Origin: a virus
DNA length: 44,051 nucleotides
Strand: one strand, 5' to 3'
Virus record (IMG/VR): IMGVR_UViG_3300043466_002244
Span: 1-44,051 of that record
The notes under the pieces were generated by a model. That model had not been told where the DNA came from and ran no database searches. It saw only the letters and a list, made by a program, of their open reading frames with translations. The position numbers were made by a program, and so were the translations under genes. Below are positions 1 through 44,051 of the stretch, in pieces (position 1 is the stretch's first letter; every line of letters starts with the position of its first letter).

Positions 1-381
1 TCTTTAAGAAAAGGGGGAATTCACTCCAAAACAAGGGCAACCATTGAATATAAGATTGAAAATGATTTTGATAAAATTAAATTCAATCGTGTCCAATCCT
101 TGGGTAGATATAATGAAAAGTTGGATGAAAGTTGGACAAAAGTTTTAATTGAACTTGACACCAAAATGTTTTATACTTTGGAAAATGATATCTTTAAGTT
201 GCCTGAGGTTGAAATAAAATATGGTGGGAAAACATTTATGTCACATTTGATATTTGTTGAGGATAGTGTCAAAGCTCAATTATATAATGGTACAACTAGT
301 AAACTACCACCAAGAAAAATTGTTACATTCACAAATAATCCTGTAAAAAACATTTATAATCCAACATTAGAACTATTATGA
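1..381 (+). CDS. Unknown protein, 5' end cut by window edge
   Basis: The reading frame is open from the first base of the window, so the true start lies upstream; the first usable start inside the window is a TTG at 100. At least 126 residues are visible, rich in Lys, Asn and Asp, with alternating beta-type segments and no recognisable motif or membrane segment. Its stop overlaps the next ATG (ATGA at 378-381), so the two are translationally coupled. I do not recognise the family. Confidence 0.7.
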   Translation, partial: SLRKGGIHSKTRATIEYKIENDFDKIKFNRVQSLGRYNEKLDESWTKVLIELDTKMFYTLENDIFKLPEVEIKYGGKTFMSHLIFVEDSVKAQLYNGTTSKLPPRKIVTFTNNPVKNIYNPTLELL

Positions 382-689
382 CAAACAGAAACAGAGTTAA
401 TGATATATTCAAAGAAAGATTTAAACAAATCCCCTCTTCATTATATATAAAAAATGAAAATATTTCTAAAGAAAACTTGGATAAGTTTTTAAGTAAATCT
501 CATTTGATTTTTGTTAATAAGAAGGTGGCGGAAGGAAAAATAGTTGAGATGGATAGATTAGTTGAATACGATTCGAATGGTATTCTTATTTACATAAAAG
601 GGGTTGAAGATATATTTATTCTAACCACAACAGATAGATTGAATGTTGCGGAGTTTACTTTACATAACTTAATAAAACTTAATAAATAA
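378..689 (+). CDS. Unknown 103-residue protein
   Basis: The start overlaps the stop of the preceding gene by four bases, which indicates one operon. The protein is soluble and Lys-rich, with an amphipathic N-terminal half and a beta-rich C-terminal half. No cysteine clusters, signal peptide or known motif are visible. The following 48 bases hold an inverted repeat and promoter-like box belonging to the next gene. Confidence 0.7.
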   Translation: MTNRNRVNDIFKERFKQIPSSLYIKNENISKENLDKFLSKSHLIFVNKKVAEGKIVEMDRLVEYDSNGILIYIKGVEDIFILTTTDRLNVAEFTLHNLIKLNK

Positions 690-701
690 TTTAATTTTGA
701 T

Positions 702-737
702 ACAACTTAGTGATATTTATAATAAACACTAAGTTGT
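702..737 (+). promoter_or_regulatory. 11-bp perfect inverted repeat around a late-promoter-like box
   Basis: ACAACTTAGTG (702-712) is the exact reverse complement of CACTAAGTTGT (727-737). The 14-base loop contains the TATTTAT box, and the ATG of the GIY-YIG gene follows immediately at 738. Transcripts that start upstream would fold this into a hairpin touching the start codon, while initiation from the box would remove the left arm. T4 uses similar hairpins to silence homing endonuclease genes early in infection; that role here is inferred. Confidence 0.7.
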
Positions 738-1388
738 ATGGAAAACGGAAAAATATATAAAATTACAAACACCGAAAACAATAAAGTTTATATTGGTTGT
801 ACGATTAATACACTAAAACATAGATTTGAAGAACATTGTTACAGATGTCTGAAAACTAACATCAATACAAAATTATGTAATAATGTTAGAAAGTATGGTG
901 TTGAAAAGTTTACAATTGAGTTGATTGAAGAATGTTCATTGGATGTTATATATAATAGAGAGGTTGAAGTTATTAAGGAACACAATAGTTTTGAGGAAGG
1001 ATTAAACTCTACAGTAGGAGGAGAGGGATGTTTAGGTTATAAACACTCACCTGAAATAAGAATGAAGATATCTAATGCGGTTAAAGATGGTAAATCACAT
1101 AAAGGTAAAACTTATGAAGAGATTTATGGAGATAGAGCACAAGAAGAAAAAAATAAGAGAAAACAAGCGGGTTGGTCTAAAAATTTGAATGAAGAAGAAA
1201 AGTTAAAAGTTATTGAAAAAATAAGAAACATTAAACGAAGTAAATCTAAAACCAGTATTGAAACTATTAATGGTATTAAAAAATTAATAAGTGAAAATGT
1301 TAAGCCAAGCGAAATAAATAAACAATATCCTGAAGTTCATATTAGAACAATATATAGTATAAAAGCTGGAACTAGATGGAAAGATTAA
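738..1388 (+). CDS. GIY-YIG homing endonuclease with NUMOD3-like segment
   Basis: The N-terminus carries the GIY-YIG signature (KIY at residues 5-7, YIG at 18-20), followed by the catalytic-domain pattern of Arg and Glu residues up to about residue 90. A NUMOD3-like stretch (GYKHSPEIRMKIS, then KGKTYEEIYG) follows, and a C-terminal helix-turn-helix-like end (about 170-216) is probably DNA-binding. The order nuclease, NUMOD3, HTH is typical of free-standing phage homing endonucleases that nick a target gene and spread into it. No split gene is visible beside it. The start codon abuts a hairpin that may control translation. Confidence 0.9.
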   Translation: MENGKIYKITNTENNKVYIGCTINTLKHRFEEHCYRCLKTNINTKLCNNVRKYGVEKFTIELIEECSLDVIYNREVEVIKEHNSFEEGLNSTVGGEGCLGYKHSPEIRMKISNAVKDGKSHKGKTYEEIYGDRAQEEKNKRKQAGWSKNLNEEEKLKVIEKIRNIKRSKSKTSIETINGIKKLISENVKPSEINKQYPEVHIRTIYSIKAGTRWKD

Positions 1389-1399
1389 AAAACAAAAAA

Positions 1400-1708
1400 A
1401 TGGAAATCACAAGTGAAGAATTAAAATCAAAAATTGAATCAGGTGAACAAGTTATTATTGACTTTTGGGCCAGCTGGTGTATGCCGTGCAAGATGTTTAA
1501 ACCCACCTTTGATAAAGTTGCCGAGAGTTCTGAAGTACCTATGTATACAATGAATGTTGAACATAATGGTGAATATGCTGTTGAGTTGGGTATTCGTGCA
1601 GTACCAACCATTAAAGCTTTTAGTAATGGTGGTGAAGTTTATTCTAAATCAGGTATTCTTAGTGAGTCAGAATTAAAAGGAGTTATAAATAACATCATCA
1701 ATGGATAA
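1400..1708 (+). CDS. Thioredoxin
   Basis: A 102-residue thioredoxin-fold protein with the active site WCMPC (Cys27, Cys30), the preceding DFWASW strand and the cis-Pro segment AVPTIKAF. Length matches the family (about 105). I chose the ATG at 1400 because it gives the normal thioredoxin N-terminus; an in-frame ATG at 1376 would add eight basic residues and overlap the previous gene. It probably supplies electrons to a ribonucleotide reductase encoded outside the window. The glutaredoxin gene overlaps its 3' end by eight bases. The MP dipeptide between the cysteines differs from the usual GP and should shift the redox potential. Confidence 0.93.
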   Translation: MEITSEELKSKIESGEQVIIDFWASWCMPCKMFKPTFDKVAESSEVPMYTMNVEHNGEYAVELGIRAVPTIKAFSNGGEVYSKSGILSESELKGVINNIING

Positions 1709-1988
1709 CAAACTAGTAATAGTATATACAATGAAAGGTTGTCCCCACTGTACGGACTTCAAAGATTTATTAGTTCAAAATGGCATTGAGTTCTATGATA
1801 GAGATATCGATGAATATAGTGACGAGTTTGATATGTTTGTCGAATTAACAGGAAAAGATTTTGTTCCAGCATTTATGTTGGTAGATGAATCCGAGAGTGA
1901 CGAACCCATACCAATGTTATTTGCACCTGAAGAGGATTTCAACGAATTAGAAGAAGGATTGGAAATTATCAAAAAGTTCTTACAATAA
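1701..1988 (+). CDS. Glutaredoxin-like protein
   Basis: A 95-residue thioredoxin-fold protein with the CPHC active site (Cys14, Cys17) after the strand KLVIVYTMKG and a cis-Pro region (VPAFMLV). The CPHC motif is more like glutaredoxin/NrdH than CPYC. It is an acidic, cytosolic dithiol reductant, translationally coupled to thioredoxin. The pair suggests a phage-encoded electron supply for dNTP synthesis. The operon ends at the hairpin right after the stop codon. Confidence 0.9.
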   Translation: MDNKLVIVYTMKGCPHCTDFKDLLVQNGIEFYDRDIDEYSDEFDMFVELTGKDFVPAFMLVDESESDEPIPMLFAPEEDFNELEEGLEIIKKFLQ

Positions 1989-2020
1989 AAAATGTCCCCA
2001 ATATTAGGGGACATTTTCAT
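1988..2020. terminator. Bidirectional terminator hairpin
   Basis: AATGTCCCC (1992-2000) pairs with GGGGACATT (2008-2016) around a seven-base loop, with A-runs on the left and T-runs on the right. It separates two convergent genes and should act on both strands. Confidence 0.85.
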
Positions 2021-2851
2021 TTAGAATATAACCAAATCTTTCATTCTATCTTTAACTAACCAAGGTTTCTCATTTAGTTGATTATCAATATCTCTTTCAA
2101 CATCATAATCTTTAATATAGTCATTTGCAAACTTGTTTAAGTTGAAATCAAATACATCTAATATTAATGACTTAATTTTCTCTGGTGTATAAATCGAATC
2201 ACAAGTTACCTCAATGTTAAAATCATCCTCATTGTTAATAACTGAAGAATACTTAAATGTAATTTTATCAGTTTCAAGTAAGTTAAATAATTGATTGCAA
2301 ATATGTTCACCATAATATAATTCTCTTCTACCAAGGTTTAAGCTATATCCATAAGGGAATGATGAGGAAACAGAAAGAAAGTTCGTTGTGTTGAATATTT
2401 TAAGGTTCTCAGGGATGAATGGGGAATAGAACTCTAGTTCCAATTTGTCTGTAAAGTTAATATTATTTAGGAACTCTTTGTTGTAATCATTTTTACTATC
2501 TCTATTAACTTCATTGATTACCTGTTGGTGGAAAATAGGTCTATCACTTTTATGATATTCAAAGTAATATTCGTTTGGGGAAAGCGGTTCTCTATAATCT
2601 ATTAAATCAATTATATTGATATGTTTAAGATTAAGATAGGTTAATAAATCAGGATTCTTTTCAACAAATAAATCTCTTAACTTATTTAAATCTAAAACTT
2701 CATCTGAGTTTGTTGCACCATAAACAACCAAGAATGATTTAAAATCAACAACTTGAAATCTTGAGGTAAAGTTTGGGTTTACATTTTTGACAATAAAGTC
2801 AGCGAATAGGTTTACAAAACCTTCTTTTGATAATCTATTAATATACTTCAT
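2021..2851 (-). CDS. Unknown 276-residue protein
   Basis: A soluble mixed alpha/beta protein without signal peptide, cysteine motif or known catalytic motif. The upstream region on this strand contains TACATTTG, a Bacteroidota-type -7 element, which suggests early or host-type expression, unlike the tagged genes. I considered a distant link to S-adenosylmethionine synthetase from the N-terminal strand pattern but could not support it. Function unknown. Confidence 0.75.
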   Translation of the reverse strand: MKYINRLSKEGFVNLFADFIVKNVNPNFTSRFQVVDFKSFLVVYGATNSDEVLDLNKLRDLFVEKNPDLLTYLNLKHINIIDLIDYREPLSPNEYYFEYHKSDRPIFHQQVINEVNRDSKNDYNKEFLNNINFTDKLELEFYSPFIPENLKIFNTTNFLSVSSSFPYGYSLNLGRRELYYGEHICNQLFNLLETDKITFKYSSVINNEDDFNIEVTCDSIYTPEKIKSLILDVFDFNLNKFANDYIKDYDVERDIDNQLNEKPWLVKDRMKDLVIF

Positions 2852-2903
2852 AATTTTTTTATCAAATGTATAAACAAAAAAATTATTATCTTAAATAGTA
2901 AAA

Positions 2904-2931
2904 TAAAAAAAGGGACATTGATTGTCCCCTT
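2904..2931 (-). terminator. Terminator for the 50-residue minus-strand gene
   Basis: Read on the minus strand, GGGACA and TGTCCC pair around a five-base loop, followed by a run of seven T's. It lies 29 bases past the stop of the small gene at 2960-3112. Confidence 0.75.
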
Positions 2932-2959
2932 CAAAGTTCGTACCTTCCCTTCAGTGAAG

Positions 2960-3112
2960 TTATCTTTTGTTGTAGTACTTCTCAACAACCTTTTTGATTG
3001 ATTCTTGAATGTTGTTGTTAGTCACCTGTCTCTGACTAGTTTGGTTACTAGCAGGTGGTGGTGTTGAAGGGGCTGGTTGACCTTGTGGTTTGTTTTTGCA
3101 TCCACATCCCAT
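2960..3112 (-). CDS. Small CGC-type protein, 50 residues
   Basis: A 51-codon frame starts MGCGCKNKPQGQ, continues with a Pro/Gln/Ser/Thr-rich flexible linker, and ends in a predicted amphipathic helix (NIQESIKKVVEKYY). The two N-terminal cysteines next to the start could bind metal or be modified. It is too short for most gene callers, but it has its own terminator and fills an otherwise empty 350-base interval. The architecture (Cys-Gly head, linker, helix) suggests an adaptor, possibly a minor virion protein; that is inference. Confidence 0.65.
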   Translation of the reverse strand: MGCGCKNKPQGQPAPSTPPPASNQTSQRQVTNNNIQESIKKVVEKYYNKR

Positions 3113-3165
3113 GTCATTATCAGTTTAATTAATTTATGAAGTCAACTTCATTAATAAATATCTTA

Positions 3166-3174
3166 AGTATTTAT
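3166..3174 (+). promoter_or_regulatory. Late-promoter-like box (AGTATTTAT)
   Basis: It matches the (G/A)ATATTTAT consensus found before many units here, 29 bases before the ATG of the tagged coiled-coil gene. Confidence 0.5.
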
Positions 3175-3203
3175 ATTATGTAAATAAAACCTTATTTGAC
3201 AAT

Positions 3204-4556
3204 ATGAAAAAAATTATTATAGCCGAAAGTCAGGCAAAAAACCTAATTAAAATCCTTAAAGAACAAAATGAGGGTGAATATTATGAGATGACTGGTAAAC
3301 AATATGAGGAACTATTGAAGTTAGCTTCATATAACTCAAAGGTTACTGGTATTAAAAAGTTTGGTGGAAAACCATTATATGTCGTTGGAGATGTTAATTT
3401 AAGTGGAACTCCAATAAAAGACTTGGGAAATGTTGCCGTTATTACTGGAAGATTAAATATTAGTAGTACACAAATTAGTAGTTTGGGTAATACTATAGTT
3501 AAAGGATATGTAAGTGATTATAATACACCAATTGAAAAAATGAGAATTAGAAGAGAGGAGTTGGCTAAATTGGCTGATGCTGATGAGAGGAGACAAGATG
3601 GTGAATGGGACTTGGATAATCCAAAGATTGATGATGAAGGATTGGCGGCAAATGCTTTGTTTGATTATTTGGTTTATAAGGGTGATTTGGATGAGATGGA
3701 TGAAGAAACCAAGAATGAAATAAAAACTAAGAAGGAAGAAATTGAAAGGTTAATTGAAGAAGGTAAAGGGTTGGATATGGACTCTGAAGAAAGGGAAGAA
3801 ATATATGATAGGATTACTGACTTAGAAAATGAAATTGAAGAATTACAAGAGGGTGTTGCTGATGTATATTATCTTATACCACAATCTTATCGTTCATATG
3901 GTGACCTTAACAATTTCGAGGTTATTGGTTTGAGGGGTCAAGAATATGTTGTTGGTTATTGGGATGATGTGTATGAAGCGGCAGTTGAGAATCAAGAACA
4001 ATTGATTGAGGATATTGGTATTGATGGAATTAGTAGGGGACTAATTGAAGATAATATTGACAAAGGTCGAGTTAGAGAATATATGGAGGAGTTTTATAGA
4101 GACGACATTACTGACAACCCTGAAGTTTATTTTGATGATGATGATTACCAATTAACTGATGAACAAGAAGAGAGAAAAGAAAGATTGGAAATTGAAATTG
4201 AAGGATTGAGAGAAAAATTAGAAAACACGGAAAATGAAGATGAAATAGCTGATTTGGAAACAGAAATTGGGGGATTTCAAGAAGAATTAGATAGTATAGA
4301 ACCAGATACAGAACCAACTGATGATATGATTGACGAAAAAGTCGATTACTATATAAGAAACACTGATGAAATAGATTGGTTGAAGGAAATGGGTTATGAA
4401 TTAAATGATTGGGTTAATTTGAAAGGTGTTGCCCGAGATATAGTTGATAGTGATGGTTTGGGTGTTATGGCTTCTTATGATGGAAATTACGATGAACGAA
4501 CAGTAACAACACCTGATGGGAAGAAATATACTTTTGTCATAATGAGAATGAACTAG
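3204..4556 (+). CDS. Tagged repeat/coiled-coil protein, 450 residues
   Basis: Residues 1-21 form a tag of the MKKI...ES type ending ILKE, a candidate prohead-protease site. Residues 45-115 contain degenerate leucine-rich-like repeats (DLGNVAVITGRLNIS, SSLGNTIVKG) that match those of the minus-strand gene at the right window edge. Two strongly acidic coiled coils follow (about 170-215 and 310-370), with a helical domain between and after them. No catalytic motif is evident. The acidity, coiled coils and tag suggest a protein packed inside the head, perhaps a scaffold or internal core component. The function is inferred, not shown. Confidence 0.85.
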   Translation: MKKIIIAESQAKNLIKILKEQNEGEYYEMTGKQYEELLKLASYNSKVTGIKKFGGKPLYVVGDVNLSGTPIKDLGNVAVITGRLNISSTQISSLGNTIVKGYVSDYNTPIEKMRIRREELAKLADADERRQDGEWDLDNPKIDDEGLAANALFDYLVYKGDLDEMDEETKNEIKTKKEEIERLIEEGKGLDMDSEEREEIYDRITDLENEIEELQEGVADVYYLIPQSYRSYGDLNNFEVIGLRGQEYVVGYWDDVYEAAVENQEQLIEDIGIDGISRGLIEDNIDKGRVREYMEEFYRDDITDNPEVYFDDDDYQLTDEQEERKERLEIEIEGLREKLENTENEDEIADLETEIGGFQEELDSIEPDTEPTDDMIDEKVDYYIRNTDEIDWLKEMGYELNDWVNLKGVARDIVDSDGLGVMASYDGNYDERTVTTPDGKKYTFVIMRMN

Positions 4557-4591
4557 TTTATTTTAGATAAAACTTTAATTATATTTTGAGT

Positions 4592-5293
4592 ATGAAGAAG
4601 AATAAATTAAAGTTTGTTATGAGTACAGATTGGATATTCGAAGGTGTCATTGACGCTGAATTAAAAGAATATGTCCTCTTAGGTTATTTCCAAAAACTGA
4701 ACAAACAATTGGAAGAAATGAAAGTTTATCCAATGTTCACGGAAATTACCCTCCATTTAGCAAACATTCGAAATCTATTATCAAAGAATCAAATATTATA
4801 TACAGATAAGTCATTACTCAATGTTGACGATGAGATAACACTTGCTGACCTGAAAACTAAGGACAGACCAATCTTAACCATACACGAAGAAACTGAACTT
4901 ATAAAGATATTAAAATATAGTGATGCCAAACTACAAGATTACTTTGACATCATTAAATCTGTTTGGACAATAGTTTATGATGCAATCGAAGTTGTATCTA
5001 TATTAAACGAAGATAATTTAACTTCCAAGAAAGGTTATTTCTATACCAAATCTAGTAATTTAATAGACATTTGGGAGTACAATATTAGAAAACATAAGGG
5101 TGAAAATAAGACAACCTTCAAACAAATTGAAGACCCCAACTTTTATACTCACCTTATATCAACTGAAAATGAGTTACCAACATTTTATATTCATTGTGAT
5201 AAAGAAGTTCCATTCGAGGAAACTTTGTTACCATTGATGAAAAGAAAGGTATTGTCGTATATTTTTCAGTCAAAAAACTTAGCAATAAGGTAA
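4592..5293 (+). CDS. Unknown 233-residue protein, possibly virion-related
   Basis: The ATG at 4592 is preferred over a TTG at 4586. The protein has a helical middle (LHLANIRNLLSKNQILYT) and mixed alpha/beta ends, with no signal peptide and no cysteine motif. It follows the tagged coiled-coil gene by 35 bases with no terminator between, so they are probably co-transcribed. I have an impression of similar proteins in T4-like phages but cannot name a family. Confidence 0.75.
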   Translation: MKKNKLKFVMSTDWIFEGVIDAELKEYVLLGYFQKLNKQLEEMKVYPMFTEITLHLANIRNLLSKNQILYTDKSLLNVDDEITLADLKTKDRPILTIHEETELIKILKYSDAKLQDYFDIIKSVWTIVYDAIEVVSILNEDNLTSKKGYFYTKSSNLIDIWEYNIRKHKGENKTTFKQIEDPNFYTHLISTENELPTFYIHCDKEVPFEETLLPLMKRKVLSYIFQSKNLAIR

Positions 5294-5363
5294 TATTGGA
5301 AATTGGATTATTTGGTTGTGTTAAATTAATTATTAAAAGTTAATAAACCAATAAAACAATTTT

Positions 5364-6626
5364 ATGAAAAAACTTTTTATTTTATTTTTCGTTGTATTAG
5401 CAAGTTTACAATCTTGTAAACAAAAAGATTCTTGTGCTGATACAGTATGTCCAAATGGTCAAGTTTGTGTTGATGGAACTTGTCAAGGAGCAACAACTAA
5501 TGTTGTAATATCATCAAACATTAGTTCTAACACAACTTGGACTGCGGACAATGTTTATGAGTTGGGAGGAAGAATCACGGTATTGGATGGTGTTACACTA
5601 ACAATAGAACCAGGTACAGTTATCAAAGGTCAAGCAGGTACAGGAGCAAACGCAACAGCTTTATTAGTTGCAAGAGGTGGTAAAATCAATGCTGTTGGTA
5701 CACCAACTAAACCTATTATCTTCACATCTGTTGCAGATGAAATTACACCTGAACAAGTAGGTGCTGGACTTTTCATTAGTCCAAACCTTGACCCCGCAAC
5801 ACAGGGATTATGGGGTGGTGTTATTATATTAGGAAAAGCACCAATCTCAGCTTCAGCCAATGAAATCCAAATCGAAGGCATTCCAACTACTGACCCTAAT
5901 GGTTTATATGGTGGAAACGATGTTAGTGATAACTCTGGTGTTATGAAATATGTTTCAATTCGTCACGGAGGTGCTAACATTGGAAATGGTAATGAAATTA
6001 ATGGTTTAACTTTGGGTGGTGTTGGTAATGGAACAACAATTGAGAATATTGAAATCGTTGGTAATCAAGATGATGGTATTGAGTTCTTTGGTGGAACTGT
6101 AAATGTATCTAATCTTCTTGTATGGTTTTCAGGTGATGATGCTATTGATACAGACCAAGCTTGGGCTGGAACATTAAATAACTTTATTGTAATCTGTGGT
6201 AGTGCAACTGACCATGCTTTAGAAATTGATGGACCTGAAGGTACTTTAATGGCTTCACACACATTAAGAAATGGTTCAATCAAAGGAAGTCCTGAAGCGG
6301 AATTGGGTGACTTCAGAGCTTGTCCAAGAGGAACATTCGAAAACATTTTCTTCTTTGATTTTGTTGACCCAGCAACTGCGGGTAGAGGTGACTTATCAAT
6401 ATCTAATCCAACAAATTCTACTTGTTCAACAGATAATTTAACTAATGGAGTTTTGACTTTCTCAAACTTACAAGTTATACTTCCTACAAATGTAACATTG
6501 AGTAGTGTTTTCAAAAATGGTACTAGTACCTTTGCTACTTCTGTTACAACTAGAACAATTGGTGCTAACAAAACTGCACTCAATTGGACTTGGGCAGAAC
6601 AAGCAAATGTATTATTGGGATTCTAA
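5364..6626 (+). CDS. Outer-membrane beta-helix lipoprotein
   Basis: A lipoprotein signal (MKKLFILFFVVLASLQSC) places the lipidated Cys at residue 18. A short EGF-like Cys cluster (CADTVCPNGQVCVDGTC) follows, then about 380 residues of Gly/Asn/Thr-rich repeats typical of a parallel beta-helix (LDGVTLTIEPGTVIKG, IENIEIVGNQDDGIEFFGG). Proteins of this form are common on Bacteroidota cell surfaces, often near TonB-dependent receptors of the type encoded at 30 kb. It likely sits in the host outer membrane and binds a ligand or polymer. A phage copy is unexpected. It is closed by a strong terminator and may be expressed alone. Confidence 0.85.
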   Translation: MKKLFILFFVVLASLQSCKQKDSCADTVCPNGQVCVDGTCQGATTNVVISSNISSNTTWTADNVYELGGRITVLDGVTLTIEPGTVIKGQAGTGANATALLVARGGKINAVGTPTKPIIFTSVADEITPEQVGAGLFISPNLDPATQGLWGGVIILGKAPISASANEIQIEGIPTTDPNGLYGGNDVSDNSGVMKYVSIRHGGANIGNGNEINGLTLGGVGNGTTIENIEIVGNQDDGIEFFGGTVNVSNLLVWFSGDDAIDTDQAWAGTLNNFIVICGSATDHALEIDGPEGTLMASHTLRNGSIKGSPEAELGDFRACPRGTFENIFFFDFVDPATAGRGDLSISNPTNSTCSTDNLTNGVLTFSNLQVILPTNVTLSSVFKNGTSTFATSVTTRTIGANKTALNWTWAEQANVLLGF

Positions 6627-6648
6627 GAAATTAAAATCTAAATGAGAA

Positions 6649-6681
6649 AGGTTCTGACCAAAAGTTAGAACCTTTTTTTAT
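6649..6681 (+). terminator. Terminator after beta-helix lipoprotein
   Basis: AAGGTTCT (6649-6656) pairs with AGAACCTT (6668-6675), followed by a T-run. Confidence 0.85.
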
Positions 6682-6702
6682 TGTCAAAATCAAAATACTA
6701 AT

Positions 6703-6909
6703 ATGGAATCACTAAAACTAAGAGTAACTCTAACCAACACAAAGGGGTGGAAAGAAACGAAAGATGTCCACCTATCACATTACCTATCTCAAAAAGAAGA
6801 AGGAAACGATGTTTTAGATAAAATCGTTGAACAACTTATTCAGGATTATGAAAGGATGGGAAAAAATATGAATGAAAATAAAATAGAAAATCAAAAATGG
6901 AGACCGTAA
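6703..6909 (+). CDS. Unknown 68-residue protein
   Basis: A small charged cytosolic protein beginning with a beta strand (LKLRVTLTNTKGW) and ending in an amphipathic helix (VLDKIVEQLIQDYERM). It overlaps the DUF3310 gene start by 13 bases, so it is coupled to it. No known motif. Confidence 0.65.
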   Translation: MESLKLRVTLTNTKGWKETKDVHLSHYLSQKEEGNDVLDKIVEQLIQDYERMGKNMNENKIENQKWRP

Positions 6910-7142
6910 TCAAAACTTGGGAAAAGAAAGAAAGTGTTAATCACCCTTCTCATTATGGAGGCGCTGATAATGTTTATGAAGCGATAAAGGTGATAGATGC
7001 CTGGTCATTAGGATTTGCCTTGGGTAATACTGTAAAGTATATCAGTAGGGCGGGTAAGAAAGACCAATCAAAAGAATTAGAAGACCTAAAGAAAGCTTTA
7101 TGGTATCTTCAACACCACATCAATCAATTAGAGAATAAATGA
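6897..7142 (+). CDS. DUF3310-type phage protein
   Basis: An 81-residue protein with the pattern NHPSHY...GADNVYEAI near residue 15, followed by FALGNTVKYISRAGKK and EDLKKALWYLQHH. This matches the phage family commonly annotated DUF3310, sometimes called a nucleotide kinase-like protein. It may belong to the MazG-like all-helical fold and bind nucleotides, but its biochemistry is not established. It is coupled to the Dam-like gene by an ATGA overlap. Confidence 0.88.
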   Translation: METVIKTWEKKESVNHPSHYGGADNVYEAIKVIDAWSLGFALGNTVKYISRAGKKDQSKELEDLKKALWYLQHHINQLENK

Positions 7143-7936
7143 ATACACCAATAAAATATTTCGGGGGAAAAGGAACAATGTTTAACAATATTATAGAACA
7201 CTTCCCCAACCAAAATGACTTTAACATTTATTTAGAACCATTCGGTGGTTCCTTCTCAATAGGATTGAAAAAACCTGAAACTGAAATTGAGATTTACAAT
7301 GATATAGAACAAAATGTTTATTCCCTTTATAAAGTTTTGTCGGATAAAGATTTATTCGATGAGTTCAAGTTCAAATGTGATTTAACTCATTTCTCCGAAG
7401 ATTTAAGGAAGGAATTCAAAGATAAGTTGAAAGGTGACTTAACCACTTTGGATAGAGCATTTTACTTTTTTTATGTAAACAGAACATCACATAATGGTGT
7501 GGGTGGAATTACAATCAGCAACATAGTAAGAAGGAAGATGAGTAAATCAACTTCAGATTTTTTGTCTGCAATTGATAGATTACCTGAATTACACGATAGA
7601 TTGTCAAAAGTAATTATGTTAAACACTAATGGAATAAAGTTGATTGAAAAATATAAGGAATATCCAAATTGTTTCATTTATGCTGACCCCCCTTATGAAC
7701 AATCAACCAGAACAAATGCGAGATATAAGGAAGATATGGATAGAGATGGACATATTAAGTTTCTCGATTCTGTTATTGATTCCAAAGCTAAGATATTGAT
7801 TAGTGGATATGATTGTGAATTATATGATAGATTGACTGATAATGGATTTATTAAAGTTCATTTTGATGTAAAAACTGTTGATGGTAACCATAAACCTAAA
7901 ACCAAAACTGAAACTCTTTGGAAGAACTATGAATAA
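7139..7936 (+). CDS. DNA adenine N6-methyltransferase (Dam/D12 class)
   Basis: The alpha-class order is clear: SAM-binding KYFGGKG at residues 6-12, the EPFGGSFSIG segment near 36-45, and the catalytic motif YADPPY at 181-186. The length of 265 residues fits Dam (about 270-280). It would methylate adenine in phage DNA at a short target, probably to resist host nucleases or mark replicated DNA. No cognate nuclease is adjacent, so it is an orphan enzyme. Confidence 0.93.
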   Translation: MNTPIKYFGGKGTMFNNIIEHFPNQNDFNIYLEPFGGSFSIGLKKPETEIEIYNDIEQNVYSLYKVLSDKDLFDEFKFKCDLTHFSEDLRKEFKDKLKGDLTTLDRAFYFFYVNRTSHNGVGGITISNIVRRKMSKSTSDFLSAIDRLPELHDRLSKVIMLNTNGIKLIEKYKEYPNCFIYADPPYEQSTRTNARYKEDMDRDGHIKFLDSVIDSKAKILISGYDCELYDRLTDNGFIKVHFDVKTVDGNHKPKTKTETLWKNYE

Positions 7937-7973
7937 AGTTTATTAAAAAAAGAATAAAAATTTTTAGAAATGT

Positions 7974-8004
7974 TTTGGTTGTAAAAATATTTTTCATACA
8001 TTTG
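7974..8004 (+). promoter_or_regulatory. Bacteroidota-type promoter (TTTG-19-TACATTTG)
   Basis: TTTG at 7974-7977 and TACATTTG at 7997-8004 are separated by exactly 19 bases, the known spacing for the Bacteroidota housekeeping sigma factor. It lies 61 bases before the ParB-like gene and is the best host-type promoter in the window. Confidence 0.75.
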
Positions 8005-8065
8005 TAATTAATCCACTTGTGAAACTATTTAAAATCATTTTATATTACAATTTAAACTCCAAACT

Positions 8066-9088
8066 ATGAATCACGATTTAACTGCAACGGCAGAATTAGA
8101 ACTTTCTGAGAATCAAATTATGTCCATTCTCAACAATTTAACAAATGATAATTTTTTGATATTGTTTAATGAACAACAAATACAAAGAAATTTATCAATT
8201 ACAGGTGAGGAACTTTTACATACAATTGACCATAGAGGAAAATCTAAGGTTTACGATGAAGGGGTTCTTAATTATACAACAGATTTAGATACATTTTCAT
8301 TTGGAAAGTCGAATCGTAAGATTATTCAAAAAAAAGTAGATGGGATATGTAAAACAATTGAAGAATATGGTATAATTGTTCCAATTATTGTGGATAAAAA
8401 ATTAGAAATTGGTGAAGGACAACATCGTGTAAAGGCACTAATGAAGTATAATGAAAATAACCCCAATAATAAAAAAGGGATTCATTTTATAGTTCGTAAA
8501 GAAATTCCGGCTAAGACAGTTAAAGTTATGAATAGAACTTTTACTAATTGGAAACCAAATGATTATTTACACTCTTATGCTGAAGATGGATTTGTTGAAT
8601 ATATCAAATTGAAAAATTTTGTTGAAAAAAATAAAGACTTCAGTATATACTTACTTTCAGCTATGTGTCAGAATGATTTGTCTGGTATCGATAGACATGG
8701 TGGGAAATCAAATATAAATCATAACACTGGTGAATCTAGTATGGATAAATTTGAACAAGGTCGATGGACAGTTGTTTATGACGACCCAAATTTGGAAAGA
8801 GCTCAACGATATGCAGATGATATTAGAAAGGTGACTAAAGTTTGTAATGTTAAATCTAAACATCTTTATTTTGCATTGTTGAACTTATTAATGAATGTCC
8901 CCAAATTTGATTTGAACAGATTCATAGATAAATTACAAGAAAACTATTTGTTTTATAACAAAGTTAAAATTCATAATAGAGAACAAGCATATGATTTTAT
9001 CGGTGAAGTTTACAATAAAAAATTGAAAAAGTCTGAAGAGTTTTTAGTAATATTAGAATACTACAACAATAAAAGAAAAAAACCATAA
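8066..9088 (+). CDS. ParB/Srx-like domain protein
   Basis: A 340-residue protein whose middle contains GIIVPIIVDKKLEIGEGQHRVKAL, here split as VPIIVDKKLEI followed by GEGQHR, the phosphate-binding signature of ParB-like nuclease/CTPase folds. The region after it (residues 140-330) is helical and unassigned. Unlike the three DGxHR proteins at 36-42 kb it has no N-terminal tag and is driven by a host-type promoter, so it probably acts in the infected cell. Roles for ParB-like phage proteins range from partition to nuclease; none can be chosen here. Confidence 0.8.
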   Translation: MNHDLTATAELELSENQIMSILNNLTNDNFLILFNEQQIQRNLSITGEELLHTIDHRGKSKVYDEGVLNYTTDLDTFSFGKSNRKIIQKKVDGICKTIEEYGIIVPIIVDKKLEIGEGQHRVKALMKYNENNPNNKKGIHFIVRKEIPAKTVKVMNRTFTNWKPNDYLHSYAEDGFVEYIKLKNFVEKNKDFSIYLLSAMCQNDLSGIDRHGGKSNINHNTGESSMDKFEQGRWTVVYDDPNLERAQRYADDIRKVTKVCNVKSKHLYFALLNLLMNVPKFDLNRFIDKLQENYLFYNKVKIHNREQAYDFIGEVYNKKLKKSEEFLVILEYYNNKRKKP

Positions 9089-9451
9089 ATGAACAAAGTT
9101 TATTTGATTGACATTGATGGGACAATATGTGAGGATATAAGAAATGAAGAATGGTATTTATACCCATTTGCACAACACTATGAAGAAAGTAGATTAATTC
9201 TAAATAAGTGGTATGATGAGGGAAATATTATAACATTCTTTACCGCCAGAGAGAGTAAAGATAGACATATTACGGAAGATTGGTTAAGATTGAAAGGATT
9301 CAAGTTCCACGGATTGATTATGGATAAACCAAGATGTAAAGATGGTCAGGTTTATCATTGGATTGATAATAGACCTGTAAGAGCAACAACTTATAAAGGT
9401 AACTGGACTGAACTTAAACAGATTTACGCTAAAATAGAAACATTTGAATAA
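9089..9451 (+). CDS. HAD-family phosphatase
   Basis: Motif I is DIDGT (Asp8, Asp10), motif II is the Thr of FFTARES, and a C-terminal WIDNRP could carry motif IV acidic residues. At 120 residues it is a cap-less HAD, like the phosphatase half of T4 polynucleotide kinase or small nucleotidases. It starts immediately after the ParB-like gene and overlaps the next ATG by one base. It probably acts on nucleotides or nucleic acid 3' phosphates, which cannot be told apart from sequence. Confidence 0.85.
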   Translation: MNKVYLIDIDGTICEDIRNEEWYLYPFAQHYEESRLILNKWYDEGNIITFFTARESKDRHITEDWLRLKGFKFHGLIMDKPRCKDGQVYHWIDNRPVRATTYKGNWTELKQIYAKIETFE

Positions 9452-9594
9452 TGGTAAAAAGATTTGTTAGATTTCCAAATGAAATGGATTTCGTTGAAAT
9501 GGAAATCAATATGGATGATTTTAATATGGTTACAGAGTTTAGTGACCAAATGTTTGGATGGTATAAAGGAACTTATATTTCAATAAAGTTATAA
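9451..9594 (+). CDS. Unknown 47-residue protein
   Basis: An ATG overlaps the previous stop (TAATG). The protein is small and Met/Asp/Phe-rich (EMDFVEMEINMDDFNMV), without cysteine or membrane segment. It is supported mainly by its tight fit between two operon genes. Confidence 0.55.
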   Translation: MVKRFVRFPNEMDFVEMEINMDDFNMVTEFSDQMFGWYKGTYISIKL

Positions 9595-9599
9595 AATTA

Positions 9600-10211
9600 G
9601 TGAGAGTATTAAATCTATATGCTGGTATAGGTGGAAATAGGAAATATTGGGAAAATGTTGATGTGACAGCGGTGGAATACAATGAAGAAATCGCAAATGT
9701 GTATCAACATTTTTTTCCTAATGACACAATTGTGGTTGGTGATGCCCACGAATACCTTGCCAAGAACTGGAGAAACTTTGATTTTATTTGGTCAAGTCCC
9801 CCCTGTCAAAGTCATAGTAAAGTTAGAATGATGGCAAGCAAAGGAGGAAGTTATGACTCCGTAATGCCTGATATGAAGTTATGGGCAGAAATCATTTTCT
9901 TACAAAACTTTACCAAGAACACAAACATCAAGTTTGTTGTTGAAAATGTTAAACCATATTATGAACCATTTGTCAAACCAACAATAAAGTTGGGGAGACA
10001 TTTGTTTTGGACAAACATTGATATCCCCGAAATTGAAATTAAAGATGGATTGACCCATAATGAGAGGGGAAGTTCCGAGAAAGGTTATTTTGATTTGAGG
10101 GAGTTTAAGTTATCCCACAGAAAAGACCAGATAATTAGAAATTGTGTTGACCCTGATGTTGGAAAATATATTTTGGATTGTGTGGTAAAACAAATTGATA
10201 TATTAACATAA
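9600..10211 (+). CDS. C5-cytosine methyltransferase-like protein, short
   Basis: Motif I is LNLYAGIGGN, motif IV is SSPPCQSHS with catalytic Cys69, and motif VI is VVENVKPYY. At 203 residues it lacks the long target-recognition region of full C5 methyltransferases, and the usual QxRxR motif VIII is not evident (GRHLFWTN is in that place). Such short forms are common in phages. The start is GTG. Either it recognises a very short target or works with a partner. Confidence 0.82.
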   Translation: MRVLNLYAGIGGNRKYWENVDVTAVEYNEEIANVYQHFFPNDTIVVGDAHEYLAKNWRNFDFIWSSPPCQSHSKVRMMASKGGSYDSVMPDMKLWAEIIFLQNFTKNTNIKFVVENVKPYYEPFVKPTIKLGRHLFWTNIDIPEIEIKDGLTHNERGSSEKGYFDLREFKLSHRKDQIIRNCVDPDVGKYILDCVVKQIDILT

Positions 10212-10229
10212 ATTAGTTAGATTGATAAA

Positions 10230-10661
10230 ATGGAATTAGTAACGACTTATATTTGTAAGACCTCAGATAATGGTGTTCACGATAATATATTCGGTGGAAC
10301 AATATTGGGGTTAATCGACCAAAGTGCTGGTGCTTATGCTGCACAGATATGTGATACACCAAGAATGGTGACAATCAAAATTGATGAATTGATTTTCAAG
10401 AACTCCGTTAAGGTTGGTAATATTATTAAGTTCTATGCCACAGTTAAAGAGTTTGGTACAAGTTCCGTAACTTTATATATGGAAGTTAGAAAACATAATG
10501 TTTATACTGGTCATCAAGATGTGGTGGTATCAACCAATATCAAATTTGTAAGAATTGATGAAGAAGGTAGAGCCATCCCAATCTCTGAACGAGTTAAAAC
10601 AAGATACTACAACAGAATGGAACAATATGGTAAAGGACTATTAAACCCTGAAGAAAAATAA
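10230..10661 (+). CDS. Hotdog-fold acyl-CoA thioesterase-like protein
   Basis: The sequence NIFGGTILGLIDQSAGAYA (residues 20-38) is the hotdog helix with the catalytic-type Asp, and the flanking strands (MVTIKIDELIFKNSVKVGNIIKFYATV) match the acyl-CoA thioesterase family. The length of 143 residues is one hotdog domain. It is cytosolic and would hydrolyse acyl-CoA. Its place between a methyltransferase and ThyA is unusual for a phage. It could alter host lipid synthesis, or use the fold for another thioester. Confidence 0.85.
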   Translation: MELVTTYICKTSDNGVHDNIFGGTILGLIDQSAGAYAAQICDTPRMVTIKIDELIFKNSVKVGNIIKFYATVKEFGTSSVTLYMEVRKHNVYTGHQDVVVSTNIKFVRIDEEGRAIPISERVKTRYYNRMEQYGKGLLNPEEK

Positions 10662-10666
10662 TATAT

Positions 10667-11791
10667 ATGAATAAATTAGATAAAGATTATCAAGAACTCC
10701 TATTGGATATAATGACAAATGGGGTAACAAAAAATGATAGAACTGGTACAGGAACAATATCAGTATTCGGTCGCCAGATAAGACATAAAATGTCAGATGG
10801 ATTTCCAGTACTAACAACCAAGAAAATGTATTTCAAGGGAATTGTGACTGAATTGATTTGGTTTTTAAGGGGTGATACAAACATCAAATACCTTGTTGAT
10901 AATGATTGTCATATTTGGGATGGTGATGCTTATAAGCGGTATATTATGTTACCAAAAAAATTATCTGAAGTTGTTTCTGATGGTGAAAAATTTAATGGTA
11001 GAAATTTAACAAAAGAAGAATTCATTAACAAAATCAAAACAGATAATGAGTTTGCTAAGAAGTGGGGTGAATTGGGAAAAATATATGGAAGACAATGGCG
11101 AAGATGGACTAAAAAGAAAATGTATCTATCAACTGATGGTTCATACGAAAACATTTATGATGATGCAGACCAAACAGTTATTGACCAAATAGTAATCCTC
11201 ATTAACGAACTCAAAACAAATCCAGACTCAAGACGACTAATGGTTTCAGCTTGGAATGTGGGTGAATTAGACCAAATGGTACTTCCACCTTGTCATTATG
11301 GATTTCAAGTTTATACAAGAGAATTGAGTGAAGATGAAAGAAATGAAATTAGAGATATGCAATACTTGAAGAATAACTTACATCAAGCACTAAAAGGAAG
11401 TGATACTAAAATTGATTGGGAAAATATCCCAACCAGAGCAATCTCTTTAATGTATAATGCCAGAAGCCAAGATGTACCACTCGGAACTCCATTCAATATA
11501 TCTTCATACGCATTGTTGTTGGTGATATTGGGTAAAATGGTTAATATGATTCCTGATGAGTTAATTGCTAATATGGGAGATTGTCATATTTATTCAAATC
11601 AAATTGATGGAGTTAAGGAACAACTAACAAGAGAACCATATCAATTACCAACATTGAAGATTAATTCAGGTAATGAAAATTGGCATCTATTGGAATTGGA
11701 TGAAGTATTGAATACATTAGACCCAAGTATAACATTCAAGTTAGAAAATTACCAATCACACCCAATCATAAAATTACCATTATCTAATTAA
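10667..11791 (+). CDS. thyA: Thymidylate synthase
   Basis: It converts dUMP to dTMP with methylene-tetrahydrofolate. Key motifs are NDRTGTGTISVFG near the N-terminus, GRQWRRW, SRRLMVSAWN and the catalytic LPPCHYGFQVY with Cys209. At 374 residues it is about 110 longer than the E. coli enzyme. Extra segments lie at about residues 90-130 and 220-260 (ELSEDERNEIRDMQYLK). The C-terminus ends HPIIKLPLSN rather than the common APVAV-like tail. It fits with thioredoxin and glutaredoxin in boosting dNTP supply. Confidence 0.96.
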   Translation: MNKLDKDYQELLLDIMTNGVTKNDRTGTGTISVFGRQIRHKMSDGFPVLTTKKMYFKGIVTELIWFLRGDTNIKYLVDNDCHIWDGDAYKRYIMLPKKLSEVVSDGEKFNGRNLTKEEFINKIKTDNEFAKKWGELGKIYGRQWRRWTKKKMYLSTDGSYENIYDDADQTVIDQIVILINELKTNPDSRRLMVSAWNVGELDQMVLPPCHYGFQVYTRELSEDERNEIRDMQYLKNNLHQALKGSDTKIDWENIPTRAISLMYNARSQDVPLGTPFNISSYALLLVILGKMVNMIPDELIANMGDCHIYSNQIDGVKEQLTREPYQLPTLKINSGNENWHLLELDEVLNTLDPSITFKLENYQSHPIIKLPLSN

Positions 11792-11792
11792 T

Positions 11793-12188
11793 ATGACACT
11801 AGACAATTTAAGATTGTTAATTAAAGATGTTTTTGATAATTCAACAGACATCAAAGAAATTGAAAGTTCCATATTTTCGTTAATACGATTATACGAGATG
11901 ACCGATAAAACTGAATCAACTTTCATCAAAGACAGATACGACCACAAGATACCTGAAAAAGTTCCATATCATACAATATGTGGATGTAATCCAGAAAATG
12001 GTGGTAATGGTATTTGTGGTTGTACGATTGGGAGTGTTATGGAACTAATGCAAAAAAAATATGAAGGGACAATTAAATCAAATACAACAACATATTCTGA
12101 TGCTTTAAGTTGCGGTTTTGGTATCTGTAATTGTACATCAGAAGACAACTATACCTATTGTTTAACTTCAACTAAAACAACAATATAA
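11793..12188 (+). CDS. Cys-rich unknown protein
   Basis: A 131-residue protein with a helical N-terminus and a Cys-rich second half (ICGCNPENGGNGICGC, then CGFGICNC), eight cysteines that could bind one or two zinc ions or an iron-sulfur cluster. It begins one base after the ThyA stop. No family recognised. Confidence 0.7.
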   Translation: MTLDNLRLLIKDVFDNSTDIKEIESSIFSLIRLYEMTDKTESTFIKDRYDHKIPEKVPYHTICGCNPENGGNGICGCTIGSVMELMQKKYEGTIKSNTTTYSDALSCGFGICNCTSEDNYTYCLTSTKTTI

Positions 12189-12189
12189 T

Positions 12190-12417
12190 ATGGAATACAG
12201 AATTGTAAAAGTTGAAACACCTCAAATAACGAAGAATTATGAGGCTAAAATAGATTTTATACCTGAAGTATACTTTGTAACAAGATATGAAATAGAAAAG
12301 AAAATATTTTTCTTTATGCCGTGGATAAACACTAATTATCAATTTATAACTCTTGAAGAGGCTACATCATATGTTGATTGGTTCAAAAGAAAAAAAATTA
12401 GAACAATTATCAAATAA
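12190..12417 (+). CDS. Unknown 75-residue protein
   Basis: A small basic protein with aromatic-rich beta segments (EVYFVTRYEIEKKIFFFMPW) and a basic C-terminus. Its last codons lie in a 30-base sequence that recurs exactly at 13063-13092. The stop overlaps the next ATG by one base. Confidence 0.6.
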   Translation: MEYRIVKVETPQITKNYEAKIDFIPEVYFVTRYEIEKKIFFFMPWINTNYQFITLEEATSYVDWFKRKKIRTIIK

Positions 12418-12419
12418 TG
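12390..12419 (+). repeat. 30-bp direct repeat, copy 1
   Basis: An exact copy occurs at 13063-13092. Each copy ends with the ATG of a different small gene (12417 and 13090), so the repeat carries the translation start region. Confidence 0.9.
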
Positions 12420-12515
12420 GAAAACAACATACCACCCCAAGATATGGCACAAGAGCTCTTCCATCGTTTCAATAAGGAAGGGCTTCACGATTTAATAACC
12501 ACAGAAAACAATTAA
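12417..12515 (+). CDS. Short paralogue of the 81-residue gene at 13289
   Basis: It encodes 32 residues starting MENNIPPQDMAQELF, nearly identical in DNA and protein to the start of the gene at 13289, then diverges and stops. It looks like a truncated duplicate. The start is supported by overlap with the upstream stop, but it may not be functional. Confidence 0.5.
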   Translation: MENNIPPQDMAQELFHRFNKEGLHDLITTENN

Positions 12516-12518
12516 ATT

Positions 12519-12719
12519 ATGGAAGAAAATTTAAAAAAACTTACTAATAATTGTAGTGTTTGTGATTCTGATAAAATCAGATATGAAACTGTAACTTTTC
12601 GCAATCTAGTTATTCAATTAATAGCTGGTAAAACCGTTATAAGTTCAACATATCAAGATATTGAATATAAGATTTGCGTTAAATGTGGTGATAGACGTAC
12701 AAATTTTTTTACATATTAA
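12519..12719 (+). CDS. Zinc-ribbon-like protein, 66 residues
   Basis: Two CxxC pairs (CSVCDSDK near residue 12 and CVKCGD near 54) are separated by a beta-rich stretch, as in small zinc ribbons. It is probably nucleic-acid or protein binding. It lies in the cluster of small accessory genes. Confidence 0.7.
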   Translation: MEENLKKLTNNCSVCDSDKIRYETVTFRNLVIQLIAGKTVISSTYQDIEYKICVKCGDRRTNFFTY

Positions 12720-12829
12720 AAATAAAATCATAAAAAGAGAAAGTTTTAAAGAGTTTCAAGAAAGATTGTGCTGAACAAAAACTTAATTGGAGAAGACAAA
12801 TAGTTAATATTAATTAAAAACAATACATT
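12720..12829 (+). other. Non-coding gap with coding debris
   Basis: No start codon leads a usable frame here. Fragments read like the ends of lost genes (ESFKEFQERLC then stop; in another frame CAEQKLNWRRQIVNIN then stop). This fits decay of a small gene. Confidence 0.4.
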
Positions 12830-13009
12830 ATGAAAAATTTAGAAAGAAAAAAACTGGAAAGTTTATTAAACAGTAGAATTGATGAGGTTAATATTATACC
12901 AATTTATAAAGATGAAAATAAAACTGAAGTTGAAGAAGTTGAATGTGAAATTAAATTTAAAACAAATATTCAATATATAGAACAATTGTTGGATATTTGT
13001 AAACCCTAA
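12830..13009 (+). CDS. Unknown 59-residue protein
   Basis: It starts MKNLERKKLESLLNSRIDEV, is acidic (EVEEVECEIKF) and mostly helical, with two cysteines. It is supported only by an intact frame and plausible composition. Confidence 0.5.
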   Translation: MKNLERKKLESLLNSRIDEVNIIPIYKDENKTEVEEVECEIKFKTNIQYIEQLLDICKP

Positions 13010-13062
13010 TAGTTTTGATACCCAATAGTTCAGAAATTTATGGTATTATTAATGAATTTTAT
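13010..13062 (+). pseudogene. Probable gene remnant
   Basis: A short frame reads VLIPNSSEIYGIINEFYKKN and stops inside the repeat. It has no ATG at its head and looks like the last piece of a decayed gene. Confidence 0.35.
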
Positions 13063-13092
13063 AAAAAAAATTAGAACAATTATCAAATAATG
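13063..13092 (+). repeat. 30-bp direct repeat, copy 2
   Basis: Exact match to 12390-12419. It lies just upstream of, and includes, the ATG of the small membrane protein gene. Confidence 0.9.
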
Positions 13093-13236
13093 TGTAACAA
13101 AATTAAAAAGTGGCTTGACAAAGGTGAAGGAGGACAATTTTATGAACCTTATGTAACAAATGGGGATGTTATTATATTAATGATGTTAACTATGATAGTA
13201 AGTGTTATGATAATATTGGGGTGTCTGATTGTATAG
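13090..13236 (+). CDS. Small single-span membrane protein, 48 residues
   Basis: A polar N-terminus (MCNKIKKWLDKGEGGQF) leads to a hydrophobic stretch from about residue 27 to the end (VIILMMLTMIVSVMIILG), long enough to cross the membrane once. Its small size and tail anchor resemble phage accessory membrane peptides. Function unknown. Confidence 0.55.
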   Translation: MCNKIKKWLDKGEGGQFYEPYVTNGDVIILMMLTMIVSVMIILGCLIV

Positions 13237-13288
13237 CACAACCCAGTAATATATCCAAGAACAATATCAACAAATACAACTATATAAA

Positions 13289-13534
13289 ATGGAAAACAAC
13301 ATCCCACCCCAAGATATGGCACAAGAGCTCTTCCACACCTTTAATAAGGAAGGACTACACCAGATATCCTCTGTAATTAATCGTCATATTAGAAAAGAAT
13401 TAATCAAGCAGTGTGTGTTGTTATCAATTAACCTTCACTTGGATGAATTATCCAAAATGCAACTAATATTCTCAGATAGAGAATTACATTACAAATATTG
13501 GGAAGAAGTTAAATTAGAAGTAAAAAAAATATAA
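13289..13534 (+). CDS. Unknown helical 81-residue protein
   Basis: It starts MENNIPPQDMAQELF, is largely helical and has a central His/Arg-rich part (INRHIRKELIKQC). A 32-residue copy of its start lies at 12417. It is followed after one base by the WDGH-type gene. Confidence 0.65.
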   Translation: MENNIPPQDMAQELFHTFNKEGLHQISSVINRHIRKELIKQCVLLSINLHLDELSKMQLIFSDRELHYKYWEEVKLEVKKI

Positions 13535-13535
13535 T

Positions 13536-14042
13536 ATGGAAAAGAAACAAACAGCAGTTGAATATCTATATAAAAATTTATTAGATAATCCTTTATCAAA
13601 TGAAGATGTTATATATAACATTAGAGTATTTGAAAAAGCCAAAGAAATGGAAAAGGAACAATCCACCATTACAGAAGACACCTCTGATGGATACCATACC
13701 TTCAAGGAACTCTATGAGTTTAGAAAAGTATATAATGCAACACTATTCAATGAATGGGGAAAACAAATGCAAGAATATCTAAAATGGGAAAGTGAAGATT
13801 GGCAAATACTTAATTTACCAAAGTATGATGTTCATAAAAGTTGGAGACATAATGATGGTGAATTATGTTTTGGTGGTGGATGGTTTATAGTAGTGGCAAA
13901 CTTACCATCAGGACAAATCAGTAATCATTATCAAGCTCACGATTGGGATTTATTTGATATACCAGTATATGAAAAGGCCAAATATCCTTTTGATGGGCAT
14001 ACCTCAAAAGATGTATTAGATAGATTAATTAAACTTAAATAA
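13536..14042 (+). CDS. WDGH-type phage protein
   Basis: Residues 1-40 are a helical module (TAVEYLYKNLL...EKAKEMEKEQ) common at the front of small Bacteroidota-phage proteins. The C-terminal part contains DGYHTFKELYEFR, then WRHNDGELCFGGGWFIV and DWDLFDIP...FDGHTSKDVLDRL. This is the pattern of a widespread phage family with a conserved W-D-G-H core and unknown function. The next gene shares the N-terminal module, so the two come from domain shuffling. Confidence 0.8.
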   Translation: MEKKQTAVEYLYKNLLDNPLSNEDVIYNIRVFEKAKEMEKEQSTITEDTSDGYHTFKELYEFRKVYNATLFNEWGKQMQEYLKWESEDWQILNLPKYDVHKSWRHNDGELCFGGGWFIVVANLPSGQISNHYQAHDWDLFDIPVYEKAKYPFDGHTSKDVLDRLIKLK

Positions 14043-14043
14043 A

Positions 14044-14253
14044 ATGATAAAGACCGGAGCAGTATATTTTTTATACAGATTTTTCAATGATAATCCTGAA
14101 GCAACAATAGAAGAAGGATATGAGGTATATAAACAAGCCTTAGAAATGGAAAATAAAATTAATCAAGAGTATTATAACCAAGGTGCTCAAGATTGTAAAA
14201 ATACCTTTGAAAAAATAATCAGTGATGTAACAGGGAATATACCAAATCTTTGA
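14044..14253 (+). CDS. Unknown 69-residue protein with shared N-terminal module
   Basis: It starts with GAVYFLYRFFNDNPEA...YKQALEMENK, the same helical module as the preceding protein, and continues EYYNQGAQDCKNTFEKI, a pattern seen in many small phage proteins. No catalytic motif. Confidence 0.7.
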   Translation: MIKTGAVYFLYRFFNDNPEATIEEGYEVYKQALEMENKINQEYYNQGAQDCKNTFEKIISDVTGNIPNL

Positions 14254-14256
14254 TAA

Positions 14257-14508
14257 ATGAAAACCTATATCCACGTCAATCAACATCACATCCGTTCCAA
14301 TAAAACAAAAGGAACAAATCTACCTGTCATAACCGTAAAACAAGGTAAGAAGAACACCTATTGTAATGAAGTTGAGATATTAGGTCCAAGTAAAGTTATA
14401 TATGGTGGTGAAGGATGTGAGGCAAAACCACTATTATCTTGTGGTGCAAGAGTGGTTATTATTACGGAAAGTGAAGTTAGAATAATAGATGGACAACCCC
14501 CTTTATAA
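14257..14508 (+). CDS. Conserved small phage-type protein
   Basis: An 83-residue protein of short beta strands (YIHVNQHHIRSN, PVITVKQGKKNTYCNEV, ARVVIITESEVRII). The layout resembles small proteins seen next to methyltransferases and accessory genes in Bacteroidota phages. Probably a small beta-barrel; function unknown. Confidence 0.7.
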   Translation: MKTYIHVNQHHIRSNKTKGTNLPVITVKQGKKNTYCNEVEILGPSKVIYGGEGCEAKPLLSCGARVVIITESEVRIIDGQPPL

Positions 14509-14546
14509 TCTCCAAAAAAATACCTACAATTATAGAAAATCAAATA

Positions 14547-15413
14547 ATGGAAAATAATATAGAACAATTTGTAAATAAAATAATAAATGGGGATTGTATT
14601 GAGGTTATGTCTACCTTCCCCGAAAATAGTATTGACCAAGTTATCACATCACCTCCATATAATGTTAATATCTCTTATGACACATACAATGATGGTTTAA
14701 CTATGGAACAATATTGGGAATGGACTGAAAAGTGGTTGACCCAAGCATTCAGAGTATTGAAAGAGGATGGAAGATTATCTTTGAACATTCCTTATGAAAT
14801 CAATACACAAGATAGAGGTGGAAGAGTTTTTATGGTTGCTGAGTTTTGGATGTTAATGAAGAAAGTTGGATTCCAATTCTTTGGTGTTGTTGACTTGGAA
14901 GAACAATCCCCACATAGAAGTAAAACTACAGCATGGGGTTCTTGGATGAGTAGTTCTAGTCCTTATATCTACAATCCAAAAGAATGTGTAATATTGGCAT
15001 ATAAGAAATTTCATAAGAAACAAACCAAAGGACAACCACAATGGACAGGAACACCAGTTGTCCAAGAAGATGGTAAAACCAAAATGACTTATCTTGATGA
15101 AGATAAGAAAGAGTTTATGGAATTGGTTTATGGTCAATGGAGTTACTTTGCAGATACCAAGACATTAACGAAAGCCACGTTCAGCATGGATATTCCAACA
15201 AAAGCGATAAAGATTTTGACATATAAAAACGATATTGTCTTAGACCCATTCTGTGGTAGTGCAACAACAATGGTTGCCGCTGAGATATTAGATAGAAGAT
15301 GGGTTGGGATAGAATTAAGTCCAAATTATACAAAGATTGGAACTGATAGGGTTCAAGCCTTTGTGGATAACAAGAAACAAATGAAAATAGAATTTGAAGA
15401 AGGAGCTGAATAA
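14547..15413 (+). CDS. Beta-class DNA amino-methyltransferase
   Basis: The catalytic motif TSPPYN (residues 34-39) comes first and the SAM-binding DPFCGSATT (233-241) near the C-terminus, the beta-class order. It adds a methyl group to adenine N6 or cytosine N4; TSPPYN occurs in both. The 288-residue length is normal. The middle (residues 60-220) holds the target-recognition region. No restriction gene is nearby. A weak terminator overlaps its last codons. Confidence 0.92.
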   Translation: MENNIEQFVNKIINGDCIEVMSTFPENSIDQVITSPPYNVNISYDTYNDGLTMEQYWEWTEKWLTQAFRVLKEDGRLSLNIPYEINTQDRGGRVFMVAEFWMLMKKVGFQFFGVVDLEEQSPHRSKTTAWGSWMSSSSPYIYNPKECVILAYKKFHKKQTKGQPQWTGTPVVQEDGKTKMTYLDEDKKEFMELVYGQWSYFADTKTLTKATFSMDIPTKAIKILTYKNDIVLDPFCGSATTMVAAEILDRRWVGIELSPNYTKIGTDRVQAFVDNKKQMKIEFEEGAE

Positions 15414-15427
15414 GTTCCTTTTTTTGT
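15400..15427 (+). terminator. Weak terminator-like hairpin
   Basis: AAGGA (15400-15404) pairs with TCCTT (15416-15420), followed by a T-run. The short stem overlaps the end of the methyltransferase gene. Confidence 0.5.
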
Positions 15428-15435
15428 TTAAGGGG

Positions 15436-15444
15436 GATATTTAT
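15436..15444 (+). promoter_or_regulatory. Late-promoter-like box (GATATTTAT)
   Basis: An exact consensus match 17 bases before the ATG of the tagged DHH gene and just after a terminator. Confidence 0.6.
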
Positions 15445-15461
15445 GAAGAAAACATTTTTTA

Positions 15462-17135
15462 ATGAAAAAACAATTAATTAAGGAATCAGGTATTCGTGAT
15501 ATTAATGATATCGCAAAAAGATACAACAAGGCCAAAATATATTTTCATATTGATTTGGATGGTGTTACATCAGCAATTGCAATGAAAGTATATTTGGAAA
15601 GTTATGGTATAGAGGTTGTTGATGCTGAAACAATACAATATGGTACAGATGAGTTTGCTATCAAAAAACCAGATGCCAGTGGAAATGTTATGCCTGTTTT
15701 GGTAGATTTTGCTCACGGAAAACCAATGTTTAAGATTCATACAGACCATCACGATAGACAAGCAGGGGTTGAATCAGGAACATCAACAAGTTTCAGACAT
15801 GCAAGGTCAAATGTTGAAACAATATCAGGTGTAATTTCAACATATGACTTATTTCCTCCATCTGACATTAAAATAATATCAACAATTGATTCTGCTAATT
15901 TTAGAGCAATGAATATTACTGTTAGGGAGGTTATGAATTACATTTTCAAGGTTGAAAAAGAATCTCCTGAAAGAAGTAATATAATAATGGGATTGGTTAC
16001 AAACAAAATATTGTTAGCGTTTAAAAATAAAGAATTTGAAGGTAAAAATATATTAGAGAGACTTGTTCTTATTTGTACTCCATCACTTAAAAATATCTAT
16101 AATAATTTGATAAGAATGATTATGGATTCTGGTTTAATGGATAAAGTGAAGGGATTTTTGAACACAGAGTTGGGTAATGAAGAACCAAAAGGTGATAAAA
16201 TCAGAAGAATTCAACAACAACTTCAAAAACATGGTGAAACCTATTTGGAGAAAGTTAGAGGTAACATAGGTAAACAACTCAAATACGAGGATGGTATTAT
16301 CATCAAAGATGGGTCTGCTGGTGCTAGTATGGCTAATGTTGGAAGTTATGATAGATATGTGGCTTTTGAATTGATTCCTGACGCTGATTTCCAGGTTGTA
16401 ACTTGGGGTTCAGTTGGATTATTACAAGTTTCTTGTAATCCATATAAAGAATCTAGAGGACTCAAAGGGGTTGATTTAGGTAAAATGAATACAGAAATTC
16501 TCAATAACCATAAATCTGAATTAGAAGGTATTAAGACTACACTTTTACGTTTAAAAGAAGTTGCTGAAAGTAGTAAAAAATTTGTACCTTATGAAAGTGT
16601 TGGTTTTACCTTTCAAGATTTTATTGCATTGTATAGCGAAAAAGATGAGAATGGTAAAGTTATCAAAGATAAAGATGGTAAAATCATAAATATAAAAGGC
16701 TATTTTGATGTACCTGAAAAATTTAAAAATTTTACAAACAAAAAAAGTGAAGAGGAAAATAAGAAAAGTGAGGAGGAAAATAAGAAAAAAGGACAAAAAA
16801 AAATGACCCCACTTAAGTTTTGGCAAAATCTAATTAGAAAAACTATGATGAAACCTTTTGTTGGTTTAACGGATTTTGAACAAAGTATTCTAAAAGAAGT
16901 TTATATTAATGCTTATGATGTTATAAAAAACAATAGTGGTGGACACAAGTGTATTACAAATTTCCAAGCTTCTGCTTTGGGTGGTGGATTCGGTCCATAC
17001 AAAACAACTGAGTTCATTGGAATGATTAAAGATGAGTTTGTTGAAAAGTTGAAAAATGAAATTCAGAAAGAGAAAAAACAGAATATCGATGAAAACTACT
17101 TTAGGAATATAATAAAGAAAATAATGAAAGGTTAA
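15462..17135 (+). CDS. Tagged DHH-family phosphoesterase
   Basis: The tag-like start MKKQLIKES contains IKE at residues 6-8, a possible prohead-protease site. The DHH metal motifs follow: HIDLDG (His29, Asp31, Asp33), VDFAHG (Asp82) and HTDHHD (93-98). This family includes RecJ-type exonucleases, oligoribonucleases and cyclic-dinucleotide phosphodiesterases. Residues 100-557 do not resemble a standard DHHA1 domain. A short tandem repeat (KSEEEN twice, about residue 430) makes a charged linker. If packaged, it could degrade host nucleotides or signalling dinucleotides on entry; this is inference. It is flanked by its own promoter box and terminator. Confidence 0.88.
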   Translation: MKKQLIKESGIRDINDIAKRYNKAKIYFHIDLDGVTSAIAMKVYLESYGIEVVDAETIQYGTDEFAIKKPDASGNVMPVLVDFAHGKPMFKIHTDHHDRQAGVESGTSTSFRHARSNVETISGVISTYDLFPPSDIKIISTIDSANFRAMNITVREVMNYIFKVEKESPERSNIIMGLVTNKILLAFKNKEFEGKNILERLVLICTPSLKNIYNNLIRMIMDSGLMDKVKGFLNTELGNEEPKGDKIRRIQQQLQKHGETYLEKVRGNIGKQLKYEDGIIIKDGSAGASMANVGSYDRYVAFELIPDADFQVVTWGSVGLLQVSCNPYKESRGLKGVDLGKMNTEILNNHKSELEGIKTTLLRLKEVAESSKKFVPYESVGFTFQDFIALYSEKDENGKVIKDKDGKIINIKGYFDVPEKFKNFTNKKSEEENKKSEEENKKKGQKKMTPLKFWQNLIRKTMMKPFVGLTDFEQSILKEVYINAYDVIKNNSGGHKCITNFQASALGGGFGPYKTTEFIGMIKDEFVEKLKNEIQKEKKQNIDENYFRNIIKKIMKG

Positions 17136-17137
17136 GA

Positions 17138-17485
17138 TTAAAGGGGGAATGTAACAACATCCCCCTTTTTAATTCCCATTCCTTTACAAGTTCCTCCTTT
17201 TACTTCAAGAATAAAGTTTCCTTCACCACAATAATTCTTATGTGATTCATTAATCATTGGTTGACAATTATGATGTATTTTGGTGATAACATCATTGTCG
17301 ATGAATATGATATCTAGTGGTATAATACAATTTTTCATCCAAAAACAATGTTCTTGGTTTTTCATTACGAATAACATTCCGTTGAATGTTTTATCAAATT
17401 TTTTGAACATCATTCCTTCTTGAGTTTCTTCGGGAGATGTTTGGATTTTTACCTTGAAAATGTTTCCGTTTATACTTAACTTCAT
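17138..17485 (-). CDS. DUF192 family protein
   Basis: A 115-residue protein with the DUF192 pattern: EGMMFKKF, NGMLFVMKNQEHCFWMKNCIIPLDIIFID, and the end EVKGGTCKGMGIKKGDVVTF. The family is beta-rich, of unknown biochemical role, usually exported in bacteria; no signal peptide is present here. Its final eight codons lie inside the terminator hairpin. Confidence 0.9.
   Translation of the reverse strand: MKLSINGNIFKVKIQTSPEETQEGMMFKKFDKTFNGMLFVMKNQEHCFWMKNCIIPLDIIFIDNDVITKIHHNCQPMINESHKNYCGEGNFILEVKGGTCKGMGIKKGDVVTFPL
17141..17172. terminator. Bidirectional terminator overlapping a coding end
   Basis: AAGGGGG and CCCCCTT flank a 13-base loop with T-runs on both strands. It ends the DHH gene on the plus strand and overlaps the last codons (GDVVTFPL) of the DUF192 gene on the minus strand. 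Confidence 0.85.
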
Positions 17486-17489
17486 ACTT

Positions 17490-17498
17490 ATAAATATA
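17490..17498. promoter_or_regulatory. TATAAATA/TATTTATA box between divergent genes
   Basis: On the plus strand it reads TATAAATA-like, 13 bases before the NUDIX start. On the minus strand it is the TATATTTAT box, four bases before the DUF192 ATG. It could serve either gene; orientation is uncertain. Confidence 0.4.
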
Positions 17499-17511
17499 AT
17501 AATAATTCGTT

Positions 17512-17898
17512 ATGGGAAATTGTGCTGGTATCTTATTAAAATATAAAAATCAATGTTTATTATGTAAACGAAGTCAGAAGAGTAGTTTACCTGGTGTATG
17601 GTCTGTACCTGGTGGTCATTTGGAGAAAGGTGAGAGTGTTGAAAATGGTGCTATTAGAGAGTTTAGTGAGGAGACAGGATTGGTGATATTGGGTGATTTG
17701 AAATATTTGGCAACATTGACTGGTGGGGGTAGAATGAAGTATTATTTGTTTATGTATGAGATTTCAAGAAAGGTCGAGATTGATTTGGATGAGGCTATGG
17801 ATGGTCACGAACACGATGAATGTGGGTGGTTTAATAAAAAAAACTTGCCTGATAATGTTGAAAAACAACTTTTTTTTATAATTAATAAAATTTTTTGA
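17512..17898 (+). CDS. NUDIX hydrolase
   Basis: The Nudix box is complete: GGHLEKGESVENGAIREF followed by SEETGL, with the metal-binding Glu residues in place. At 128 residues it resembles MutT/dNTP-type or ADP-ribose-type pyrophosphohydrolases. It likely sanitises or hydrolyses a nucleoside diphosphate derivative. Substrate cannot be assigned. Confidence 0.93.
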   Translation: MGNCAGILLKYKNQCLLCKRSQKSSLPGVWSVPGGHLEKGESVENGAIREFSEETGLVILGDLKYLATLTGGGRMKYYLFMYEISRKVEIDLDEAMDGHEHDECGWFNKKNLPDNVEKQLFFIINKIF

Positions 17899-17970
17899 TA
17901 CTTTTTGTAAATATTGATATATTTATATTCACAACCCAACTTCCCTTTCTTATGTTGGTCGATATATCTT

Positions 17971-18009
17971 AACCCCGATAAATGTAGAAATTTGTTGGGG
18001 TTTTTTTAT
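17971..18009 (+). terminator. Terminator before the tandem tagged genes
   Basis: AACCCC (17971-17976) pairs with GGGGTT (17997-18002), followed by a T-run. It ends the NUDIX unit about 75 bases after its stop. Confidence 0.8.
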
Positions 18010-18017
18010 TTATATGA

Positions 18018-18026
18018 GATATTTAT
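18018..18026 (+). promoter_or_regulatory. Late-promoter-like box (GATATTTAT)
   Basis: An exact consensus match, 29 bases before the first of three tandem tagged genes. Confidence 0.6.
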
Positions 18027-18055
18027 TTTTATAAAATAAAATTGAAAAAAAAACG

Positions 18056-18520
18056 ATGAAAAAGATAGTAAGATTAACAGAAAGTGATTTAACTAATTTG
18101 GTTAAAAGGATAATTAAAGAACAAGATGAAAACGAAGAATATCTTGAAAAATTCAAGATATTAATTGACAATGAACAATTTGAAACGGCATTACAATTAG
18201 GTGAAACATTAGATTTGGAAGACAAAGTTTTGGACTTAATTTTAGATAAAATAGTTAAAGAAGGTGACTTCAAGTGGTGGGTAAAAAAAGTACATTCTGT
18301 AATGAAAGAAAAAAAATATAGGCGGATTGATTCAGCCATTGATGATATAACGTATGAATTTATTGAAAAAGATTATTATGCAAATATATTATATAACATA
18401 ATTAACAATATGACAGACCAAAATAAAACAGATGAATTTTATTTTAAAATGATTAAACTGATATATTCTGAAATAGAAAAACAAATAAAAAAAGATGAAA
18501 AAGATAGTAAGATTAACTGA
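18056..18520 (+). CDS. Tagged helical protein, 154 residues
   Basis: Residues 1-22 are the MKKIVRLTESDL-type tag ending IIKE, a candidate cleavage site. The rest is helical and acidic-basic mixed with no known motif. Its last ten residues (KKDEKDSKIN) are encoded by the leader and tag DNA of the next gene read in another frame, and its stop codon is part of that tag. This suggests that a tag cassette landed on its 3' end. Confidence 0.85.
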   Translation: MKKIVRLTESDLTNLVKRIIKEQDENEEYLEKFKILIDNEQFETALQLGETLDLEDKVLDLILDKIVKEGDFKWWVKKVHSVMKEKKYRRIDSAIDDITYEFIEKDYYANILYNIINNMTDQNKTDEFYFKMIKLIYSEIEKQIKKDEKDSKIN

Positions 18521-18893
18521 AAGTGATTTAGTTAGATTGGTTAAAAGAGTTATTAATGAAAAAAGAAATATGAATGAATACGAGTATTTTTATTATATTC
18601 CAGATTGGTATGGTCCGAATACAATGTTTAATGAAAATGATGAAAAAGTAAAATTGTCAGATTATCCTGAAATTGAAGATGCCTTTAAATTCTTTAATAA
18701 TGAAAATGTTGATATAATAAAACTTAATGAAGACGATAGGGACATGACATTAATTAGAAAAGTACATACGTTCATAGATGACAGCAATAATATTTCTTGG
18801 CCATTCTTCAACGAAAATAGAATCCAAAAAATGTGGATGGAAAAATATTTGAAAAACGGATTAATATTAATAAAATTGAAAAAAAAACGATGA
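18495..18893 (+). CDS. Tagged protein, 132 residues
   Basis: The tag begins MKKIVRLTESDLVRLVKRV and continues to INE at residues 20-22. The body is acidic and aromatic-rich (YEYFYYIPDWYGPN) with no recognised domain. The start lies 26 bases inside the upstream gene. The last residues (ILIKLKKKR) are encoded by the leader DNA of the next tagged gene. Function unknown. Confidence 0.8.
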   Translation: MKKIVRLTESDLVRLVKRVINEKRNMNEYEYFYYIPDWYGPNTMFNENDEKVKLSDYPEIEDAFKFFNNENVDIIKLNEDDRDMTLIRKVHTFIDDSNNISWPFFNENRIQKMWMEKYLKNGLILIKLKKKR

Positions 18894-19339
18894 AAAAGAT
18901 AGTAAGATTAACTGAAAGTGATTTAGTTAGATTGATTAAAAGAGTAATTAACGAACAATCAATAAGTGGAAAAACTTTAGAAGATTTTAAAAAATGGGCA
19001 ATGAATAAACAAAATGAATGTCCAGAACCAACGGACCCTTGGGATAGATATTGCCCCCAAGGAACTTGGAAATATGATACTAGAAATGGGAACATTAGGT
19101 TTTTTTCTGATAAGAATGAAGTTGTTATGGAAACAACTATAATGCCTAATGATGACAAATACAACGGACCTGTGGTTGAGTTACAATATTTAGCAAATTG
19201 GGTATCTAAAAAAAATGTTCCATATTATAATGGTGTTTGGAAATGGGGAGGGGTAAAAGGAGCATGGAGTGCAGGTAATCTACAAAGTGTTAATTTGTAT
19301 GATAACGATAAAAATTTTTTAGGTACTATGACTTTTTAA
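18890..19339 (+). CDS. Tagged protein, 149 residues
   Basis: I start it at the ATG that gives the MKKIVRLTESDL tag; an in-frame ATG 57 bases upstream lies inside the previous gene. The tag ends VINE. The mature part has a four-cysteine-poor, Trp/Gly-rich beta body (GTWKYDTRNGNIRFFSD, WKWGGVKGAWSAG), suggesting a small beta-sandwich or peptidoglycan/carbohydrate-binding fold. A strong terminator follows. Confidence 0.85.
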   Translation: MKKIVRLTESDLVRLIKRVINEQSISGKTLEDFKKWAMNKQNECPEPTDPWDRYCPQGTWKYDTRNGNIRFFSDKNEVVMETTIMPNDDKYNGPVVELQYLANWVSKKNVPYYNGVWKWGGVKGAWSAGNLQSVNLYDNDKNFLGTMTF

Positions 19340-19351
19340 GTTTAAGAAAAA

Positions 19352-19389
19352 ATCCCCATCTCAAAAAAAGGTGGGGTTTCTTTTTTTTA
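19352..19389 (+). terminator. Terminator after tandem tagged genes
   Basis: CCCCA pairs with TGGGG within AATCCCCATC...GGTGGGGTTT, followed by a long T-run. Confidence 0.8.
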
Positions 19390-19416
19390 TGAAGATTATT
19401 TCTTATATTTTCCATT

Positions 19417-20235
19417 ATGAATATACTGAGCCTTTTCGATGGAATGTCCTGTGGTCAAATAGCATTAAACAAAGTTGGAATAAAATATGACAACTATTAT
19501 GCTTCAGAGATTGACCAGCACGCAATTAAAGTAACCCAACACAACTATCCAAATACAATTCAACTTGGTGACATTACCAAAATCAAAGGTAGTGATTTAC
19601 CTAGTATTGATTTATTATTTGGTGGTAGTCCTTGTCAAAGTTTTTCATCTGCTGGTAATAGAACAGGATTTGATGGAAAGAGTGGATTATTTTGGGAATA
19701 TGTAAGAATATTGAATGAAGTTAAACCCAAATATTTTCTATTAGAAAATGTTAAGATGAAAAAGGAATGGGAAGACATCATAACAAAAGAGATGGGAGTT
19801 GAACCAATTTCAATTAATAGTAATTTGGTATCAGCTCAAAACAGAGAAAGATTATATTGGACAAATATTCCTAATGTAACTCAACCAGAAAATAGAAATA
19901 TCAAATTGAATGATGTGTTGGGTAATTCAGAGTTCAGAGAAATACCAAAATGTTTTTATAATAAGTGGGGAAACAAACCTAGAATTGAGAAGGGAGTGAA
20001 TTGGGTATGTAATGACAAATCAAATTGTTTAACCACCAAAAATTGTCATACCAATCAGTATTTGTTCAATGAGGATAAAAGTTTATGTAGATTATTGACC
20101 GCTGATGAGTTTGAGAGATTGCAAACAATACCTGAAGGATATACCTCTGTGGTTAATAATACTGAAAGGTATAAGATGATTGGTAATGGTTGGACTGTGG
20201 ATGTAATTTCTCATATATTTTCTTCATTGAAATAA
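19417..20235 (+). CDS. C5-cytosine DNA methyltransferase
   Basis: Motif I is LSLFDGMSCG, motif IV GGSPCQSFSSAG with catalytic Cys73, motif VI LLENV, motif VIII AQNRERLYW and motif X KMIGNGWTVDVI. All core motifs are present in 272 residues, with a compact target-recognition region between residues 160 and 220. It methylates cytosine C5 in a short site. It is the fourth DNA methyltransferase in the window and the second of the cytosine C5 type. Confidence 0.94.
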   Translation: MNILSLFDGMSCGQIALNKVGIKYDNYYASEIDQHAIKVTQHNYPNTIQLGDITKIKGSDLPSIDLLFGGSPCQSFSSAGNRTGFDGKSGLFWEYVRILNEVKPKYFLLENVKMKKEWEDIITKEMGVEPISINSNLVSAQNRERLYWTNIPNVTQPENRNIKLNDVLGNSEFREIPKCFYNKWGNKPRIEKGVNWVCNDKSNCLTTKNCHTNQYLFNEDKSLCRLLTADEFERLQTIPEGYTSVVNNTERYKMIGNGWTVDVISHIFSSLK

Positions 20236-20258
20236 TTTTTTATTCCAATTTCTTTTCT

Positions 20259-20266
20259 TATCTTCG
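20259..20266 (+). promoter_or_regulatory. Possible host-type -7 element (TATCTTCG)
   Basis: It resembles TAnnTTTG with one mismatch, with a T-run 19 bases upstream in place of TTTG, 24 bases before the gene at 20290. The match is weak. Confidence 0.35.
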
Positions 20267-20289
20267 TTTCAACAAAAAAACAAGGAGAT

Positions 20290-20535
20290 ATGAACAACAC
20301 AATCAATCAAACATTGGGACAAATTTTAAAAGGGAAAAACAATGGTATCTTTGTTAATCCAAATGGTGAGTATATTAATGTAACAAGATATTATTATAAG
20401 AACACTTTGAAGTTCAATGTAATATTCTCCAAAAATATATATGACATTGCTACAAGACCCGCTATCAATACAACCAGTGAAAAAAAGGTATTAAAATTGT
20501 TGAGCACAGAAAATTACGAACTAGTAAATCAATAA
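20290..20535 (+). CDS. Unknown 81-residue protein
   Basis: The start is preceded by AAGGAGAT, an unusually good ribosome-binding site for this AT-rich, Bacteroidota-like sequence. The protein is beta-rich (GIFVNPNGEYINVTRYYYKN) with no known motif. First gene of an operon that contains SmpB. Confidence 0.7.
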   Translation: MNNTINQTLGQILKGKNNGIFVNPNGEYINVTRYYYKNTLKFNVIFSKNIYDIATRPAINTTSEKKVLKLLSTENYELVNQ

Positions 20536-20539
20536 AAAT

Positions 20540-20770
20540 ATGAAAGCACACGAAGCTGAAAATTGGACATATCTTCACGCCAAAATGAGAGATGAAGAAT
20601 TTCATTATTGTTTCAAACATTTCTCTAGTTTTGAAGAAATAGAGGATGAAGAGTTCCACAAGTTGAGAAATCAATATTTGGAAACCGCTGAACTATTGGA
20701 AAAGTATATTAAAAACAAATACTACGAAGCCAATTGGGAAGTAGAATATGATGATGAAGATGAAGATTGA
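20540..20770 (+). CDS. Unknown acidic 76-residue protein
   Basis: A helical, strongly acidic protein (FSSFEEIEDEEFHKL) ending in an Asp/Glu run whose codons double as the start region of the SmpB gene. No known domain. Confidence 0.65.
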   Translation: MKAHEAENWTYLHAKMRDEEFHYCFKHFSSFEEIEDEEFHKLRNQYLETAELLEKYIKNKYYEANWEVEYDDEDED

Positions 20771-21176
20771 AAACAAGAAAACCAGATTTGAATATAACTT
20801 CCTTGAAACTTACGAGGCCGGCATTGTATTGACAGGAATGGAAGTTAAAGGTATTCGTCAGGGAAATGTTAATTTAACCGACACTTATTGTTTTTTTAAG
20901 GATAATGATTTGTGGGTTAAAAATATTTTTATATCTTTGGGTAATGATGATAGCAAAAGGGAACGAAAACTCTTGTTAAAGAAAGTAGAACTCAAAAGGT
21001 TAAAGTCAAAGTTAATTAATGGTTTAACAATAGTCCCAACCAAAATCTATATTAATGATAGAGGTTTTGTCAAAGTTGAAATTGTGTTAGCACAAGGAAA
21101 AAAACTTTACGATAAGCGTGAATCTATTAAGAATAGAGATATTGAAAGGGAACTTCAATCAAAATCAAAATGGTAA
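20748..21176 (+). CDS. smpB: SmpB, tmRNA-binding protein
   Basis: The conserved SmpB core is clear: EYNFLETYEAGIVLTGMEVK, here residues 14-33, then RQGNVNLTDTY and the C-terminal KKLYDKRESIKNRD. The length of about 140 residues is slightly below bacterial SmpB (about 150-160). It binds tmRNA and ribosomes in trans-translation. Several in-frame ATGs compete; the one at 20760 gives the most usual N-terminus. No ssrA gene is visible nearby, so it would use the host tmRNA or one encoded elsewhere. Confidence 0.93.
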   Translation: MMMKMKIENKKTRFEYNFLETYEAGIVLTGMEVKGIRQGNVNLTDTYCFFKDNDLWVKNIFISLGNDDSKRERKLLLKKVELKRLKSKLINGLTIVPTKIYINDRGFVKVEIVLAQGKKLYDKRESIKNRDIERELQSKSKW

Positions 21177-21433
21177 AAAAGGTATTTAACAAAACGACAT
21201 TCACACAAAAATACGGAGATAGATGTAATAGAGGATTGAGTTGGTGTTGCAGAAAAAACCACTTCAACATTGAAATCATTCGTTCAGGTTTATCTTGGTA
21301 TATCTTAGCTCACCGAACAAAGGATGACGCATATTGGAACTCATTGTGGATAAAGAAAAGATGGGATGAGTTGGATGATGCGATGGATTTTGTTAGTAAG
21401 TTTGATTATGAAAAATTAAAAGCACAATTATGA
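21170..21433 (+). CDS. Unknown 87-residue protein
   Basis: A basic, Trp-rich small protein (RGLSWCCRKNHFNIEIIRSGLSW), overlapping the SmpB end by seven bases. No family recognised. Operon position suggests co-expression with SmpB. Confidence 0.65.
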   Translation: MVKKVFNKTTFTQKYGDRCNRGLSWCCRKNHFNIEIIRSGLSWYILAHRTKDDAYWNSLWIKKRWDELDDAMDFVSKFDYEKLKAQL

Positions 21434-21705
21434 ATACAATAAATTATAATGTAAGAATTGAAAACGAAAAGTTTGGTGTATTATTGAACGAGAACTTTGT
21501 TGATGGAATACAATTCAAGTTATTCTTGAAAATGATTAATGGTGCATTAGAACTGAAAACTAATTTGACATTCTTCAACGGAGTTGACTTTATGATTCAC
21601 ATTCCCTATACTAAACTTGTTGATTCAATTGTAACAACAAAACTTGATACTTATGGAATGAGTGAGATTGTTAAATCAAAGATTGAAGCTCTCGTCACAA
21701 AATAA
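21430..21705 (+). CDS. Unknown 91-residue protein
   Basis: An alpha/beta protein (INYNVRIENEKFGVLLNENF) coupled to the previous gene by an ATGA overlap. No cysteine, membrane segment or known motif. Confidence 0.65.
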   Translation: MNTINYNVRIENEKFGVLLNENFVDGIQFKLFLKMINGALELKTNLTFFNGVDFMIHIPYTKLVDSIVTTKLDTYGMSEIVKSKIEALVTK

Positions 21706-21726
21706 AATGTTTAAACCAAATCAAAA

Positions 21727-21855
21727 ATGAGATTATTGTTATTCGGACTATGTTTGACTTTTATGGTTGCTTGTTGTCCTGCGAAAAAAACTTGTTGTCA
21801 AAAAACTGAGAAAACTTGTCACAAAGTAGAAACAGATAGTTGTAGCCACAAGTAG
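21727..21855 (+). CDS. Tiny Cys-rich lipoprotein-like peptide, 42 residues
   Basis: It starts MRLLLFGLCLTFMVACC, a short signal whose VAC resembles a lipobox, then a lysine/cysteine-rich tail (CCPAKKTCCQKTEKTCH). Eight cysteines in total. It could be a small envelope lipoprotein binding metal. It is too short for standard gene calls but has a clean frame and a terminator after it. Confidence 0.6.
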   Translation: MRLLLFGLCLTFMVACCPAKKTCCQKTEKTCHKVETDSCSHK

Positions 21856-21902
21856 TTTCCTTGTTTAGAAAAATAAGGTGGTGGAGTCCTTAATCGGTCC
21901 TA

Positions 21903-21931
21903 AAGGAGATAGAGATATCTCCTTTTTTATT
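21903..21931 (+). terminator. Terminator of the SmpB operon
   Basis: AAGGAGATA and TATCTCCTT pair around a short loop, followed by a T-run. Confidence 0.85.
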
Positions 21932-21938
21932 TTAGTGG

Positions 21939-21947
21939 TATATTTAT
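21939..21947 (+). promoter_or_regulatory. Late-promoter-like box (TATATTTAT)
   Basis: It lies 16 bases before the ferritin-like gene and directly after a terminator. Confidence 0.55.
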
Positions 21948-21963
21948 AAATAAAAAAAAAATA

Positions 21964-22407
21964 ATGGAAGACAAAATAAAAAAAACAGTATTCGAAGAGG
22001 CTAAGAAAAGAGGTTTAATGGTTGAGCAAGAAGAAAAAACTAACACTGATTTTGTGGAAATGATATCAATTTTGATGCACTCACAAACACAAGCACACAC
22101 CTATCATCTACAAACAGAATCATATGCTGAACACAAAGCATTACAAAAATATTACGAAGGAATTGATGGTTTAGTTGATACAATTGTTGAAGCTTACCAA
22201 GGAAAATATGGGATTATAAAAGGATATAAAAACTTCCCGTTCAATGAATACAAAGGTAATGAAAATACAATAGGTTATTTCGAGAAACTTTGTGATAAAG
22301 TAACTCAGTTAAGAGATTGTTGTAAAGATAGTTGGTTACAGAATGAAATTGATAATGTTTGCACTTTGATTAATTCTACGCTTTACAAGTTAAAGTTCCT
22401 AAAATAA
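21964..22407 (+). CDS. Ferritin/Dps-like phage protein
   Basis: The 147-residue helical protein contains MLHSQTQ-like spacing (ILMHSQTQAHTYHLQTESYAEHKAL split across residues 38-62), then LVDTIVEAYQGKYG. His, Glu and Asp positions resemble a four-helix ferritin-like bundle of the type seen in phages (DUF5856-like, from memory). It could bind iron or protect DNA. Its late-type promoter suggests a virion or late role. Family name is tentative. Confidence 0.65.
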   Translation: MEDKIKKTVFEEAKKRGLMVEQEEKTNTDFVEMISILMHSQTQAHTYHLQTESYAEHKALQKYYEGIDGLVDTIVEAYQGKYGIIKGYKNFPFNEYKGNENTIGYFEKLCDKVTQLRDCCKDSWLQNEIDNVCTLINSTLYKLKFLK

Positions 22408-22408
22408 A

Positions 22409-22439
22409 TTTCCAATTTAACTAATTCTTTTTATATTTG
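22409..22439 (+). promoter_or_regulatory. Host-type promoter (TTTC-19-TATATTTG)
   Basis: TATATTTG at 22432-22439 is a perfect Bacteroidota -7 element, with TTTC exactly 19 bases upstream. It supports an ATG start at 22463 for the next gene rather than the GTG at 22439. Confidence 0.6.
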
Positions 22440-22462
22440 TGAAAGAACCAAACTTACACGAT

Positions 22463-22993
22463 ATGAAAAGAATTATTTATTTTATTCCCCTCCTTTTATT
22501 TATTCCATATCTAAAACCTAAAAAAGTTGTTGAAAAGAAGTTAACACCAACTGAACAATACATTGATAGGTTCAAAAAGGTTGCAGTTTACGAACACAAG
22601 AAGTTTGGTATTCCCGCATCTGTTACTCTGGCTCAGGGTATATTGGAATCGAGGAGTGGTCAATCTGACCTAACCAAGAAAACCAACAATCATTTTGGTA
22701 TTAAGTGTTTTAGTGGATGTAATTATAAAAACTCCAAAAGGTTTGCTGATGATAAACCAACTGACAGGTTTAAGGTTTATGAAAGTAATTGGTATAGTTT
22801 CCGTGACCATTCTCAGTTCCTGATGGGAAAGAGATATAAGAGATGTAGAGAGTGTGGGGATGATTGGAAATGTTGGGTTAGAAATCTTAAAAGGTGTGGA
22901 TATGCAACATCGAATACATATACAAATACATTGACATCGATTATTAAAAAGTACAAGTTATATCAGTATGATAAAAAAAACCCTCAGGTGTGA
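22463..22993 (+). CDS. Glucosaminidase (GH73-like) peptidoglycan hydrolase
   Basis: A hydrophobic N-terminus (residues 4-17) acts as signal or anchor. The GH73-type core follows: GIPASVTLAQGILES with the likely catalytic Glu62, then NNHFGIKCF. The end CGYATSNTYTNTL is also typical. It would cleave the glycan backbone of peptidoglycan. Five extra cysteines (KCFSGC, CRECGDDWKC) suggest disulfides, consistent with action in the periplasm. Likely the phage endolysin or an entry enzyme. Its last codons sit in the terminator hairpin. Confidence 0.9.
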   Translation: MKRIIYFIPLLLFIPYLKPKKVVEKKLTPTEQYIDRFKKVAVYEHKKFGIPASVTLAQGILESRSGQSDLTKKTNNHFGIKCFSGCNYKNSKRFADDKPTDRFKVYESNWYSFRDHSQFLMGKRYKRCRECGDDWKCWVRNLKRCGYATSNTYTNTLTSIIKKYKLYQYDKKNPQV

Positions 22994-23006
22994 GGGTTTT
23001 GTATTT
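22977..23006. terminator. Bidirectional terminator
   Basis: AAAACCCTCA pairs with TGAGGGTTTT. The stop codon of the glucosaminidase gene (22991-22993) is within the stem, and the hairpin also ends the minus-strand gene that stops at 23007. Confidence 0.85.
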
Positions 23007-23699
23007 TTAGAACTCAGTTCTTAATAAAGTGGCGACTAGTTGCATTTCATAGTCATAAACATTTATTGAAAGATAAATCATATTATCATTAAGATTTATT
23101 TCAAATGAACCTGAAGAACCTGAATCAATTTCCCACCCTGGTAGTAAATTATGTAACATATCATAAAGAAAATCTTCAACTTTACCAAATCTATCTAATG
23201 GAGCTCTTCCACTTCCACCACCACTAAAATCAATGTTGTTTTCAATATAACCACTATCACCACCACCATTGAAATATACATGACCAATTGAGTATCCATT
23301 CTTTTTCATATATTCAATCAGACCTCTAAAATGAACATCACTTGGTATTTCATCACTACTACCATCCTCAGTTGAAGAACGGACATTTTCATAAACTTGT
23401 ATTGTTAAATCTTTTTCAACACAATCAATTAAAAACTTAATTTCACCATAACCATCACAATCATCCATAGAATCTAAAGCTTCTTGACTTAATTCATTTG
23501 CGATTCCTTTTAATAATGTTGAAATCTTTGGGTAACTATCTAAATCTGAACCACCTTCTTCATCATTAAAAGTTTTTACATCAAAATATAATTCACATCC
23601 TTCGATTGAACCCCATGCTGAAACTTTCTTTTTACCATATCCTCTTGCATACATTGAGAATACTTCTAAAACCTTTTTTTGTTCTTTTGTTAATTCCAT
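23007..23699 (-). CDS. Unknown acidic 230-residue protein
   Basis: Acidic, Gly/Ser/Asp-rich, with a helix-forming start (LTKEQKKVLEVFSMYA) and beta-rich parts (HVYFNGGGDSGYIENNIDF; SGSFEINLNDNMIYLSINV). The C-terminal layout recalls the bodies of tagged proteins at 42-43 kb, but it has no clear tag. One base separates it from the DUF6915-like gene upstream. Function unknown. Confidence 0.75.
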   Translation of the reverse strand: MELTKEQKKVLEVFSMYARGYGKKKVSAWGSIEGCELYFDVKTFNDEEGGSDLDSYPKISTLLKGIANELSQEALDSMDDCDGYGEIKFLIDCVEKDLTIQVYENVRSSTEDGSSDEIPSDVHFRGLIEYMKKNGYSIGHVYFNGGGDSGYIENNIDFSGGGSGRAPLDRFGKVEDFLYDMLHNLLPGWEIDSGSSGSFEINLNDNMIYLSINVYDYEMQLVATLLRTEF

Positions 23700-23700
23700 T

Positions 23701-24051
23701 TTAATCGTCTATTTCTATATCTAGTACTCTTAGTATCCAGATTGGTTTATCTTTTTCAGTTAATGCTTTTAGGAACTCTCTTGCACTTGGTATATAATTA
23801 TAACAATCTTCTTTCACATGCTGTTCTCCAACATATCTTGTATAAACAATCTTGTTATCGGAGTTTATAAATGTGGGGCCGAATATCTTTTCACATTCAA
23901 ATATTCCTTCACTATGATGTCTAAAAACTCTGTGGTCTGAGTGTCCAACCCATGCTTTGGTTTCATCGAACCAATTATGGATATGGATATAATCTTCCCA
24001 TTTCCCACCGAATTTCTTTACCGAAGATTTTGCATGTAATACTGGGTGCAT
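23701..24051 (-). CDS. DUF6915-like conserved protein
   Basis: The 116-residue sequence has HAKSSVKKFGGKWEDY, IHNWFDETKAW, HRVFRHHSEGIFECEKIFG and GEQHVKEDC. This His-rich pattern is widespread in bacteria and phages; I recall it as DUF6915. The clustered His and Asp/Glu suggest a metal site, but no activity is known. Confidence 0.75.
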   Translation of the reverse strand: MHPVLHAKSSVKKFGGKWEDYIHIHNWFDETKAWVGHSDHRVFRHHSEGIFECEKIFGPTFINSDNKIVYTRYVGEQHVKEDCYNYIPSAREFLKALTEKDKPIWILRVLDIEIDD

Positions 24052-24061
24052 ATTGTTCTTA

Positions 24062-24075
24062 TATAAATATTTATA
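24062..24075. promoter_or_regulatory. Palindromic divergent late-type box
   Basis: TATAAATATTTATA is a perfect 14-base palindrome between two divergent genes, 17 bases before the plus-strand ATG and 10 before the minus-strand ATG. Each strand shows the AATATTTAT box. Confidence 0.6.
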
Positions 24076-24092
24076 ATGATATTAAATTAATT

Positions 24093-25118
24093 ATGAACCC
24101 TAAAGTAGAGAAAGTATTAAATAAAATCAACAACGAGGGAATTGAGTCAGTTTTACCATTCTTCAACGATAACTTTGAAAAACTATTGGATTATTTGAAG
24201 TGGGGTGGTGCTATTGAAGAATTTAAATTGGGTGATACTGATTTGACAAATGATTATTATTTGTATCTGATTAATAATGGTTATGAAAAGAAAGCAATGG
24301 ACGAAATCATTAGAGGTATGGGTAGTTTAAGTTACGATGGTAAAGATTATTATTATGAATTGAGATATTTGGATGATATGGGTGAATGGTTCAGTACTAG
24401 AGGTCGAGATTTCTCACCTCGTGATATAGCTGAAGGTGTATTCAAGGAAGATTATTGGGAACCATTTTATTTTTATAAAGGTGATATCAATCTTATGACC
24501 GAAGTTTATGATGACTTGACAGAAGAAAATAAGAAATATGTTAGAGATTATATTGTTGATAGATATGCTAATGTTCCATTTATAATTCCAAGTAGAAGAG
24601 TAAATGATATGATTGAAAGAATTGGAACTGAAAGTGAGAGTAGTGATTACGAGGGTGATTACGAAATAACCATCACTCAAGACAATGTTTTGGATTTGTT
24701 CAGTGATGATGATATAATGAATTATCTATTCCAATATGATTTAAGTGAAACAGGTGATTATTTAACTAATATTTACACTAATAGTTATAACGATGCTTAT
24801 AGAGATGAATATTATGATAAAGTTTGGAATGAATTGAGAGGTGAGTTCATTGATATTGATGCTGAACCAATTGAGTTCAAGTTTAGAGATAGTTATTATA
24901 CAAAACTCAAAGTAACTGATGTTTTACCAAGATTAATCAAACAATATGTAAATAATGCTCGATGTTATGATATAGATGGTTTGGGTGATTATTCGTATTT
25001 GATTAGAGAAGGTATTGGTTGTAATGCCTTTGAACCATTATCATTTAGAATCTCAGATTATCCTAGTTCGACTAGGGTAAGTGAAAATATAAATGAAATA
25101 TTAAAAAAGTATTTGTAG
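24093..25118 (+). CDS. Unknown 341-residue protein
   Basis: I start at the ATG after the divergent promoter box; the open frame upstream overlaps a minus-strand gene. It is acidic and Tyr/Asp-rich. The start (VEKVLNKINNEGIESVLPFF) recalls the 'K-Y-G' helical module that follows the tag in three proteins at 39-43 kb, but no tag is present. No catalytic motif. Probably the same functional class as the tagged genes. Confidence 0.75.
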   Translation: MNPKVEKVLNKINNEGIESVLPFFNDNFEKLLDYLKWGGAIEEFKLGDTDLTNDYYLYLINNGYEKKAMDEIIRGMGSLSYDGKDYYYELRYLDDMGEWFSTRGRDFSPRDIAEGVFKEDYWEPFYFYKGDINLMTEVYDDLTEENKKYVRDYIVDRYANVPFIIPSRRVNDMIERIGTESESSDYEGDYEITITQDNVLDLFSDDDIMNYLFQYDLSETGDYLTNIYTNSYNDAYRDEYYDKVWNELRGEFIDIDAEPIEFKFRDSYYTKLKVTDVLPRLIKQYVNNARCYDIDGLGDYSYLIREGIGCNAFEPLSFRISDYPSSTRVSENINEILKKYL

Positions 25119-25138
25119 TTGTCTATACAACTTTTTTA
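25117..25138 (+). terminator. Terminator
   Basis: AGTTGT pairs with ACAACT around a four-base loop, followed by a T-run. It overlaps the stop codon of the upstream gene. Confidence 0.75.
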
Positions 25139-25170
25139 TCCTATATTGTGACTAACTAATTTTAATTTAT

Positions 25171-26871
25171 ATGAAAAAAATATTATTGTTTATTCTCTCT
25201 GTGTTATTCAGTGTTAATGTTTATACACAATCTTGTACATCCACCGTTTATTATGACAATATGGAAACCTTTACTTGGTTCGGTGATTGGTGGACACCAG
25301 CTTTAACTACTGGTTTTTTTACGAATGCTTCAGTATCGGCAAATATTAGTGCTGTAATTTATGGTTCAGGTAATGGTACTTCAGCAATTGAACAAGATTG
25401 GTATTCTCTACCTAATATTACCGGATTAAATCCCGCATATTCATATCAACTAAAGTTTAGATTAGCTTCTTATACCTTTTCTAATTCTACTGCAACAACT
25501 AGAGGATTAGATGTTGCAGATTATTTGAGTGTTCAAGTTTCAACAAATGGGGGTGTTTCTTATGTGACAGAATTAAGAATAACTGGTAACTCAAATGCTA
25601 CTTGGCCATATACTTCAACAGGTACAATTACACATACAGCAAACGGAACATTCACAAACTCAGCAGCACCAACTGGTGATGTTTATCAGGCACCAGCGGG
25701 AGCAACAACAACTGGCCCTTCCACAATTACTTTGAATCTACAACCAAACATCACTCAGGTTGCTGTGGATTTATATTGTCGTGCCAATTCAGCTGGTGAA
25801 GAGTTTTGGATTGATAATGTTGAACTTATCGAAATAATACCAACACCAACAATTACAATAAATGGTGTTAATAGTGTATGTGATGGTACACCAACCACAT
25901 TAACGGCATCAGGCGCTAATACTTATGTTTGGGATGGTGGTATATCTAATGGTGTTTCATTTACACCCACCTCAACAACATCATATTCTGTAACTGGTAC
26001 ATACAATGGTATGATTAATGGTTTGGGTACGAGAAATACTTGTAGTTCAACCTCTTCAACTAATGTTGTGGTTAAACCAATACCAAATATACCAACATTA
26101 AATCCTGATACTACAATATGTCCAAGTGATTTTGCTGTGTTATATGGTTCATCAAATATTGGAACATTACAATGGTACGATGCTTCAACAAGTGGAACAT
26201 TGTTAGGTACTGGATATAGTTATACAACATCGCCCTTACTTAATAATACACCATTTTATGCTGAGGCGGAACTGAATGGTTGTATTAGTTCAAGAGCAAT
26301 GGTAAATGTTTTTGTTGACCCCAATTGTATATTACCAATTTACTTAGCAACCTTTGATGGTCACAATGAAGGTAGAGAAAATCATTTGTACTGGTTAACA
26401 GAACAAGAAATTAATAGTTCACACTTTGAAATAGAGAGAAGTAACAATGGATATGATTTTATTAAAATAGGTATTGTGGAAACTGACCCATCCAAAAGTT
26501 ACAACTTTATAGATAACTCACCTTATAGTGGTTCAAATTATTATAGATTAAAAATGGTAGATTTAGATGAAACCTTTTCATATTCCTCAATCATTTATTT
26601 AGAAACAAAAAACCAAATAGAATCCAAAGTTTATCCCAACCCATTTGAAGATTCATTAATTTATACTTACGAAAGTGAACAAAATGAAGAATTGGAGATA
26701 CAAGTCATTAATATATTAGGACAGAAAGTATTTCAATATAATGTAAGTTGTCAAACTTGTGGAAATTATGTTTCGATTAATACCTCCAATATTCCATCAG
26801 GAAAATATACCATAAGGATAAAACACCTATCATCCTTACACGAGACAATCCAAACAATGATAAAGAAGTAA
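25171..26871 (+). CDS. Secreted T9SS-sorted surface protein
   Basis: A signal peptide (MKKILLFILSVLFSVNVYTQ) leads to a beta-sandwich-like region (residues 25-220) and Ig-like repeats (SVCDGTPTTLTASGANTYVW; CPSDFAVLYGSS). Residues 390-480 resemble a domain often before T9SS tails (LYWLTEQEINSSHFEIERS). Residues 487-566 are a type A T9SS sorting domain (VYPNPFEDSL, INILGQKV, IPSGKYTIRI). It would cross the outer membrane by the host T9SS and be anchored or released at the surface. For a phage this is very unusual. It may modify the infected cell surface. Confidence 0.9.
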   Translation: MKKILLFILSVLFSVNVYTQSCTSTVYYDNMETFTWFGDWWTPALTTGFFTNASVSANISAVIYGSGNGTSAIEQDWYSLPNITGLNPAYSYQLKFRLASYTFSNSTATTRGLDVADYLSVQVSTNGGVSYVTELRITGNSNATWPYTSTGTITHTANGTFTNSAAPTGDVYQAPAGATTTGPSTITLNLQPNITQVAVDLYCRANSAGEEFWIDNVELIEIIPTPTITINGVNSVCDGTPTTLTASGANTYVWDGGISNGVSFTPTSTTSYSVTGTYNGMINGLGTRNTCSSTSSTNVVVKPIPNIPTLNPDTTICPSDFAVLYGSSNIGTLQWYDASTSGTLLGTGYSYTTSPLLNNTPFYAEAELNGCISSRAMVNVFVDPNCILPIYLATFDGHNEGRENHLYWLTEQEINSSHFEIERSNNGYDFIKIGIVETDPSKSYNFIDNSPYSGSNYYRLKMVDLDETFSYSSIIYLETKNQIESKVYPNPFEDSLIYTYESEQNEELEIQVINILGQKVFQYNVSCQTCGNYVSINTSNIPSGKYTIRIKHLSSLHETIQTMIKK

Positions 26872-26877
26872 ATTAAA

Positions 26878-26908
26878 AACCCCACCATTAAAAGTGGGGT
26901 TTATTTTT
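26878..26908. terminator. Bidirectional terminator
   Basis: AACCCCAC (26878-26885) pairs with GTGGGGTT (26894-26901), with A- and T-runs outside. It separates convergent genes. Confidence 0.85.
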
Positions 26909-27578
26909 ACCATAATCTTATTTCTTTTTTATCGGGGGTGAAATATCTAATCTCACAAATAGTGTGCATATAAGTGTTGTCGAATAGAGTTGGTATTTTC
27001 GACCAAGTATAATCCATTAAACTGGTGAATAAAGTAAAACTAATATAATCGAAATAACTATCCCATTCTTTATAATAATCTAACCTATCCTTTAACCAAT
27101 CATAACTTATATATTTGTTGGTTTCCTTATCAAATGGATTTTTACAGATTACACTAATAGTAAAATACAGTCCCTCACTATCCATCGTAGGATAGACATC
27201 AAAAGCCTGAATATCCATAAGTAATTCTTTATAGTTAAATGTGGTTGATTTCTTTGCGTATTGTAAAAACTTATTTTCTTGTTCAGGTTTAATATAGATT
27301 GCTTGAGGTGTTTCTAACTTTTGTTTTTTATCAACTTCTTTGAAATAATCATTACTTGTCATTTTACTAAAATCGTGAGCCGCCTCCTCAACATAACCTC
27401 TTAATGTATAACTTGAATATGAACTATCGTTTGGATTATCCATAGTCCAATATACTTTATCGCTATATTCGTCATATTCTGGTAATAATGTAATATCACC
27501 CACTTGTAATGTTTTCTTACCACCTCTTAAAAACTTATAGAAGTATAACTTGATTGGTGAATCTATTTTCGGTGTCAT
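26907..27578 (-). CDS. Unknown 223-residue protein
   Basis: Aromatic-rich alpha/beta protein (KLYFYKFLRGGKKTLQVGDI; SYDWLKDRLDYYKEWDSYF) with no signal or known motif. It is divergent from the tagged PcfJ-like gene and has its own TATTTAT box 18 bases upstream, so it likely belongs to the late class. Confidence 0.72.
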   Translation of the reverse strand: MTPKIDSPIKLYFYKFLRGGKKTLQVGDITLLPEYDEYSDKVYWTMDNPNDSSYSSYTLRGYVEEAAHDFSKMTSNDYFKEVDKKQKLETPQAIYIKPEQENKFLQYAKKSTTFNYKELLMDIQAFDVYPTMDSEGLYFTISVICKNPFDKETNKYISYDWLKDRLDYYKEWDSYFDYISFTLFTSLMDYTWSKIPTLFDNTYMHTICEIRYFTPDKKEIRLW

Positions 27579-27596
27579 TTAATTTTTTCTTTAACC

Positions 27597-27627
27597 ATAA
27601 ATATAAGTGGATTAACTTAATATTTAT
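27597..27627. promoter_or_regulatory. Divergent pair of late-promoter-like boxes
   Basis: On the minus strand TATATTTAT (27597-27605) precedes the 223-residue gene by 18 bases. On the plus strand AATATTTAT (27619-27627) precedes the PcfJ-like gene by 22 bases. Confidence 0.55.
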
Positions 27628-27649
27628 ACAGATAGACAGAAACTTATTT

Positions 27650-29272
27650 ATGAAAAGAATACTACAAGAAAAGAAGATAATTGAGATACTGAAAGAATAC
27701 AACAACAAGTATGGTGTATTGTTAGAAGCATCTAAACTCAAAATATTAACTGATAAAGTTGGTTTCAGTGAACCAATCGCAAAAATATTCGATGAATTAT
27801 GTGGCCCTTTAGCTATATGGATGGCCAACAAATTATACAAACATTATGTTCAAAGAACTAAGAGTTATAATGTGGAAGGTAATATGACTCCACAAGAAAT
27901 AAAAGAGTTTACTATTAGTGAAATTAATAAAATACATACACCAACATTAACTAGAATTATTATTCCAATGATGGATTATATCCGTGTTGGATTAAATGGA
28001 AACAAGTCATCACTTGAAGATGATAAATGGTCAGAGATTTTTGAAAAACAAAAACAATGGCATGATAGTTTAGGTGTAGGTGAGGGAAAAATCAACTATA
28101 TTGAAAATGCTCCAATTTTAATTGATTTTAGGAATGAAGATGGTGAAGGTTTTTATTGGGCTGATTTGAATGTTAAAAACTCCCCTGAAGAATGTGAAAG
28201 AATGGGTCATTGTGGAAGAAGTTCATATGGATATCTATATTCATTAAGGAGTGATAAAAAGTTACCAGGAGGAAAGTTTAAGATAAATAAAAGTCATGTT
28301 ACAGCTTCAATTGGAACTGATGGAATATTATATCAAATGAAAGGGCCTAGAAATGAAAAACCAAAAGAAGAGTTTCACAAATATATACAACCATTATTCT
28401 ATCTTTTAGGTGGTGGAGGTGAAGAGGATGATTATTTAATCCAAGGTTTTGGAACTGAATATGCCGCACAACAAGATTTCAAACTTACAGATTTACCAAA
28501 CCAAACAATAAGAGAACTTTATAGTAATAGACCTGAATTATTCAATACAAGAAGTTTACAAAGAAAATTAAGTGAGATGGGTATTGTTGAAGTTCAACCA
28601 CTACAAACAACATTTACATTAGAAATAGACCCAAAAGATGTTGGTGATTATTTATCAGGTGACTATGTTTATAAAACTTATGGTAGTGCAAAAGACCAAA
28701 AAGTAAAAAGAGTGTATTTCTATGAAACAATAATGTCTGATGACGCTTGGGAAATGTGGGATAACTATGATGCAGATTGGAAATCCGCTTTAGAATATAA
28801 TGTAGATTCAGAGAACGAAAAGAAAATTGAGGAAATCATCAATAGTATGATAGAAAAACAAGGTGGTGAAGTTGATGAAGATATGAGTTTGGTTGATAAG
28901 ATTGAAGAATATGATGAAAACTATGATATAAGAAATGCTATTAGTAGTAGTATTAATGAAGTTGAAAGTAATGAATATGTCAAATACTTAAGAGATACCA
29001 TCAAAGATGCCTTAAATGAACTTGGTAATGTATTTGAGTTTACTAATGATAATATCAAAATACAAGTTGATTTGAATGATTTTGGCTTTCCTGAAGATGA
29101 ATTGGACGAATACTATGAAAATTGTTATGATGACCCAGCTTGTGTTTTTAGAGAATTGGTGAGTGAAGATAATATTGATTTACCAAAACCAAGTTTCGAT
29201 GACAGATGGTATCCAAGTATTGATGAAGATGACTTCAATCAATATTTAAGTGACAGATTATACGATATATAA
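27650..29272 (+). CDS. Tagged PcfJ-like protein, 540 residues
   Basis: I start at the ATG after the promoter box. The N-terminus (MKRILQEKKIIEILKE, then VLLEAS) looks like a variant tag with ILKE and LLE sites. About residues 175-250 contain ERMGHCGRSSYGYLYSLRSD, then HVTASIGTDGILYQMKG and NEKPKEEFHKYI, resembling the core of PcfJ-like proteins of conjugative elements and phages. The acidic C-terminal 200 residues are unassigned. PcfJ function is unknown; its presence on transferred elements supports a role in DNA entry. Probably packaged; inference. Confidence 0.8.
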   Translation: MKRILQEKKIIEILKEYNNKYGVLLEASKLKILTDKVGFSEPIAKIFDELCGPLAIWMANKLYKHYVQRTKSYNVEGNMTPQEIKEFTISEINKIHTPTLTRIIIPMMDYIRVGLNGNKSSLEDDKWSEIFEKQKQWHDSLGVGEGKINYIENAPILIDFRNEDGEGFYWADLNVKNSPEECERMGHCGRSSYGYLYSLRSDKKLPGGKFKINKSHVTASIGTDGILYQMKGPRNEKPKEEFHKYIQPLFYLLGGGGEEDDYLIQGFGTEYAAQQDFKLTDLPNQTIRELYSNRPELFNTRSLQRKLSEMGIVEVQPLQTTFTLEIDPKDVGDYLSGDYVYKTYGSAKDQKVKRVYFYETIMSDDAWEMWDNYDADWKSALEYNVDSENEKKIEEIINSMIEKQGGEVDEDMSLVDKIEEYDENYDIRNAISSSINEVESNEYVKYLRDTIKDALNELGNVFEFTNDNIKIQVDLNDFGFPEDELDEYYENCYDDPACVFRELVSEDNIDLPKPSFDDRWYPSIDEDDFNQYLSDRLYDI

Positions 29273-29307
29273 TTTTACTAAAATTAAAAAAAATACGAAT
29301 TGGTAAT

Positions 29308-29958
29308 ATGAGAACGAACTTAAATGAAAGTGTAAACCAAATGTTGAAAAATATGGGTTTAGAAACAATAACTGAAGCTCGTATGAGTAGACAAGCTGTA
29401 AGAGAAGTTGTAAGAGATATAATAAAGATATTAAAAAGAGGTGAAGAAGGTTCTTTTATATTACCTGAGAACCCCGATGAAGATTTTTATTCATTTAATA
29501 ACTACCCAGTTCAATTTAGTGTTGAATTACATTTAGTATTCAATCCTAATACTTTGAGGTTTATGACAAATGGAAGTTATAGTTTGGAAGATGATGTTGT
29601 TGAAGTAAAAATAATAGTTAATCCAAATAAATTGGAAGGACAATTATATGAGATTATAGAAGAATTAAACAATCTTATTGCTCACGAATTGGAACACGGA
29701 TTACAAGAGTATCACGGGGAATTCAATTTAACTAGAAAAAAGAAAGAAAAAAAAGGTAAGAAATATTATATGTCACCTGAAGAATTGGGGGCACAAATAC
29801 AAGGATTTAGAAGAGTGTCAAAACTACAACAAACTCCATTTGAAGATGTTGTTAGAAAGTGGTTCAAAGACAATCGTGAGATTCATAATATGAATCAAAA
29901 AGATGAAGAAAAAGTAATCCAAACCATATTAGATTACCACGAAGAAAAATACGGATAA
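29308..29958 (+). CDS. Tagged zinc-metallopeptidase-like protein
   Basis: The start (MRTNLNESVNQMLKNMG, then ITEAR) matches the MMG-type tag with a possible cut after ITE. The mature part has HELEH at residues 126-130, a zincin HExxH motif, followed by PEELGAQIQGF, whose Glu could be the third ligand. The same arrangement occurs in the last third of the protein at 37337. The 216-residue size fits a minimal zincin. It might cut a host or virion protein on entry, but activity is unproven. Confidence 0.82.
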   Translation: MRTNLNESVNQMLKNMGLETITEARMSRQAVREVVRDIIKILKRGEEGSFILPENPDEDFYSFNNYPVQFSVELHLVFNPNTLRFMTNGSYSLEDDVVEVKIIVNPNKLEGQLYEIIEELNNLIAHELEHGLQEYHGEFNLTRKKKEKKGKKYYMSPEELGAQIQGFRRVSKLQQTPFEDVVRKWFKDNREIHNMNQKDEEKVIQTILDYHEEKYG

Positions 29959-30006
29959 AATTAACCAAAACTTAATGTAGATATATTGACAATGTGAATT
30001 ATAATT

Positions 30007-30015
30007 CCTATTTAT
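30007..30015 (+). promoter_or_regulatory. Late-promoter-like box (CCTATTTAT)
   Basis: The box lies 18 bases before the TonB receptor ATG, the same spacing as in tagged genes. A TTGACA lies 17 bases before TATTTAT as well. Confidence 0.45.
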
Positions 30016-30033
30016 GATTCGCAACAACATTAT

Positions 30034-32862
30034 ATGAAAACATTATTATCGTTATTATTCGTTTTACTTCCCCTCCTCTCTTATTCACAAAATGTATTAT
30101 TTGGTAAAGTAATTGATGCAACAACTGAAGAACCTTTGGTTGGTGTAACAATTATTATAAAGGGGACATCAACAGGTGTGATTACCGATTTTGATGGAAC
30201 ATTTTCAATTACAACAGAATTGGACACGATTGATTTGGTGTTTTCCTATATATCATATCAAAAGATTACAATAGAAAAAATCTCACTAGTTGGTGACCTG
30301 ACAAGTTTGCCTGATATCTATATGAAAGAAGATATTTTACAGACAGGTGAAGTTGTGATTACAGCTGATAGGATTGTAAAAAATGAAACAGCATTAATTG
30401 ATATGAAAATGGAATCCAATATCTTATTGGATGGTATCAGTTCTGAGAAAATGAAAAGTACTGGTGACAATAATGCGGTTGATGCAAGTAAAAGAGTTAC
30501 AGGAGTTTCAGTCGAAAGTGGTAAATATGTTTATGTAAGAGGATTGGGTGATAGATATTCCAAGACATTATTAAATGGAATTGAAATACCAGGTTTAGAC
30601 CCAGATAGAAACTCATTACAGATGGATATCTTCCCAACCAATTTACTGAATAATATTGTCGTATCAAAAAGTTTTTCACCTGAATTACCTGCTGATTTTA
30701 CTGGTGGATTGGTTAATGTGGAAACAAAAGATATACCTGAAACAAGTCAAGGTTCTTTCTCATTATCATTAGGTTATAATCCCCAAGTTCACTTCAATCC
30801 CAACTTCATAAGTGAAAAAGGTTCAGCGACTGATATATTGGGATTTGATGGTGGTTTAAGAAGATTACCTGACGAATTGAATAGAAGTTATATCCCAACC
30901 CCATTTAACAAACCATCAAATATCAGTTCAACACAACATCAACAAAACATAGTCAATTTGTTAAACAGATTGAATCCTGTATTAGGGGCTACAACTGATT
31001 TAAGTATGATTGATTTCGGTGGTGGTATATCTTATGGTAAAACAAATAAGAACTTTGGATATATCTTATCAATCAATCATAAAACTGATTACAAGTTTTA
31101 TACTGATGTAAAGTATGGTGAATATCAAAGGTCATCAAATCATAATGAGAATGAATTGATATATGCAACCAAACAATCAGGACAACTTACTGAGATTAAT
31201 AACTTCTTGGGTGGATTAGTTGGGTTTAACTATACCAAAGGTAAGAGTAAATACAAACTAAATCTTATTCATTTACAGAGTGGGGAAAGTAGAGCAGGTG
31301 TATTCAATATAACTAACAACTCAAATGCCGTTGGACAATCAGGTTATGAAGCCAAATCATATAACTTGGAATATAACCAAAGAGGTTTAACCAATTTATT
31401 ATTAAGTGGAAAACATAACATCAATGATTGGAATGTTGATTGGAAATTATCCCCAACTTATTCTTCATCAGTTGACCCTGATATTAGAAAGACACCATTC
31501 AGTTATGATGGAACATATACATTCTCATCTGGTGAAGCTGGTAATCCATCAAGGATATGGAGAAACTTAAGTGAGTTTAACAATAATGTTAAAGTTGATG
31601 TATCCAAACAATTTAATAACTTCAAATTAAACTTTGGTGTATCACATTCATATAAGTTAAGAGATTATAGTATCAAGTTATATGAATTGATGTTTTCCAA
31701 ACCGCAATCTTGGACAACACCAGACCCAAATCTTGTTATGAGTACGGAAAACTTATATCCAAGTGAGATTAATGGAACATATATTCAATCTGGTAATGTT
31801 AACCCAAACCCAAATCAATATTCATCAAATGTGAATAACACTGGTGTATATGTTTCAGGTGAATATAATATTAAAAATAGATTCAAAATTAATGGTGGAT
31901 TAAGAGCTGAATATTTTATCCAAAGACATACAGGAAGAGATATAAGATATGCCAATGGTGATATGAATGGAAACAATCTTAAAAATGATATTGTATTAAA
32001 TACATTTCATTTATTTCCATCTACTAACTTAATCTATTCAATAACCCCAAAACAAAATCTTAGATTATCATATAACAGAACAATTGCCAGACCATCATTC
32101 AAGGAAATGTCTTATGCTCAAATATTAGACCCAATCACAAATAGAATATTCAATGGAGGTTTATTCAGTTATAACGGAACTTGGAATGGTAATCTAAGAG
32201 AAACGAATATTGATAACTTGGATTTGAGATGGGAGTTGGCCAAAGATAAGGATTTTTACTCTGTATCAGGATTTTATAAACACTTTAATAACCCAATTGA
32301 ATTGGTAAGAATACCTGAACAACAAACATCAACGGAATATCAACCAAGGAATGTTGGAAATGGGGATTTATATGGAATTGAGTTTGAGTTAAGAAAATCG
32401 TTTCTAAAGAACTTTTCTTTCAATACCAATGTCACCATTGCTCAATCCAAAATAACAATGACAGAGACAGAATACCAAGCAAGGAAACAATATGAAAGAG
32501 ATGGTGAGAACATAAACAATACCAGAGTTATGGCCGGACAATCACCATTTGTTATTAATACTGGGTTATCTTATAATGTCGAAAAGATTGGATTAAATGT
32601 GGGTGTGTTTTATAATGTTAAAGGACAAACATTATCCATCGTTGGAACAGGATTATCACCTGATATCTATGATGAACCATTTCACTCATTAAACTTATCT
32701 GTAAGTCAAAAGATTAAGAATACATCAATAGATTTTAGAGTACAAAATATTCTTAATGATAGAGTGGAAAGTTTTTATCAATCATATAAAGCTGAAAAAC
32801 AAATATTCAATTCAGTCAATCCTGGTGTGACATTTACATTTGGTGTAAGTCACAAGTTCTAA
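30034..32862 (+). CDS. TonB-dependent outer-membrane receptor
   Basis: A signal peptide (MKTLLSLLFVLLPLLSYSQ) is followed by a carboxypeptidase-D regulatory-like domain (residues 20-105; GKVIDATTEEPLVGVTI). A plug domain follows at about 125-235 (RVTGVSVESGKYVYVRGLGD; LPADFTGGLVNVETKD). The remaining 700 residues are barrel strands, ending in an aromatic residue (GVSHKF). The 942-residue frame is intact. It would import a ligand across the host outer membrane with TonB energy. It lies between tagged phage-type genes and has a late-type promoter, so it seems part of the phage. Receptor replacement, nutrient uptake or superinfection exclusion are possible roles. Confidence 0.95.
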   Translation: MKTLLSLLFVLLPLLSYSQNVLFGKVIDATTEEPLVGVTIIIKGTSTGVITDFDGTFSITTELDTIDLVFSYISYQKITIEKISLVGDLTSLPDIYMKEDILQTGEVVITADRIVKNETALIDMKMESNILLDGISSEKMKSTGDNNAVDASKRVTGVSVESGKYVYVRGLGDRYSKTLLNGIEIPGLDPDRNSLQMDIFPTNLLNNIVVSKSFSPELPADFTGGLVNVETKDIPETSQGSFSLSLGYNPQVHFNPNFISEKGSATDILGFDGGLRRLPDELNRSYIPTPFNKPSNISSTQHQQNIVNLLNRLNPVLGATTDLSMIDFGGGISYGKTNKNFGYILSINHKTDYKFYTDVKYGEYQRSSNHNENELIYATKQSGQLTEINNFLGGLVGFNYTKGKSKYKLNLIHLQSGESRAGVFNITNNSNAVGQSGYEAKSYNLEYNQRGLTNLLLSGKHNINDWNVDWKLSPTYSSSVDPDIRKTPFSYDGTYTFSSGEAGNPSRIWRNLSEFNNNVKVDVSKQFNNFKLNFGVSHSYKLRDYSIKLYELMFSKPQSWTTPDPNLVMSTENLYPSEINGTYIQSGNVNPNPNQYSSNVNNTGVYVSGEYNIKNRFKINGGLRAEYFIQRHTGRDIRYANGDMNGNNLKNDIVLNTFHLFPSTNLIYSITPKQNLRLSYNRTIARPSFKEMSYAQILDPITNRIFNGGLFSYNGTWNGNLRETNIDNLDLRWELAKDKDFYSVSGFYKHFNNPIELVRIPEQQTSTEYQPRNVGNGDLYGIEFELRKSFLKNFSFNTNVTIAQSKITMTETEYQARKQYERDGENINNTRVMAGQSPFVINTGLSYNVEKIGLNVGVFYNVKGQTLSIVGTGLSPDIYDEPFHSLNLSVSQKIKNTSIDFRVQNILNDRVESFYQSYKAEKQIFNSVNPGVTFTFGVSHKF

Positions 32863-32865
32863 AAT

Positions 32866-32895
32866 AAAAACCCCCACTCTTAGGGTGGGGGGAGA
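32866..32895. terminator. Bidirectional terminator
   Basis: CCCCCAC (32871-32877) pairs with GTGGGGG (32885-32891), A-run on the left. It ends the TonB receptor and the convergent tagged gene. Confidence 0.8.
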
Positions 32896-32900
32896 TATAA

Positions 32901-33197
32901 TTAAAATTTACCAAATCCTTTATTTTTAGGTTTCACACATCTTTTAAGTAACTCACCAATATAATATGATAATTTTTCTTTTTCATCCTCATCTAAGGTA
33001 TCTTCATCCCAAATTAAGTTATCAAAATCATAAAGTTTATTTTGAATTTCATCCAAATCTGATTCATCTTTATCCAAATCTGATTCAATTTTACTTAACA
33101 TTTTTTTATAACTCTTCATAGATTCTTCATCCTCTTTGATTACTCTTTTAACCAATCTAGTTAAATCTCTTTCAGTCAATCTTACTATCTTTTTCAT
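32901..33197 (-). CDS. Tagged small acidic helical protein, 98 residues
   Basis: The tag MKKIVRLTERDLTRLVKRV and following IKE are nearly the same as in the three genes at 18-19 kb, also at DNA level, 14 kb away and on the other strand. The mature part is an acidic coiled coil (MLSKIESDLDKDESDLDEI). It may be a linker or inhibitor-like internal protein. Function unknown. Confidence 0.85.
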   Translation of the reverse strand: MKKIVRLTERDLTRLVKRVIKEDEESMKSYKKMLSKIESDLDKDESDLDEIQNKLYDFDNLIWDEDTLDEDEKEKLSYYIGELLKRCVKPKNKGFGKF

Positions 33198-33223
33198 TGT
33201 TTTTTTTTGAGTTTTATTTTTAA

Positions 33224-33232
33224 ATAAATATC
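33224..33232 (-). promoter_or_regulatory. Late-promoter-like box (GATATTTAT)
   Basis: An exact consensus match on the minus strand, 26 bases before the tagged 98-residue gene. Confidence 0.6.
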
Positions 33233-33263
33233 ACTTAGATTAGAAAAAATAAAAACTATTCCT

Positions 33264-33271
33264 TACTTTTG
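33264..33271 (+). promoter_or_regulatory. Host-type -7 element (TACTTTTG)
   Basis: It matches TAnnTTTG, 13 bases before the first gene of the small-gene operon; the -33 element is not clear. Confidence 0.5.
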
Positions 33272-33284
33272 TAAAAAAACAACT

Positions 33285-33470
33285 ATGAACAGATATGACA
33301 TATTCGTTATAACAGGTGATAATATTAAGAGTTTCAAGGTTTTTGCTGAAGATTTTGAAACTGATAATGGTTTCTACAGATTTTGGTATAATGACGAAAC
33401 TGTTGCTTGTTACCCCATCAATTTCACAATTATCACATCAATTGAAAAAATATTAGAAGAAGATGTATAA
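33285..33470 (+). CDS. Unknown 61-residue protein
   Basis: First gene of a ten-gene operon of small proteins. Beta-rich (YDIFVITGDNIKSFKVFAED) and acidic. No known domain. It overlaps the next gene by eight bases. Confidence 0.65.
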   Translation: MNRYDIFVITGDNIKSFKVFAEDFETDNGFYRFWYNDETVACYPINFTIITSIEKILEEDV

Positions 33471-33717
33471 ACTAATCAGAGAACGAGACAACTTAACCAA
33501 GGTTGGTAAAGATATTAAATATATTGAGTGGAATGAAGAGGGCAGAGTTTCCAACTCATATGATGAACCAGCTATTGGTAGGTCATTAATATTAGACCCC
33601 CAGTATGTTGTTTATACTTGGTTAACAACTGAAATAACATCATTTACAAATGAAGATGGTGTATTGAAGTTCTCAACAAAAAACTCGAATTACACCTTGA
33701 TACAAGAAAAGGGGTAA
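33463..33717 (+). CDS. Unknown 84-residue protein
   Basis: Beta-rich (IGRSLILDPQYVVYTWLTTEI) small protein with no signal or cysteines. It is coupled to the upstream gene. The pattern recalls small phage proteins with a single beta-barrel, but no family can be named. Confidence 0.65.
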   Translation: MYKLIRERDNLTKVGKDIKYIEWNEEGRVSNSYDEPAIGRSLILDPQYVVYTWLTTEITSFTNEDGVLKFSTKNSNYTLIQEKG

Positions 33718-33760
33718 AAATTAGGACTTATTGTTAATAGAAATGTAAAAACTAAATAAA

Positions 33761-33973
33761 ATGAAAATTATAGTAGAAAGAAACAACGATGAAAGACAAT
33801 ACCCAATCGTAACGATTGACACCAAAACTTGTCATTACCCATATGCTATCAGAGATGCACTTATGTTGGCTCTTGAGATTGATGGTTATCCTTTAAGTAC
33901 TATCAATGAAGTTTTCTGTTTGACTCTCGATAAAGTCGAACCCGAAGAAACTAATTTCTCTGACATTTTTTAA
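33761..33973 (+). CDS. Unknown 70-residue protein
   Basis: Alpha/beta (MKIIVERNNDERQYPIV, then AIRDALMLALEIDGY). Soluble. Not recognised. Confidence 0.65.
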   Translation: MKIIVERNNDERQYPIVTIDTKTCHYPYAIRDALMLALEIDGYPLSTINEVFCLTLDKVEPEETNFSDIF

Positions 33974-33983
33974 TTAAAATAAA

Positions 33984-34358
33984 ATGAAAGATTTATTTGT
34001 CCCCTATGAACAATCCTTGGAATTAAGAGAACTTGGTTTTGATGAGATATGTTTGACTCATTACTGGGGTGAAAATATATTGAATGAAGCTTATGGTGGT
34101 TGGATGAAAAACTCCAATACAAAATATGTTATGTCACCAACTTGGGAACAAGCGTTCAAATGGTTCAGAGACAATTATAACTTAATTGGACTAGTTGAAG
34201 GTGGTTATGATAATGGTAAAAACATATTCACATATGTTATTTGGGATGGATTCAAGGATAATGTGATTGATGAATATTTTGGAACATATGAAGAAGCCCA
34301 ACTGAAATGTTTAGTTCAATTGAAATGTTTAGTTCAACTTATAAAAATAAATAAATAA
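33984..34358 (+). CDS. Conserved phage-type protein with C-terminal tandem duplication
   Basis: LFVPYEQSLELRELGFDEIC, then QAFKWFRDNYNLIG and TYEEAQLKCL follow the pattern of a common small protein of Bacteroidota phages and prophages, function unknown. Near the end an 18-base tandem duplication repeats the codons for QLKCLV, lengthening the final helix. Confidence 0.78.
   Translation: MKDLFVPYEQSLELRELGFDEICLTHYWGENILNEAYGGWMKNSNTKYVMSPTWEQAFKWFRDNYNLIGLVEGGYDNGKNIFTYVIWDGFKDNVIDEYFGTYEEAQLKCLVQLKCLVQLIKINK
34299..34334 (+). repeat. 18-bp tandem duplication inside a gene
   Basis: Two copies with one mismatch (34299-34316 and 34317-34334) keep the reading frame and duplicate six residues. 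Confidence 0.85.
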
Positions 34359-34361
34359 ATT

Positions 34362-34727
34362 ATGGAAGATAGAATATTAATCAATGGTGTTTGGTATGTT
34401 AGAGAAACACAACCTGAAGAGGAAATAATACTTGATGATTTAACGCAAACCCTAAATATTATTTACGAAAATAGTGATTATTCTTGGGAAGCAACAAGAA
34501 TCTTCAAAGATGATGGGGAAACATTTTACGATGGTTTTGATATCGAGTTTACAGATAAAACAAAAACCCCTTGGAAAACTGAAGATTGGGACAATATGCG
34601 ATTTATTAATGGTGTTCTTGAAAATGATAACCATTCAATTAAACTTGCTGGGGAAGCAATGGATAATGAAGGAATTAAACATTTAAAAGTATTTTTAAAA
34701 TATCTTAAAGACAAACGATGGTTTTAA
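34362..34727 (+). CDS. Unknown 121-residue protein
   Basis: Acidic alpha/beta protein (LINGVWYVRETQPEEEI; YSWEATRIFKDDGETFYDG) with many Trp and Asp. Similar short proteins occur in accessory regions of Bacteroidota phages. No motif. It overlaps the next gene by ten bases. Confidence 0.68.
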   Translation: MEDRILINGVWYVRETQPEEEIILDDLTQTLNIIYENSDYSWEATRIFKDDGETFYDGFDIEFTDKTKTPWKTEDWDNMRFINGVLENDNHSIKLAGEAMDNEGIKHLKVFLKYLKDKRWF

Positions 34728-35095
34728 CATATAAAGAATTGGATGATTACCTCGTTTCAATAGATGGTTTAATCCACGGATATACTGGTAATAAATTACT
34801 CAACTCTGACTTCTTTGAGGTTGGTGGAGGTTGGAATCAACTTATCAAAGACCTCATCTCTGACCTAATTAAAATGGGTTGGAATAAAGAAGTAGTCCAA
34901 GTTAAAGAAAAGTATGGTACACTAAGATTCTATATCACAGAAGGAACTGATGACATACATAGAAGAATTGCCAAAGCTGAAATAGAAAGTTCAACAATCT
35001 GTGAAGCGACAGGAAAACCTGGTAAATTGAGAAATGATATTGGTTGGTGGAGAACTCTATGTGATGAAGAATATGATAAAATCAAAAACAAATAA
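34718..35095 (+). CDS. Conserved phage/bacterial protein with a Cys pair
   Basis: The pattern GGGWNQLIKDLISDLIKMGW, then VQVKEKYGTLRFYI, ICEATGKPGKLR and WWRTLCDEEYDKI is widespread in phages and bacteria. The cysteines in ICEATGKPG and TLCDEEY could form a zinc site. Function is unknown. Confidence 0.8.
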   Translation: MVLTYKELDDYLVSIDGLIHGYTGNKLLNSDFFEVGGGWNQLIKDLISDLIKMGWNKEVVQVKEKYGTLRFYITEGTDDIHRRIAKAEIESSTICEATGKPGKLRNDIGWWRTLCDEEYDKIKNK

Positions 35096-35096
35096 T

Positions 35097-35240
35097 ATGT
35101 CAGTACTAGATTGGTTAAAAGAGCAATTGGAATCATATGGTGACCCATTCAAATGTGAAATAGAATGGACAGAACTAGATGAATTAATCGAACAAGCAAA
35201 AGAAAAAGAATTAAATGAACAAACAGATATGTCAAATTAG
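35097..35240 (+). CDS. Unknown 47-residue protein
   Basis: Starts MSVLDWLKEQLESYGDPF one base after the previous stop. An open frame continues upstream inside the preceding gene, but this ATG fits the operon spacing. Acidic and helical. Confidence 0.6.
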   Translation: MSVLDWLKEQLESYGDPFKCEIEWTELDELIEQAKEKELNEQTDMSN

Positions 35241-35514
35241 TTTTAACTCCAACAACACTGGTGATAGTGATAGATGGAAGTTATTATATAATGGACAAGA
35301 AACCCTCCACCCAGATATTGTTATCAATTTAGGAACTTATATTTCAAATGACTATAGTCAAGAAACTAAAGACAATTGGAATATTACTTGCTCAGGTTAC
35401 TTGACAATGAAAGATAATGTTGCCTATATTGATTACATAAGACAAAAACTTGAAGAAGGGGAACAATCAGGTTTTGTAGATAATTTTGACCCCAATGAAC
35501 ACCTAAAAAACTAA
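35215..35514 (+). CDS. Unknown 99-residue protein
   Basis: Its start overlaps the preceding gene by 26 bases. Beta-rich first half (ICQISFNSNNTGDSDRWKLL) and helical end. Soluble, two cysteines, not recognised. Confidence 0.65.
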   Translation: MNKQICQISFNSNNTGDSDRWKLLYNGQETLHPDIVINLGTYISNDYSQETKDNWNITCSGYLTMKDNVAYIDYIRQKLEEGEQSGFVDNFDPNEHLKN

Positions 35515-35520
35515 AAGAAA

Positions 35521-35730
35521 ATGGAGATTAAAGTATTAGACAGTAACAGAGTTTACTATCAAGAAACTAATGAATATCTATTAGAGATTAATGGTGAATC
35601 ACACTCATTCAGAGTATTCGATTCAAGTGATGAAGAACCACAATATTGGTTCGATGGTGAAGAATTTTATAACACCTATGATTATGTAATGGATGGTTTA
35701 ACAATTGAAGATTTATTAAGTTGGATATGA
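35521..35730 (+). CDS. Unknown 69-residue protein
   Basis: Acidic protein, beta-rich (NEYLLEINGESHSFRVFD), with a helical end. It shares an ATGA overlap with the next gene. Confidence 0.65.
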   Translation: MEIKVLDSNRVYYQETNEYLLEINGESHSFRVFDSSDEEPQYWFDGEEFYNTYDYVMDGLTIEDLLSWI

Positions 35731-35930
35731 TATTAACACAAGTAGTATTTTTAACAAGTGATGTCGATGATATCGAGGTATATTTACCACACCCACCAAG
35801 TAAAGGTGAAATATTTGTATTCCCATTTGTAAAATCAGGTATAATGGATTTCAAAATCAAAGACATTGAATGGGTATTTGATGAATATAGTAAGTTCACC
35901 AAGATTAGAGTTTACCTTGAAGAAGATTAA
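35727..35930 (+). CDS. Unknown 67-residue protein
   Basis: I use the ATG overlapping the previous stop. Beta-rich with a Pro-rich turn (VYLPHPPSKGEIFVFPFV). Last gene of the small-gene operon; no clear terminator follows before the next promoter box. Confidence 0.65.
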   Translation: MILTQVVFLTSDVDDIEVYLPHPPSKGEIFVFPFVKSGIMDFKIKDIEWVFDEYSKFTKIRVYLEED

Positions 35931-35961
35931 AAAAAAGTAAATAGAAAATCGATGTGTTAAT

Positions 35962-35970
35962 GATATTTAT
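35962..35970 (+). promoter_or_regulatory. Late-promoter-like box (GATATTTAT)
   Basis: An exact consensus match 17 bases before the holin-like gene. Confidence 0.6.
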
Positions 35971-35987
35971 TATTAAAATACACATCT

Positions 35988-36275
35988 ATGAAAAAAAAGT
36001 ACTTCTTCATTGAAATGTTCAAAGACCAAAATGACATCAACGAAAAATCTGTTGTTGGTTTCATTTCCTTTATGATGATGGTTATTGCTATGGGTGTTGA
36101 TATCGTTACTGGTGTAACAGGAAAAGAATTGTTAATCAATCAATTTATCTTTGATGGATTTATGTATCTAACAATCGCTTCATTCGGTATCGCATCTGTT
36201 GACAAATGGATTGTTTCCAAAAGAGGAGACAAAGAATCCACAGAAACTCCTTCTGACCCAACATTACCAATGTAA
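35988..36275 (+). CDS. Two-span membrane protein, holin-like
   Basis: Two hydrophobic segments (VVGFISFMMMVIAMGVDIV and FIFDGFMYLTIASFGIASV) in a 95-residue protein with charged ends. Size and topology fit a class II holin, and a late-type promoter fits lysis timing. It is not next to the glucosaminidase gene, so the role is tentative. Confidence 0.7.
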   Translation: MKKKYFFIEMFKDQNDINEKSVVGFISFMMMVIAMGVDIVTGVTGKELLINQFIFDGFMYLTIASFGIASVDKWIVSKRGDKESTETPSDPTLPM

Positions 36276-36293
36276 AAACAAAAAACAAACTTT

Positions 36294-36326
36294 AAAAGGT
36301 GATAGGTCAAACTTATCACCTTTTTT
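36294..36326 (+). terminator. Terminator between holin-like gene and tagged operon
   Basis: AAAAGGTGATA pairs with TATCACCTTTT around an eight-base loop. The T-run lies just before the next promoter box. Confidence 0.85.
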
Positions 36327-36335
36327 AATATTTAT
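36327..36335 (+). promoter_or_regulatory. Late-promoter-like box (AATATTTAT) of the tagged operon
   Basis: A consensus match only five bases before the first ATG, implying a very short leader if this is the -10 region. It follows the terminator directly. Confidence 0.45.
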
Positions 36336-36340
36336 ATGTT

Positions 36341-37333
36341 ATGAAACTACAAAAAATTATCAGAAACATTTTGATGGAAGAAACTACTTCAATTAGTAAA
36401 GAAGTTGAATATCTACTTGGGAATCAAATCTATGTTGACGAGATATACAAACAATTAAGAGAAATACACCAAAACAATTCAAGAAATAACAAAGAAAATG
36501 TTCTAACATTCATCCAAGTTTTCTCAAAAAAATTAGATACCTTTTTTAATCAAATATTTTTAACAGGAACAAATGCTGAAAAGATATTAAATCTAATTAA
36601 CAAAACATCAAATTCAGAGGTATCTCCATTATTAGAAAGTGAATCAACTAGTAGTTTGGGGTTTGAAAAGTTTAATGAGTATTTTAAGTATATGTACTAC
36701 TTGTACAATGATATTCAAAAAGTTGTAAACGAAATCAAAGAAACCCCAACATCAGATATCAATACTTTGAAACCAAAAATTGAAAGATATTACAATTTAA
36801 CAATCAAAGATAACAACTCAATGTTAGAGTTAATAAAAGCATTATTCCAATATCTTAAACAAAGTTATGGTAATATAAGTTCAGGTCAAACAACCAAGTC
36901 AACTGAAACACAAGGAGGATTTAATATTGATTGGAGTACCAAACAAATTGTTAAAAGATATAGTGACTCAACAATAATATTCTTATCACCAGAAAAAGTA
37001 TTGGAAAGAGTTGGTAAAGATATGGGTTCAGGTTTTGATATAAGAAATCAAGGTGTAAGAATTGGGGATAGATTAGAAAAGGCAATGGAATATCTGAAAA
37101 ATCCAAATGTCGAAGCATACCAACCAACAATGTTATATGTTGAAAGTTTTGAGTATGATAAGAATAGTCAAAAACAATATTATGATGTACCAAAAATTGG
37201 TATAAGTGATGGAAGACACAGATTATTAGCAGCATACAACTTAGGACTTAAAAGTTTCCCATTCGAAGTTTTCAACAGAGATGAAGAACAACAAATTAAG
37301 GACTTAAAATATTTGGAATCAACATTAAAGTAA
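36341..37333 (+). CDS. Tagged ParB-like protein, 330 residues
   Basis: The tag MKLQKIIRNILMEE has LME at residues 11-13. Residues 20-200 are helical and unassigned. The C-terminal third has a ParB/Srx-like core: FDIRNQGVRIGDRLEKAMEY, then a strand (PTMLYVESF), then ISDGRHRLLAAYNLGL with the DGxHR phosphate-binding motif. Three such proteins occur in this operon, all tagged. Likely a nuclease, kinase or CTPase activity on host or phage DNA; which one is unknown. First gene of the eight-gene operon. Confidence 0.82.
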   Translation: MKLQKIIRNILMEETTSISKEVEYLLGNQIYVDEIYKQLREIHQNNSRNNKENVLTFIQVFSKKLDTFFNQIFLTGTNAEKILNLINKTSNSEVSPLLESESTSSLGFEKFNEYFKYMYYLYNDIQKVVNEIKETPTSDINTLKPKIERYYNLTIKDNNSMLELIKALFQYLKQSYGNISSGQTTKSTETQGGFNIDWSTKQIVKRYSDSTIIFLSPEKVLERVGKDMGSGFDIRNQGVRIGDRLEKAMEYLKNPNVEAYQPTMLYVESFEYDKNSQKQYYDVPKIGISDGRHRLLAAYNLGLKSFPFEVFNRDEEQQIKDLKYLESTLK

Positions 37334-37336
37334 TAT

Positions 37337-39250
37337 ATGAAACTACAAGAACAAATAAATAGAATACACGAAATGATGGGACTTCTTACTGAAGTATATA
37401 ATCCTAATGAGGTTCGGTACAAATATGTCGATGAAAAAAAAATAGTTACGTCAGAAAAATTTGACGAATTGAAAAATACATTCAAGGAATACCAACAATT
37501 CATATGGATTTTGAAAAAATTAGAATCAAATTGTATTTCGTATAATAAAATACCTGATTTTGTGGAATATTTCAAAATTTTCGATAAACATAAAAAAAAT
37601 TTTCCAATAAAAGATTTAGGTCAGATAAAAACTTGTTCAGATGTCAAAAATTTTATTTCAATATCAAATGAATTAATTGATAAAATTTCATTTGAAGATG
37701 AACATTTTATAAATTTTTCTGATATCAAAAAACTAAATGAAAATTTTATTGAATATATGGGTGTCCATAGTGGATATCAAGTTTTTGTAATTCCTCATCT
37801 TGACTATAATCTTGAGTACGAATACATGTATGAACCTATGTACAAAGCATACAAGAATATATTGGGGGATTGTGAAAATCGTAATAGGAATAATTATGTT
37901 AGATTTTGTACATTAACAAATAAACGAAAATTTGTAGACTACATAAATAAAGATTATCTTGTTGTTTTCCATCAAAAAAATAATCCTGAAACTCCCATAC
38001 AAATTAGCCCCTTTTATGACTCAGAGTGTAAAAACAAAAATAATAAATTCGATGAATTTTCAGATACTTGTGAACAACTAATGAAAATAGCAAGAGATTT
38101 AGCACCAAAAGCTCAAAATAATTTTCTTGAAAAGTTATCGAAAAAAGAAGAGGAAAAAGAATTGGAAAAAAGAAAAAAAGAAGAGGAGGAAAGAAAAAAA
38201 GAAGAGGAGGAAAGATTGGCTTGGACTGAAAACATAACACAAGCAAAAATAGATGAATTAGAAAGTATTTATGCTCCCTCAATAGTGGATTACGGATTGT
38301 TTGAAAAAATGGTAAAATTGTATCCAAATTATGAAAAATTGAGTTGGTTATTGAAAAGAATGGAATTAGGTTGTATTTCATATTATGATGTTGAAAATTA
38401 TATTGAATATTTCACAACCTTTGAAAATAAAAGAGACCTCTATCCAATCAAAAATTTAAAAAATATTAAAATTTGTGATGATGTTTATGAATTTGTTAGG
38501 ACATCCAAAAATTTGAAGAATTCAAATTTGAACGAACAAATAAATAGAATACACGAAATGATGGGAATATCCAAGGATGTTTTGACTGAAGGAAGATATA
38601 GTCAAACCATATTACAGATTTGGAGAGATATAAAAAGAGAGTTAATGGATTTCATCAGGGATGAAGAATCAACAGAACTTGAATGGGAGGAAGAATATTT
38701 CCAAGAAGAATTCGACTATGAAGATTTTATGGATGATGAAGAATATGATGACGAAGAGGAGGAAGAACAGTATTCAACAACTACTTTTACTGTGAGGCTT
38801 ACAGCTATAACTGAAGATATACGCACACCATATGATATTCATGCTGAACAAAAGTGGGACGATGAAGATAGCATAGATGTTGTTAATTTACAGATTTATA
38901 TTGATACGAATTTCAAGATGGAGAATCTCAATAAATTGTTTGCTGAGTTAAAAGATGTATTAAGACACGAAATAGAACATTTATATCAATCTGAGAATCC
39001 ATATAAAAAGGTCGAAGAAATACCCACCGATACATTTGCCGAAGAAGTATTAACACCAAAAGAAAAGGATGCTTATTTACAAGGTTTTTATACTCAGGCA
39101 AAAACAAGGAAAATGAAAATGGATGATATTATCGATGAATGGGCGGATGAAAGAGAAGAATTATTCAGTTCAATTGAGGAAAAAGAATATGTGAAAAAAG
39201 AATTGATTAAACACGGAAAGAAATTATTACCACAAGCAAAATGGAGATAA
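37337..39250 (+). CDS. Fusion of two tagged proteins with zinc-peptidase end
   Basis: Residues 1-20 are an MMG-type tag ending LTE. A helical module (about 40-115; FIWILKKLESNCISY) is repeated at about 330-390 (LSWLLKRMELGCISY), separated by a Lys/Glu-rich linker. A second complete MMG-type tag lies inside at residues 398-418, again ending LTE before Gly-Arg. After it the sequence resembles the whole 29308 protein: HEIEH (544-548) and LTPKEKDAYLQGF. A prohead protease could free the peptidase part. A TTG at 38528 could also be an internal start. Confidence 0.85.
   Translation: MKLQEQINRIHEMMGLLTEVYNPNEVRYKYVDEKKIVTSEKFDELKNTFKEYQQFIWILKKLESNCISYNKIPDFVEYFKIFDKHKKNFPIKDLGQIKTCSDVKNFISISNELIDKISFEDEHFINFSDIKKLNENFIEYMGVHSGYQVFVIPHLDYNLEYEYMYEPMYKAYKNILGDCENRNRNNYVRFCTLTNKRKFVDYINKDYLVVFHQKNNPETPIQISPFYDSECKNKNNKFDEFSDTCEQLMKIARDLAPKAQNNFLEKLSKKEEEKELEKRKKEEEERKKEEEERLAWTENITQAKIDELESIYAPSIVDYGLFEKMVKLYPNYEKLSWLLKRMELGCISYYDVENYIEYFTTFENKRDLYPIKNLKNIKICDDVYEFVRTSKNLKNSNLNEQINRIHEMMGISKDVLTEGRYSQTILQIWRDIKRELMDFIRDEESTELEWEEEYFQEEFDYEDFMDDEEYDDEEEEEQYSTTTFTVRLTAITEDIRTPYDIHAEQKWDDEDSIDVVNLQIYIDTNFKMENLNKLFAELKDVLRHEIEHLYQSENPYKKVEEIPTDTFAEEVLTPKEKDAYLQGFYTQAKTRKMKMDDIIDEWADEREELFSSIEEKEYVKKELIKHGKKLLPQAKWR
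38528..38590 (+). other. Internal copy of the MMG-type tag
   Basis: The DNA for NEQINRIHEMMG is almost the same as at the gene's own start (37337). It marks the junction between two once-separate tagged genes. Confidence 0.8.
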
Positions 39251-40644
39251 GAAATATAATAAAAAGAATACTCAAAGAATCCCATGCAGAAAAAGTTCAA
39301 AAAACTTTGGACAAGTATGGATTAGTTACCACATTAAAAATGTTTGGTAATGATATCAATAGATTGTCTAATATGTTACATATGACAGAAAAAGAATTAT
39401 TAGAAAAATATAATCCTTTCGAAACAATTTTTACTGATGAAGAATTCGAAAATTCGTTATTTGACACAATGTCTTGGATGAGAGAAAGACCTGGTACATT
39501 TTATCCTAGATTGAAAAATAATCCAATGGATAATGTTATTGAATTTATTATTGATGTTACAATTGATGATTTCCATTCCAAATTAGTTAATTTTGAAACA
39601 ACAGAATGGATAATACCTGATACACCAAAATTATTGTATTTGAAATTTGGAGATTTGTTAAAAAACAATAGTTTCTTCAAAAACTTGTATAAACAATACA
39701 GAACAAATACAGAAAAATTGGATGAAGAAATGTCTGAGTATGCAAGAACCTTGAAAAATGCAAGACAACAAGGTGCAGGTCTAAGATTTCCAAAGTCAGC
39801 AATCAAAGCTAACCCCAATCGATTTAGACCCTATAATAGAGAAGAAATTGATGAAGCTGACCCCAAAGTTGGTACTGGTAAAAAACCTGAAGGTTCTAGT
39901 AGAAGGTTATATACTGACGAAAATCCAAAAGATACAGTTTCAGTTAAGTTTAGAACCAAAGAGGATATTGTTGATACCTTGAACAAAGAAAGTTTCAAAT
40001 CAAAACCTCACAAAAGACAATCTCAAATCATTAATCTTATTCATCAAAGGGTGAGAGCTGCTTATCAAAATGCCAAAGACCCTGAGACAAAGAAAAGATT
40101 GAAAAGAGCTTATGATTATATCGAAACACAAAAAGAAAAATCAAAACAAAAGACAATAAGATTACAAAAAGAAGGTTTACACGATACATTTTGGGAAAAT
40201 GATGAAGGTGATAGAATTACTCTTATTGATTTATTAGACGCGACTAAAGATATTCCAATTAAAAAGATACCAGTAGAAAAGTTAAAGTCAAAACTATTAT
40301 CATGGGATGGTGATGAAGATGAAATAAAAAAAATAGATAAGGCCGATTTACAATATCCAATACTAATATTTGTTGAAGACGATGGTTCATTTATATCAAT
40401 CATAGATGGTCACCACAGAGCACAAAAAGCAATAAGAAAAGGGTTAGAAACAATCAAAGCAAAGATAATACCAATCAATTCACTTCCTAAAAATATTAGA
40501 AAAGTATTCAGTCATATGGGAAAACAAGGGGAAATCAGAGAGGGTGAATTAACAGAAAAATGTTGGCCTGATTATACTCAAAAAGGAATGAAAACAATGT
40601 TTGGTAAAAGATATCCTAATTGCGTTAAAAAGACAAAGAAATGA
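39241..40644 (+). CDS. Tagged ParB-like protein, 467 residues
   Basis: The tag MEIRNIIKRILKES contains ILKE. Residues 18-60 are the helical module (LDKYGLVTTLKMFGNDI) also seen after tags at 42654 and 43712. The middle is basic and helical. The C-terminal third has PILIFVEDDGSFISIIDGHHRAQKA, here read as IIDGHHR with its preceding strands, a ParB/Srx-like core. The end CWPDYTQKGMKTMFGKR...PNCVKK is a C-terminal motif I associate with phage proteins, possibly a metal or docking site. It overlaps both neighbours. Confidence 0.82.
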   Translation: MEIRNIIKRILKESHAEKVQKTLDKYGLVTTLKMFGNDINRLSNMLHMTEKELLEKYNPFETIFTDEEFENSLFDTMSWMRERPGTFYPRLKNNPMDNVIEFIIDVTIDDFHSKLVNFETTEWIIPDTPKLLYLKFGDLLKNNSFFKNLYKQYRTNTEKLDEEMSEYARTLKNARQQGAGLRFPKSAIKANPNRFRPYNREEIDEADPKVGTGKKPEGSSRRLYTDENPKDTVSVKFRTKEDIVDTLNKESFKSKPHKRQSQIINLIHQRVRAAYQNAKDPETKKRLKRAYDYIETQKEKSKQKTIRLQKEGLHDTFWENDEGDRITLIDLLDATKDIPIKKIPVEKLKSKLLSWDGDEDEIKKIDKADLQYPILIFVEDDGSFISIIDGHHRAQKAIRKGLETIKAKIIPINSLPKNIRKVFSHMGKQGEIREGELTEKCWPDYTQKGMKTMFGKRYPNCVKKTKK

Positions 40645-40958
40645 AATTAGAACAAACCATAAGAAGAATATTGAGGGAAGAAACTCAAAAGGATTTATCA
40701 CCAATCCTTGAAAATCTGTTAAATAAACTATTAGTTAAACATAATAAAGATATTTTATGTGGTGTTGAGGTTGTACAATCTGTTGATGGAGAAAGTTATG
40801 AAGTAACATTTACATTCATCGTTCATAGAGGTAAAGTATCGTTTTATGCCAAAGAAAAACACGATTCAATAATGAACGAAGCTTGGGATTTGGTTTACGA
40901 TTTTACCAACCAAACAATAGTTATGAAATCAAAATATGTAAGAACCTGTAATGAATAA
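40641..40958 (+). CDS. Tagged protein, 105 residues
   Basis: The tag MKLEQTIRRILREE contains ILRE. The body is beta-rich (CGVEVVQSVDGESYEVTFTF), with a helix at about 80. No known domain. It is coupled by ATGA to the upstream gene and overlaps the next one by eight bases. Confidence 0.82.
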   Translation: MKLEQTIRRILREETQKDLSPILENLLNKLLVKHNKDILCGVEVVQSVDGESYEVTFTFIVHRGKVSFYAKEKHDSIMNEAWDLVYDFTNQTIVMKSKYVRTCNE

Positions 40959-41334
40959 TATACAACAAACCATAAAAAGAATATTGAGGGAAGAATATAC
41001 TGATATTGGTGAAAGAACCAAAATGGAAAGGTATATATCAAAACAAGTGGAAACAGATTTACCTGAAACAATCAAAAACGACAATTATTATGGTGTTGTT
41101 GTTGATATTTATGACACTGATTATGGAAAAGTTTGTAGGATTTCAGTTTTATTCAAAAGACCTTTTACTGAGAATGAAGCTGATGAAGTCCATAATAAAA
41201 GAAGAGAAATACAAAAAACAATTAGAGATTTAGTACAAGATTTTTTCAAAGGTGGTATATCTATGGGTGTTTCTACCTTAGATTCTTATAACGATACTTC
41301 TTGGTATTATGAATCAAAAAAGACAAAGAAATGA
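40951..41334 (+). CDS. Tagged protein, 127 residues
   Basis: The tag MNNIQQTIKRILREE contains ILRE. The body (YYGVVVDIYDTDYGKVCRIS) resembles the 105-residue neighbour in strand order, so the two may be distant paralogues. Its last residues, KKTKK and stop, are encoded by the same DNA as the end of the 39241 gene. Confidence 0.82.
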   Translation: MNNIQQTIKRILREEYTDIGERTKMERYISKQVETDLPETIKNDNYYGVVVDIYDTDYGKVCRISVLFKRPFTENEADEVHNKRREIQKTIRDLVQDFFKGGISMGVSTLDSYNDTSWYYESKKTKK

Positions 41335-42278
41335 ACCTAAAACAAACAATAAGAAGAATATTGAGGGAACAAACTGAATCAGGTGGTGGTATTTTTTATC
41401 ACAACTCAGATTATGATATCAATTCATTTAACACCCAAATCAATAAAGACAAGAGAACTAACTATCTTTTCTTCAGTAATGAACCAAACACATTTATCGA
41501 CAGGAAATATACATATAAAGTTAAATTACAATTTGACCCCAACAAAATATTCAACACCTTCAAACATATTAATGATTATGGTATAAAATATACCTTGGAA
41601 GATTATAAAGATGAAGTATTAGAATTGTTTGAAGACAACCTAAGTTACTTTCTAAATGAATGGGAAAAAACTGGTGTGGATAGCATAAATGAAGTAATGG
41701 AATATTATATTGATGCTGGTGGAGATGAAGATGATATGGTGGGATTATTATATTATTTTTTAACCAAGTTCAATGATTCTTGGGCAATCTTGGAAACAGA
41801 TAAGTTTTTAGATTTCATAGAGTCAAAAGGTTTTAATGGTTTTGTAACACACGAAGAAGGATTGATTAATATTGCTTGTAAAGATTTCAAATCAATAGAA
41901 ATACTTGGAAAGAAAGAAATGTGGTCAGATGATGGCGAAGGCGTGAAATCATTAAAAGAAGATTCAAACAGAAAACTATTAGCATTCCAAAAACTAATTG
42001 ATAAATCTATAGATGGTATGAAAAAGGACTGTGAATTAGATAGTATAGATGATAGGAACATATCCATAGATACTTGTGATTTTTTAGAAGCATTAGTAGA
42101 AGCAAAAGTTGTAGATATTACGAGTGACAACACAATTCAAATTGTAATAAAATACTCATATCTTAGATATATTGACGAAAATCAATTTATATATGAGCTG
42201 AAACACGAATTGAAAAAATATGGTAATGTTAAAATAGATGTTATTGACTCAATCAACATACATAATAGACAATGGTAA
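41331..42278 (+). CDS. Tagged ADP-ribosyltransferase-like protein
   Basis: The tag MNLKQTIRRILREQ contains ILRE. The mature part starts IFYHNSDYDINSFNTQ, then NYLFFSNEPNTFIDRKYTYK and VKLQFDPNKIF. Further on come FIESKGFNGFVTHEEG and ACKDFKSIEIL. This order (YH...S start, phenylalanine-serine segment, long variable region, GFDG-like loop, final strand) is that of ART-fold phage proteins. The C-terminal 110 residues are another domain. T4 Alt is an ART protein packaged with a cleaved N-terminal tag, so the parallel is striking. Catalytic residues are not certain. Confidence 0.7.
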   Translation: MNLKQTIRRILREQTESGGGIFYHNSDYDINSFNTQINKDKRTNYLFFSNEPNTFIDRKYTYKVKLQFDPNKIFNTFKHINDYGIKYTLEDYKDEVLELFEDNLSYFLNEWEKTGVDSINEVMEYYIDAGGDEDDMVGLLYYFLTKFNDSWAILETDKFLDFIESKGFNGFVTHEEGLINIACKDFKSIEILGKKEMWSDDGEGVKSLKEDSNRKLLAFQKLIDKSIDGMKKDCELDSIDDRNISIDTCDFLEALVEAKVVDITSDNTIQIVIKYSYLRYIDENQFIYELKHELKKYGNVKIDVIDSINIHNRQW

Positions 42279-42279
42279 T

Positions 42280-42657
42280 ATGAACTTACAAGAACAATTA
42301 AATAGAATACAAGAAATGATGGGGATTGATTATAAATTAATTCCAACTGATGAACTCAGAAGACCAAATGGTTCAGTAGGGACACAAGGATTTACTCCTG
42401 AATCAATGGTTAGTTTATTAAAGCATATATCAAATGAAGAAAATTTTGACTTACCCAATTTTAATTCATTTAAAGATTTGATACTCAAATTAAGAGAAAT
42501 GCCAGAAATTATTGAATCAATATACAAATATGTTAAATCTGACCCAGTATTATTAATTAAATTACCTGATGATACTTATCATTTAAAAGATGGAAATCAT
42601 AGAGCAAACCTATTAAATTTGTTAAATGTTGATAAAATACCTGCAATTGTAAAATGA
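42280..42657 (+). CDS. Tagged small ParB-like protein, 125 residues
   Basis: I start at the ATG that gives MNLQEQLNRIQEMMG; the open frame continues upstream. The remainder is a minimal ParB/Srx-like domain ending LPDDTYHLKDGNHRANLL, with DGNHR as the key motif, then a last strand (IPAIVK). No clear (I/L)xE follows the tag. It is coupled to the next gene by an ATGA overlap. Confidence 0.8.
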   Translation: MNLQEQLNRIQEMMGIDYKLIPTDELRRPNGSVGTQGFTPESMVSLLKHISNEENFDLPNFNSFKDLILKLREMPEIIESIYKYVKSDPVLLIKLPDDTYHLKDGNHRANLLNLLNVDKIPAIVK

Positions 42658-43145
42658 ACCTACAAGAACAATTAAATAGAATACAAGAAATGATGGGGGT
42701 AAATGAATCAATATCACCCAAAGATAAAATGATTAATCTAATTGAAAAAAAAGGATTAATCGAATCTATCAAATTATTTGGTGTTAATAATGTTGCCAAA
42801 ACACTTGACACCACACCAATTGATTTGGCCAAAGATTTCTTCATTGATAAAGAGTTCTCAATAAAAGATTTTGAAATTAAAACTGGTGGATATGATTTTA
42901 ATTTTATGATTACAGATATTGATTGGGGAATGAATGATACTTGGGCTGTATATGTAAAAATATTAAAGGGTGAAGTTACACTAATTTTAATTGATGGTGA
43001 AACATATGACTTATGGGACTCTGATTTGTGGGAAAAAGATTTTTGGTGGGAAATACAAAGTGAAATAGATGATATTATTTATGATATTGTTGTACCATTT
43101 ACACCAATGAAAATAGATTTAGATATAAATCATAATTTGAGATAG
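42654..43145 (+). CDS. Tagged protein with K-Y-G module, 163 residues
   Basis: The tag MNLQEQLNRIQEMMG is followed by VNE. Residues 22-60 are the helical module (LIEKKGLIESIKLFGVNNVA) shared with 39241 and 43712. The rest is an acidic, Trp-rich beta body (FMITDIDWGMNDTWAVYVK). Function unknown. Last gene of the operon, with no terminator before the convergent neighbour. Confidence 0.82.
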   Translation: MNLQEQLNRIQEMMGVNESISPKDKMINLIEKKGLIESIKLFGVNNVAKTLDTTPIDLAKDFFIDKEFSIKDFEIKTGGYDFNFMITDIDWGMNDTWAVYVKILKGEVTLILIDGETYDLWDSDLWEKDFWWEIQSEIDDIIYDIVVPFTPMKIDLDINHNLR

Positions 43146-43712
43146 TTACAATTCCCTCTCCTTAAAATCCTCTAAACTTTTTACAATAATATCATATGTT
43201 TTTGGAATATAGATTTCCCTAAACCAATCCATCAATTCATTAGCATTTTCAAATGATTTAGGACAATCGAATTCGTGTAAATAATCATTAATAGTTTCAA
43301 ACTCTTTTTTATCCTCAGGTGAGTAAATTGGAGTTACTTCAACATTAAACATATCAATAGGTGTATTATTACCATCCCAATATGGTGTAGCATAAACAGA
43401 TAATCTATAATAGTTTTCTTCATCCATAAAATTACAATCCCATAAAACAACCCCTTCCAAACCTGAATAGTGTAAAGTACAATTTTTGTATTCTTTATTT
43501 TGATTAACCAAATCTCTGAGTAAATCACCAACAACAATTTCGTTTTCACTATGGAATGTATCTCCTTTAATTGGTAAACCACTAAGTTCAGCTAATTTCA
43601 ACTTATCAATACCAATCATTTTGGCAGTATCAACAAAACCATATTTTTTGATACTCACTTTCATTTTTTGGATAAACTTATCCATTTGATTTTCTGTAAT
43701 TATTATTTTCAT
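43146..43712 (-). CDS. Tagged protein with K-Y-G module, 188 residues
   Basis: A MKIIITENQMDKFIQKMK start resembles the MKKI-type tag, with ITE at residues 5-7. The K-Y-G module follows (IKKYGFVDTAKMIGIDKLKL), then a beta-rich body (LEGVVLWDCNFMDEENYYRL) and a helical end. It parallels the 42654 protein, whose stop codon is immediately adjacent on the other strand. The start overlaps the stop of the gene upstream on this strand. Confidence 0.8.
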   Translation of the reverse strand: MKIIITENQMDKFIQKMKVSIKKYGFVDTAKMIGIDKLKLAELSGLPIKGDTFHSENEIVVGDLLRDLVNQNKEYKNCTLHYSGLEGVVLWDCNFMDEENYYRLSVYATPYWDGNNTPIDMFNVEVTPIYSPEDKKEFETINDYLHEFDCPKSFENANELMDWFREIYIPKTYDIIVKSLEDFKEREL

Positions 43713-44051
43713 TAGTCGTAATATAATGTTCCCCTAATATCAACCATTTCTTCAATTTCATTGGGGTCGTATTTATCCAATAATGGGGTTCTCAATATAC
43801 TCATAGTTGAACCAACAAACTTTAAGTTACCCAAATCTTCAACCTGAGAATCAATTAAGCTAAACCAATCACCAACATACTCCAAGTTACCCAGTGTTTC
43901 GATTTTACTTTTACTTAAATCAAGATACTTTTCAACCTTTCTCAATTCACCCAATGATTTAATATTTTCGGTAATATCTACATCATTACCTCCCCAAAGA
44001 TAACCAATTTCTTTAAGATTACCCAAACTTGTAACCTTTGTGGTCTCCAAT
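43712..44051 (-). CDS. Leucine-rich-repeat-like protein, cut by window edge
   Basis: The frame is open to the window end, so the N-terminus is missing. Visible are at least four repeats of the form SLGNLKEIG, TLGNLEYVGDWFSLIDS, DLGNLKFVG, spaced about 20 residues apart. They match the repeats in the tagged protein at 3204. A short tail follows. Probably the missing start carries a tag as well; that cannot be seen here. Confidence 0.8.
   Translation of the reverse strand, partial: LETTKVTSLGNLKEIGYLWGGNDVDITENIKSLGELRKVEKYLDLSKSKIETLGNLEYVGDWFSLIDSQVEDLGNLKFVGSTMSILRTPLLDKYDPNEIEEMVDIRGTLYYD

Follow-up and report, generated by a model that had tools for sequence, protein, structure and literature searches.

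The window, by which we mean the whole stretch of DNA analysed here, is an entire IMG/VR record (IMGVR_UViG_3300043466_002244; 44,051 bases); it is linear, and it is therefore a fragment. Seven same-strand ORFs, nearly all of them overlapping, occupy positions 36341-42657 (starts at 36341, 37337, 39241, 40641, 40951, 41331 and 42280) and are followed by the ORF at 42654; every one of these begins with a short leader, or tag, of one of two related classes, class I (MxLxxxIrRILrEe) or class II (MnLqEQlNRIqEMMG). Elsewhere in the window, four genes carry a class III leader (MKKIVRLTESDLtrLVKRvInE), and a class IV leader (MKIIITExQ) is found as well. The features are as follows, with ↓ at the end of a leader or module and proteins named by their start positions:

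36341..37333, + strand: tagged ParB-like protein, 330 aa, with a C-terminal DGRHR module
36341-36379, + strand: class I leader of the 36341 ORF, MKLQKIIRNILME↓E
37337..39250, + strand: two-unit tagged protein, 637 aa, with a class II leader ending in LLTE↓V, then the N-terminal unit
38528-38590, + strand: internal class II tag of 37337, ending in VLTE↓G
38591-39247, + strand: HExxH domain of 37337
39241..40644, + strand: tagged multi-module protein, 467 aa, class I leader RILKE↓S
from 39856, + strand: YTDEN module of 39241, preceded by EIDE↓ADPKV
from about 40174, + strand: ParB-like DGHHR module of 39241
from 40558, + strand: ELTE↓KCWPDY module of 39241
40641..40958, + strand: tagged protein with no assigned fold, 105 aa, leader RILRE↓E
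40951..41334, + strand: tagged protein with no assigned fold, 127 aa, leader RILRE↓E
41331..42278, + strand: tagged two-domain protein, 315 aa, leader RILRE↓Q
to about 41960, + strand: ART-like motif domain of 41331, then the SLKE↓D junction
41961-42275, + strand: C-terminal domain of 41331
42280..42657, + strand: tagged ParB-like protein, 125 aa, class II leader, DGNHR
42654..43145, + strand: tagged protein, 163 aa, class II leader
43146..43712, - strand: class IV leader protein (MKIIITENQMDKF...)
32901..33197, - strand: class III tagged protein, leader MKKIVRLTERDLTRLVKRVIKE↓D
18056..18520, + strand: class III tagged protein, leader ending in KRIIKE↓Q
18495..18893, + strand: class III tagged protein, leader ending in KRVINE↓K
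18890..19339, + strand: class III tagged protein, leader ending in KRVINE↓Q
3204..4556, + strand: 450-aa protein, class IV-like leader MKKIIIAESQAKNLIKILKE↓Q
29308..29958, + strand: HExxH protein with a diverged leader ending in TITE↓A, homologous to the C-terminal part of 37337
27653..29272, + strand: 539-aa protein with a short leader, MKRILQEKKIIEILKE↓Y, called PcfJ-like in an earlier note
15462..17135, + strand: putative DHH-like phosphoesterase, leader MKKQLIKE↓SGIRD

The right end of the window (37058-44051, 6,999 bases) is 98.9% identical to the 147,874-base contig IMGVR_UViG_3300042868_010462 (hereafter G001), which continues this phage or one very similar to it; the gene at 43146..43712 lies at the edge of a class IV array on the opposite strand, and this array runs on into G001. 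The window itself has no head genes, and the protease and capsid described here come from the overlapping G001, which encodes a T4-type prohead protease (Peptidase_S77, E=7.5e-24), a T4-type Gp23 capsid protein (E=1e-64), a portal-like gene and a terminase-like gene. Among these head genes lies a small opposite-strand ORF (58031-58222) that fits, by position and sequence, the bS21 gene of large Bacteroidetes phages (PMC9723584). The window is a piece of a T4-related large phage infecting Bacteroidetes. Rfam and tRNA searches gave no matches, and the only Pfam match above the cut-off belongs to an untagged GIY-YIG protein (738-1385).

The tags are real and exceed chance. Strict class I-III patterns gave 11 matches in the window and 8 in G001, versus 0 in 616 kb of IMG/VR DNA drawn at random (80 stretches), and among the genes of G001 and the window 77 N-terminal pairs scored at least 35, versus 0 for shuffled sequences and 7 for internal windows. 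In these two records together (about 185 kb), 37 of the 241 genes of at least 75 aa fit one of five leader classes. A short N-terminal leader is common to otherwise unrelated proteins, one of the traits of a T4-type capsid-targeting sequence. Third codon positions varied more than second positions in all three classes tested, pointing to conservation at the peptide level; the third-position diversity of class I is fairly low (0.26). Class I and class III tags have high helical moments, and promoter-like motifs upstream did not differ clearly between tagged and untagged genes. When IMG/VR was scanned with degenerate patterns, one per class, we retrieved 12 stretches for class II, at least 119 for class I and at least 120 for class III, on contigs of up to 412 kb, several of which carry more than one tag class; a translated search of cultured phages for the tags found none. 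After removal of the tags, the bodies comprise at least 254 non-redundant representatives (at least 85 aa, 45% identity threshold), and among the matches listed 159 of 193 body clusters are singletons.

S77 and Gp23 occur together in 18 of the first 22 tag-bearing contigs examined (G001 and 17 others), and S77 in 24/51 tag-bearing contigs (17/19 among those above 140 kb). Because S77 is also present in random contigs (4/30), with only a small difference per megabase, we treat its presence as a consistency check and rejected it as a discriminator between tag-bearing and random contigs.

The leaders end in a common motif, L/I-X-E. Among class III tags retrieved by their first 12 residues only (n=165), residue 22 is E in 157, residue 20 is L or I in 149 and the full motif closes the leader in 148, while residue 21 is free and conservation drops sharply past residue 23; the agreement of classes I and II is not independent support for the Glu because their search patterns include it. 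The capsid propeptide ends in the same motif in 18/19 relatives (mostly LINE↓A; the 19th has LVTE). The 15462 DHH protein and eight homologs carry leaders that differ in sequence, and each finishes with L/I-X-E at, or immediately beside, a shared conserved start, which is SG(I/L)RDI in most of them. The C-terminal NYFRNIIKKIMKG of 15462 was considered as a C-terminal tag and rejected, being absent from the homologs. Being short, L/I-X-E is also common in untagged proteins: it falls within residues 9-36 in 28/37 tagged (76%) vs. 82/204 untagged N-termini (40%). In T4, gp21 cuts after L/I-X-E (PMC9026906), and a 10-residue leader suffices for packaging and is cleaved by gp21 (PMC9026906, PMC10229621).

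Leaders are exchanged between bodies among related contigs (L numbers). The HExxH body stands behind three leaders (VLTE↓GRYSQ, the internal class II tag of the window; LNE↓GRYSE, class I, L017; IITE↓GRYSQ, class IV, L012), and this body of 37337 is a separate tagged gene in L012 and L060 (class IV) and in L017 (class I). The ParB body of 39241 follows VINE↓GLHDT after class II (L075, L073, L127) and class III (L046) leaders; the 36341 body is tagged with class II in L012:3052 and with class I in L060; and the 42654 body, class II in the window, is found under class I leaders in L029, L105 and L120. The C-terminal domain of 41331 is encoded by its own tagged gene in L022 and L198, and a zinc-ribbon-like body carries a class I leader in L011 and a class II leader in L012.

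Most tagged proteins are single units; 37337, 39241 and 41331 are multi-module, yet small. Taking as a junction any place where a tagged body lies inside a longer protein (non-redundant set, n=117), we found L/I-X-E within 4 residues of the equivalent body start in 75/117 (12.4% in a shifted-position control, p=4e-39), with the histogram of motif positions peaking at zero, and the motif is kept in 56/97 junctions that lack a tag-like stretch upstream. In the window it occurs at VLTE↓GRYSQ in 37337, at EIDE↓ADPKV and ELTE↓KCWPDY in 39241, and at SLKE↓DSNRK in 41331, the last of which aligns with TINE↓DNKK and LFE↓SNK of free-standing tagged copies; the one exception in the window is the junction LQKE↓GLHDT. 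These results suggest that the fused proteins may be precursors separated by the prohead protease; the internal L/I-X-E sites could also be relics of gene fusion.

The earlier note had likened the tagged bodies of 36341-42657 to a polyvalent protein split into single genes, each domain with its own tag: three DGxHR ParB-like domains, two HExxH zincins, an ART-like domain, a DHH phosphoesterase and a PcfJ-like protein. The tagged array and the DGxHR and HExxH motifs bear this out in part, but the placing of the whole set in this interval does not hold, PcfJ was not detected, and the DHH and ART assignments are tentative. All three DGxHR bodies were recovered, in 36341 (DGRHR), 39241 (DGHHR) and 42280 (DGNHR); their profile matches to ParB are weak (phrog_723, E=0.019; PF08857, E=0.015, on a homolog), and their strong match (phrog_17560, E=2e-15) is to a family without an assigned function. 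The two HExxH domains, in the C-terminal part of 37337 and in 29308, are homologous to each other, with H, E, H and a later Glu (E159) invariant in 8 sequences, but 29308 lies far outside the interval. Its predicted structure (pLDDT 72.8) has no significant PDB match; the model resembles viral models of unnamed proteins (best TM 0.61) and, lower and non-significantly, IrrE, SprT and M48 proteins and one polyvalent-associated protein. The assignment of 41331 as an ART is at the level of a motif; large parts of its modelled ART half are of low confidence, and this protein gave no Pfam, no ART-PolyVal and no significant PDB fold match. The DHH assignment in 15462 corresponds to a sub-threshold Pfam match (E=0.006), again far from the array, and the PcfJ call is not upheld: Pfam detected no PcfJ in 27653, likewise far outside, only DUF2087 at E=0.097. 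As for one tag per domain, tagged genes are mostly separate, but the split is not a clean one, since fused forms also occur in which the prohead-protease motif lies between the modules: 37337, 39241 and 41331 have several domains, and 37337 a second, internal tag.

Beyond these motifs, most tagged bodies match nothing, and the ParB-like bodies are not demonstrated to be of the DdrB type. Pfam gave no match above the cut-off on the window's tagged bodies, and PDB searches by profile and by fold returned no significant match to the HExxH, ParB or ART-like parts; listed hits, hemagglutinin among them, were attributed to chance. Across 148 tagged proteins we found single cases of ART-PolyVal, GNAT, DUF2237, an endolysin family and a ParB C-terminal family, and PADLOC returned five weak single matches only. 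The ART-PolyVal case (PF18760, E=2e-12; contig G012) is a standalone 159-aa class I tagged gene that adjoins other class I genes, one of them with HHELAHW.

We consider it likely that the tags are capsid-targeting leaders, that S77 cuts after L/I-X-E and that the bodies leave with the DNA as early effectors. The sequence-level evidence consists of the tags, the motif, the exchange of tags, and the protease and capsid genes of the overlapping contig. Packaging, cleavage, injection and effector function, which we infer, would proceed as follows: the amphipathic leader would take its protein into the prohead core during head assembly; the T4-type prohead protease (Peptidase_S77) would cleave after L/I-X-E and free the body inside the head, splitting the modules of fused proteins at their internal L/I-X-E sites; and the freed bodies would exit with the DNA and may act early in the new host as ParB-like, peptidase-like or ART-like effectors, with many having no assigned role. 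Since the tags look like capsid-targeting leaders, the tagged bodies probably travel in the head and are injected, a task also proposed for polyvalent proteins. We found no virion proteomics for this phage group in the accessible part of the open literature.

Other readings account for parts of these data. The tags could be docking peptides that gather proteins at an intracellular site, such as a replication complex or a host target, with no packaging involved; amphipathic helices often mediate binding, and the helical moments of classes I and III would suit this. We nonetheless think it very unlikely, as docking leaves unexplained why unrelated tag classes end so strictly in L/I-X-E and why the capsid propeptide and the module junctions have this motif too. 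Equally, tandem, near-overlapping genes with exchanged bodies suggest shuffling, and the low third-position diversity of class I is compatible with recombination or translation-start cassettes that aid the spread or expression of new genes, the peptide itself having no role; however, second codon positions are conserved more than third in all three classes, and a tag also sits inside ORF 37337, where no start is needed, and we regard this explanation as far-fetched.

That the bodies are structural or scaffolding virion subunits, and not injected effectors, we judge unlikely. Related modules in cyanophages adjoin neck and terminase genes, and the same cut motif occurs in a scaffold-like protein and in the MCP, but so many non-redundant bodies, mostly in singleton clusters among the matches listed, are unlike conserved structural genes, and some bodies belong to enzyme families (ART-PolyVal, GNAT, DHH). 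Structure prediction, one of the checks that the earlier note had proposed, gave no significant PDB match of any kind for the parts modelled. Descent from a polyvalent lineage broken into single genes, the reading of that note, is in our view highly doubtful: the kinds of domain do overlap (zincin, ART, ParB, GNAT, lysozyme), but there is no sign of descent from a large ancestor and no ART-PolyVal match in the window, and DHH and PcfJ are absent from the published repertoire (PMC5512222). The overlap supports a shared task without demonstrating common ancestry.

Of known systems, the T4 internal-protein/Alt system comes nearer to the tagged proteins than a broken-up polyvalent protein does. 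T4 Alt is an ADP-ribosyltransferase carrying a propeptide, IPI inhibits a restriction enzyme, and IPIII is required on one host strain. As here, IPI, IPII, IPIII and Alt have a short N-terminal leader with an L/I-X-E end on unrelated bodies, together with a protease of the S77 family (gp21) and a capsid of the Gp23 family. Unlike T4, here about 37/241 genes in about 185 kb carry leaders of five classes, packaging is predicted from sequence, leaders are exchanged between bodies, and L/I-X-E lies between the modules of fused proteins. The large phages phiKZ and SPN3US likewise cut many head proteins after Glu (inner-body and ejection proteins), and in SPN3US two paralogs have the same 15 N-terminal residues (PMC5694885); however, the phiKZ motif is S/A-X-E and SPN3US propeptides often exceed 100 residues, as against L/I-X-E and 8-24 residues here. 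Polyvalent proteins (Iyer et al., 2017, PMC5512222) resemble the present system in the proposed injection of mixed enzymatic domains, but they hold 2 to 15 domains per polypeptide, thought to be split by zincins, whereas here the genes are mostly separate and tagged, with separation predicted to be by the prohead protease. DarB and other Dar proteins of P1 are head-packaged antirestriction proteins, DarB having a capsid localisation signal (PMC9024508), but DarB is one 250-kDa protein with its own signal and the leader here is shared and swappable.

Among closer relatives, the bS21-encoding phages (PMC9723584), with predicted Bacteroidetes hosts and genomes of up to 331 kb, have, as far as the accessible text of that paper goes, the same gene set (terminase, portal, protease, MCP and the opposite-strand small gene); in the same text the word 'tag' does not occur and we found no description of leaders. 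The cultured Flavobacterium phage vB_FspM_immuto, whose host is Flavobacterium sp. LMO8, encodes Gp23 (43% identity over part) and a prohead protease. Some of its proteins begin with repeated leaders, in small sets particular to this phage, that finish in L/I-X-E or close to it: MKKQILSEQF..AGIITE↓S occurs twice and an M..NFDLKKFLVENKLT..L(L/K)E-type leader three times; class I-III tags are absent from the phage by strict pattern. The accessible part of a paper on Flavobacterium LMO phages, which covers other genera, yielded no virion proteome. In the open literature, with subscription papers and preprints scarcely covered, we found no prior description of such leaders in Bacteroidetes phages.

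On balance, we favor the view that in large Bacteroidetes phages the interchangeable leader classes and L/I-X-E sites form an open packaging code by which any gene can become virion-delivered, and we lean towards delivery under that code being either alone or as a multi-module precursor split by the prohead protease. If this is true, the leaders would expose hundreds of injected proteins without assigned function straight from sequence: one signature would flag dozens of candidate injected proteins per genome and hundreds of families, most of them without a known relative and now testable, whereas T4 packages only a handful of internal proteins. It would also constitute a second route to multi-activity delivery, through separate tagged genes and cut precursors as opposed to a giant polyvalent protein.

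The C-terminal module of the tagged protein at window 39241-40644 (CWPDYTQKGMKTMFGKRYPNCVKK) has counterparts in modular cyanophage proteins (loci L003-L007), with which it shares up to 82% identity. As in the window protein, an L/I-X-E motif stands immediately ahead of the module in four of the five cyanophage copies examined, and neck and terminase genes lie close to some of the proteins that carry it.

Tandem genes with class IV leaders (MKLIITEEQYRLLIE...) were found at 136897-141786 of the overlapping 148-kb contig G001; this array and the class I/II array lie end to end, facing each other. Elsewhere, a single 269-kb contig (G008; L281, L284) holds two S77 prohead protease genes and two Gp23 capsid protein genes, perhaps because two phages were joined or through duplication.

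Three large window proteins with signal peptides, at 30034-32862, 25171-26871 and 5364-6626, have the appearance of host-type surface proteins within a phage fragment; the types they resemble are TonB-dependent receptors, proteins with a C-terminal sorting domain, and lipoproteins.

The ORF at window 20748-21176 we take, from its sequence, to be SmpB-like, SmpB being the tmRNA-binding protein.

MxxKYxQFINE-type leaders, presumably similar to the T4 internal-protein leader, start homologs of the DHH-like phosphoesterase in uncultured phages of 635-642 kb (L008 and L009; LR756502, LR745206). The cultured Flavobacterium phage immuto (NC_055915) has three families of repeated N-terminal leaders of its own (L387-L389), and sets of leaders may therefore be lineage-specific.
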